Below are positions 1 through 33,946 of a stretch of 33,946 nucleotides of DNA, one piece after another. Location: positions 1 through 33,946 of the forward strand of contig CAMJXD010000014.1 of assembly GCA_946409635.1 (NCBI GenBank), read 5' to 3'. Origin of the DNA: an uncultured Prevotellaceae bacterium (GTDB lineage Bacteria > Bacteroidota > Bacteroidia > Bacteroidales > Muribaculaceae). The translations under genes and the position numbers were made by a program. The notes below the pieces were generated by a model. That model worked only from the letters and a program-made list of their open reading frames with translations, was not told the origin of the DNA and made no database searches. Each line of letters opens with the position of its first letter. Position 1 is the first letter of the stretch.

Positions 1-137
1 TGTACCTGGAGCCGAGCATCGGCATCGACAACATCTTTGACAAGGTGGACCGCCGTATCGACTCATCCAACCGCAAGTATGCCCTGTATTCCCCAGGACG
101 CATGCTCGTGATTGGTCTGAAATTGAAAATCAAGTAA
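1..137 (+). CDS. C-terminal end of a TonB-dependent outer-membrane receptor (partial)
   Basis: Only the last 44 codons are inside the window, read from base 3 to the TAA at 135-137. The peptide contains a segment typical of the last strands of a TonB-dependent receptor barrel (PSIGIDNIFDK, then YSPGRMLVIGLKLKIK at the end), including the common 'N-I-F-D-K' turn and 'P-G-R' before the final strand. The family imports large substrates across the outer membrane using TonB energy. Because it lies directly upstream of the corrin operon, a BtuB-like corrinoid receptor is a reasonable guess, but the substrate cannot be read from this fragment. A terminator follows, so it is probably not co-transcribed with the cbi genes. 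Confidence 0.75.
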   Translation, partial: YLEPSIGIDNIFDKVDRRIDSSNRKYALYSPGRMLVIGLKLKIK

Positions 138-155
138 CCTTATATTGCAATTATT

Positions 156-191
156 ATGGAGGTTTGTCGTGAGACAGTTCCTCCATTTTTT
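156..191 (+). terminator. Rho-independent terminator after the partial receptor gene
   Basis: A 7-bp stem (ATGGAGG at 156-162 with CCTCCAT at 180-186) encloses a second small stem (TGTC/GACA) and is followed by a run of six T's at 186-191. It sits 19 bases after the receptor stop codon and separates that gene from the cbi operon. Confidence 0.8.
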
Positions 192-201
192 AATCTTTTG
201 T

Positions 202-209
202 TAAATTTG
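202..209 (+). promoter_or_regulatory. Bacteroidetes -7 promoter box for the cbi fusion operon
   Basis: TAAATTTG matches the Bacteroidetes sigma-ABfr -7 consensus TAnnTTTG. It ends 8 bases before the ATG at 218, so the predicted transcript start falls within a few bases of the start codon and leaves almost no 5' leader. No clear -33 TTTG element is visible at the right spacing. There is no room for a riboswitch between this box and the gene. Confidence 0.55.
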
Positions 210-217
210 CAGTCATT

Positions 218-1618
218 ATGGGAAAGATTATTGTAGCGGGCATCGGGCCCGGCAGTAAAGAGGACATCACTCCCGCAGTGCTTGATGCAGTGCGCGGGGC
301 CGACGCAATCGTGGGGTACAAGTACTATTTCCAGTTCATCGAGAAATATGTTCCCCAGGGTTGTGAGTGTATCGACACGGGTATGAAAAAGGAGCGGGAA
401 CGCGCTCTGCAGGCCTTTGAGCTGGCCGAGCAGGGAAAGACCGTCGTTGTCATCTCATCGGGCGACGCTGGCATTTACGGCATGACACCGCTCATCTATG
501 AGATGAGGCGGGAGCGTGGCTCGGACGTGGAAATCACCTCCTTGCCAGGTATCTCGGCTTTCCAGAAAGCCGCTTCGCTGTTGGGTGCTCCCATCGGCCA
601 TGACCTGTGCATCATCTCGCTGAGCGATCTGATGACCCCATGGGAGGTCATCGAGCGTCGCATCAAGGCCGCCGCCCTAGGCGATTTTGTTACAGCCGTC
701 TATAATCCCAAGTCCAATGGCCGCTACTGGCAACTTTACCGCCTGGTGGAACTGTTCCTGCAGCAACGGTCGACCGATACCCCCGTGGGGTATGTGCGTC
801 AGGCAGGGCGTGATGAGCAGGAAACCAAAGTGACCACCCTGGGCGAGTTTGACCCCGAGCAGGTGGACATGTTCACCGTGGTCATCATCGGCAACTCGCA
901 GTCCTACATCAACGACGGTCACATCATCACGCCACGCGGCTATTACCGCGAGCAGGCCAACCGCGAGTTGAAACCAGGCCAGCAAATCATGATCAACTCT
1001 TTCCGCACCATCGAGAGCGAACTGCGCAACAAGGACATCCCTCTTGACCACAAGTGGGCATTGCTACATGCCATACACACAACGGCCGACTTTGAGATGG
1101 AGCGCATCCTCTATACTGATGACCATGCCGTGGAGACCCTCTATAACAAGGTGGCTAACGGAGAATTAAAGACCATCATCACTGATGTCACAATGGTGAC
1201 CAGCGGTATTCGCAAGGGCGCGCTTACACGGCTCGGCATGGAAGCGAAATGCTACTTGAGTGACCCGCGCGTTGCCGAAATGGCCACTGCACAAGGCATC
1301 ACCCGCACCCAGGCGGGCATCCGTCTGGCCGTCGAGGAACACCCTGATGCGCTGTTTGCTTTCGGTAACGCCCCGACAGCCTTAATGGAGTTGTGCGACC
1401 TTATTCGCAAGGGCAAGGCCCATCCTACAGGCATCATTGCTGCACCCGTGGGTTTTGTCCATGTGCGCGAATCCAAACACATGGTCAAGCCCTTCAAGGA
1501 CATTCCCAAAATCATTGTCGAGGGACGCAAGGGCGGCAGCAATCTGGCCGCAACCCTGTGCAACGCCATTTTGACCTTTGACGATGCCCAACAACTTAAG
1601 CCCGGCCGAGACCTGTAA
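218..1618 (+). CDS. cbiHC: Fusion of precorrin-3B C17-methyltransferase and precorrin-8X methylmutase (CbiH-CbiC)
   Basis: Two enzymes of corrin-ring synthesis in one 466-residue chain. Residues about 1-245 are a CbiH/CobJ SAM-dependent methyltransferase: the N-terminal GIGPG loop, SSGDAGIYGM, and the long LPGISAFQKAAS...SLSDLMTPWEVIE signature of the C17-methylating, ring-contracting enzyme. Residues about 255-466 are a CbiC/CobH methylmutase, which moves the methyl group from C11 to C12 to form cobyrinic acid: SFRTIESE, the histidine in ALLHAIHTTADFEM, DVTMVTSGI, GNAPTALMEL and PVGFVHVRESK. Both halves are near full length. This is the first gene of a four-gene operon of fusions. The ATG at 218 follows a promoter box directly. 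The TAA lies at the edge of an intergenic repeat. CbiH and CbiC act at separated steps, so the fusion is not explained by consecutive reactions. Confidence 0.95.
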   Translation: MGKIIVAGIGPGSKEDITPAVLDAVRGADAIVGYKYYFQFIEKYVPQGCECIDTGMKKERERALQAFELAEQGKTVVVISSGDAGIYGMTPLIYEMRRERGSDVEITSLPGISAFQKAASLLGAPIGHDLCIISLSDLMTPWEVIERRIKAAALGDFVTAVYNPKSNGRYWQLYRLVELFLQQRSTDTPVGYVRQAGRDEQETKVTTLGEFDPEQVDMFTVVIIGNSQSYINDGHIITPRGYYREQANRELKPGQQIMINSFRTIESELRNKDIPLDHKWALLHAIHTTADFEMERILYTDDHAVETLYNKVANGELKTIITDVTMVTSGIRKGALTRLGMEAKCYLSDPRVAEMATAQGITRTQAGIRLAVEEHPDALFAFGNAPTALMELCDLIRKGKAHPTGIIAAPVGFVHVRESKHMVKPFKDIPKIIVEGRKGGSNLAATLCNAILTFDDAQQLKPGRDL

Positions 1619-1686
1619 AACTACGAATCACATGAATTTAACGAATAATTTATTAGAGTAATTAGCGAATTTCGTAGTTCATAAAC
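1617..1686 (+). repeat. Intergenic repeat family A, copy 1 (imperfect inverted repeat)
   Basis: About 70 bp between cbiHC and cbiET. The left arm begins AAAACTACGAAT and the right arm reads GCGAATTTCGTAGTTC, so the ends can pair (ACTACGAAT with ATTTCGTAGT) as an imperfect hairpin. It aligns over most of its length with 2886-2952, and its left arm matches the sequence at the cobD/cbiB junction (22694-22726, minus strand). The upstream stop codon touches the left end and the next ATG is 11 bases beyond the right end. Confidence 0.75.
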
Positions 1687-1697
1687 AAGAGAGATAT

Positions 1698-2909
1698 ATG
1701 AAGTTTTATGTGATAGGCATCAGTGACGCGCCGCGGCCTTATCTGCCGCCAGAGGTGATCCGCATCATCTGTAATGGGCGCGTTTTCTCGGGCGGCAAGC
1801 GCCACTATGGACTTATTGCGCCCTACTTGCCCGAGGGGGCACAGTGGATTGAAATCACCGCTCCGCTGGATGCGGTTTTCGAGCAATATCACGATGAGGT
1901 GATTGTGTTCGCCAGCGGTGACCCGTTGTTTTTCGGTTTTGCCAACACCATCAAGCGCAAGATGCCTGATGCCGAGATCGTTCTCTACCCCACATTCAAC
2001 TCTCTGCAAATTCTGGCGCATCGTTTAGTCATGCCTTACCATGACATGCGTGTCGTTTCTCTCACGGGGCGACCTTGGCCCGAATTTGACCGAGCACTCA
2101 TCGAGCGGACTAGCAAAATCGGTGTGCTGACCGACCGAGAGCACACGCCAGCCGCCATCGCCCGCAGGATGCTGGAGTATGGCTACAACGGCTATATGAT
2201 GCATGTGGGCGAACACTTGGGCAATCCCAATGAGGAACGAATTTCAACCTTGACGCTTAAGGAGGCGGTGGAGCGAGATTTTGACTATCCCAACTGTCTC
2301 ATCTTGGTCGGTAATGACCCGAGACCGCGATATTTTGGCATTCCTGAGAGCGAATTTGCTTTGCTCGATGGTCGTGAGAAGATGATTACCAAAGCGCCCT
2401 TACGCCTGCTGACCCTTCAAACACTGGACCTGCCGCAAAAAAACGTCCTGTGGGACATCGGTTTCTGCACCGGCAGCGTTTCCATCGAGGCGCGGTTGCA
2501 GTTCCCGCACCTGCATGTCGAGGCGTTTGAAATCAGACCGGAGTGCGAGGCATTGATGTGGGAGAACAGCCGACGATTTGGCACACCTGGCATTAATTAC
2601 CATATTGGCGACTTCCTAGACGCTGACATTGAAAACCTGCCGCGTCCCGATGCCGTGTTCATCGGTGGCCATGGAGGCCGCCTCAAGGAAATCATTGCAC
2701 GCGTGCTGACTGTCCTTGCTGATGGTGGCTGCATCGTGATGAACAGCGTCACCTCACCCATGGTTCACACCGACAGCCACCAACTGTTTAACGAGGCGTG
2801 TGCCGAGTTTGGCTTGACACAAGAACCAGCCACACGCATTATCCTGAACGACAACAACCCGATAGAAATACTCAAATGCAGAACAAAAACTACGAATTAC
2901 TCGCACTAA
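1698..2909 (+). CDS. cbiET: Precorrin-6B/cobalt-precorrin-7 C5,C15-methyltransferase and decarboxylase (CbiE-CbiT, CobL type)
   Basis: A 403-residue CobL-type fusion that methylates C5 and C15 and removes the ring-C acetate carboxyl. Residues about 1-205 form the CbiE methyltransferase of the tetrapyrrole-methylase fold (MKFYVIGIS start, FASGDPLFFG, VSLTGRPW, LILVGND). Residues about 215-400 form CbiT, a class I SAM methyltransferase with the SAM loop DIGFCTGSVSIEA, EIRPEC as the acidic loop and DAVFIGGHGG. The GxGxG loop is altered to G-F-C-T-G, which may be a lineage feature. The length is normal for CobL. The last residues (about KTTNYSH) are encoded by the start of the family A repeat, so the C-terminal tail seems to have been supplied by repeat DNA. 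It is second in the operon, 79 bases after cbiHC. Confidence 0.95.
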   Translation: MKFYVIGISDAPRPYLPPEVIRIICNGRVFSGGKRHYGLIAPYLPEGAQWIEITAPLDAVFEQYHDEVIVFASGDPLFFGFANTIKRKMPDAEIVLYPTFNSLQILAHRLVMPYHDMRVVSLTGRPWPEFDRALIERTSKIGVLTDREHTPAAIARRMLEYGYNGYMMHVGEHLGNPNEERISTLTLKEAVERDFDYPNCLILVGNDPRPRYFGIPESEFALLDGREKMITKAPLRLLTLQTLDLPQKNVLWDIGFCTGSVSIEARLQFPHLHVEAFEIRPECEALMWENSRRFGTPGINYHIGDFLDADIENLPRPDAVFIGGHGGRLKEIIARVLTVLADGGCIVMNSVTSPMVHTDSHQLFNEACAEFGLTQEPATRIILNDNNPIEILKCRTKTTNYSH

Positions 2910-2952
2910 ACAAATAATATTTGTGTAATTAGCGAAATTTGTGGTTTTTAAA
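2886..2952 (+). repeat. Intergenic repeat family A, copy 2
   Basis: It shares the string AAAACTACGAAT at its left end and GTAATTAGCGAA near its right end with copy 1, in the same order and spacing to within a few bases. It overlaps the last seven codons and stop of cbiET and ends 14 bases before the ATG of cbiGF. Confidence 0.75.
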
Positions 2953-2966
2953 TAGTGACAATTGAT

Positions 2967-4739
2967 ATGCAGAAGATAGCCGTAATACCCGTTAGCGACG
3001 AGGGTCGCCATTTAGCCGAAACCCTCCAGCAAGAGTTCCAAGCCTCAGTCATCAAACGTGCCGAGGTCGCAAAACATTGGAAAGGTTTTGACGCCTTTAT
3101 CTTCATCGGTGCCATGGGCATTTGCGTGCGTACGATAGCACCGTTGATTGAGGATAAACACATCGATCCAGCAGTCATTTGCGTGGACAGCATGGCTAAC
3201 CATGTCATTTCGGTTTTGTCAGGTCATGTGGGCGGAGCCAACGACCTGACTCGCCAAGTGTCATCGGCATTGGGCGCTGAGTCAGTCATTACAACCCAAA
3301 GCGACAATGCGGGACTGTGGGCATTGGATACGTTGGAAGAACGCTTCAACTGGACCAGTGCCAGCGAGGACAACATGAATGCGTGCATCTTTGCTTTTGT
3401 CAACCGCAAGCCTACCGCCTTGTTTTTGGAGGTGCGCGACGAGGGTACCGATTATCTGGAAAAGACCATTCCCGATCACGTTACCATCATCAACGACCTT
3501 AGCGAAGCTGACCCCAAGAAATACCGCTTGCTCATCATGGTGACACCCTACTGCCGTTATGCTCCTGAGGGAATGTTGTCGTTGCATTTCGTGCCCATGG
3601 TGGGCACCATCGGCTTTGGCTTGGCTCATCACCCCGAGGACTATAAGTTCATCTATGACCAGATGGACGAGGCTTTGGCCGAATGGGGCATCCTGCCCTG
3701 TGCCTGTCGCTACTGTACGATAGACGTTAAAGCCGACGAGCCGTTTGTGCAACTATTAAAAGATGGCTATGACGAGGAGATTGAGTTTTTCACGGCAGAG
3801 CAGTTGGCCGCCGTTAAGGTGCCCAATCCGAGTGAAACGGTGGCCAAGCATGTGGGGACGCCCAGCGTGTGTGAGGCAGCTGCTATCCTGGGTTCCAACC
3901 ACGGCAAACTCATCGTGCCCAAAATCAAGGGCAAGAATTTCACTGTGGCTTTGGCCATCGATCGCCAATACTTGCGTGACGAGGAAGGTTTTATCGAGAT
4001 TGTCGGTGCAGGGCCGGGCGATCCAGACCTGGTGTCGGTACGTGGTCGCAAGATGCTGGAACGGGCCGACTTGATACTGTATGCGGGATCCTTGGTTCCG
4101 CGCGAGTTGACCTCGTGCGCCAAGCCGGGCGCTGTGGTGCGCAGTTCGGCAGGCATGAACTTGGAGGAACAGTGTGAGCTGATGAAGGAATTCTATGATC
4201 AGGGTAAATTCATTGTGCGTCTGCACACGGGCGACCCGTGCATCTTTGGAGCGATACAGGAGCAAATGGCTTTCTTTGACCAGCATGGGATGCATTACCA
4301 CATCACACCTGGCATTTCTTCGTTCCTTGCCGCTGCTGCCGAGTTGCGCAGCCAGTTCACCATCCCTGAGCGCACCCAGACCATTATCCTGACGCGTGGC
4401 GAGGGCCGCACGCCCATGCCCGAGAAGGAGCAGCTGCACCTGCTGGCCAAGAGCCAGAGCACCATGTGCATTTTCCTGAGCGCCGCCATCGTGGATGACG
4501 TGCAGCGGGAATTGCTCATGGAGTATCCCGAGGATACGCCTGTTGCTGCCTGCTATCACCTCACTTGGCCCGACCAACGCATCTATCGCGGCGTGCTGAA
4601 AGACCTTGCCAAAATCGTCCATGACAATAACCTCACGTTAACCACGATGCTCGTCGTGGGTGAGGCCATCGACAACCGCAAGGGCTTGTCGGAACTCTAC
4701 AATAAACATTTCACCCATTTGTTCAGAAAAGGGAATTAA
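2967..4739 (+). CDS. cbiGF: Fusion of cobalt-precorrin-5A hydrolase and cobalt-precorrin-4 C11-methyltransferase (CbiG-CbiF)
   Basis: A 590-residue fusion starting at the ATG at 2967. An in-frame GTG at 2955 would add four residues, but MQKIAVIPVSDEG is the usual CbiG beginning. Residues about 1-340 are CbiG, which opens the delta-lactone and releases acetaldehyde: GHVGGAND in the N-terminal part, then IDVKADEP and FFTAEQLAAV in the C-terminal part. Residues about 345-590 are CbiF/CobM: IVGAGPGDPDLVSVRG, ADLILYAGSLVP, RLHTGDPCIFGAIQEQ and TPGISSFLAAAAEL. The two act in consecutive steps (C11 methylation, then lactone opening), so the fusion makes sense as channelling. The glycine-rich GIGCRRG-type motif usual near the middle of CbiG is replaced by GFGLAHHPED. 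Presence of CbiG marks the anaerobic, cobalt-early pathway. It is third in the operon. Confidence 0.95.
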   Translation: MQKIAVIPVSDEGRHLAETLQQEFQASVIKRAEVAKHWKGFDAFIFIGAMGICVRTIAPLIEDKHIDPAVICVDSMANHVISVLSGHVGGANDLTRQVSSALGAESVITTQSDNAGLWALDTLEERFNWTSASEDNMNACIFAFVNRKPTALFLEVRDEGTDYLEKTIPDHVTIINDLSEADPKKYRLLIMVTPYCRYAPEGMLSLHFVPMVGTIGFGLAHHPEDYKFIYDQMDEALAEWGILPCACRYCTIDVKADEPFVQLLKDGYDEEIEFFTAEQLAAVKVPNPSETVAKHVGTPSVCEAAAILGSNHGKLIVPKIKGKNFTVALAIDRQYLRDEEGFIEIVGAGPGDPDLVSVRGRKMLERADLILYAGSLVPRELTSCAKPGAVVRSSAGMNLEEQCELMKEFYDQGKFIVRLHTGDPCIFGAIQEQMAFFDQHGMHYHITPGISSFLAAAAELRSQFTIPERTQTIILTRGEGRTPMPEKEQLHLLAKSQSTMCIFLSAAIVDDVQRELLMEYPEDTPVAACYHLTWPDQRIYRGVLKDLAKIVHDNNLTLTTMLVVGEAIDNRKGLSELYNKHFTHLFRKGN

Positions 4740-4743
4740 TTGT

Positions 4744-4778
4744 CCGTTGAATGCTGATGCCGCTGAAAACTGAAAACA
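4744..4778 (+). repeat. Intergenic repeat family B, copy 1
   Basis: The 35 bases before cbiJD contain GTTGAATGCTGATGCCGCTG followed by AAAACTGAAAACA. The same element with small changes and an extra ACAACCGAC-like unit lies at 14653-14697, directly before another ATG. The A-rich right end forms the leader of the gene. Confidence 0.7.
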
Positions 4779-6533
4779 ATGATACTCGCATTTGGTGGAA
4801 CGACTGAGGGCCGCATAGCGGCTAAGGTGCTCGAGGAATCGGGTACCGCCTACTACTATTCCACCCGTAGCGATAAGCAGGACATCCAACTCGTGCATGG
4901 CATCCACGTTACTGGTGCAATGGAGGTGCCCGAGATGGCCGCTTTCTGCCAGGCACATGACATCCGGCTTTTAATTGACGCAGCCCATCCGTTTGCTATG
5001 AATCTGCACCGCAATGTTGTCGACCTTGCTAGACAAATCGGAGTGCCGATCATTCGCTATGACCGCATCTATCCACCTCATGACAAAGAACTCTTCTGGT
5101 GCAAGGATTATGATGATGCCATTAGCCAATTAAAGGCACATGGCGTTCATCGCTTGTTGGCACTAACAGGCGTCAATACCATTGCGAAACTGCGTGATTA
5201 CTGGGATGGACATGAATGCTGGTTCCGTATCCTGAACCGCGACGAATCGTTGACCGGGGCGCAAAAGGCAGGTTTTCCTGCAGACCACCTCGTTTTCTAC
5301 GAGAAAGATGATACGGCATCGTTGATTGAGCGACTGCAGCCCCAAGCCATCATCACCAAGGAAAGCGGCGTGAGCGGTGGCTTTGACGAAAAAGTTGAGG
5401 CAGCCCGACAAGTGGGTATTAAAGTCTTTGTCGTGGAACGGCCCGAATATCCATCTTTGCCTGGTGCTTTGATTAAGCACGTCAACGGCCCTCATGGTCT
5501 GCGGCGGATGGTAGAGCAACTCTTGCCCGATTTCTATCCGCTTCACAGCGGCCTGACCACGGGCACCTGCGCGACTGCAGCTGCCATTGCCGCCACACGA
5601 CGCTTGACCACTGGTGAGATGCCCGAACAGGTGCCTGTCATCCTGCCCGATGGCGAGACAATTGATGTCGAAGTGACCTATGGTGACAGCTATGCTGCCG
5701 TGTTCAAGGAGGCAGGCGACGACCCTGATGTGACTAACGGCATCGAAATTCGCGCCCATGTTGAGCCCAGCGATCATTTCGAGATTCATGGCGGCGAGGG
5801 CGTAGGTCGGTTTACGGTACCTGGCTTTGACTACCCCCTAGGTGAACCCGCCATTAACAAGGCCCCTCGCCAGATGATGAGAGAAAATATTAAGGAAAAT
5901 GTGAGCATCACCATCAGTGTGCCAGAGGGCGCGGCAATAGCCCGTCGCACCTTCAATCCGCGGCTGGGCATCGAGGGCGGCATCAGCATCATCGGCGTCT
6001 CGGGAATCGTTAAACCCTTCAGCGAGGAAGCCTTTGTGGCGAGCATCCGCAAATGTATGCAGGTCGCCAAGGCATCGGGCAGCGACCGCGTTGTCATCAA
6101 CAGCGGCGGCAAGAGTGAGCGCTTTGTAAAAGCGCAATATCCCGACCTGCCACAGCAAGCCTTTGTAGAATATGGCAACTACATCGGTGAGACTCTGGCT
6201 ATCGCTCATGAACTTGACATCAAGGATGTCACCATGGGCGTGATGCTGGGCAAGGCCGTCAAACTCGCTGCAGGCAACCTCGACACCCATAGTCGCCGCG
6301 TCACAATGGATAAAGAATTTGTAACAACCATGCTTCATGAAGCGGGCATTGAAATCGATATCAGCGACCTCACCCTCGCCCGCGAGCTGTGGAACAGGAT
6401 CTCACAAGAAAAAATACAGGACTTTGCCACCGTTGTCATCAACCACTGCTCCCGCTACTGCGCCCCCCTACTCCCCAACGGCCACCTCACTATCCTCTTG
6501 ATTGATGATAATGGGAAGATTTATTACTCGTAG
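4779..6533 (+). CDS. cbiJD: Fusion of precorrin-6A reductase and cobalt-precorrin-5B C1-methyltransferase (CbiJ-CbiD)
   Basis: A 584-residue fusion. Residues about 1-245 are CbiJ/CobK, the NAD(P)H-dependent reductase of cobalt-precorrin-6A: MILAFGGTTEGR at the start, DAAHPFA, LLALTGVNTI, ITKESGVSGGF and ERPEYP. Residues about 253-584 are CbiD, which methylates C1: LHSGLTTGTCATAAA at its start, VTNGIEI, GEGVGRFT, GEPAINKAPRQM, NPRLGIEGGISIIGVSGIV and THSRR. The two act one after the other (C1 methylation, then reduction), though they are joined in reverse order. CbiD belongs only to the anaerobic pathway. It is the last gene of the operon. Its 3' end overlaps the convergent btuC by 10 bases, leaving no space for a terminator. 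Confidence 0.95.
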   Translation: MILAFGGTTEGRIAAKVLEESGTAYYYSTRSDKQDIQLVHGIHVTGAMEVPEMAAFCQAHDIRLLIDAAHPFAMNLHRNVVDLARQIGVPIIRYDRIYPPHDKELFWCKDYDDAISQLKAHGVHRLLALTGVNTIAKLRDYWDGHECWFRILNRDESLTGAQKAGFPADHLVFYEKDDTASLIERLQPQAIITKESGVSGGFDEKVEAARQVGIKVFVVERPEYPSLPGALIKHVNGPHGLRRMVEQLLPDFYPLHSGLTTGTCATAAAIAATRRLTTGEMPEQVPVILPDGETIDVEVTYGDSYAAVFKEAGDDPDVTNGIEIRAHVEPSDHFEIHGGEGVGRFTVPGFDYPLGEPAINKAPRQMMRENIKENVSITISVPEGAAIARRTFNPRLGIEGGISIIGVSGIVKPFSEEAFVASIRKCMQVAKASGSDRVVINSGGKSERFVKAQYPDLPQQAFVEYGNYIGETLAIAHELDIKDVTMGVMLGKAVKLAAGNLDTHSRRVTMDKEFVTTMLHEAGIEIDISDLTLARELWNRISQEKIQDFATVVINHCSRYCAPLLPNGHLTILLIDDNGKIYYS

Positions 6534-7555
6534 GAGGTTTTGCGGCGGCGGAAGAGGACGTAGATGATGATGGGCGCGCCGACGAGGGCGGTGACGCTGT
6601 TGACGGGCATAGCACCCTCGAAGCCTGGGGCGCGGGCTATCAGATTACAGATTAAGGCGAGGACTGCACCACACAGGGCGGTGGCGGGCATGAGCCGCCA
6701 GTGGTCGCTGGTGCGGAACAAGCCGCGTGCCAGATGAGGCACAGCCATGCCAATGAACATGATGGGGCCGCAATAGGCGGTGACGATGGCGACCAGCGTG
6801 CCTGAGCAGATGATAATCCAGGTGCGGGCCCGCTTGACGTTAACACCCAGGTTGGCGGCATAGCGGTCACCCAGCAGCATGGCATTCAATGGCTTTACCA
6901 ACAGGAAACTCAACGGCAACAAGATGCACATGAGTACAACAAAAAGTATCATCTCGTCACCCGAAACACGTGAGAATGAACCGAGTCCCCACACCACAAA
7001 GGCCTTGACATCCTCCTCGGGGCTGAGGAATTTTAATACTCCGATGATGGCAGTGGCCAGGTAGCCGATCATCACACCGATAATCAGCAGGGTGACGTTG
7101 CCCCTCACCTTGCCCGAAATCCAGACAATGAGCATCATCACGGCCAGGGCGCCAATGATGGCGGCGACCGAAACGGCGGCGTCACCTAGATAGCCAAGTG
7201 AACTCAGTGCCACCCCACCCAACTGGCCCGAGAGCAACACGACAAAGGCGACGCCCAGGCTGGCACCGTTAGAGATGCCCAAGATGGACGGGCCCGCCAG
7301 CGGATTATGGAAGATGGTCTGCATCATCAGACCGCTCACGGCAAGACCCGCACCTGCCACAATGGCGGTGAGCACCTGCGGCAGACGGGAACTCAGGATG
7401 ATATTGGTCCAGATTTCGCTCTCGCTGCCCTGACCGATGAGGATGCGGCAGATGTCGGCCACGGGAATCCTGACCGATCCAATAAACAGGTTGACAATCA
7501 CCATCACCAGGATGGCCACCACGAGAGCCATCATCAAGGACAACGTTCTTCTCAT
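6524..7555 (-). CDS. btuC: Corrinoid/iron-siderophore ABC transporter permease (BtuC/FecD family)
   Basis: A 343-residue integral membrane protein of the FecCD/BtuC family, with about ten hydrophobic segments in the usual order. Family signatures are LPQVLTAIVAGAGLAVSGLMMQTIFHNPLAGPSILGISNGASLG near residues 57-101, GLGSFSRVSG in the middle and MFIGMAVPHLAR near the C-terminus, the region contacting the ATPase. The permease moves substrate from the binding protein across the inner membrane. Cobalamin is the likely substrate because of the surrounding genes, but siderophores or heme cannot be excluded by sequence alone. It lies 58 bases downstream of btuF, with a 9-bp tandem repeat between them. 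No ATPase gene follows: the reading frame ends inside the 3' end of cbiJD. Confidence 0.88.
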   Translation of the reverse strand: MRRTLSLMMALVVAILVMVIVNLFIGSVRIPVADICRILIGQGSESEIWTNIILSSRLPQVLTAIVAGAGLAVSGLMMQTIFHNPLAGPSILGISNGASLGVAFVVLLSGQLGGVALSSLGYLGDAAVSVAAIIGALAVMMLIVWISGKVRGNVTLLIIGVMIGYLATAIIGVLKFLSPEEDVKAFVVWGLGSFSRVSGDEMILFVVLMCILLPLSFLLVKPLNAMLLGDRYAANLGVNVKRARTWIIICSGTLVAIVTAYCGPIMFIGMAVPHLARGLFRTSDHWRLMPATALCGAVLALICNLIARAPGFEGAMPVNSVTALVGAPIIIYVLFRRRKTSYE

Positions 7556-7567
7556 CTTTCTTTAGTT

Positions 7568-7609
7568 TCTAGATATTCTAGATGATCTAGTTAGCCTAGA
7601 TGGTTTAGT
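7568..7609 (-). repeat. 9-bp tandem repeat TCTAGANNN between btuF and btuC
   Basis: Between btuF and btuC, TCTAGA-like hexamers recur every 9 bases with variable trinucleotides between them (starts at 7568, 7577, 7586, 7595 and a degenerate one at 7604). Read on the minus strand, its end (TAGAATATCTAGAAACTAAA) matches the end of the repeat before cobT, and the btuC ATG follows a few bases later. Confidence 0.75.
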
Positions 7610-7613
7610 ATTA

Positions 7614-8726
7614 TTATTGCAACAAGTGGTAGAAGGTGGGTTGGTAGCCTGTCTCGACCAGCTCGGGGTGGAAGATGGCGACAAAGTCCTTCAACAGCAC
7701 GTCGGGCTTGACGGGGGCTATCTCGTAATAGGGCGTCTGCTTCATGTTGCAGTAGATGACCTTCTTCTCCTTGAAGGCCTTGAGCATCACGTTGCGGGGT
7801 TCACTGGCCTTCAGTGCCTCGTAGGAGAAATCGCCTTGGTAACTGTTGAGAATGCGCCAGTAGTCGGCGTTGGCCGACAAGGCATACATCTTCTCGAACT
7901 CCAGGTCCTCGCCTGAGGTTTCGTCATCGTTGATGACATAGTCGGCACCCGCGTCGCGGAAGATTTGAGCCAGGTAGTTCTTGCCGCCCACAGCATGCCA
8001 GTTGCCATAGTGCATCTCGCCGCTGGTGACTGTGGGGCGTTGCTCGGCCTTGGCGGCTTTCGCTTTCAACTCGTTGTAACGGCTCTCGATGCCGGCGAAA
8101 ATCTCACTTGCCTCTTTTTCCTTGCCGATGAACATGCCGATGAACTTGATCCACTCGGCCTGCCCCAGCGGGTCGAGTTCCTTATAGCCCAGATGGGGCA
8201 CCAACGTGATGCCAATCTCCTTGATGGCATCATAACCACCGCGCTTGGACGGTGAGATGAAGATGACATCGGGGTTGGCGGCCATGACCACCTCGGGGTC
8301 AAATTCGCCCTCCATGCCGATCTTAACGATGCGACCGTCTTTCACACGAGCCCTGATGTCCTCGTTAAAGAGGTTCTTGGTGCCCGTGATGCCCTTCACC
8401 ACGTCGTGGGCATCAAGGATGGTGAAATTGGACAATTGCAGTGAGGTCATGCAGATCGTGCGCTCGATAGGCACTTTGACCTTGACATACCCTTCGGGAA
8501 CGACAGCCTCGGCATCATGAACAAGAGCAAAATGATCTTTCTTGCCCACATCGACCAGCCTGATGTCGGCTGAATCACGGACACTGAACCCTGTGGCATA
8601 CTTAACGGTCACTGCTTCCATCAAATCGGTCCCCGCCTTGGCCTGCTTGTCACCCTGTGAAGAGCAGGCGCAAAACAGCACCAAAACTGCTATTAATCCA
8701 GATAATTTCTTCATTCTCTTTTTCAT
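7614..8726 (-). CDS. btuF: Periplasmic corrinoid-binding lipoprotein of an ABC transporter (BtuF-like)
   Basis: A 370-residue solute-binding protein. The N-terminus is a lipoprotein signal: basic MKKRMKK, a hydrophobic stretch, and Cys21 in LFCAC followed by SSQGD, so the mature protein should be anchored to a membrane facing the periplasm. The body fits the TroA/BtuF/FepB fold: ERTICMTSLQLSNFTIL, VKGITGTKNLF, ANPDVIFISPSKRGG, VPHLGYKELDPLGQAEWIKFIGMF and a long central helix. It would hand corrinoid to BtuC, the next gene. The start at 8726 is preferred; an internal Met5 is possible. The promoter box at 8740-8747 is only 13 bases upstream. Corrinoid specificity is inferred from context. Confidence 0.85.
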   Translation of the reverse strand: MKKRMKKLSGLIAVLVLFCACSSQGDKQAKAGTDLMEAVTVKYATGFSVRDSADIRLVDVGKKDHFALVHDAEAVVPEGYVKVKVPIERTICMTSLQLSNFTILDAHDVVKGITGTKNLFNEDIRARVKDGRIVKIGMEGEFDPEVVMAANPDVIFISPSKRGGYDAIKEIGITLVPHLGYKELDPLGQAEWIKFIGMFIGKEKEASEIFAGIESRYNELKAKAAKAEQRPTVTSGEMHYGNWHAVGGKNYLAQIFRDAGADYVINDDETSGEDLEFEKMYALSANADYWRILNSYQGDFSYEALKASEPRNVMLKAFKEKKVIYCNMKQTPYYEIAPVKPDVLLKDFVAIFHPELVETGYQPTFYHLLQ

Positions 8727-8739
8727 TAGTTTTATGCGA

Positions 8740-8747
8740 CAAAGGTA
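8740..8747 (-). promoter_or_regulatory. -7 promoter box for btuF-btuC
   Basis: On the minus strand this reads TACCTTTG, matching TAnnTTTG. It lies 13 bases upstream of the btuF ATG, giving a predicted leader of well under 15 bases. It forms a divergent pair with the cobS box 44 bases away. Confidence 0.6.
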
Positions 8748-8791
8748 CTACTTTTTTGGGGAACAGGAGGCTGTGAACAACGAATAATTTG

Positions 8792-8799
8792 TACCTTTG
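8792..8799 (+). promoter_or_regulatory. -7 promoter box for the cobS-cobC-cobU-cobT operon
   Basis: TACCTTTG matches TAnnTTTG and ends only four bases before the ATG at 8804. The predicted transcript start would fall at or next to the start codon, so the mRNA is expected to be leaderless or nearly so. The box also argues against an upstream TTG (8789) as the start. Confidence 0.6.
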
Positions 8800-8803
8800 C
8801 ACT

Positions 8804-9580
8804 ATGGAAGAAAAAGCTAAAAAGACAAGGTGGTTTGACAACATTTGGGCGGCGTTGATTTTCTTTACACGTCTGCCTTTTTGGCGCATTTATCAGCCAC
8901 CGCAGGCGAGCTACAAAACGGTCGTCGAGTATTGGCCATTGACGGGCTGGCTCACGGGTGGCGCGATGGCTGCGACGCTCTATTTCGGTAGCATGGTGCT
9001 CCCGTGGGTTGTCACAGTGATTGCCGCGATTGTTGTGCGATTGCTCATCACCGGGGCGCTGCATGAAGACGGTCTGGCCGACTTCATGGACGGCTTTGGT
9101 GGCGGGGGCAACCGCGAGCGCATTCTAGCCATCATGAAGGATTCACACATCGGCACCTATGGTGTGCTGGGATTGATTCTTTACATGTTGTTGCTAGGCG
9201 GTGCGCTCTATAGCATGCCACCCACCACTGCCGCATTAATTGTCTTGGGCGCCGACCCGTACTCCAAGATGGTCACGAGCCAACTGGTCACGATGCTCCC
9301 CTATGCCCGCCGCGAGGAAGAAGCTAAGAATAAAACCATCTATCGCAAGCCCACGCTGGCTGCCGGCTTGAGCCTGACTGTGCAGGGCCTGCTGCCGCTG
9401 GCATTGGTAATCTGGCTAACAGGTATTGACTGGTATGGGATCATTTTCATTCCAGCACTGGTGATGTATTTCCTGTACCTGCTCATCCTGCGCAAGCTTC
9501 ACGGCTATACGGGCGACTGCTGCGGTGCCGTGTGCCTGCTGGTTGAACTAGCTGTATATCTGGTAGCGTGCACGCTATAG
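8804..9580 (+). CDS. cobS: Adenosylcobinamide-GDP ribazoletransferase (cobalamin synthase)
   Basis: A 258-residue integral membrane enzyme that joins adenosylcobinamide-GDP to alpha-ribazole (phosphate), the final assembly step of the nucleotide loop. Diagnostic motifs: AALIFFTRLPF near the N-terminus, GALHEDGLADFMDGFGGG (the acidic Mg-binding motif) near residues 80-97, MKDSHIGTYG, and GYTGDCCGA near the C-terminus. Several hydrophobic helices fit an inner-membrane protein. I chose the ATG at 8804 (MEEKAKKTRW) because an upstream TTG lies inside the promoter box. It is the first gene of a four-gene operon; stop TAG abuts a short direct-repeat tract. Confidence 0.95.
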   Translation: MEEKAKKTRWFDNIWAALIFFTRLPFWRIYQPPQASYKTVVEYWPLTGWLTGGAMAATLYFGSMVLPWVVTVIAAIVVRLLITGALHEDGLADFMDGFGGGGNRERILAIMKDSHIGTYGVLGLILYMLLLGGALYSMPPTTAALIVLGADPYSKMVTSQLVTMLPYARREEEAKNKTIYRKPTLAAGLSLTVQGLLPLALVIWLTGIDWYGIIFIPALVMYFLYLLILRKLHGYTGDCCGAVCLLVELAVYLVACTL

Positions 9581-9608
9581 TGAACAGTGAACAGTTAATA
9601 GTGAATAG
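9581..9608 (+). repeat. Short degenerate direct repeat TGAACAG/TGAATAG between cobS and cobC
   Basis: Starting at the base after the cobS stop, the tract reads TGAACAG TGAACAG TTAATAG TGAATAG, four 7-bp units with progressive changes. It is followed by GACTAGAGG, which recalls the CTAGA units of the other junctions. Confidence 0.7.
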
Positions 9609-9626
9609 ACTAGAGGCTTACAGCTA

Positions 9627-10166
9627 ATGACTAAAATGGAAATTATCTTGATTAGACATACCAGCGTCGATGTCCCTAGGGGGACGTGCTACGGACAGAC
9701 CGATGTGCCCGTGCGCGACACCTTTGAGCAAGAGGCCGAGTTGACACGCCAGTCGCTTGAGCAGTTTTTGCCGTTTGACAAAGTGTTCTCCTCGCCGCTG
9801 TCACGTGCCCGCAAACTCGCCGCCTATTGCGGCTATCCCGATGCCGAAACCGACGACCGCCTGCTGGAGATGAACATGGGTGACTGGGAGATGCAACTGT
9901 ATGACGAAATCCAGGACCCGCACCTGCAAGAGTGGTACGACGACTACATCCACCAGCCCACGACAGGCGGCGAGAGTTTCCTGCAGCAATATCAGCGCGT
10001 GGAGGCATTCCTTGACGAGCTCAAGGACAAGCCCTATCAGCGTGTAGCCATTTTTGCCCATGCCGGGGTACTTATCAGCGCTGGGCTCTATGGCGGGCTG
10101 TATTCCTGGGACAATGCTTGGAGCAATCTGGCCGATTACGGGAACTATATTGTAATTAGAAACTGA
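9627..10166 (+). CDS. cobC: Alpha-ribazole phosphatase of the histidine phosphatase superfamily
   Basis: A 179-residue histidine-phosphatase protein. It has the phosphohistidine motif LIRHT (His11 counting from 9627), the GxTD-type loop YGQTDVPV, SSPLSRARKLA, the acidic LEMNMGDWE segment and a second catalytic histidine in IFAHAGV. The family includes CobC, which removes the phosphate from alpha-ribazole-5'-phosphate or adenosylcobalamin-5'-phosphate. Placement between cobS and cobU supports that role, although phosphoglycerate mutase-like relatives share the fold. The start is uncertain: ATG at 9627 (MTKMEI) or ATG at 9636 (MEIILIRHT), the latter matching the usual beginning of the family. 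Its stop is one base before the cobU ATG. Confidence 0.88.
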   Translation: MTKMEIILIRHTSVDVPRGTCYGQTDVPVRDTFEQEAELTRQSLEQFLPFDKVFSSPLSRARKLAAYCGYPDAETDDRLLEMNMGDWEMQLYDEIQDPHLQEWYDDYIHQPTTGGESFLQQYQRVEAFLDELKDKPYQRVAIFAHAGVLISAGLYGGLYSWDNAWSNLADYGNYIVIRN

Positions 10167-10167
10167 C

Positions 10168-10683
10168 ATGAGAAAAATCATATTAATCACCGGTGGGCAA
10201 CGCTCGGGCAAGAGCCGCTACGCCGAGCAGTTGGCATTGAGCCTTGCTGACAATCCTGTGTATGTGGCGACAGCCCACGTGTGGGACGAGGAGTTCCACG
10301 AGCGTGTGCGCCGCCATCAGGAACGCCGAGGCCCGCAGTGGACCAATATCGAGGAAGAGAAATACCTGAGTCGACATGACCTGACGGGTCGTGTGGCGGT
10401 CATCGATTGCGTGACGCTGTGGCTGACCAACTTTTTCTTTGAGAATCAAGATCATGATACACAACAGGTTCTAGAGATGGCCAAAGCGGAGTTTGACCGC
10501 TTCACTGCACAAGATGCCACCTTTATCTTCGTGACCAACGAAATCGGGAGCGGCGGCGTGAGCGTGGATGCCGTGCAACGCCGTTTCACCGACCTGCAAG
10601 GCTGGATGAACCAGCACATCGCCAGCCGTGCCGACGAAGTCACCCTCATGGTCTCGGGCATCCCGGTAACAGTTAAGAGTTAA
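10168..10683 (+). CDS. cobU: Adenosylcobinamide kinase / adenosylcobinamide-phosphate guanylyltransferase
   Basis: A 171-residue bifunctional enzyme that phosphorylates adenosylcobinamide and then transfers GMP to give adenosylcobinamide-GDP. The P-loop GGQRSGKS is at residues 9-16. VATAHVWDEEFHERVRRHQERR carries His50, the position equivalent to the guanylylated histidine of CobU. DCVTLWLTN and FVTNEIGSGGV are further family motifs. The length is normal. It starts one base after cobC. The last residues (about TVKS) and the TAA come from the GTTAAGA tandem repeat, so the native C-terminus was probably replaced by repeat sequence: the expected family end V(V)SGIPV is present just before it. 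Confidence 0.95.
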   Translation: MRKIILITGGQRSGKSRYAEQLALSLADNPVYVATAHVWDEEFHERVRRHQERRGPQWTNIEEEKYLSRHDLTGRVAVIDCVTLWLTNFFFENQDHDTQQVLEMAKAEFDRFTAQDATFIFVTNEIGSGGVSVDAVQRRFTDLQGWMNQHIASRADEVTLMVSGIPVTVKS

Positions 10684-10694
10684 GAGTTAAGAGT
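10672..10694 (+). repeat. 7-bp tandem repeat GTTAAGA x3 at the cobU 3' end
   Basis: Three perfect GTTAAGA units plus GTT run from 10672 to 10694. The first units encode the last cobU codons and its TAA at 10681-10683. It leads directly into the TCTAGANNN array. Confidence 0.85.
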
Positions 10695-10727
10695 TCTAGA
10701 TGGTCTAGAGCATCTAGAATATCTAGA
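10695..10727 (+). repeat. 9-bp tandem repeat TCTAGANNN before cobT
   Basis: Four perfect TCTAGA hexamers start at 10695, 10704, 10713 and 10722, separated by TGG, GCA and ATA. It is the same array type as at 7568-7609, and both end in TAGAATATCTAGAAACTAAA on the coding strand of the following gene. The cobT ATG lies 24 bases beyond the array. Confidence 0.85.
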
Positions 10728-10751
10728 AACTAAAAACTAAGCACCAAGAAA

Positions 10752-11795
10752 ATGAAACCATTCAACATACAACACACCGACAAGTCGCTGGAACAGAACA
10801 TCCAGCAAAAAATCGACCACCTGAATAAACCCAAAGGCTCGCTAGGCCGCCTCGAGGAACTGGCCTTGCAAATCTGCCTCATTCAGCAGACTTTAACGCC
10901 TTCGTTGAATCATCCTTGCCACCTGCTGTTGGGTGGAGACCACGGCATTGAGCGCGAGGGCGTGAGCGTGTCACCGCGCGAGGTCACCTGGCAACAGATG
11001 ATTAATTTCACCCGTGGCGGTGGCGGCGTGAACATGTTCTGCCGCCAACATGGCTTTGACCTGAGCATCGTTGACGTGGGAGTGGATTATGACCTCAGCG
11101 ACGTGCCCGGCATCATCGACCGCAAGATTGCCCGTGGCACCCGCAATTTCCTGCACGAGCCCGCCATGAGTCAGGAGGAGTTTAACCATGCCATCCAAGT
11201 TGGCTGCGACCTCGTGGATGACTGCATAGCCAAGGGGTGCCAAGTGCTGTGCATCGGTGAGATGGGCATCGCCAACACCTCGCCGTCGAGCATCTGGATG
11301 AGCCTGTTCGGCAATATCCCATTGGATCAGTGCATCGGGGCAGGAGCGGGTCTTGACCACCCCGGTATCCAGCACAAGCGCGAAATCCTCGCCCAAGCAT
11401 TGAAGCATTACCATGAGACGATGGAAAACACAGTCGAGAACGCTATCCGCTATTTCGGGGGCATTGAGATGGTGACGGCCATCGGTGCAATGTTGCGAGG
11501 GGCCGAAAGACACCTCGTCGTGCTGGTTGACGGTTTCATCATGACCGCCTGCGCCATTGCCGCCATCCGCCTCTATCCCGCCGCCCAGGACTACATGATC
11601 TTTACCCATTGTGGTGATGAGAGCGGCCATAAGCGTATGCTCGACATCGTTGGTGCCAAGCCCATCCTCAACCTGGGTCTGCGCCTCGGCGAGGGAACGG
11701 GAGCCCTGTGCGCCTATCCCATTATCGCCTCCTCGGTCCGCATGCTCAACGAGATGAACAACTTCGACACCGCCCACATCACCAAGTATTTTTAG
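10752..11795 (+). CDS. cobT: Nicotinate-nucleotide--dimethylbenzimidazole phosphoribosyltransferase
   Basis: A 347-residue enzyme that activates the lower-ligand base by forming alpha-ribazole-5'-phosphate from nicotinate mononucleotide. Motifs in order: KPKGSLGRLEELA near residue 30, GGDHGI near 61, the glycine-rich TRGGGGVNMFC, GEMGIANTSPSS near 169-180, and the catalytic Glu314 in GLRLGEGTGA. The GNTT motif of enterobacterial CobT is ANTS here. The length matches the family. No gene for 5,6-dimethylbenzimidazole synthesis (BluB) is in the window, so the actual lower ligand is open. It is the last gene of the cobS operon, followed after 25 bases by a REP-like palindrome. Confidence 0.95.
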   Translation: MKPFNIQHTDKSLEQNIQQKIDHLNKPKGSLGRLEELALQICLIQQTLTPSLNHPCHLLLGGDHGIEREGVSVSPREVTWQQMINFTRGGGGVNMFCRQHGFDLSIVDVGVDYDLSDVPGIIDRKIARGTRNFLHEPAMSQEEFNHAIQVGCDLVDDCIAKGCQVLCIGEMGIANTSPSSIWMSLFGNIPLDQCIGAGAGLDHPGIQHKREILAQALKHYHETMENTVENAIRYFGGIEMVTAIGAMLRGAERHLVVLVDGFIMTACAIAAIRLYPAAQDYMIFTHCGDESGHKRMLDIVGAKPILNLGLRLGEGTGALCAYPIIASSVRMLNEMNNFDTAHITKYF

Positions 11796-11820
11796 AGAAT
11801 AAGCACGATTGGGAGAAAAA

Positions 11821-11849
11821 TGGGACAAAAGAACCGTCCCCGTGTCCCA
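11821..11849. repeat. REP-like palindromic element
   Basis: TGGGACA at 11821-11827 and TGTCCCA at 11843-11849 form a perfect 7-bp outer stem around AAAGAACCGTCCCCG. I recall near-identical GGGACA...TGTCCC elements recurring between genes in many bacteria, and such palindromes are often mobilised by RAYT-type (TnpA-REP) transposases; none is in this window. It sits between cobT and the receptor operon and could end or stabilise the cobT transcript. Confidence 0.65.
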
Positions 11850-11879
11850 AATTTTAGGTATTGCGTCTCAGTGGGATAA

Positions 11880-11897
11880 GGAGTAATTTTATACTCC
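11880..11897 (+). promoter_or_regulatory. Small hairpin just upstream of the receptor start codon
   Basis: GGAGTA at 11880-11885 pairs perfectly with TACTCC at 11892-11897 around a six-base loop, 12 bases before the ATG at 11910. It could influence translation or be chance. No TAnnTTTG box is evident between cobT and this gene. Confidence 0.3.
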
Positions 11898-11909
11898 AAA
11901 ACCATCGAG

Positions 11910-14639
11910 ATGCAAGTTGTTAGATTTATCATAGTGGCTTTAATGGTCTTGGCCTTGCAAATTGCTGATGCCCAGACCGTCAAGAGTGGTATTGTGCTGG
12001 ATGCCGAGGCCCTTGAACCTATTGTCGGGGCGACGATTGCCGATGCGCAATCAGGGAAAGTGCTGTCAGTCACTCAAGCCGACGGAAGCTTCAACCTACC
12101 TAAAAATAATGAGGCGAGGTTGAGGATTACGTCTATCGGCTATAAGCCGTTAATCACCATGCCGACCAGCGACGGACGCTATCTCTTGCATGCCGAGGTG
12201 AGCCAGCTGGGCGAGGTCGTGGTGACCGCCCAGGAGAACAAGGGGCTGACCACGTCGTCGCGCATCGAGAAGCATGCCATGGAACACTTGCAGCCCTCGA
12301 GTTTTTCAGATATTCTGGAACTCTTACCTGGCGGTCGCAGTGTTGACCCGTCATTGAGCACACCTAATAACATCCACATCCGTGAGATCTCGACGCCGAG
12401 CAGCAACTATGCCACGTCGTCGCTGGGCACCAGTTTTATTATCGACGGAGCCCCCATCTCGACCAATGCCAATATGCAGTACCTGGCCGGTGCATGGGAC
12501 GTCATGGCCTCCAGCCGCGACAACACCAATGCCGGTGTCGACATGCGTGGCATCTCCACCGATGACATCGAGCGTGTGGAAATCGTGCGCGGCGTCCCCT
12601 CGGTGGAATATGGCGACCTGACCAGCGGCCTTGTCAAGATAGAGCGGCGCCGCGGCGGTCATGATCTCAAGTTCCGGCTGAAGGCCGACATGGGCTCCAA
12701 ATTGCTGTATGCTGCCAAGGACCTGGAATGGGAAAACAGGCGCCTGACACTGAATATCAGTGCCGACTACCTGGATGCCAAAGCCGACCCACGCAATAAT
12801 CTGGAGAATTACAAGCGCCTGACCTTCTCGGCCCGTTTGCACAAGCGCTGGGAGCAGGAGCGTTACCAGCTCGCCCTGAGCTCAAACCTTGATTTTTCCA
12901 GGTCTCTGGACAACGACAAGGAAGACGTTGACCAGACCTACAGCGCTGAGGACTCTTATAAATCGAGTTATAACCGTTATGCCCTGCTCACGTCCCTGTC
13001 GTTCAAGACCAAGGGGCACTCATGGCTCAAATCGGCCGACTTGACCCTGTCGGGATCGCTGGAGAAAGACTTGATAGAGCGCACCAAGCTGGTGCAGTTG
13101 TCTCGCATGACCATTGCTCCGCTCTCGATGGTGGAAGGAGAAAACGATGCCTATATTCTGCCATTTAAGTACACCGGACATCACGAGGTGGACGGCAAGC
13201 CCGTCAATGCCTATGCCAAGCTCAACGTCAGGTTGCAGGTCCCCAACAACACCGTGAGCAACACGCTGCTGCTGGGCATGGACTGGAACCTGGATAAAAA
13301 CCTGGGCCGCGGCCAGGTGTTTGACCCCCACACGCCGGTCTATACAGGCATCTCGTCACGGGCGCGTTCGCTCAAGGAGATTCCTGCCAACCATCGCTTG
13401 TCGGCCTACGGCGAGGGAACCATCAAGTGGCCCACGCCTGTGGGAACGATCGAGGCCGTGGCCGGATTGCGCGTCACCTCGATGCTTAACCTGGAGCAGG
13501 CCTACGCCATGTATGGCAAGGCCTACCTTGATCCGCGCGTGAATGTGGGCTATACGCTGCCCCGATTGTCACTGTTCGGCCAGCCCATGTTTATCCGCCT
13601 GTCGGCAGGCATCGGCCAGCACACCAAGATGCCCACCATGGAGCAGTTGTTTCCCGACCTGCTGTACGTCGACTTCATCCAGTTGAACTATTACCACGAC
13701 AATCCCGATTACCGCCGCATCAACCTGATGACCTATATCGTGAATCCTCGCAACACCGCCTTGGAGCCGGCCCGCAACCTCAAGAAGGAGGTGTCGCTGG
13801 ACATCAACATCGGCGGGAACCGAATGACCGTTACGGCCTTCCGCGAGAAGATGACCTCAGGATTCCGCATGCAGTCCTACTATCAGACCTATCAATACAA
13901 GCAATATGACGCGAGCGGCATCGATCCCTCGACCCTGACGTCGCAGCCGCCGCTCGAGACGCTTCCTTATACCGTGCTCAACGAGCTGGCTGGCTATGGC
14001 AACTACACCAACGGCAGCATGACCTTGAAGGAAGGCATTGAATACACGCTCGAGACCAAGCGTTTTCCCGTTATACTCACCCGCTTGACCATCAACGGAG
14101 CATACTTCCGCACCACCTATAACAACTCCATCGTGGACTCCTACCGCCCCAGCCAGGTGATTGCGGGTCGGCAGATTCAATATGTGGGCCTGTATGAGGC
14201 CGATGACGGCTCGGTGCGAGAGGCCTTCAATACCAACTTCACCCTCGATACCGACGTGCCTCGACTCAGGCTGGGCTTCTCGTTTTCGGCCCAATGCATG
14301 TGGTTCACCACCTCACAGCGCACGGAAGTCAGCAACTATCCTGTCCAGTATATCGCCCCTGACGGCAGCATCCATGACTGGAAGGCCAGTGATGCCGAGG
14401 ATATGTACCTGCGATGGCTGGTACGTGACTATACCGCATCACAGTTTGAGAAAAACCAGGTACCGTTTGCTATGAACCTGAACATGAAGGTCACCAAGAA
14501 ACTGTTTGACGACCGACTGCACATCGCCATGTTCTGCAACAAGCTGTGGGACTACACGCCCGACTACGACAGTCGCGGGACAACCATCCGTCGCCATGTT
14601 ACCCCTTACTTTGGACTAGAAATGAACATCAAGTTATGA
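11910..14639 (+). CDS. TonB-dependent outer-membrane receptor with N-terminal carboxypeptidase-regulatory-like domain
   Basis: A 909-residue receptor. It has a signal peptide at residues 1-22 (hydrophobic, ending QIADAQ), then a carboxypeptidase-regulatory-like beta-sandwich at about 24-95 (GATIADAQSGK, DGSFNLP, RITSIGYKP). EVVVTAQ introduces the plug at about 105-245, which holds SFIIDGAPI and the classical IERVEIVRGVPSVEYGDLTSGLV. The rest is a 22-strand barrel ending PYFGLEMNIKL. It carries none of the hallmarks of SusC partners and no SusD follows, so a polysaccharide role is unlikely. Known relatives of this size import siderophores, heme, cobalamin or small proteins. It is the first gene of a five-gene envelope operon that ends with an M16 protease, which suggests a peptide or protein-bound substrate (inference). 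It starts 114 bases after cobT. Confidence 0.9.
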   Translation: MQVVRFIIVALMVLALQIADAQTVKSGIVLDAEALEPIVGATIADAQSGKVLSVTQADGSFNLPKNNEARLRITSIGYKPLITMPTSDGRYLLHAEVSQLGEVVVTAQENKGLTTSSRIEKHAMEHLQPSSFSDILELLPGGRSVDPSLSTPNNIHIREISTPSSNYATSSLGTSFIIDGAPISTNANMQYLAGAWDVMASSRDNTNAGVDMRGISTDDIERVEIVRGVPSVEYGDLTSGLVKIERRRGGHDLKFRLKADMGSKLLYAAKDLEWENRRLTLNISADYLDAKADPRNNLENYKRLTFSARLHKRWEQERYQLALSSNLDFSRSLDNDKEDVDQTYSAEDSYKSSYNRYALLTSLSFKTKGHSWLKSADLTLSGSLEKDLIERTKLVQLSRMTIAPLSMVEGENDAYILPFKYTGHHEVDGKPVNAYAKLNVRLQVPNNTVSNTLLLGMDWNLDKNLGRGQVFDPHTPVYTGISSRARSLKEIPANHRLSAYGEGTIKWPTPVGTIEAVAGLRVTSMLNLEQAYAMYGKAYLDPRVNVGYTLPRLSLFGQPMFIRLSAGIGQHTKMPTMEQLFPDLLYVDFIQLNYYHDNPDYRRINLMTYIVNPRNTALEPARNLKKEVSLDINIGGNRMTVTAFREKMTSGFRMQSYYQTYQYKQYDASGIDPSTLTSQPPLETLPYTVLNELAGYGNYTNGSMTLKEGIEYTLETKRFPVILTRLTINGAYFRTTYNNSIVDSYRPSQVIAGRQIQYVGLYEADDGSVREAFNTNFTLDTDVPRLRLGFSFSAQCMWFTTSQRTEVSNYPVQYIAPDGSIHDWKASDAEDMYLRWLVRDYTASQFEKNQVPFAMNLNMKVTKKLFDDRLHIAMFCNKLWDYTPDYDSRGTTIRRHVTPYFGLEMNIKL

Positions 14640-14652
14640 AGCCAAGAGCTAT

Positions 14653-14697
14653 CGGTTGAATGCGGATGCCGCTGACAACCGACAACTGAAAACTGAA
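14653..14697 (+). repeat. Intergenic repeat family B, copy 2
   Basis: GGTTGAATGCGGATGCCGCT followed by GACAACCGACAACTGAAAAC fills the gap between the receptor and the small lipoprotein and ends at the ATG. It matches 4744-4778 apart from a few substitutions and an extra ACAACCG-type unit. An ATG inside it (14656) is in frame with the lipoprotein but belongs to the repeat. Confidence 0.7.
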
Positions 14698-15084
14698 ATG
14701 AAACAATATTTATCAATCATCATAACCCTCGTTCTGGCTATGGCCCTGACCACCTGTGCTCCCATAGAAGATGATATCTTCACCCAGGCCCGCATCACGG
14801 TGACGGCAGGCGATGACCAGGCGGTTACCCGCGTCCAGGCACAAGTGAAGCTCACCAACGTCAACACCCGCCAGGTGACAACGGTGGCCGATTTTGACGG
14901 CGCGAGCGTGACGGTGGAGGTCCTGCGCGGTGCCTACCAGATTGACATCGAGGGCGTCGCCACCTGCCAGCTTGCCGGCGGTGCCGCCCCCAGGGTGCGG
15001 CAATTCCGTTGCCAGAGTGACTATGTGGAACTGGTCCGTCAGGAGACCAACGAGTTATCGTTGAACATGATATTCCTTGACTAA
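14698..15084 (+). CDS. Small lipoprotein related to the N-terminal domain of the downstream DUF4876-like lipoprotein
   Basis: A 128-residue protein with a lipoprotein signal: MKQYLSIIITLVLAMALTTC, with the lipobox ending at Cys20. I start it at 14698 because an earlier in-frame ATG lies inside a dispersed repeat and would precede the signal peptide. The body looks like one beta-sandwich domain: VQAQVKLTNVNTRQVTTV, then VEVLRGAYQIDIEG. The segment LTNVNTRQVTTV closely matches LTNVETQQVTTI in the lipoprotein encoded at 16615-17853, so the two share a domain. It is probably anchored at the outer membrane next to the receptor, as a surface or periplasmic accessory. No enzymatic motif is seen. Its stop is one base before the next ATG. 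Confidence 0.8.
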   Translation: MKQYLSIIITLVLAMALTTCAPIEDDIFTQARITVTAGDDQAVTRVQAQVKLTNVNTRQVTTVADFDGASVTVEVLRGAYQIDIEGVATCQLAGGAAPRVRQFRCQSDYVELVRQETNELSLNMIFLD

Positions 15085-15085
15085 C

Positions 15086-16576
15086 ATGAAGCGATTACCA
15101 CTACTCATATTCATCATCTTCATGACCATGAAGGCTATAGCTGCAGCCGATGCCGATTCGGCCCTGGTTGAACACACGACGCTGGCCCGGGTGGTCGGCG
15201 GCCAGGCGCTGCGCAATCCGGCAGTTCACGGCGATGCCTACCAGCGGGCCTTTTCGCAGTTGGCCCTGGGCATCGACCTGCAGCGGCAGTCGGTAGCCTT
15301 CACACCCCAGAAGGGCAGCGGCTACACGTTGCCCTACCTCAAGGTGGACACCTACCATCGCCTGAACAATCGCTCCACGGTGTGGGGCGGTGCCTCCTAC
15401 ACGACAGGCAAGCAACACCGTGTGAGGTGGAACTCTACCAGCGACTATGAACTGTTGCAGCCCTACGTCCTTGCCGACACGCTGGGCGGAGACACCCGAC
15501 GTGAGCGATATGCCATATCGGGCGGATATGCCACAGCCATCAAGCGCTGGACGCTGGGCGCCGAGATGCTGGTCAGGGCCGAGCAGGAGTATCGCGGCCG
15601 CGACCCGCGCATGCGTGGCATCGTCACCGACTTGACGCTGCGCCTGGGCGGTGTTTATCGGCTGGGCCGTTATTGCCTGGATGCCGGCATTGAAGCGGAC
15701 ATCTACAAGCAGACCAACAGCGTCGCCTTCTACCGCGAGGAGGGTGTAATACCCGAGTATCAGATGACTGGCCTGGGTACAGAGTACAATCGATTCTCGG
15801 GTGACAAGCGCAGCCTCTATTATGACGGTGGCGGAGTGGCTGTGCTGCTTCATGCCGCCCCGGCCATGGGCAGTGGCCTGTGGGCCGACGTCACCCTTGA
15901 GCAGCACCGTTATCACCGCAAACTCGCCGAATACAACTCCATGCCCCTCACCGACCTCTATAACGAGCACGTGGAAGCCAACTTAGGGTGGAAACGCGAC
16001 AGCCGATTGGCCGCCTGGGCCCATGTGGACTACACGCGCCGCACGGGCAATGAACACGTCGGTGGCATGTCCAATGCACGTTATTTTCCCGTCATCGCCT
16101 GCCTGACGATGTACAAGAGCCACGCGGTGGACGCCTGCGTGAGTGCACTCTATGGCAAGAAAGGCTGGAATGTGGTCATGGCTGCCGGCTACATTTCTCA
16201 AAACGAGCAGTATGTGTATCCTCATCGGCAGATGGACCGTGGCCATGCCTACGGCAGGCTGCAGGGACAATGCTTTGTGCACGCGACCTCCAGGCTGTTG
16301 CTGACCATCAATGCCCATGCTGCCTATTATGGCAACGTGGACGACAAGCTGCAGATGCCCTTTGCCAACATGGGCGAAGCATTCACCGGCTTGATCAGGC
16401 ACCAGCACAAGTTTGCCACAGCCAGTTATACCGACCTGGGTACCAAAGCACGAGCTGACTATGCTTGGAAAAAGGCTAAATATGGATTTTTTATTGAGGT
16501 GGGCGGCGGCTTGACTCTGTGCTCGGCCAGCGAACACCAGACGCAGTTTTTAAGCTCAATAGGTATTACATTTTAG
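15086..16576 (+). CDS. Outer-membrane beta-barrel protein, DUF6850-like
   Basis: A 496-residue protein with a signal peptide (MKRLPLLIFIIFMTMKAIAAADA). Alternating hydrophobic and polar strands rich in Tyr, Gly and Arg follow, and the chain ends LSSIGITF with C-terminal Phe, the usual barrel-assembly signal. The N-terminal segment EHTTLARVVGGQALRNPAVHGDAYQRAFSQL resembles the Bacteroidetes family I know as DUF6850; that name is from memory. The function of the family is unknown. A TTG at 15077 is in frame, but the ATG at 15086, one base after the preceding stop, is the better start. The tight spacing implies translational coupling with the small lipoprotein. It may be a second outer-membrane pore or a structural partner for the receptor. 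Confidence 0.8.
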   Translation: MKRLPLLIFIIFMTMKAIAAADADSALVEHTTLARVVGGQALRNPAVHGDAYQRAFSQLALGIDLQRQSVAFTPQKGSGYTLPYLKVDTYHRLNNRSTVWGGASYTTGKQHRVRWNSTSDYELLQPYVLADTLGGDTRRERYAISGGYATAIKRWTLGAEMLVRAEQEYRGRDPRMRGIVTDLTLRLGGVYRLGRYCLDAGIEADIYKQTNSVAFYREEGVIPEYQMTGLGTEYNRFSGDKRSLYYDGGGVAVLLHAAPAMGSGLWADVTLEQHRYHRKLAEYNSMPLTDLYNEHVEANLGWKRDSRLAAWAHVDYTRRTGNEHVGGMSNARYFPVIACLTMYKSHAVDACVSALYGKKGWNVVMAAGYISQNEQYVYPHRQMDRGHAYGRLQGQCFVHATSRLLLTINAHAAYYGNVDDKLQMPFANMGEAFTGLIRHQHKFATASYTDLGTKARADYAWKKAKYGFFIEVGGGLTLCSASEHQTQFLSSIGITF

Positions 16577-16614
16577 AATTACATAAATTATCAATTCACA
16601 CCAAAAAAAGAACA

Positions 16615-17853
16615 ATGAAAAAGTTAATGTTAAACAGCATCGTCATGATGCTCGCCATGGCCCTGTGCCTGACTTCCTGTAACAGTGATGACCCCATTCC
16701 TGTAGTCCCCACAACCGTTGTCTCGCTTGAGGTTCCTGCCAACCTCGAGGATGTCGTCCTGTCGGGCGCTAAGGCTACCCTGACCAACGTCGAGACTCAG
16801 CAGGTTACTACTATAGAAGCCTCGCAGTTTGTCAAGGACGAGAACGGTTACAAGATGATGTGCAACAACATCGAGGCCGGCACCTACAACGTCATCGTGA
16901 GCGGACATCTTGACTTCACCCTCAAGGGAGTAGCCGGACAGAAGGACTTTGAGGTATCGTCCGATAACGTGGTAATCTCGCCCACTTCCCATGACCTGAA
17001 GATGACCATTTCCACCTTCACGGCCCAGGGTGGTTTTGTCATCAGCGAGATTTTCTATACCGGCACGAGCACGCCCGAGGGCAAGTCCTACAGCGGTGAC
17101 CAGTACATCATCATCACCAACAACTCTGACGTTACCCTGTATGCCGACAGCATTGCAGTGCTGGAGTCGGCCTTCCTGACGACCACCAAGCAGGACTACG
17201 ATCCTGATATCATGTCGACCCACTTCTCGGTGCAGGCTTGCTACATGATTCCCGGCAACGGCAAGAGCGTTCCCGTTGAGCCCGGCCAGAGCCTGAAGCT
17301 GGCCATCAACGCCATCAACCACACGACCGAGCAGCCCAACTCAATCGACTTGAGCGATGCCGACTTTGAGTTCTATGACGAGACCTCTAACCCCAATTTC
17401 ACCGATCCCGACGGTGCCGCACCCAACCTGGACAAGTGGTATTGCTACACGGCCACGATCTATCAGTTCCACAGCCGTGGCTTCAACTCGATGGCCATCG
17501 CCAAGATGCAGACCAGCAAGGAAGACTGGCTGGAGAACTACGTGTATGACGCTACCTACCTGTTTGTGTTTGGCGATTTCTCGAAGGAGATGACCAAATC
17601 CGGCATCTACAAGGTGCCCAACGAGTGGATTCTCGACGGCGTGAACCTGAGTGTTGAGTCGGTGCGCGAGTGGAACGTGCTCGATGCGTCGATCGATGCA
17701 GGATGGACTTATTGTGGCAAGGTGGATCGCGACGAAACCCGCTTCAACAAGTCGGTTATCCGCAAGCAGGATGCCAGCGGCAAGTATGTCGACACCAACA
17801 ACTCAACCAACGACTTTATCCCCGAGGCCGCCGCTTCGTTGCTCAAGCATTAA
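16615..17853 (+). CDS. DUF4876-like lipoprotein
   Basis: A 412-residue lipoprotein: MKKLMLNSIVMMLAMALCLTSC places the lipidated cysteine at residue 22. Residues about 35-125 form a beta-sandwich whose TLTNVETQQVTTI segment matches the small lipoprotein at 14698-15084. Residues about 140-412 begin GGFVISEIFYTG and contain YIIITNNSDVTLYADSIAV, a lamin-tail-like beginning. They continue with YMIPGNGKSVPVEPGQSL, aromatic stretches and a C-terminal IPEAAASLLKH. I recognise this as the Bacteroidetes DUF4876 family, usually found beside TonB receptors; its function is not known. I start it at 16615, where the signal peptide begins, not at an upstream in-frame codon inside the barrel gene. It is likely surface- or periplasm-facing and may bind the receptor's substrate (inference). 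Confidence 0.82.
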   Translation: MKKLMLNSIVMMLAMALCLTSCNSDDPIPVVPTTVVSLEVPANLEDVVLSGAKATLTNVETQQVTTIEASQFVKDENGYKMMCNNIEAGTYNVIVSGHLDFTLKGVAGQKDFEVSSDNVVISPTSHDLKMTISTFTAQGGFVISEIFYTGTSTPEGKSYSGDQYIIITNNSDVTLYADSIAVLESAFLTTTKQDYDPDIMSTHFSVQACYMIPGNGKSVPVEPGQSLKLAINAINHTTEQPNSIDLSDADFEFYDETSNPNFTDPDGAAPNLDKWYCYTATIYQFHSRGFNSMAIAKMQTSKEDWLENYVYDATYLFVFGDFSKEMTKSGIYKVPNEWILDGVNLSVESVREWNVLDASIDAGWTYCGKVDRDETRFNKSVIRKQDASGKYVDTNNSTNDFIPEAAASLLKH

Positions 17854-17860
17854 AGCCCCG

Positions 17861-20668
17861 ATGAAAAAAGTAATTATTACTCTTCTTGCACTGGTGCTGC
17901 TGCCCTTGTGGGCGGCAGCCCAGTTGCCTCAAGACCCGTCGGTGCGTAAGGGCACCCTCAAGAACGGGATGACCTACTACATCCGTCACAATGCCAAGGA
18001 GGCAGGCCTTGCCGACTTCTACTTCGCCCAGCGAGTGGGCTCGATCCTTGAGGAACCCCGCCAGCGAGGCCTGGCGCATTTCCTGGAGCACATGGCCTTC
18101 AACGGAACCAAGAATTTCCCCGGCAAGAACGGCAAGCCCGGCATCGTGTCGTGGTGTGAAAGCATCGGCGTGAAGTTTGGCGCCAACCTCAATGCCTACA
18201 CGTCGGTCGACCAGACCGTCTACCACATCGGTTCGGCCCCGCTGGTGCGTGAGGGCATTATCGACTCGTGCCTGCTCGTACTGCATGACTGGAGCCACTA
18301 CCTGCTGCTCGAGGACGAGGAAATTGACAAGGAGCGTGGCGTGATTCACGAGGAGTGGCGCACCCGTCGAGCCGGCATGGCCGTGCAGCGCATGCAGGAA
18401 CAGGTGTTGCCACGCATCTATGCAGGAACAAAATATGAGGACTGCATGCCCATCGGCTCGATGGACATCGTCGACAACTTCCCCTATCAGGACCTGCGCG
18501 ACTATTACCAGAAGTGGTACCGTCCCGACCTGCAGGCCATCGTTGTCGTGGGCGACATCGATGTCGACAAGATGGAGAAAAAGATCAAGAAGGTTTTCTC
18601 GTCGATTCCTATGCCCAAACGTCCCGCCGAGCGCATCTATTATCCCGTGAGCGACAACGACAAGATGATCGTCGCCATCGAGAAGGATGCCGAGCAGCCC
18701 ATCGTGTTGTGCCACCTCTATCAGAAGCGCGACGCAACCCCCGACGGCGAGAAGAATACCGAGGCTTACCTGCGCAGCAGCTACATTGATGACCTCATTG
18801 GAGCCATGCTGGGCGACCGCTTTGCCGAGCTGCGTCAGCAGCCCGGGTCTCCCGTGCAGAGCGCATCGGGCCGTGCAAGCTCGTTCTTCATCAGCCGCAC
18901 CAAGGAGTCCTTTGCCATGAGCATCAGCTGCAAGCAGGATAATATCCTGGGCGGTATCATTGCCGCGGTGGGCATTGCCGAGCAGGCTCGCCAGCACGGC
19001 TTCACCCAGAGCGAGCTGAACCGTGCCAAGAGCCTCTACCTCAATGCGGCCCAGCGGCGCTATAACATGCGCAACGACTATCGCAATTCCCACTACGTGA
19101 ACAGTTGCGTGACCAACTTCTTGACCGGAGAGCCGCTGCTTTCGGCCGAATATGAGTTGGAGAACACCCGCCGCCTCGACCGCGAGGTGACGATTGACGA
19201 GGTTAACGCCGCCGTGCGAGAACTCATCACCGATCAGAACCAGGTCGTTGTCATGTATGCCCCCGACAAGGAGGAAGTGCGTCTTCCCGATGCGGGCCAG
19301 ATCGAACAGGTCATTCTGGCGGCCCAGCGCCTGTCCTATGCACCCTATACCGACCAAGTGCTTCCCGACCGTTTGCTCAGCCAACTGCCCCAAGCGGGAA
19401 GCATCGTCGCCGAGAAGCCCTACAAGCACGGCTTCACCGAGTACACCCTGTCCAACGGCATGAAGGTGTACGCCCTGAAGACCGACTACAATGCCGATGC
19501 CGTCTCGCTCGAGATGCAGGCTCAGGGTGGTACCTCGCTTTATGGCGATGAAGATATCCCTAACTTCAGTCTCATCTCAAGCGCTGTGACCGAGGCTGGT
19601 GTGGGCGACTATGACGCCATCTCGCTGCGCAAAATGCTCACCGGCAAGTCGGTGAGCGTGAGCCCGTCGGTGGGTAGCAGGGGTCAGAGCATCAACGGCG
19701 GCTCGTCGGTCAAGGACATAACCACTATGTTTGAACTGGCTTACCTGTACTTCACCTCGCCCCGTCGCGACACGACGGCCTTCAACGGATTCATCGAGCG
19801 CAACCGCTCGTTCCTGACCAACCGCAACGCTTCGCCACGGGTGGACTATAACGACTCGATCAGGGCTATCCTGTATGGTCATCACCCCCGCATGGCCCCA
19901 GTTGTGCAGTCTACGCTCGACAAGGTGAGCTATGACCGAATCCTTGAGATTTACAAGGAACGCTTTAGTGATGCCGCCAATTTCAAGACAGTCATTATTG
20001 GCAACTATGACGAGCAGCAGTTGCGTCAATGCCTGTGCCAATATTTGGCAACCTTGCCCAGTACGGGCCGTCAAGAACACACCAACTACAGCAACATCCC
20101 GTCGATTGTGGGCGGACAATCGGTCCACAAGTTCAGCAAGAAGATGGCAACCCCGCTAGCCAACGTGAGCATCTATTATAGCGCCGACGTCCCGTTCACG
20201 GCCCAGAGTGACCTGGAACTGGATTTCTTGAAGCGTTGCCTGTCGATAGCCTACACCGACTCGGTGCGCGAGGAGAAGGGCGGCACCTACGGCGTGAGCG
20301 TGGCTTTTGACTTGGTCCAGGACGACCAGCCCAATGCCACCTTCAAGATTTCGTACAATGCCGGCCCCGACCGCTACGAGGAGATCAACCCCATCATCTA
20401 CCAGCAGTTGCAACATATTGCAGCCAACGGCCCCGAGGCAACGAGCATGGACAAGATTAAGCAATATCTCATCAAGCAGTATGCCCAGTTGGCCATCACC
20501 AACGACTACTGGAACTACATCATCTGGCATGAGCTTGACGATCATGTCGATTTTGACCATGACTATTGCAAGATGGTGGCCAACATGAAGGCCAGTGACG
20601 TGCAGCGCATGGCCCAGCGCCTGCTTGACGCACAGCGGTGCATCGAGGTCACCATGTTGTCCGAGTAA
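17861..20668 (+). CDS. Periplasmic M16 zinc metallopeptidase (PqqL/FusC-like)
   Basis: A 935-residue peptidase with a signal peptide (MKKVIITLLALVLLPLWAAAQ). The inverted zinc motif HFLEH is at residues 73-77 in RGLAHFLEHMAFNGT. ERGVIHEE at 158-165 follows, holding the conserved glutamate pair that completes the zinc site. NAYTSVDQTVYHI and YYQKWYRPDLQAIVVVGDID are further M16 signatures. The second half (from about residue 525, FTEYTLSNGMKVYALKT) repeats the fold without the zinc motif, as in two-domain M16 enzymes, and contains EEKGGTYGVSV. Family members cleave peptides or small unfolded proteins inside a closed chamber; FusC and PqqL work with TonB receptors on imported ferredoxin-type or iron-related substrates. 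It starts seven bases after the DUF4876-like gene and is the last gene before a terminator. Confidence 0.92.
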   Translation: MKKVIITLLALVLLPLWAAAQLPQDPSVRKGTLKNGMTYYIRHNAKEAGLADFYFAQRVGSILEEPRQRGLAHFLEHMAFNGTKNFPGKNGKPGIVSWCESIGVKFGANLNAYTSVDQTVYHIGSAPLVREGIIDSCLLVLHDWSHYLLLEDEEIDKERGVIHEEWRTRRAGMAVQRMQEQVLPRIYAGTKYEDCMPIGSMDIVDNFPYQDLRDYYQKWYRPDLQAIVVVGDIDVDKMEKKIKKVFSSIPMPKRPAERIYYPVSDNDKMIVAIEKDAEQPIVLCHLYQKRDATPDGEKNTEAYLRSSYIDDLIGAMLGDRFAELRQQPGSPVQSASGRASSFFISRTKESFAMSISCKQDNILGGIIAAVGIAEQARQHGFTQSELNRAKSLYLNAAQRRYNMRNDYRNSHYVNSCVTNFLTGEPLLSAEYELENTRRLDREVTIDEVNAAVRELITDQNQVVVMYAPDKEEVRLPDAGQIEQVILAAQRLSYAPYTDQVLPDRLLSQLPQAGSIVAEKPYKHGFTEYTLSNGMKVYALKTDYNADAVSLEMQAQGGTSLYGDEDIPNFSLISSAVTEAGVGDYDAISLRKMLTGKSVSVSPSVGSRGQSINGGSSVKDITTMFELAYLYFTSPRRDTTAFNGFIERNRSFLTNRNASPRVDYNDSIRAILYGHHPRMAPVVQSTLDKVSYDRILEIYKERFSDAANFKTVIIGNYDEQQLRQCLCQYLATLPSTGRQEHTNYSNIPSIVGGQSVHKFSKKMATPLANVSIYYSADVPFTAQSDLELDFLKRCLSIAYTDSVREEKGGTYGVSVAFDLVQDDQPNATFKISYNAGPDRYEEINPIIYQQLQHIAANGPEATSMDKIKQYLIKQYAQLAITNDYWNYIIWHELDDHVDFDHDYCKMVANMKASDVQRMAQRLLDAQRCIEVTMLSE

Positions 20669-20696
20669 CCCCATCAAGTGGTTCAGCAATCTAGTG

Positions 20697-20724
20697 TGCC
20701 CCCATTATTTATGGGGGCATTTTT
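20697..20724 (+). terminator. Strong rho-independent terminator after the M16 protease gene
   Basis: TGCCCCCAT (20697-20705) pairs perfectly with ATGGGGGCA (20711-20719) around a five-base loop and is followed by TTTTT. It marks the end of the receptor-protease operon. Confidence 0.92.
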
Positions 20725-20748
20725 GTCATAAATACCAAGAAATGAGGA

Positions 20749-20779
20749 TTGCATGTTGCTATGGTGAGTGCTAATTTTG
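20749..20779 (+). promoter_or_regulatory. Promoter of the hemerythrin-LuxR regulator gene
   Basis: TAATTTTG at 20772-20779 matches TAnnTTTG, with a TTG at 20749-20751 at about the -33 position. The ATG is 23 bases beyond the box. The gene therefore has its own promoter after the terminator. Confidence 0.55.
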
Positions 20780-20802
20780 CGGGTAGATAAAAACATGCAA
20801 CG

Positions 20803-21762
20803 ATGAAAGAACAAAAGATATATGAGCCCGATGACAAGATGTTTTCACTTATCGGTGATAACTATAATCTGTTACAGGCATTGGGCAGCTTTGGCATCAA
20901 TCTCGGGTTTGGCGACAAAACTGTTAGGGAGACGTGTGAGCACAATGGGGTGGACACACACACGTTCCTGACAGTGGTCAACTTCACCATCAATGGCATT
21001 GAGGCCAACGACGATGATGAGCATATTTCGGTATTGACTCTGCTGCATTATCTGCAAGCCAGCCATGCCTATTTTCTCGACTTCCAGTTGCCGTACATTC
21101 GTCGCGAACTGGAGGAGTCGTTGAGCGAGAACAACTCGCTGGCGCAACTCATCATGAAATTCTATGATGAGTATGCCTACGAGATACGTTGCCACATGAA
21201 CTATGAGCAAAAAACGCTCTTCCCCTATGTCGAGAAACTTCTTGATGGACAGCCTGCCAGCGACTATAATGTGGAGACCTTCTCCAAGCATCATGGAGCC
21301 GCCGACCGCCAGTTGCGGGAATTGAAAATCCTCATCATCAAGTATCTGCCCCAAGATGGGCTACACAACAACCAGTTGACTGCCGCCCTGCACGACATCT
21401 ATGAGAACGAGCAGTGGCTGTCGCAGCACGCCATGATCGAGGATCATATCTTTGTGCCTGCCATTCGTCGCCTGGAGCATCTTGTCAAGCATGGCGACGT
21501 GACCCGTAACATCTCCAACATGGTGTTTAAGGGCGGCGGCAAGAACTCCTCGACACTCTCCAGCCGTGAGCGCGACATCATCATTGCGCTGGTCCAGGGC
21601 ATGTCGAGCAAGGAGATAGCGGCCCACTTGGACATCTCGATCAACACGGTCATCACCCACCGGCGAAACATCGCCCAGAAGCTCCAAATACACAGTCAAG
21701 CCGGATTGACCATCTATGCGATAGTCAATAACCTGATTGACATCAATGGCGTTAAAATATAG
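20803..21762 (+). CDS. Hemerythrin-domain / LuxR-type helix-turn-helix fusion regulator
   Basis: A 319-residue protein with two parts. Residues about 1-70 resemble the ScdA/DUF542-type N-terminus of di-iron repair proteins. Residues about 75-230 form a hemerythrin-like four-helix bundle with plausible iron ligands: His82 and His88, His131 and Glu135 in HMNYEQKTLFP, His163/His164 in KHHGAADRQL, and His209, Glu213 and His215 in QHAMIEDHIFVPA. Residues about 253-312 are a LuxR/GerE helix-turn-helix (LSSRERDIIIALVQGMSSKEIAAHLDISINTVITHRRNI). The architecture suggests a transcription factor sensing oxygen, nitric oxide or iron status through a di-iron site; related RIC/YtfE proteins act in nitrosative-stress repair. 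No transmembrane segment is seen. It has its own promoter. Target genes are unknown; the adjacent receptor-protease operon is an obvious candidate. Confidence 0.85.
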   Translation: MKEQKIYEPDDKMFSLIGDNYNLLQALGSFGINLGFGDKTVRETCEHNGVDTHTFLTVVNFTINGIEANDDDEHISVLTLLHYLQASHAYFLDFQLPYIRRELEESLSENNSLAQLIMKFYDEYAYEIRCHMNYEQKTLFPYVEKLLDGQPASDYNVETFSKHHGAADRQLRELKILIIKYLPQDGLHNNQLTAALHDIYENEQWLSQHAMIEDHIFVPAIRRLEHLVKHGDVTRNISNMVFKGGGKNSSTLSSRERDIIIALVQGMSSKEIAAHLDISINTVITHRRNIAQKLQIHSQAGLTIYAIVNNLIDINGVKI

Positions 21763-21769
21763 TCACCAC

Positions 21770-22696
21770 TCAGCACAATGACCTGGCTAGCAGTGTGAGG
21801 ACGAGCATGAACACTTCGGCCCTGCGGTTGATGCTCACGGCGGTGTGCATGTCACGGGTAGTCAATAAGCGGTCGTTCTCGCCTATGTAGGGTTTGTCAA
21901 ACAGTTGCCCAAAGTAGTAGTGGGGACCCCCAAAGCGGCAGTTAAGCGCACCGGCCAGCGCGGCCTCGGGGTAGCCGCTGTTGGGACTGGCATGGCGCCG
22001 ACCGTTTTTCCACACAAATTTAAGCAGTGACAATCGGCCAGTAGCAAGAATCATCAGCAGGGCGGTCAATCGGGCAGGAATGTAGTTGGCCACATCATCG
22101 ATGCGGGCAGCCCAGCAGCCGAAGTCCTTGTAGCGTTCGGTGCGGTAGCCAATCATCGAGTCGAGAGTATTGACCATCTTGTAGGCCAGCATGCCTGGAG
22201 TGCCCAGCAATGCGAACCAGAACAGCGGTGCTATTACACCGTCACTCAGGTTCTCGGCAAGGGTCTCGAGGGCAGCGGTGCGCACCTCCTGGGCCGACAG
22301 TTGGGACGTCTCGCGCCCCACGATGCGGGCGACCTGCTGGCGTCCCTCGTCCAGCGAGCGATCCAGCGCCAGGAACACCTCGCGCACCTCGCGAATGAGC
22401 GTCGTTCCAGCCAAGCAATAGAAAATGATAACGGTGTCGAGGATGAGCCACAAGACCATGTTGGGCACCAATCGTTTCATCCCCCACACGGCAAAAAACA
22501 CCAGCAGAATGAAACAGACGGCCATCACGGCCCCCTTGGCCATGCGGTAGCTACCCTTGTTGAGGCGATGCTCGCCCCACGAAATCATCTTGCCGAACCA
22601 CACGATGGGATGCGGCAAGCGTGAGGGGTCACCAAACACAAAATCCAGCAACCAGCCCAACAACAGCGGCAATATGAGTATCAATGCGGATGTCAT
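21770..22696 (-). CDS. cbiB: Adenosylcobinamide-phosphate synthase (CbiB)
   Basis: A 308-residue inner-membrane enzyme that attaches (R)-1-amino-2-propanol phosphate, made by CobD, to adenosylcobyric acid. Motifs: LLDFVFGDPSRLPHPIVWFGK at the N-terminus, ALETLAENLSDGVIAPLFW, AYKMVNTLDSMIGYRTERYKDFG, ARIDDVANYIPARLTA, and NSGYPEAALAGALNCRFGGPHYYFG. Several hydrophobic helices are present. It is last in the five-gene operon; its ATG overlaps the cobD stop as ATGA. Its 3' end lies seven bases from the convergent regulator gene, with no terminator between them. Confidence 0.95.
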   Translation of the reverse strand: MTSALILILPLLLGWLLDFVFGDPSRLPHPIVWFGKMISWGEHRLNKGSYRMAKGAVMAVCFILLVFFAVWGMKRLVPNMVLWLILDTVIIFYCLAGTTLIREVREVFLALDRSLDEGRQQVARIVGRETSQLSAQEVRTAALETLAENLSDGVIAPLFWFALLGTPGMLAYKMVNTLDSMIGYRTERYKDFGCWAARIDDVANYIPARLTALLMILATGRLSLLKFVWKNGRRHASPNSGYPEAALAGALNCRFGGPHYYFGQLFDKPYIGENDRLLTTRDMHTAVSINRRAEVFMLVLTLLARSLC

Positions 22697-23685
22697 TCGT
22701 TCAATTCGCGTAATTCGTAGTTTATTAAAGCGGCGACTAGGGCATCGTTTTCAGCAGGCGACTGGGTGGCAATGCGGAAGTGGTGCGGCGTGAGGCCCGT
22801 GAAATTGGAGGCATCTCGGATGAGGATGCCATGCTCCCGCGCCAAGTATTCCTTCAGTTGGGCAGCTGTTGCTTGCTTGATAGTGCACAAGAAGAAATTG
22901 GTCTGAGTGCCAAAAGCCTCAATGCCATCTATCTCGTTCAACATAGAACGCAGGCGTTGTGTCTCAGCCAAATATGAAGGCAGGTCCTGGATGGCAACAG
23001 CCTCATGCGAGACTAGCCACTTACCCGCCTCGAGTGACAGCGCATTGATGGCCCAGGGGCGGTACTGCTCCCGTAGCTTGCTGATTATCCTTGCCGATGC
23101 CGTGATATAGCCCAGTCGTAATCCTGGCACCGCATAGCGCTTGGTCATCGAGTGCAACAGGATGATATCGTCACGGCTGACCACATCGGCAGGTTGCAGC
23201 AGTGGTGCCATCGTGTAGTCCTCGTAGGACTGGTCCACGATGAGCAGGCGATAGCGCTCGGCAAGCGCCAGCACACCCTCTGTAGCCATGACGTCGCCCG
23301 TGGGGTTATTGGGATTGCACAGCCAGCACAGAGCTCCGTCCTCGCGCTCCTCGTAGCCAAACACGCGGCAAGCGTCCTCATACTCCCTGAACGTGGGTTG
23401 CACAACGTGGCAGGTGCCCTCGCCGCGATAGGTCTGGGCAATCAGGTAGATGGCATCGACTGCACCACTGGTCACCAGCACCTCGTCGCAACTGATGCCG
23501 CACTCACGGGCAATCATCTGCTCGAGCGATGCCGCCGAGGGCTCGGGATAGGAGCGCACGACATCCATGCGCGAGCACAGATAGGTTTCTAAAGCGCTCA
23601 AGTCAGTTCCAGCATAAATGTTGGAACTGAAGTTCATTTTGATGCTGTTGTAGCGAAACAGGTCGTCGCCGTGTCCTTCAATCAT
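22693..23685 (-). CDS. cobD: L-threonine-O-3-phosphate decarboxylase (CobD), PLP-dependent
   Basis: A 330-residue fold-type I PLP enzyme of the histidinol-phosphate aminotransferase family that makes (R)-1-amino-2-propanol phosphate for CbiB. MNFSSNIYAG near residue 17 and VRSYPEPSA match the CobD substrate-binding beginning. TSGAVDAIYL, CNPNNPTG (residues 123-130), DQSYEDY and the PLP lysine Lys182 in HSMTKRYAVPGLRLGY complete the site. I start at 23685 (MIEGHGDDLF), since CobD proteins usually begin with a G-H-G-D motif; a longer frame upstream is antisense-free but lies inside cobQ. The start overlaps the cobQ stop by eight bases. The last dozen residues (about NYELRELNE) are encoded by a family A repeat. 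Confidence 0.93.
   Translation of the reverse strand: MIEGHGDDLFRYNSIKMNFSSNIYAGTDLSALETYLCSRMDVVRSYPEPSAASLEQMIARECGISCDEVLVTSGAVDAIYLIAQTYRGEGTCHVVQPTFREYEDACRVFGYEEREDGALCWLCNPNNPTGDVMATEGVLALAERYRLLIVDQSYEDYTMAPLLQPADVVSRDDIILLHSMTKRYAVPGLRLGYITASARIISKLREQYRPWAINALSLEAGKWLVSHEAVAIQDLPSYLAETQRLRSMLNEIDGIEAFGTQTNFFLCTIKQATAAQLKEYLAREHGILIRDASNFTGLTPHHFRIATQSPAENDALVAALINYELRELNE
22694..22726 (-). repeat. Intergenic repeat family A, copy 3 (left arm only)
   Basis: On the minus strand the sequence AAACTACGAATTACGCGAAT then TGAACGAA matches the left arm of the copies at 1617 and 2886. Here it encodes the end and stop codon of cobD and runs into the ATG of cbiB. The right arm is absent. Confidence 0.65.
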
Positions 23686-25153
23686 GGTCAGACAGGATTT
23701 TATAGATTTGTTCCATATCAACATGCTGGCGCACGTGGGCCGCCAACTTGTCGTATTGCTCCTCCTTGAAAGCCGCATAGTCAAACGGCTTGTCGCCCTC
23801 CGTGATTTTGTCCTTGAAGGGCTCCAAAAGGAAATCGACAAAGGGTGCATTGTCGAGGATGCCGTGGACATATGTGCCCATGCACTTGCCGTCAACGATA
23901 TAACCGTCCTCGCGCCCGTCATCTAGGCAAAGCAGGGGGGACGATTTGGCGTCGCCCACAGAATGCGTCTCACCCTGATGGATTTCGTAGCCATGCCCGT
24001 ATTGACAAGTCACTTGGCGCGTCTGCTTGTCACCGTTCATTGTTGTGGTTGTGGGCAACAGGCCTAGGCCCGGCAGACGCTCAATATCACCCTCGACGTG
24101 GTCAGGGTCCAATACCTCCATGCCCATCATCTGGTAACCGCCGCAAATGCCCAATACCGTCGCACCCTCGCGACGAGCCCTCACAATCGCCTGGGCGCAA
24201 CCGTTGCGGCGCAATTCATACAGGTCGTGCAAGGTGGATTTCGTGCCTGGCAGGATGATGATGTCGGCCTTCTTGATGTCCTCGGTATTGTTAGTGTAAA
24301 ACAGGTGCACCCGCGGGTCGCTCTCCAGCGCGTCAAAGTCGGTGTAGTTGGACAAATGGCGCAGCATGATGACCGCCACATTGACCTTGCCGCGATCGGC
24401 CTGCATCGACTTTTGAGCCAGCGCCACGCTGTCCTCCTCCTCGATATGGATGTCTTTGTAGTAAGGAATAACGCCCAGCACAGGCACACCGCAGATGTCC
24501 TCGAGCATCCTGCGTCCCTCGTCAAACAGGCGCATGTCACCACGGAACTTGTTGATGATGATGCCCTTGATGAGACGGCGGTCCTCGGGCGACTGCAAGG
24601 CGATGCTGCCATAAACCGATGCAAATACCCCACCCCGGTCAATATCGCCCACCAGAATCACATCGGCATGGGCATGACGCGCCATGGGCAGGTTCACCAG
24701 GTCGGTATCACGCAGGTTAATCTCCGAAATGCTGCCGGCACCCTCCATCACGATGGGATTATAGCGCGAAGCCAAGCGGTCAAAGGCATCGCACACCTCA
24801 CGGCGATAGTCGATGTCAGATGTGCCGCGTCGCCAGTAATCGTACGCATTCTTGTTGCCAATGGGTTTGCCGTGCAGGATGACCTGAGAGGTGTGGTCGC
24901 TTTGCGGCTTCAACAGCAGCGGATTCATGTCGGTGTGGCATGGAATGCCTGCAGCCTCGGCTTGGACAGCTTGGGCACGGCCGATTTCAAAGCCTTCAGG
25001 CGTGGCATAGGAATTTAATGCCATGTTTTGAGCCTTGAAGGGAGCCGGGCAATATCCGTCTTGCCTGAATATGCGGCAAAAGGCCGCTGCAACGATGCTC
25101 TTACCAACATCGCTTCCCGTCCCTGCGAACATAATGGGATGTAATCGCTTCAT
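23678..25153 (-). CDS. cobQ: Adenosylcobyric acid synthase, glutamine-hydrolysing (CobQ/CbiP)
   Basis: A 491-residue ATP-dependent amidase that amidates four carboxyl side chains of adenosylcobyrinate a,c-diamide. The P-loop-like GTGSDVGKS is at residues 11-19. FKAQNMALNSY, GRAQAVQAEAAG, NPLLLKPQSD and VMEGAGSISEINLRDTDLVNL are synthetase-domain signatures; LVGDIDRGGVFAS follows. The C-terminal class I-like glutamine amidotransferase has LPGTKSTLHDL, the nucleophilic cysteine in LGICGGYQMMG (about residue 340) and a histidine in GTYVHGIL. The length is normal. It is third in the operon, overlapping pduO by four bases and cobD by eight. Confidence 0.96.
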   Translation of the reverse strand: MKRLHPIMFAGTGSDVGKSIVAAAFCRIFRQDGYCPAPFKAQNMALNSYATPEGFEIGRAQAVQAEAAGIPCHTDMNPLLLKPQSDHTSQVILHGKPIGNKNAYDYWRRGTSDIDYRREVCDAFDRLASRYNPIVMEGAGSISEINLRDTDLVNLPMARHAHADVILVGDIDRGGVFASVYGSIALQSPEDRRLIKGIIINKFRGDMRLFDEGRRMLEDICGVPVLGVIPYYKDIHIEEEDSVALAQKSMQADRGKVNVAVIMLRHLSNYTDFDALESDPRVHLFYTNNTEDIKKADIIILPGTKSTLHDLYELRRNGCAQAIVRARREGATVLGICGGYQMMGMEVLDPDHVEGDIERLPGLGLLPTTTTMNGDKQTRQVTCQYGHGYEIHQGETHSVGDAKSSPLLCLDDGREDGYIVDGKCMGTYVHGILDNAPFVDFLLEPFKDKITEGDKPFDYAAFKEEQYDKLAAHVRQHVDMEQIYKILSDHD

Positions 25154-25656
25154 TCTTTCAAGTTGGCTAAGACAAACAGATAATCGGACAGACGGTTCAT
25201 CATCACAAGCACAGCATTGTCAACAGGATGCTCACGATGCAGCGACCACAAGCGACGCTCCACCGTGCGGGCCTGAGTGCGTGCCAAGTGGATGAAAGCA
25301 GACAACCGTGAGCCTTCACCGGGCACGACGAAGCCGCCTTGATAATCGGCAGAGTCAATGGCCTGTTCCAACTGTGCAGTGATTTCGGCCACATGGAGCT
25401 CGCGGGGATTGCTGCTACCCTCAGGGGTAGCGATATGGCTCATGACGGTCATGAGTTCTCGCTGCACGGCATGTATGAGTTGTAGAGGCGCAGAATCTTG
25501 CGTCTTATCAAGCATCGACCGCACAACCCCCAAACAGGCATTCAACTGGTCAATCTGCCCATTGGTCTCGATGCGCGGGTCATCCTTCGGGACCCTCACT
25601 CCGTCACGTAGACTGGTCATGCCTTCGTCGCCTGTCTTGGTATATATCTGTTTCAT
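25150..25656 (-). CDS. pduO: ATP:cob(I)alamin/corrinoid adenosyltransferase, PduO type
   Basis: A 168-residue adenosyltransferase that adds the 5'-deoxyadenosyl group from ATP to reduced corrinoid. The N-terminus IYTKTGDEGMTSLRDG and RVPKDDPRIETNGQIDQLNA are the ATP-binding signature of the PduO (MMAB) family, not the CobA or EutT types. FVVPGEGSRLSAFIHLARTQARTVERR is the second family block, and NRLSDYLFVLA ends the fold. It lies three bases after cbiA and overlaps cobQ as ATGA, so it probably acts during de novo synthesis, although PduO enzymes also serve salvage. Confidence 0.95.
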   Translation of the reverse strand: MKQIYTKTGDEGMTSLRDGVRVPKDDPRIETNGQIDQLNACLGVVRSMLDKTQDSAPLQLIHAVQRELMTVMSHIATPEGSSNPRELHVAEITAQLEQAIDSADYQGGFVVPGEGSRLSAFIHLARTQARTVERRLWSLHREHPVDNAVLVMMNRLSDYLFVLANLKE

Positions 25657-25659
25657 ATT

Positions 25660-26922
25660 TCAGTTTCTAGTTGGTAATTGATATAAATGGGTGTAGCTTG
25701 CCAACACGTTCTTGTAGCTGATGACCGGTGTTGGCACAGGCTCTCCCTTGGCGTTATAGGCCTGAGTGACCGATGGCGGTGTCTCGCCCACGAATTGCGT
25801 GTAGTGGAACTCATGTCCGCGGTACTCCTTGCCATCGAGCGTGAAGCGGCGATAACCTAGCGACAGTTTTCGGTCTTCTTTGCGGGCAGTAATGCAATAG
25901 GGCAACACCCCGCACATGGGAAATTCGCCCTCGTCGGTGACGATTTCTTTGCACAGGTACATCATGCCGCCACACTCGGCGATGATGCGTCCTCCCCGTT
26001 CAGCATAGTCCTTGATAGCACGTCGTGTCTCCTCGGCTTTCACCAAAGCGTCAAGGTGTTTCTCGGGATAACCGCCCGGCAAATAGAGTAATTCCACTTC
26101 GTCAAGGCATGGCACATCACGCTCGGGGTCAAAGAACGACACATGCTCCAAGCGGTCGATATTCTCTTGATAGATAAAGGAGAAAGATTCCTCATTGCGG
26201 GCAATTAGGGTGCGCCCCGTCGGTTCATCTTTTTTGCAGCGCTGTGAGCAAGAGGGTTTGTTCTTGTTTGACAGTTCCAAGAGCCGTTGCCATTCCACAT
26301 TCTTTTCAAGAAGTTCAATCAAGAGTTCACTTTCGGGCTTTTCGCTGAAATCCAGCCCCAAGTAGCGTGAGCCCTGCTCTAGTTCAGCCCTCTTGGGCAG
26401 ATAGCCATAGCATTCCACGCCCAAATCATCACACACCTGCCGCAGCATGGCAAAATGCCTTACTGAGCCAACACGGTTGAAGATCACACCGCAAATGCGC
26501 ACATCATCATGGAAATTGACGAAGCCTGAAATAAGCGCCGCCATCGAATAGGCTGCCGACTTGGCATCTACAACCAGCACGACGGGCAGGTCCAGCACAC
26601 GTGCAATCTCGGCCGAAGAGCCACAGTCACGGTCATAGCCGTCAAACAGGCCCATCATCCCCTCGACGACGCACACGTCAGCATCCTTGCCATAATGTCC
26701 AAACAGTTCTCGCACATGCTCAGGCGTGGCCATAAACGTGTCCAGATTGATACTCGGCCGCCCGCACACCGCAGCATGAAACTTCGTGTCGATATAATCA
26801 GGCCCGCACTTAAACGGCTGAACCCGATACCCCTTACGGGCAAACAACGCCATCAGTCCCCGAGCAACTGTCGTCTTGCCCGAGCCACTATTCGGCGCCG
26901 CTATCAAAAATCCACGTCCCAT
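25660..26922 (-). CDS. cbiA: Cobyrinate a,c-diamide synthase, glutamine-hydrolysing (CbiA)
   Basis: A 420-residue ATP-dependent amidase acting on the a and c side chains of cobyrinate. The P-loop APNSGSGKTT is at residues 9-18. VQPFKCGPDYIDTKFH, GRPSINLDTFM and VVEGMMGLFDG are signatures of the CbiA synthetase domain. The C-terminal amidotransferase has LLYLPGGYPEKHLDAL and the nucleophilic cysteine in IIAECGGMMYLC (about residue 318). A histidine lies in GHEFHYTQF. The region about residues 220-245 (NKNKPSCSQRCKKDEPTG) is a Lys/Ser-rich linker of unusual composition. It is the first gene of the operon; its promoter box is only eight bases from the ATG. Its last residues fall in a TAGAAACTGAAA-type junction sequence. 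Confidence 0.95.
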   Translation of the reverse strand: MGRGFLIAAPNSGSGKTTVARGLMALFARKGYRVQPFKCGPDYIDTKFHAAVCGRPSINLDTFMATPEHVRELFGHYGKDADVCVVEGMMGLFDGYDRDCGSSAEIARVLDLPVVLVVDAKSAAYSMAALISGFVNFHDDVRICGVIFNRVGSVRHFAMLRQVCDDLGVECYGYLPKRAELEQGSRYLGLDFSEKPESELLIELLEKNVEWQRLLELSNKNKPSCSQRCKKDEPTGRTLIARNEESFSFIYQENIDRLEHVSFFDPERDVPCLDEVELLYLPGGYPEKHLDALVKAEETRRAIKDYAERGGRIIAECGGMMYLCKEIVTDEGEFPMCGVLPYCITARKEDRKLSLGYRRFTLDGKEYRGHEFHYTQFVGETPPSVTQAYNAKGEPVPTPVISYKNVLASYTHLYQLPTRN

Positions 26923-26930
26923 TTATCCTG

Positions 26931-26938
26931 CAAATTTA
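26931..26938 (-). promoter_or_regulatory. -7 promoter box for the cbiA-pduO-cobQ-cobD-cbiB operon
   Basis: On the minus strand this is TAAATTTG, preceded by a T-rich stretch, and identical to the box before cbiHC. It ends eight bases before the cbiA ATG, again predicting an extremely short leader. Confidence 0.6.
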
Positions 26939-27050
26939 CAAAAAAACACCGAAAAACAATAGCGTTGGAGATGTTAGTTCTATAATATTATGACAACGGT
27001 TTTTTGGGGGATACAATGTACCGCCTTTTGTAGTATAACATGAGTTTTCA

Positions 27051-27122
27051 TCAATTAATACGGGATGGCAGCAGTTTATAAATTACAATATAACAATACT
27101 TGAACGACTCTTTACGTCTCAT
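27051..27122 (-). CDS. Possible small ORF of 23 residues
   Basis: An ATG at 27122 opens a 23-codon frame with a basic start (MRRKESFK) and a hydrophobic middle (YCYIVIYKLL). A TAnnTTTG box at 27150-27157 lies 27 bases upstream on the same strand, which is the only reason to list it. No homologue is recognised. It may be a remnant or chance. Confidence 0.2.
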   Translation of the reverse strand: MRRKESFKYCYIVIYKLLPSRIN

Positions 27123-27149
27123 GAGATACAACTCGAAATTTAGTTTCCG

Positions 27150-27157
27150 CAAAATTA
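27150..27157 (-). promoter_or_regulatory. Possible -7 box
   Basis: Minus-strand TAATTTTG matches TAnnTTTG. The only frame it could serve is the 23-codon ORF at 27051-27122 or an untranslated RNA. The motif is short, and in AT-rich DNA it can arise by chance. Confidence 0.3.
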
Positions 27158-27203
27158 TGGAGTCTGTTCGGTTGTCTAAAAGATACTACTTGACAGGAAA
27201 TTT

Positions 27204-27656
27204 TTACCGGCGGCCTGATTCCTCGAGCTCCTTGGACTCCTGGTGCATACGGAACAAGCCGGCAGCTAATGATCCCCAAAAAACAATTGAAATGACCACA
27301 ATGGTGCCAAGAATCATGTAACTGGGAATTGATCCCAATGTTGTTATGCGATCAACGGGAACCAGCAAACTTAATACCCAGCCAAGCAAATAGATGGTAC
27401 ATGCAATACCGATGAGGAGTTTTGTGTTTTTGGTCAAATCCTTGTGATACGACTTGATAATGTCGCCAAGAACCGAAAGCATGAGGCCCCATCGGGATAT
27501 CGAATTGCCCATAATTGTCATTTTATCAAGTGTAACGCTATGGCCAAGTAGTCCGCTCAAGATAGCAGAGACAAAACTAAAACCCAAAACTATCAATATC
27601 ATCCCAACAACCATCATGGCATTGCCCATTTTTGTTCTGCTATTTGAAGTGCTCAT
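27204..27656 (-). CDS. Small integral membrane protein of unknown function
   Basis: A 150-residue hydrophobic protein with three or four predicted membrane segments: about residues 12-38 (MMVVGMILIVLGFSFVSAI), a weaker one at about 53-66, 80-100 (LLIGIACTIYLLGWVLSLLV) and 110-135 (YMILGTIVVISIVFWGSLAAG). A charged tail, RMHQESKELEESGRR, should lie in the cytoplasm. I do not recognise the family. The ATG at 27656 begins MSTSNSRTKMGN; Met10 is an alternative. Neighbouring DNA is AT-rich, and the gene lies between the cobalamin operon and another small membrane-protein gene on the same strand. Confidence 0.6.
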   Translation of the reverse strand: MSTSNSRTKMGNAMMVVGMILIVLGFSFVSAILSGLLGHSVTLDKMTIMGNSISRWGLMLSVLGDIIKSYHKDLTKNTKLLIGIACTIYLLGWVLSLLVPVDRITTLGSIPSYMILGTIVVISIVFWGSLAAGLFRMHQESKELEESGRR

Positions 27657-27820
27657 AGTAGTATAATTAATTGATTTAACTTGTTTTTGCCCATTAGACG
27701 CAAGAGGTTATCAAAAAACTACACAAAATAGCAATAGATAGTTTTATTTAAGTTTCGCAAGTAGATAACTTGTTCACTGATTGGCGATTAGTGATTTGAC
27801 ACTTCAATAAGCCTTAGAAC

Positions 27821-28045
27821 TTACCCGCTATCGATGTTTTCTCGATATTTCAGGCGTTCTCTAATAACCATCATTACCATCTCTTTTCTTGCAGCCTTTT
27901 TCTTATGGTTATCAATGATGGCTGCAGTGCCAAATGTGAGAACGATCGACACTGTCGTTGCGATGATAGAAAGCATGAACTGCTTGGCAGAAGACATGCC
28001 GCTGCCAGCTTTCAAGGTCTTGGGTGTATGAAGCTTTACATTCAT
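27821..28045 (-). CDS. Short single-pass membrane protein, possibly the N-terminal remnant of a larger gene
   Basis: A 74-residue protein starting at the ATG at 28045 (an in-frame TTG at 28054 is less likely). MNVKLHTPKTLKAGSGMSSAKQF is followed by one membrane segment (MLSIIATTVSIVLTFGTAAII) and a basic, Met-rich tail (HKKKAARKEMVMMVIRERL). A promoter box lies 30 bases upstream. The pattern of a short cytoplasmic start, one membrane span and a charged helix is like the beginning of a larger Bacteroidetes membrane-anchored protein, so it may be truncated; about 160 bp of non-coding DNA follows. That idea rests on memory and is weak. Confidence 0.5.
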   Translation of the reverse strand: MNVKLHTPKTLKAGSGMSSAKQFMLSIIATTVSIVLTFGTAAIIDNHKKKAARKEMVMMVIRERLKYRENIDSG

Positions 28046-28075
28046 AAGTATCAATTATTTGTCATCTAATCATGG

Positions 28076-28083
28076 CAAAGGTA
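28076..28083 (-). promoter_or_regulatory. -7 promoter box for the 74-residue membrane protein gene
   Basis: Minus-strand TACCTTTG, the same box as before btuF and cobS, 30 bases upstream of the ATG at 28045. Confidence 0.55.
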
Positions 28084-28612
28084 GCATTTTTTTGCTAAAC
28101 ACTTCATTATCTTTAAGATTTCGGTAATCTGGCTAAATCATGCCAGGCCGCAACCCAATTGATGCATACGTCTGAACTGCTAAGCGAGCCGTTCGTGCTG
28201 AAGCGCTGCGCGTAGCCCAGGACCTCGGTCACACGATGGGTAACAGGTGTGCCATGCATCGGCTAAATGCGTTTTTAGAACATTGAGAAATTCCCAAGTG
28301 TGACGTCCCGATAGTGGGCGCGAATCCTGATTGGGTATTTTGCCAAATTGTTACATTTTAGCATGGAAATGCAAATAAATGGTGAATCATTTGGCTATTT
28401 CAGAGAAAAATGCAAAATTTGCAGTATCAAAGACTTGATTTCACTCTCAATTTTGGTAATTTCGAGATCTTTTATATTGTGTAGATAGTTGTAGGGATTT
28501 GCGCTGTTTTATGATGCTGCTGACCAATTGCGCAGCAATGTGCCATTACGCTTTAAATCATTGAACATGCCAACTGCTTGCGATAGTTAAATCATAAATA
28601 AGGACGTAGAAC
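28084..28612. other. 529-bp intergenic region without a recognised gene
   Basis: AT-rich DNA between the small membrane-protein gene and the hybrid regulator. It holds the GC-rich island at 28142-28266 and otherwise only AT-rich sequence. I see no tRNA, terminator or TAnnTTTG box for the regulator gene here. Confidence 0.6.
28142..28266. other. GC-rich island: possible structured RNA, dispersed repeat or gene fragment
   Basis: About 125 bp, clearly richer in G and C than the surrounding DNA. On the plus strand it can form local hairpins, including CACAC/GTGTG around GATGGGTAACAG and GACC/GGTC, and the ends carry GATGCAT (28161-28167) and ATGCATC (28254-28260). On the minus strand a 48-codon frame (28113-28259) runs from MHGTPVTHRVTEVLGYAQRF to a TAA, and other minus-strand frames are also open across parts of it. 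It could be an RNA gene, a dispersed element or a fragment of a lost gene. I cannot decide between these. Confidence 0.35.
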
Positions 28613-30804
28613 TTGAAATATAATAGTATTTGTTGTATAGGATTATTGATACTGCTTGCCCTGATATCTTCTTGCTCAAGCAATCGTGAGAAGAAGTACC
28701 GCATTGGGGTGTCGCAGTGCTCTGACGACATTTGGCGAGACAAGCAGAACTCGGAATTAAAAATCGGAGCCTATTTCCATGATAATGTGGAATTGAGGTT
28801 TGCTGTGGCATATGACAGCGACGAGCGTCAGATCCAGCAGATTGAATTGGCATCGACCTGCTGATTGTGGCACCCAACCAGGTATCAACGATTTCGTCGG
28901 CCATCGATCGGGCTTACGACAAGGGCATCCCGGTGATTGTGTTTGAACGCAAGACGAGCACCAAGAAGTACACAGCCTACATGGGTGCCGACAACTATGA
29001 GATGGGCCACCTGATGGGCGAGTATGTGGCTAGTCGGCTGAACGAGAAAGGTAAAATCATCGAGGTGATGGGCTTGAAGGGGTCCTCGCCGGCCATCGAG
29101 CGGCACAACGGCTTCAGTGACGCTATCGCCGGACACCCAGGCATCCAGGTGGTCGCGACCTTGCAGGGAGACTGGACCGAGCCGACGGCCTACAAGACGG
29201 TCAAGCAGTGGCTCGACAAGAACTACAATGGCGTAGACAGGATCGACCTGGTGTTCGGCATGAACGACCGCACAGCGATGGGTGCCCGCAAGGCCTTTGA
29301 GGAGGCAGGCGCTGCGCTGCCGCTGTTTTGTGGCATCGATGGTCTGCCTGGCGAGAACGGAGGCATCCGCCTGGTTCAGGACTCATTGCTGGATGCATCC
29401 TACATCTACCCCACCCATGGTGACCAGTTGCTGCAGTTGGCGGTCGACATCCTTGAGGGCAAGCCCTACGAGAAAGAGACCAAGCTGATGTCGGCGCTGG
29501 TTACCGATGAGAATGCCCGCGTGCTGCTGATGGAGAGCGAGGAAATCATGCGCCAGTCACGCAACCTGGAGCAGCTGCACAAGATGGCCAATCAATACCT
29601 GGACCAGCTGGGCAACCAGCGCACGCTCACGTTTGTGGCCCTGGCGGCAATATTCCTGCTGCTGGCATTGCTGGCAGGCATCTACATGTATTACCTGCAA
29701 CGGGCACGCATCCAGGACGAGCGCATGGAGATGGAACGAGAGCAGCTGGACTTCTATACCCAGGTGAGCCACGAGCTGCGCACACCACTGACGCTGATTG
29801 AGGGGCCGCTGGCTCAGCTTGCCGAGACTCCCGACCTGCGACAGGCCAGCCAGGAGACCTGCAACCTCTTCTCCATCGTCAGGCGCAATACCCACAACCT
29901 GACTCAACTCATCAACAAGCTGCTTGACGCTCAAGTGGGCGGAACTGTCACCGACGACAATGCCCACGTCGAGGCGCAAAATATCGCGCTGACCTCTCCT
30001 GCCGCAGCCGATTCCAAGCCTGACGAGGATGCCTCGACCGTGCTCATCGTGGATGACAATGCCGATATACGTGCCTACCTGCGCACCATTCTCCAGGACC
30101 GATACCGCCTGCTAGAGGCCCAGGACGGCAAGTGCGGCCTGGAATTGGCAAAAGAACAAGTGCCCGACCTCATTGTGTCCGACGTAATGATGCCCGTAAT
30201 GAATGGCCTGGAATTCTGCCAGCAGGTCAAGGCCGACGTCATCTCGAGCCACATCCCCGTCATCCTGCTCACCGCTCGTGCACTCGACCGGCACCACATC
30301 GAGGGATACCAGAGCGGTGCCGATGCCTATATCACAAAACCCTTCTCCCAAGAGTTGCTGCTTGCCCGCATCGAAAACCTGCTGCACAGCCGGCACCAGT
30401 TGCACGACCTGTGGAGCAGCCGTCCAGTAGAGGCAGAAAACAAGCCCGAGGAAACCGCGCCGAACGATACCAGAGAGAATCAGATCGAGAACGCCTTTAT
30501 TGCCAGGTTCAAGAAGGTGGTCGAGGAGCAAATGGGCAACAGCGACATCAGTGTTGAGGATCTGGCTGCCACGATGGGACTGAGCCGCGTGCAGTTGTAC
30601 CGCAAGGTTAAGGCCTTGACAGGAAACACCCCTGTTGACCTGTTGCGCAAGGCCAGGCTTGCCCAGGCCCAAAAACTCCTGCAAGGGTCATCACTCTCGG
30701 TGAGCGAGATAGCCTACCAAGTGGGGTTTGCATCACCGTCCTATTTTTCCAAGTGTTACAAGGATGAATTTGGCATAGTGCCTGGCGAAGAGCGCAAGCA
30801 ATAA
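28613..30804 (+). pseudogene. Hybrid two-component regulator (periplasmic sugar-binding sensor, HisKA, receiver, AraC HTH), frameshifted and lacking the ATPase domain
   Basis: Two adjacent frames make one SusR/BT1754-type hybrid regulator. The first (28613-28864, TTG start, no in-frame ATG) gives a signal ending ISSC and the beginning of a periplasmic sugar-binding domain, RIGVSQCSDDIWR to DSDERQIQQIE. The second picks up in another frame at GIDLLIVAPNQ (28849) and continues the sensor (numbering from Met at 28867), with a membrane segment at about 254-276. HisKA follows with His302 in SHELRTPL. Only about 34 residues then separate it from the receiver (VLIVDDNADIR, phospho-acceptor Asp439 in SDVMMP, Lys491). 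An AraC-type HTH occupies about 545-645 (VGFASPSYFSKCYKDEFG). The usual HATPase domain is missing. It probably once controlled the SusC gene downstream. Confidence 0.8.
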
Positions 30805-30858
30805 TAACCGATTTTTATCCTCACCTCTAAGCTGTTAGCGGATGTAACGATGCCAATA

Positions 30859-30917
30859 ATCGTTCATTCGCTAGCATTTTTGTTGCATTGTATCATATTT
30901 ACACACCGATGAACGAT
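30859..30917. promoter_or_regulatory. Inverted repeat upstream of susC, candidate operator
   Basis: ATCGTTCAT at 30859-30867 and ATGAACGAT at 30909-30917 are perfect 9-bp inverted copies with centres 50 bp apart, about five DNA turns. The right arm lies directly before the expected -33 region of the susC promoter, a typical place for an AraC-family activator site. Confidence 0.5.
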
Positions 30918-30946
30918 AATTGACATCACGCCGGTTATCAATTAGT

Positions 30947-30954
30947 TATCTTTG
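30947..30954 (+). promoter_or_regulatory. -7 promoter box for susC
   Basis: TATCTTTG matches TAnnTTTG, with TTG at 30920-30922 as a possible though slightly distant -33 element. The leader to the ATG at 31002 is about 45 bases, longer than for the cobalamin genes. Confidence 0.6.
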
Positions 30955-31001
30955 CCTCCAAAAGCAAATATAAGTATGTATTAACCAAAACCATCAAAAC
31001 A

Positions 31002-33914
31002 ATGAACGAACTGAAAAGATTTCTACTCAGCTTCATGCTCATGTTTGTGTGTACGATACTGTATGCGCAAACAGAAATCACAGGCACCGTCGTTGACGAG
31101 ACAGGAGAAACCGTCATCGGCGCCACTGTGGTCGAGAAAGGTACCAACAATGGTACCGTCACCGATTTTGACGGCGTGTTTACCCTCAAGGTCAATCCTG
31201 GAGCAACGCTCGTCTTCTCCTATGTGGGCTTCCTCAATGTGGAGATGCCAGCCAGTAATGGCATGGTCGTCACGATGAAAGAGGACGCACTTGCTCTCAA
31301 CGAGATTGTCGTGACAGGCTATACCACTCAGCGCAAGGCCGACTTGACCGGCGCAGTGTCGGTAGTCAGCGTGACTGACCTTGTGAAGCAGAACGAGAAC
31401 AACCCCATCAAGGCGATGCAGGGTCGCGTGCCCGGCATGAACATCTCGGCCGACGGTAACCCCTCGGGTGCAGCGACTGTCCGCATTCGTGGTACAGGCA
31501 CCCTCAATAACAATGACCCGCTCTACATTATCGACGGTGTGCCCACCAAGGCTGGTATGCACGAGCTTAATGGTAACGACATCGAGAGCATCCAGGTGCT
31601 GAAGGATGCCGCATCGGCATCTATCTACGGTAGCCGTGCTGCCAACGGTGTCATCATCATCACTACCAAGGGCGGCAAGGACGGCAAGGTGAAGATTGAC
31701 TTCGATGCCAGCCTGTCGGTACAGACCTATGCCCACAAGATGAAGGTGCTGAACGCTAAGGAGTTTGGCCAAACGATGTGGCAGGGTTATGTGAACGACG
31801 GCCTGAATCCTAACCTGAACGGTCTGGGATATCATTACGACTGGAGTTATGATGCCCAGGGCGTTCCCGTGCTCAATGGCATCACCATGAGCAAGTATCT
31901 GGATCCAGCCGGTATCACTCCCGCAGCCGACACCGACTGGTTCAAGGAGACCACCCGCACGGGCTTTGTTCAGCAATACAACGTCTCGCTGAGCCAGGGT
32001 ACCGAAAACGGGACTTCCTTCTTCTCGCTGGGCTACTACAAGAACAATGGCATCATCAAGCAGAGCGACTTCCAGCGCTTCTCGGCCCGCATGAACTCGA
32101 GCTACAAGCTGCTCAACATCGGTGACCGCAAGATCGTCACCGTGGGCGAGCATTTCACGGTGAACCGCACCAACGAGTTGCAGGCTCCTGGCGGCTTCCT
32201 GGAAAATGTGCTGCAGTTCAACCCCTCGCTGCCTGTTTACACGACCGATGGCAGTTATGCCGGTCCCGTGGGCGGTTATCCTGACCGTGAGAACCCCGTG
32301 GCCCGCCTGAACCGCAACAGCGACAACCGCTATACCTACTGGCGCATGTTCGGTGATGCATTCATCAACATCAACCCCATCGCCGACTTCAACATCAAGT
32401 CAACCTTCGGTCTTGACTATTCACAGAAACAACAGCGCATCTTCACCTATCCCATCACCGAGGGCACCGTGGCCAATACGACCAATGCAGTGGAGCCTAA
32501 GCAGGAGCACTGGACCAAGTGGATGTGGAATGCTATCGCGACCTATAATCTGGAGCGCGGCAATCACCGTGGCGACATCATGATCGGTACCGAGCTCAAC
32601 CGTGAGGACGACTCATGGCTCAGTGCCAAGGCCTATGACTTTGCCGTCTTGAACCCCGACTATATGTGGCCCAACGCAGCAGTGGGTGAGGCTGAAGGTT
32701 ACGGCTCTGGCGAGGGATACACGCTGGTATCCTTCTTCGGCAAGGTGAATTACACTTACGCCGACCGCTATCTGGCCAGCCTGACCATGCGCTATGATGG
32801 TTCAAGCCGTTTTGGCCGCAACAACCGCTACGGTACGTTCCCATCGGTGAGCCTTGGTTGGCGCATCAGCGAGGAGTCCTTCATGAAGAGTCTGGACTGG
32901 CTCGACAACCTCAAGCTGCGCGCTTCATGGGGACAGACTGGTAACCAGGAGATTTCCAACATTGCCCGCTACACCATCTTTGAGAGCAACTATGGTGAGG
33001 CAGGGTTCGGTGGCCAGAGCTACGGTACCAGTTATGACATTGCCGGTACCAACGGCGGCCAGACGTTGCCCAGCGGTTTCAAGCGCAATCAGTTGGGTAA
33101 TGACAACCTCAAGTGGGAAACCACGACCCAGACCAACATTGGTTTTGACTTTGGTATGCTGCGCAACGCGCTGTACGGCTCGTTTGAGTGGTACTACAAG
33201 AAGACCACCGACATTCTGGTCTACATGCCCGGCATCGGTGTAATGGGTGAGGGCAGCAGCCAGTGGATCAATGCTGGTGAGATGAGCAATAAGGGTATCG
33301 AGCTCAACGTGGGCTACCGCGGCAGCGCGGGCGATTTCCAGTATGACATCTCGGGCAACATAGGTACCTACCGCAACAAGGTGACCAAGCTTCCCGAGAC
33401 GCTGGCAGCAGCCGGCACCTTTGGCGGTAATGGCGTCGAGAGCGTTGTGGGACATCCCATGGGTGCCCAGGTAGGTTATGTCTATGACGGCATCTTCAAG
33501 AGCCAGGACGAGATTGATAACCATGCAGCACAGAATGGTGCTGGCTTGGGCCGCATCCGCTGGAAAGATCTCAATGAGGACGGTGTCATCAACGAGAAAG
33601 ACCAGAAGTGGATTTATTCACCCGTACCCGACTTCACTTGGGGTCTGAACATCTATCTTGAATATAAGAATCTTGACTTCACCATGTTCTGGCAGGGTGT
33701 ACAGGGCGTTGATGTCATCAGCGACCTGAAGCGCGAGACCGACCTGTGGGCAGGTCTGAATATCACCAACCTGAACAAGGGCCGTCGCCTGCTTGATGCA
33801 TGGACTCCCAATAATCCTGGTTCCAACATCCCTGCCGTCAGCACGATGGACAACAACAACGAGAAGCGCGTGAGCAGCTATTTTGTTGAGAACGGTTCTA
33901 GGCTGTTAAGTTAA
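31002..33914 (+). pseudogene. SusC-family TonB-linked outer-membrane glycan receptor, truncated at the C-terminus
   Basis: The 970 readable codons begin with a signal peptide ending CTILYAQ. A carboxypeptidase-regulatory-like domain covers about residues 24-100 (GTVVDETGETVIGATVVEKG, DGVFTLKV). The SusC signature NEIVVTGYTTQRKADLTGAV leads into the plug (MQGRVPGMNI, VRIRGTGTLNNNDPLYIIDGVP, SIQVLKDAASASIYGSRAANGVIIITTK), followed by the barrel. It runs normally to KRVSSYFVENGS, where SusC proteins continue with a conserved YLKLRNLTLGY-type segment and roughly 90 more residues. Here the frame instead reads RLLS and stops. The product would lack the last barrel strands and is unlikely to insert in the outer membrane. 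It probably imported oligosaccharides together with a SusD, which is not in the window. Confidence 0.85.
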
Positions 33915-33946
33915 TCGCCGTTTTAGCTTCATTTTCACCCTGCTTT
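33900..33946. other. Unrelated sequence interrupting susC, possible insertion-element end
   Basis: From about 33900 the sequence (AGGCTGTTAAGTTAATCGCC...) no longer fits SusC and is more AT-rich. The break is abrupt after GAACGGTTCT. Only 47 bases are available, so whether it is an insertion sequence end, a deletion join or an inversion point cannot be told. Confidence 0.4.

Follow-up and report, generated by a model that had tools for sequence, protein, structure and literature searches.

A TonB-dependent receptor, DUF4876, DUF6850 and M16 protease operon of Bacteroidota as a candidate iron-linked import-and-process system

The window, i.e. the whole stretch of 33,946 nucleotides from an uncultured Prevotellaceae bacterium that was analysed here, contains five consecutive genes for envelope proteins, which are flanked by a promoter-like element, a terminator-like stem-loop and a regulator gene:

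11856-11897, + strand, promoter-like element with AGGTATTG at 11856-11863 and TAATTTTA at 11884-11891
11910-14639, + strand, TonB-dependent receptor gene (909 aa)
14698-15084, + strand, short lipoprotein (lipoprotein 1) gene (128 aa)
15086-16576, + strand, DUF6850 outer-membrane barrel gene (496 aa; PF21012, E 2.2e-91)
16615-17853, + strand, DUF4876 lipoprotein gene (412 aa; PF16215, E 2e-57)
17861-20668, + strand, M16 metalloprotease gene (935 aa; PF00675 and PF05193)
20696-20720, + strand, intrinsic terminator-like stem-loop (10-pair stem, T-run)
20803-21762, + strand, hemerythrin-LuxR regulator gene (PF01814 and PF00196)

The sequence-only reading that preceded this analysis had described five co-directional genes with junctions of 1-58 bases that end at a single terminator and encode a receptor, a second barrel, two related lipoproteins and an HFLEH protease. 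The layout held, since all five genes lie on the + strand between 11910 and 20668 with gaps of 58, 1, 38 and 7 nt (5' to 3') and are closed by the 10-pair stem-loop with its T-run, and Pfam profile matches together with the barrel model bear out the set of products. The number of stem-loop sites in the region (nine, against 8.1 expected in shuffles) shows no excess, and the one at 20696-20720 has the most pairs. The five genes are probably co-transcribed. Upstream of the receptor gene lies an element that we read as a promoter, presumably of the -33/-7 type, and its TAATTTTA part sits within the inverted repeat GGAGTA-N6-TACTCC (11880-11897). Among 26 relatives examined, GGTATTG occurs at most 110 nt 5' of the receptor gene in 21, GTATTG followed 14-26 nt further on by TAnnTTT in 23, and the perfect inverted repeat in 7.

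The conservation of this arrangement was followed in several sets of loci. In the search of the order Bacteroidales, 60 of the 61 places over the cut-off (besides the window) were taken, and the partial match L098 was dropped for want of a DUF6850 ORF; the family search added 60 of 71 further places, and these loci together with the window form the 120 rows of our comparison. Outside the Bacteroidales, 20 of 33 places over the cut-off were taken, mostly the stronger ones. From 510 confirmed relatives, the best 80 make up the set of named loci. At least ten of these, judged by length, look like contigs already present among the other loci (for instance L256/L099, L257/L106, L229/L274 and L241/L064), so that the named and the other sets are not additive.

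A core of receptor, DUF4876 and DUF6850 is present in 114 of the 120 Bacteroidales rows and in each of the 20 loci taken from outside that order. The order of the window with the M16 gene last recurs in 30 of the 80 named loci (best 80 of 510), including Prevotella falsenii, P. disiens, P. ihumii and Segatella albensis, and the median gap between the DUF4876 and M16 genes is 5 nt in these 30 loci; eight further named loci combine M16 and core in another order. Because of this recurrence the five-gene order is not due to chance. At the place of the short lipoprotein, 13 of the same 30 loci have a profile-recognised protein, 12 have an ORF of 91-154 aa without a label and 5 have no listed ORF on that strand, with ORFs being called mechanically (the M16 ORF of L269 is masked by a longer opposite ORF). 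Among the named loci (again the best 80 of 510), 39 have the gene order of the window, and an M16 gene lies 3' of the core in 30 of these; the same holds for 24 of 24 members in a distinct clade of cores. The condition under which the sequence-only reading would have been refuted, a protease that is usually unlinked from the receptor in relatives, was thus examined and did not refute it. The hemerythrin-LuxR regulator is a neighbour outside the core. It was recognised in 15 of the best 80 of 510 relatives, immediately 3' of the M16 gene in 11, and its domain make-up is that of the fused CdhR-type regulator of P. intermedia (PMC10434189, Fig. 3E legend).

The receptor shares 38-55% identity with nine other receptors in our alignment. 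Only its Plug domain is over the Pfam cut-off, an N-terminal carboxypeptidase-regulatory-like domain being just below, and it carries a TonB-box-like EVVVTA stretch. This N-terminal domain in a TonB-dependent receptor and the presence of an outer-membrane lipoprotein are reminiscent of RagAB and SusCD. However, the receptor reached only 64.9 bits with the SusC/RagA model TIGR04056 (cut-off 368.25), and the operon has DUF4876 and DUF6850 proteins and no Pfam match to a SusD/RagB-type lipoprotein among its five genes. The DUF4876 lipoprotein belongs to its family by a PF16215 match over the cut-off and by the fold of 4Q1Z, the solved DUF4876 protein BT_1938 of the locus BT1933-39. The barrel protein covers PF21012 in full length (positions 1-464 of 464; 307.8 bits, cut-off 27) and is likewise a family member. 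For the short lipoprotein, no Pfam match exceeds the cut-off. Its match to the DUF4876 alignment, in the N-terminal part (hhalign probability 96, E 1.6e-9), confirms that the two lipoproteins are related; the short one corresponds to the N-terminal domain of DUF4876 as a stand-alone protein.

In its structure model (mean pLDDT 93.2) the DUF6850 protein has 18 long strands, by our count, and only about 50 residues before the first strand. Such a predicted barrel, and the DUF4876 gene that lies near DUF6850 almost always (116 of 120 rows), could suit a machine of barrel and receptor for the export or surface display of the lipoproteins or of a secreted partner, with the M16 protein clearing failed cargo. 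Slam with TbpB is a model for this kind of function. We nevertheless consider it highly improbable here: TonB coupling points towards import, and according to PMC5080379 the Bacteroidota possess a general signal for the surface export of lipoproteins, and both lipoproteins bear acidic residues of this type (APIEDD after the Cys of the short one, NSDD after that of the DUF4876 protein).

The M16 protein of the window has a signal peptide, the motif HFLEH (H73-F-L-E76-H77) and the residues E158, E165, R803 and Y810. Among 61 full-length linked copies, a count that omits copies under about 800 aa, H73, E76, H77, E165 and R803 are conserved in all and E158 and Y810 in 60 each. By analogy with pitrilysin and insulysin, we assume E165 to be the third ligand, a Glu, and R803 and Y810 to be the C-terminal Arg/Tyr pair. 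By these residues, which leave the zinc site complete, the linked M16 proteins qualify as catalytically intact peptidases. With E values of 3.2e-67 for PqqL and 3.9e-33 for FusC (PDB entry 6BRS, as we assume), the window protein is not closer to these two than an unlinked M16 of its own genome (7.8e-69 and 9.5e-36), and the canonical linked M16 of L102 scores a little lower with PqqL (8.2e-64) and a little higher with FusC (2.2e-40). M16 proteins of such size are widespread without the core: at E 1e-60 they are matched in 144 of 149 family genomes, whereas only 67 have a DUF6850 match. Stretches of 7-20 kb around the other four M16 genes of the source genome and around four M16 genes on three further contigs yielded no recognised TonB receptor in searches that used only profiles or a pair of receptor sequences.

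The linked copies form a mostly dedicated lineage. In trees they stand largely apart from the unlinked M16 proteins sampled (the best-scoring ones with loci returned, a non-random sample), and a single lineage is acceptable for 53 linked rows (AU p 0.46). Exceptions are the unlinked M16 proteins of L163 and L170 and the second one of L079, which are placed near linked ones. Two M16 proteins, that of S. copri L255 and that of Prevotella L263, fall within the window-type lineage despite a different core order, which indicates an exchange of modules.

What lies behind the core differs between lineages: it may be the M16 protease, a di-haem cytochrome c peroxidase, an ABC/DUF4857 transporter or a set of HEAT-repeat proteins. 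When the cores are taken together, M16 is the minority module (29 of 120 rows, with L156, whose M16 gene lies 703 nt behind DUF6850, scored as having no module and L087, with a non-adjacent M16 gene, scored as M16). The other 91 rows have another module or none recognised and, therefore, the core does not need the protease. ABC/DUF4857/PepSY genes accompany the core in 38 rows; the di-haem cytochrome c peroxidase follows it in 6 of the 20 loci outside the Bacteroidales, in Flavobacterium and relatives, and at three Flavobacterium loci among the best 80 of 510. In the DUF6850 tree, an M16 gene 3' of the core appears in several separate places, with six changes if the window is included and five without it, at least four of which are forced by starred branches. 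The many lineages in which the core and the protease can occur apart would fit five proteins that have no joint task and are kept together for shared expression timing only. We regard this as very unlikely in view of the repeated pairing on separate branches, the near-zero gaps and the largely dedicated M16 lineage.

The sequence-only reading had also suggested, from the position of the operon, that a corrinoid bound to protein might be captured. The operon lies between cobT and cbiB. Several cobalamin genes also occur near L189 and L194, and two cbiA-like pieces near L196. However, cobalamin genes were recognised in only 3 of the best 80 of 510, all close relatives, and in none of the fetched flanks, some of them short, of the other 77; the idea is therefore not supported. 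CobT is found in the window only, among 121 loci (the window and 120 others), the receptor reaches 16.4 bits with the BtuB-type B12 receptor model TIGR01779 (cut-off 599.7), and the window has no Rfam match over threshold. We attach hardly any probability to a corrinoid cargo.

A link to iron is suggested by published data. Without iron, PG1019-22 is up 20.8- to 214.5-fold, BT3625-33 36.7- to 128-fold and BT1933-39 3.5- to 7.4-fold (PMC10434189). These loci are related to the core by their annotation as receptor plus DUF4876, and their further products are HEAT-repeat, hypothetical or ABC/PepSY/DUF4857 proteins (PMC10434189), unlike the M16 operon; the terms "M16" and "insulinase" have 0 occurrences in that paper. 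The five genes PIOMA14_I_0804-08 of P. intermedia (5.2- to 33.2-fold, published data) may be an M16 version of the operon. By analogy with these relatives, the operon may be repressed by iron.

Taken together, we lean, by a narrow measure, towards an iron-linked outer-membrane import-and-process system of Bacteroidota. The DUF4876 lipoprotein and its short paralog would sit on the cell surface and aid the TonB-dependent receptor, which, helped by the 18-stranded DUF6850 barrel, would capture an iron- or haem-bearing polypeptide. The polypeptide or a piece of it would be moved into the periplasm, where the M16 protease would cut the chain and free the metal or cofactor. Related systems have the same core with a di-haem cytochrome c peroxidase, HEAT-repeat proteins or an ABC transporter of the DUF4857/PepSY kind in place of the protease. 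The original idea of import and cleavage remains the best fit, with the linkage of receptor and M16 confirmed and the corrinoid option unsupported.

Two other cargoes have to be weighed. M16 chambers favour peptides, and RagAB imports oligopeptides for nitrogen. The receptor might do the same with the M16 protein trimming the peptides, and an S46 peptidase (L070, L077) or a met-zincin (L070) adjoins some cores. This is unlikely, since peptidases are just one of several downstream modules, the SusD/RagB-type partner is not matched in the operon and annotated relatives of the core are iron-repressed. Somewhat less unlikely, but still doubtful, is the import of a small iron chelate or free haem, with a side job in the envelope for the M16 protein, which would break down a blocked receptor complex, a haemophore or a partner protein that is secreted. 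The 38 rows with ABC/DUF4857/PepSY genes rather than a protease are in line with this, as are haem-linked neighbours at some loci (L087 has a ChaN-type protein, L129 one that resembles HmuY, and L052 an HmuY match below threshold) and a DUF6383-type secreted protein, whose gene points away from that of the receptor in many loci with the commoner type of M16 and lies inside the operon in L255 and L263. Against it stand the M16-core pairing that arises several times over the core tree and the swap to a cytochrome c peroxidase, which matches clusters thought to import proteins.

The latter are the Fus system (FusA/B/C/D) of Pectobacterium and YddB/PqqL of E. coli, which share with the operon a TonB-dependent receptor beside a one-chain M16 protein of the same size class. 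As the sequence-only reading had stated, the components differ in family: a profile of ten receptors gave no match to FusA or YddB among the PDB sequences, where we assume the structures of both to be deposited, and the six chains that it matched at E 0.001 (9gbc, 5t3r, 6ytc and others) aligned with its N-terminal part alone. No Pfam match to a TonB-like FusB was obtained among the five genes. The operon also has two lipoproteins and a second barrel, which to our knowledge are absent from Fus clusters. Fus/PqqL systems are described in Proteobacteria (PMC6793856), the window-type system in Bacteroidota. Both are sporadic in spread, the expression of PqqL and FusC is reported to depend on iron (PMC6793856), and for Fus receptors an alternation of M16 and di-haem cytochrome c peroxidase is described (PMC6793856, section 6). 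Since the same alternation is seen here, the import-and-cleave reading is strengthened. The operon is analogous to Fus/PqqL but not a member of it.

A bolder proposal, which we make tentatively and would not expect to hold in full, is that the core is a protein-import platform that evolved independently of Fus and received exchangeable processors lineage by lineage. It would bring in whole iron proteins or haem-bearing polypeptides; M16 would cut the guest, the di-haem peroxidase would free its metal by redox, and the HEAT and ABC/PepSY modules would extract the cofactor and pass it on.

Nutritional protein import across the outer membrane is established in few systems. If true, there would be a second one in gut, rumen and oral bacteria, with other surface parts and the same alternation of M16 and peroxidase, which would point to import-and-process as a general solution with more than one origin. 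The import reading also offers a testable job for DUF4876 and DUF6850, two families of unknown function, and a prediction of how the iron-repressed loci of B. thetaiotaomicron and P. gingivalis may work.

The sequence-only reading had described five co-directional genes with junctions of 1-58 nt and one terminator, including two related lipoproteins. Both statements hold: within 11910-20668 the intergenic gaps are 58, 1, 38 and 7 nt, a single stem-loop follows, and the short lipoprotein is related to the N-terminal domain of DUF4876 but stands as a protein by itself.

Features of the operon and of its 3' flank in the window
within 11910-20668, + strand, first of five genes: TonB-dependent receptor, 909 aa
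same run, + strand, second gene: short lipoprotein, 128 aa
same run, + strand, third gene: DUF6850 protein, 496 aa
same run, + strand, fourth gene: DUF4876 lipoprotein, 412 aa
same run, + strand, fifth gene: M16 protease, 935 aa
20696-20720, 3' of the M16 gene: terminator-like stem-loop, 10 pairs
20803-21762, directly after the terminator: fused hemerythrin-LuxR regulator

A promoter-like element pair lies upstream of the receptor gene, and 23 of 26 inspected relatives likewise have GTATTG, with TAnnTTT 14-26 nt on, 5' of their receptor gene. An inverted repeat, GGAGTA-N6-TACTCC (11880-11897), overlaps the promoter-like element and is perfect in the window and in seven of these 26 relatives.

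A profile search placed DUF6850 above the cut-off in 47 of 295 genomes at the level of the order, in 66 of 149 at that of the family and in 29 of 296 at that of the phylum. From the first two levels 120 loci were taken; with the window added and one locus lacking a DUF6850 ORF removed, 120 were classified. Since receptor and DUF4876 genes stand on one strand within 6 kb in 114 of these, and all three genes are present in 20/20 loci from other orders (20 fetched of 33 places over the cut-off), receptor, DUF4876 and DUF6850 form an old core. A receptor alignment was also scanned against named genomes, and the best 80 of 510 confirmed relatives were taken as loci, ten of them incomplete or without a visible DUF6850. 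The gene order of the window (receptor, [short lipoprotein], DUF6850, DUF4876, M16) recurs in 30 of these 80 loci with a median DUF4876-to-M16 gap of 5 nt, and the commoner order receptor, DUF4876, DUF6850, M16 accounts for eight more. The 39 loci of this set with the core order of the window carry M16 (30), the secreted protein c38 (4), an ABC module (1) or nothing recognised (4). Among the 30 are loci from uncultured bins of Prevotellaceae, Muribaculaceae and Bacteroidales (receptor identity 79-84%), from a bin of X. ruminicola, and from S. albensis, P. falsenii, P. ihumii and P. disiens, the last with split receptor and M16 ORFs.

What lies downstream of the core varies. Defined as the family recognised first in the genes behind the core, the module in the 120 classified loci is of the ABC/DUF4857/PepSY type in 38, M16 in 29, HEAT-repeat in 22, c38 in three, an S46 peptidase in two and not recognised in 26. 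M16, HEAT and ABC/DUF4857 never share a downstream run in these 120; HEAT and M16 occur together at L289, a locus from another order. The c38 protein (approximately 418 aa) replaces M16 at L101 (5529-6785), L103 (10107-11360), L104, L209, L211, L212 and L220; that of L101 and L103 has no Pfam match, and an FGE-sulfatase-like gene lies 3' of c38 at L101. At L087 (9291-16697) a haem-binding protein of the ChaN type and three ORFs that match M16 come after the core, and L070 has a met-zincin together with an S46 peptidase. Behind HEAT-repeat genes at L052 (4359-5936) and L129 (10856-12780), one or two adjacent genes have papain-like and HmuY-like sequence, with some matches under the Pfam cut-off, a possible combination of protease and haem binding. 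At L156 (8626-9327) a small lipoprotein, which by eye may belong to the c6 type seen with ABC modules, separates DUF6850 from M16. Proteins of the DUF6383 type, several of which end in a sorting-like C-terminal stretch and others in dockerin-like repeats, are encoded inside the operon at L255 and L263 or divergent from it at L256, L257, L242 and L259.

M16 proteases of this size are also common outside this context. Matches at E 1e-60, linked copies included, occur in 144 of 149 family genomes and any DUF6850 match in 67, so in at least 77 genomes an M16 of this kind occurs and the core does not. The window's genome has five M16 ORFs, and no TonB receptor was recognised in the stretches around the other four; searches found none on the contigs of the unlinked M16s L163 and L170 or on a third contig, which belongs to the window's genus and carries two M16s. 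In the trees, linked M16s are mostly separate from the sampled unlinked ones; they consist of a 24-member canonical clade (support 100), the window type and a set that comes from other families. A single clade of 53 linked M16s, counting L087, L156 and L251, where M16 lies close to the core but does not follow it immediately, is not rejected (p 0.46); the free tree places L163, L170 and a second L079 copy among them. On the DUF6850 tree the M16 state needs six changes, and the window's core is nearest L101, which has c38 instead of M16. In the first M16 tree the window's M16 was nearest that of L156, whose core sits elsewhere on the core tree. L255 of S. copri and L263 of Prevotella have M16s nested in the window-type lineage although their cores have the other gene order. 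Thus the protease has remained attached to this type of core even as it passed from one core lineage to another, a pattern difficult to account for unless the two share a task. All 61 full-length M16 sequences retain HxxEH and E165. A soluble periplasmic enzyme is probable, since the window's protein has a signal peptide and no lipobox, and a lipobox-like pattern occurs in two of the 61.

Our own pattern recognised a lipobox in 166 of 214 lipoprotein ORFs, drawn from the overlapping receptor-alignment and order/family-search sets. Acidic residues follow the lipid-bearing Cys at +3 to +6 in 43-61% of 148 DUF4876 sequences; for the 18 short lipoproteins the positions are +5 to +7 and the share is 67-72%. 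Such a stretch resembles the signal for surface export in Bacteroidetes, which is SDDDD in B. fragilis (PMC5080379); we infer surface display of both lipoproteins. The DUF4876 protein of the window matches 4Q1Z, which is BT_1938 of B. thetaiotaomicron. The high-confidence model of DUF6850 (mean pLDDT 93.2) is a barrel with 18 long strands that resembles many porins and no one family in particular.

A large cluster of cobalamin biosynthesis and transport genes lies on both sides of the operon (218-11795 and 21770-26922); comparison of the whole window with Rfam gave no match over threshold and hence no recognised riboswitch for cobalamin. Among the best 80 of 510 relatives, several on short contigs, cobalamin genes were recognised at three loci (L189, L194, L196). 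Fifteen of the 80 carry a recognised hemerythrin-LuxR gene, immediately 3' of M16 in 11, mainly in the closest relatives. Because flanking genes differ between loci, the five genes themselves are the conserved unit, rather than the region around them.

P. falsenii (L214), which we take to be a close relative of P. intermedia, carries the five-gene unit. For this reason the P. intermedia genes PIOMA14_I_0804-08 may be the same unit; passages of PMC10434189 describe them as a five-gene "TonB-dependent transport system", 5.2- to 33.2-fold up. The same passages list loci annotated DUF4876 and TonB receptor (PG1019-22, BT1933-39, BT3625-33) as up under iron depletion, the Fig. 1C legend compares PG1019-21, BT_1938-9 and a P. 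intermedia locus, and a fused hemerythrin/CdhR-type regulator with the domain make-up of the window's 20803-21762 gene is mentioned for P. intermedia. A DUF4876 gene changes with the same sign as HmuY in a haemin experiment excerpted from PMC10470040.

We propose that the five-gene system works like the proteobacterial Fus/PqqL import systems, but it is not a member of them. As the sequence-only reading had noted, its components differ in family: sequence search does not connect the core receptors with those of Fus, and FusB is missing from the five genes. In PMC6793856, Fus-related clusters are described in Proteobacteria, cytochrome c peroxidases adjoin the receptor in multiple cases without FusC, and these peroxidases are suggested to free the iron cofactor by redox. 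Such genes also accompany the core.

Cytochrome c peroxidase genes at the core
L274, L276, L277, L279, L283, L286, L228, L229, L231, outside Bacteroidales: CCP_MauG di-haem cytochrome c peroxidase beside the core

In six of the 20 loci outside Bacteroidales the gene is directly behind DUF6850 or one small ORF on (five confirmed by Pfam, the sixth by our own profile), and it is beside the core in three Flavobacterium loci of the best 80 of 510, one apparently the same contig. No CCP_MauG gene was found in the window or the 120 Bacteroidales loci. Two receptor groups that sequence search does not link thus have the same two alternative processors, and we regard this alternation of M16 and peroxidase as the strongest functional argument, one that rests on analogy.

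An iron-linked import-and-process system appears to us slightly better supported than not. Receptor and lipoproteins would capture a cargo at the surface, TonB-driven transport would bring it in, and M16 would cleave it in the periplasm; in the least certain step, the DUF6850 barrel might offer the product a second pore, act as a scaffold for docking or be a co-receptor.
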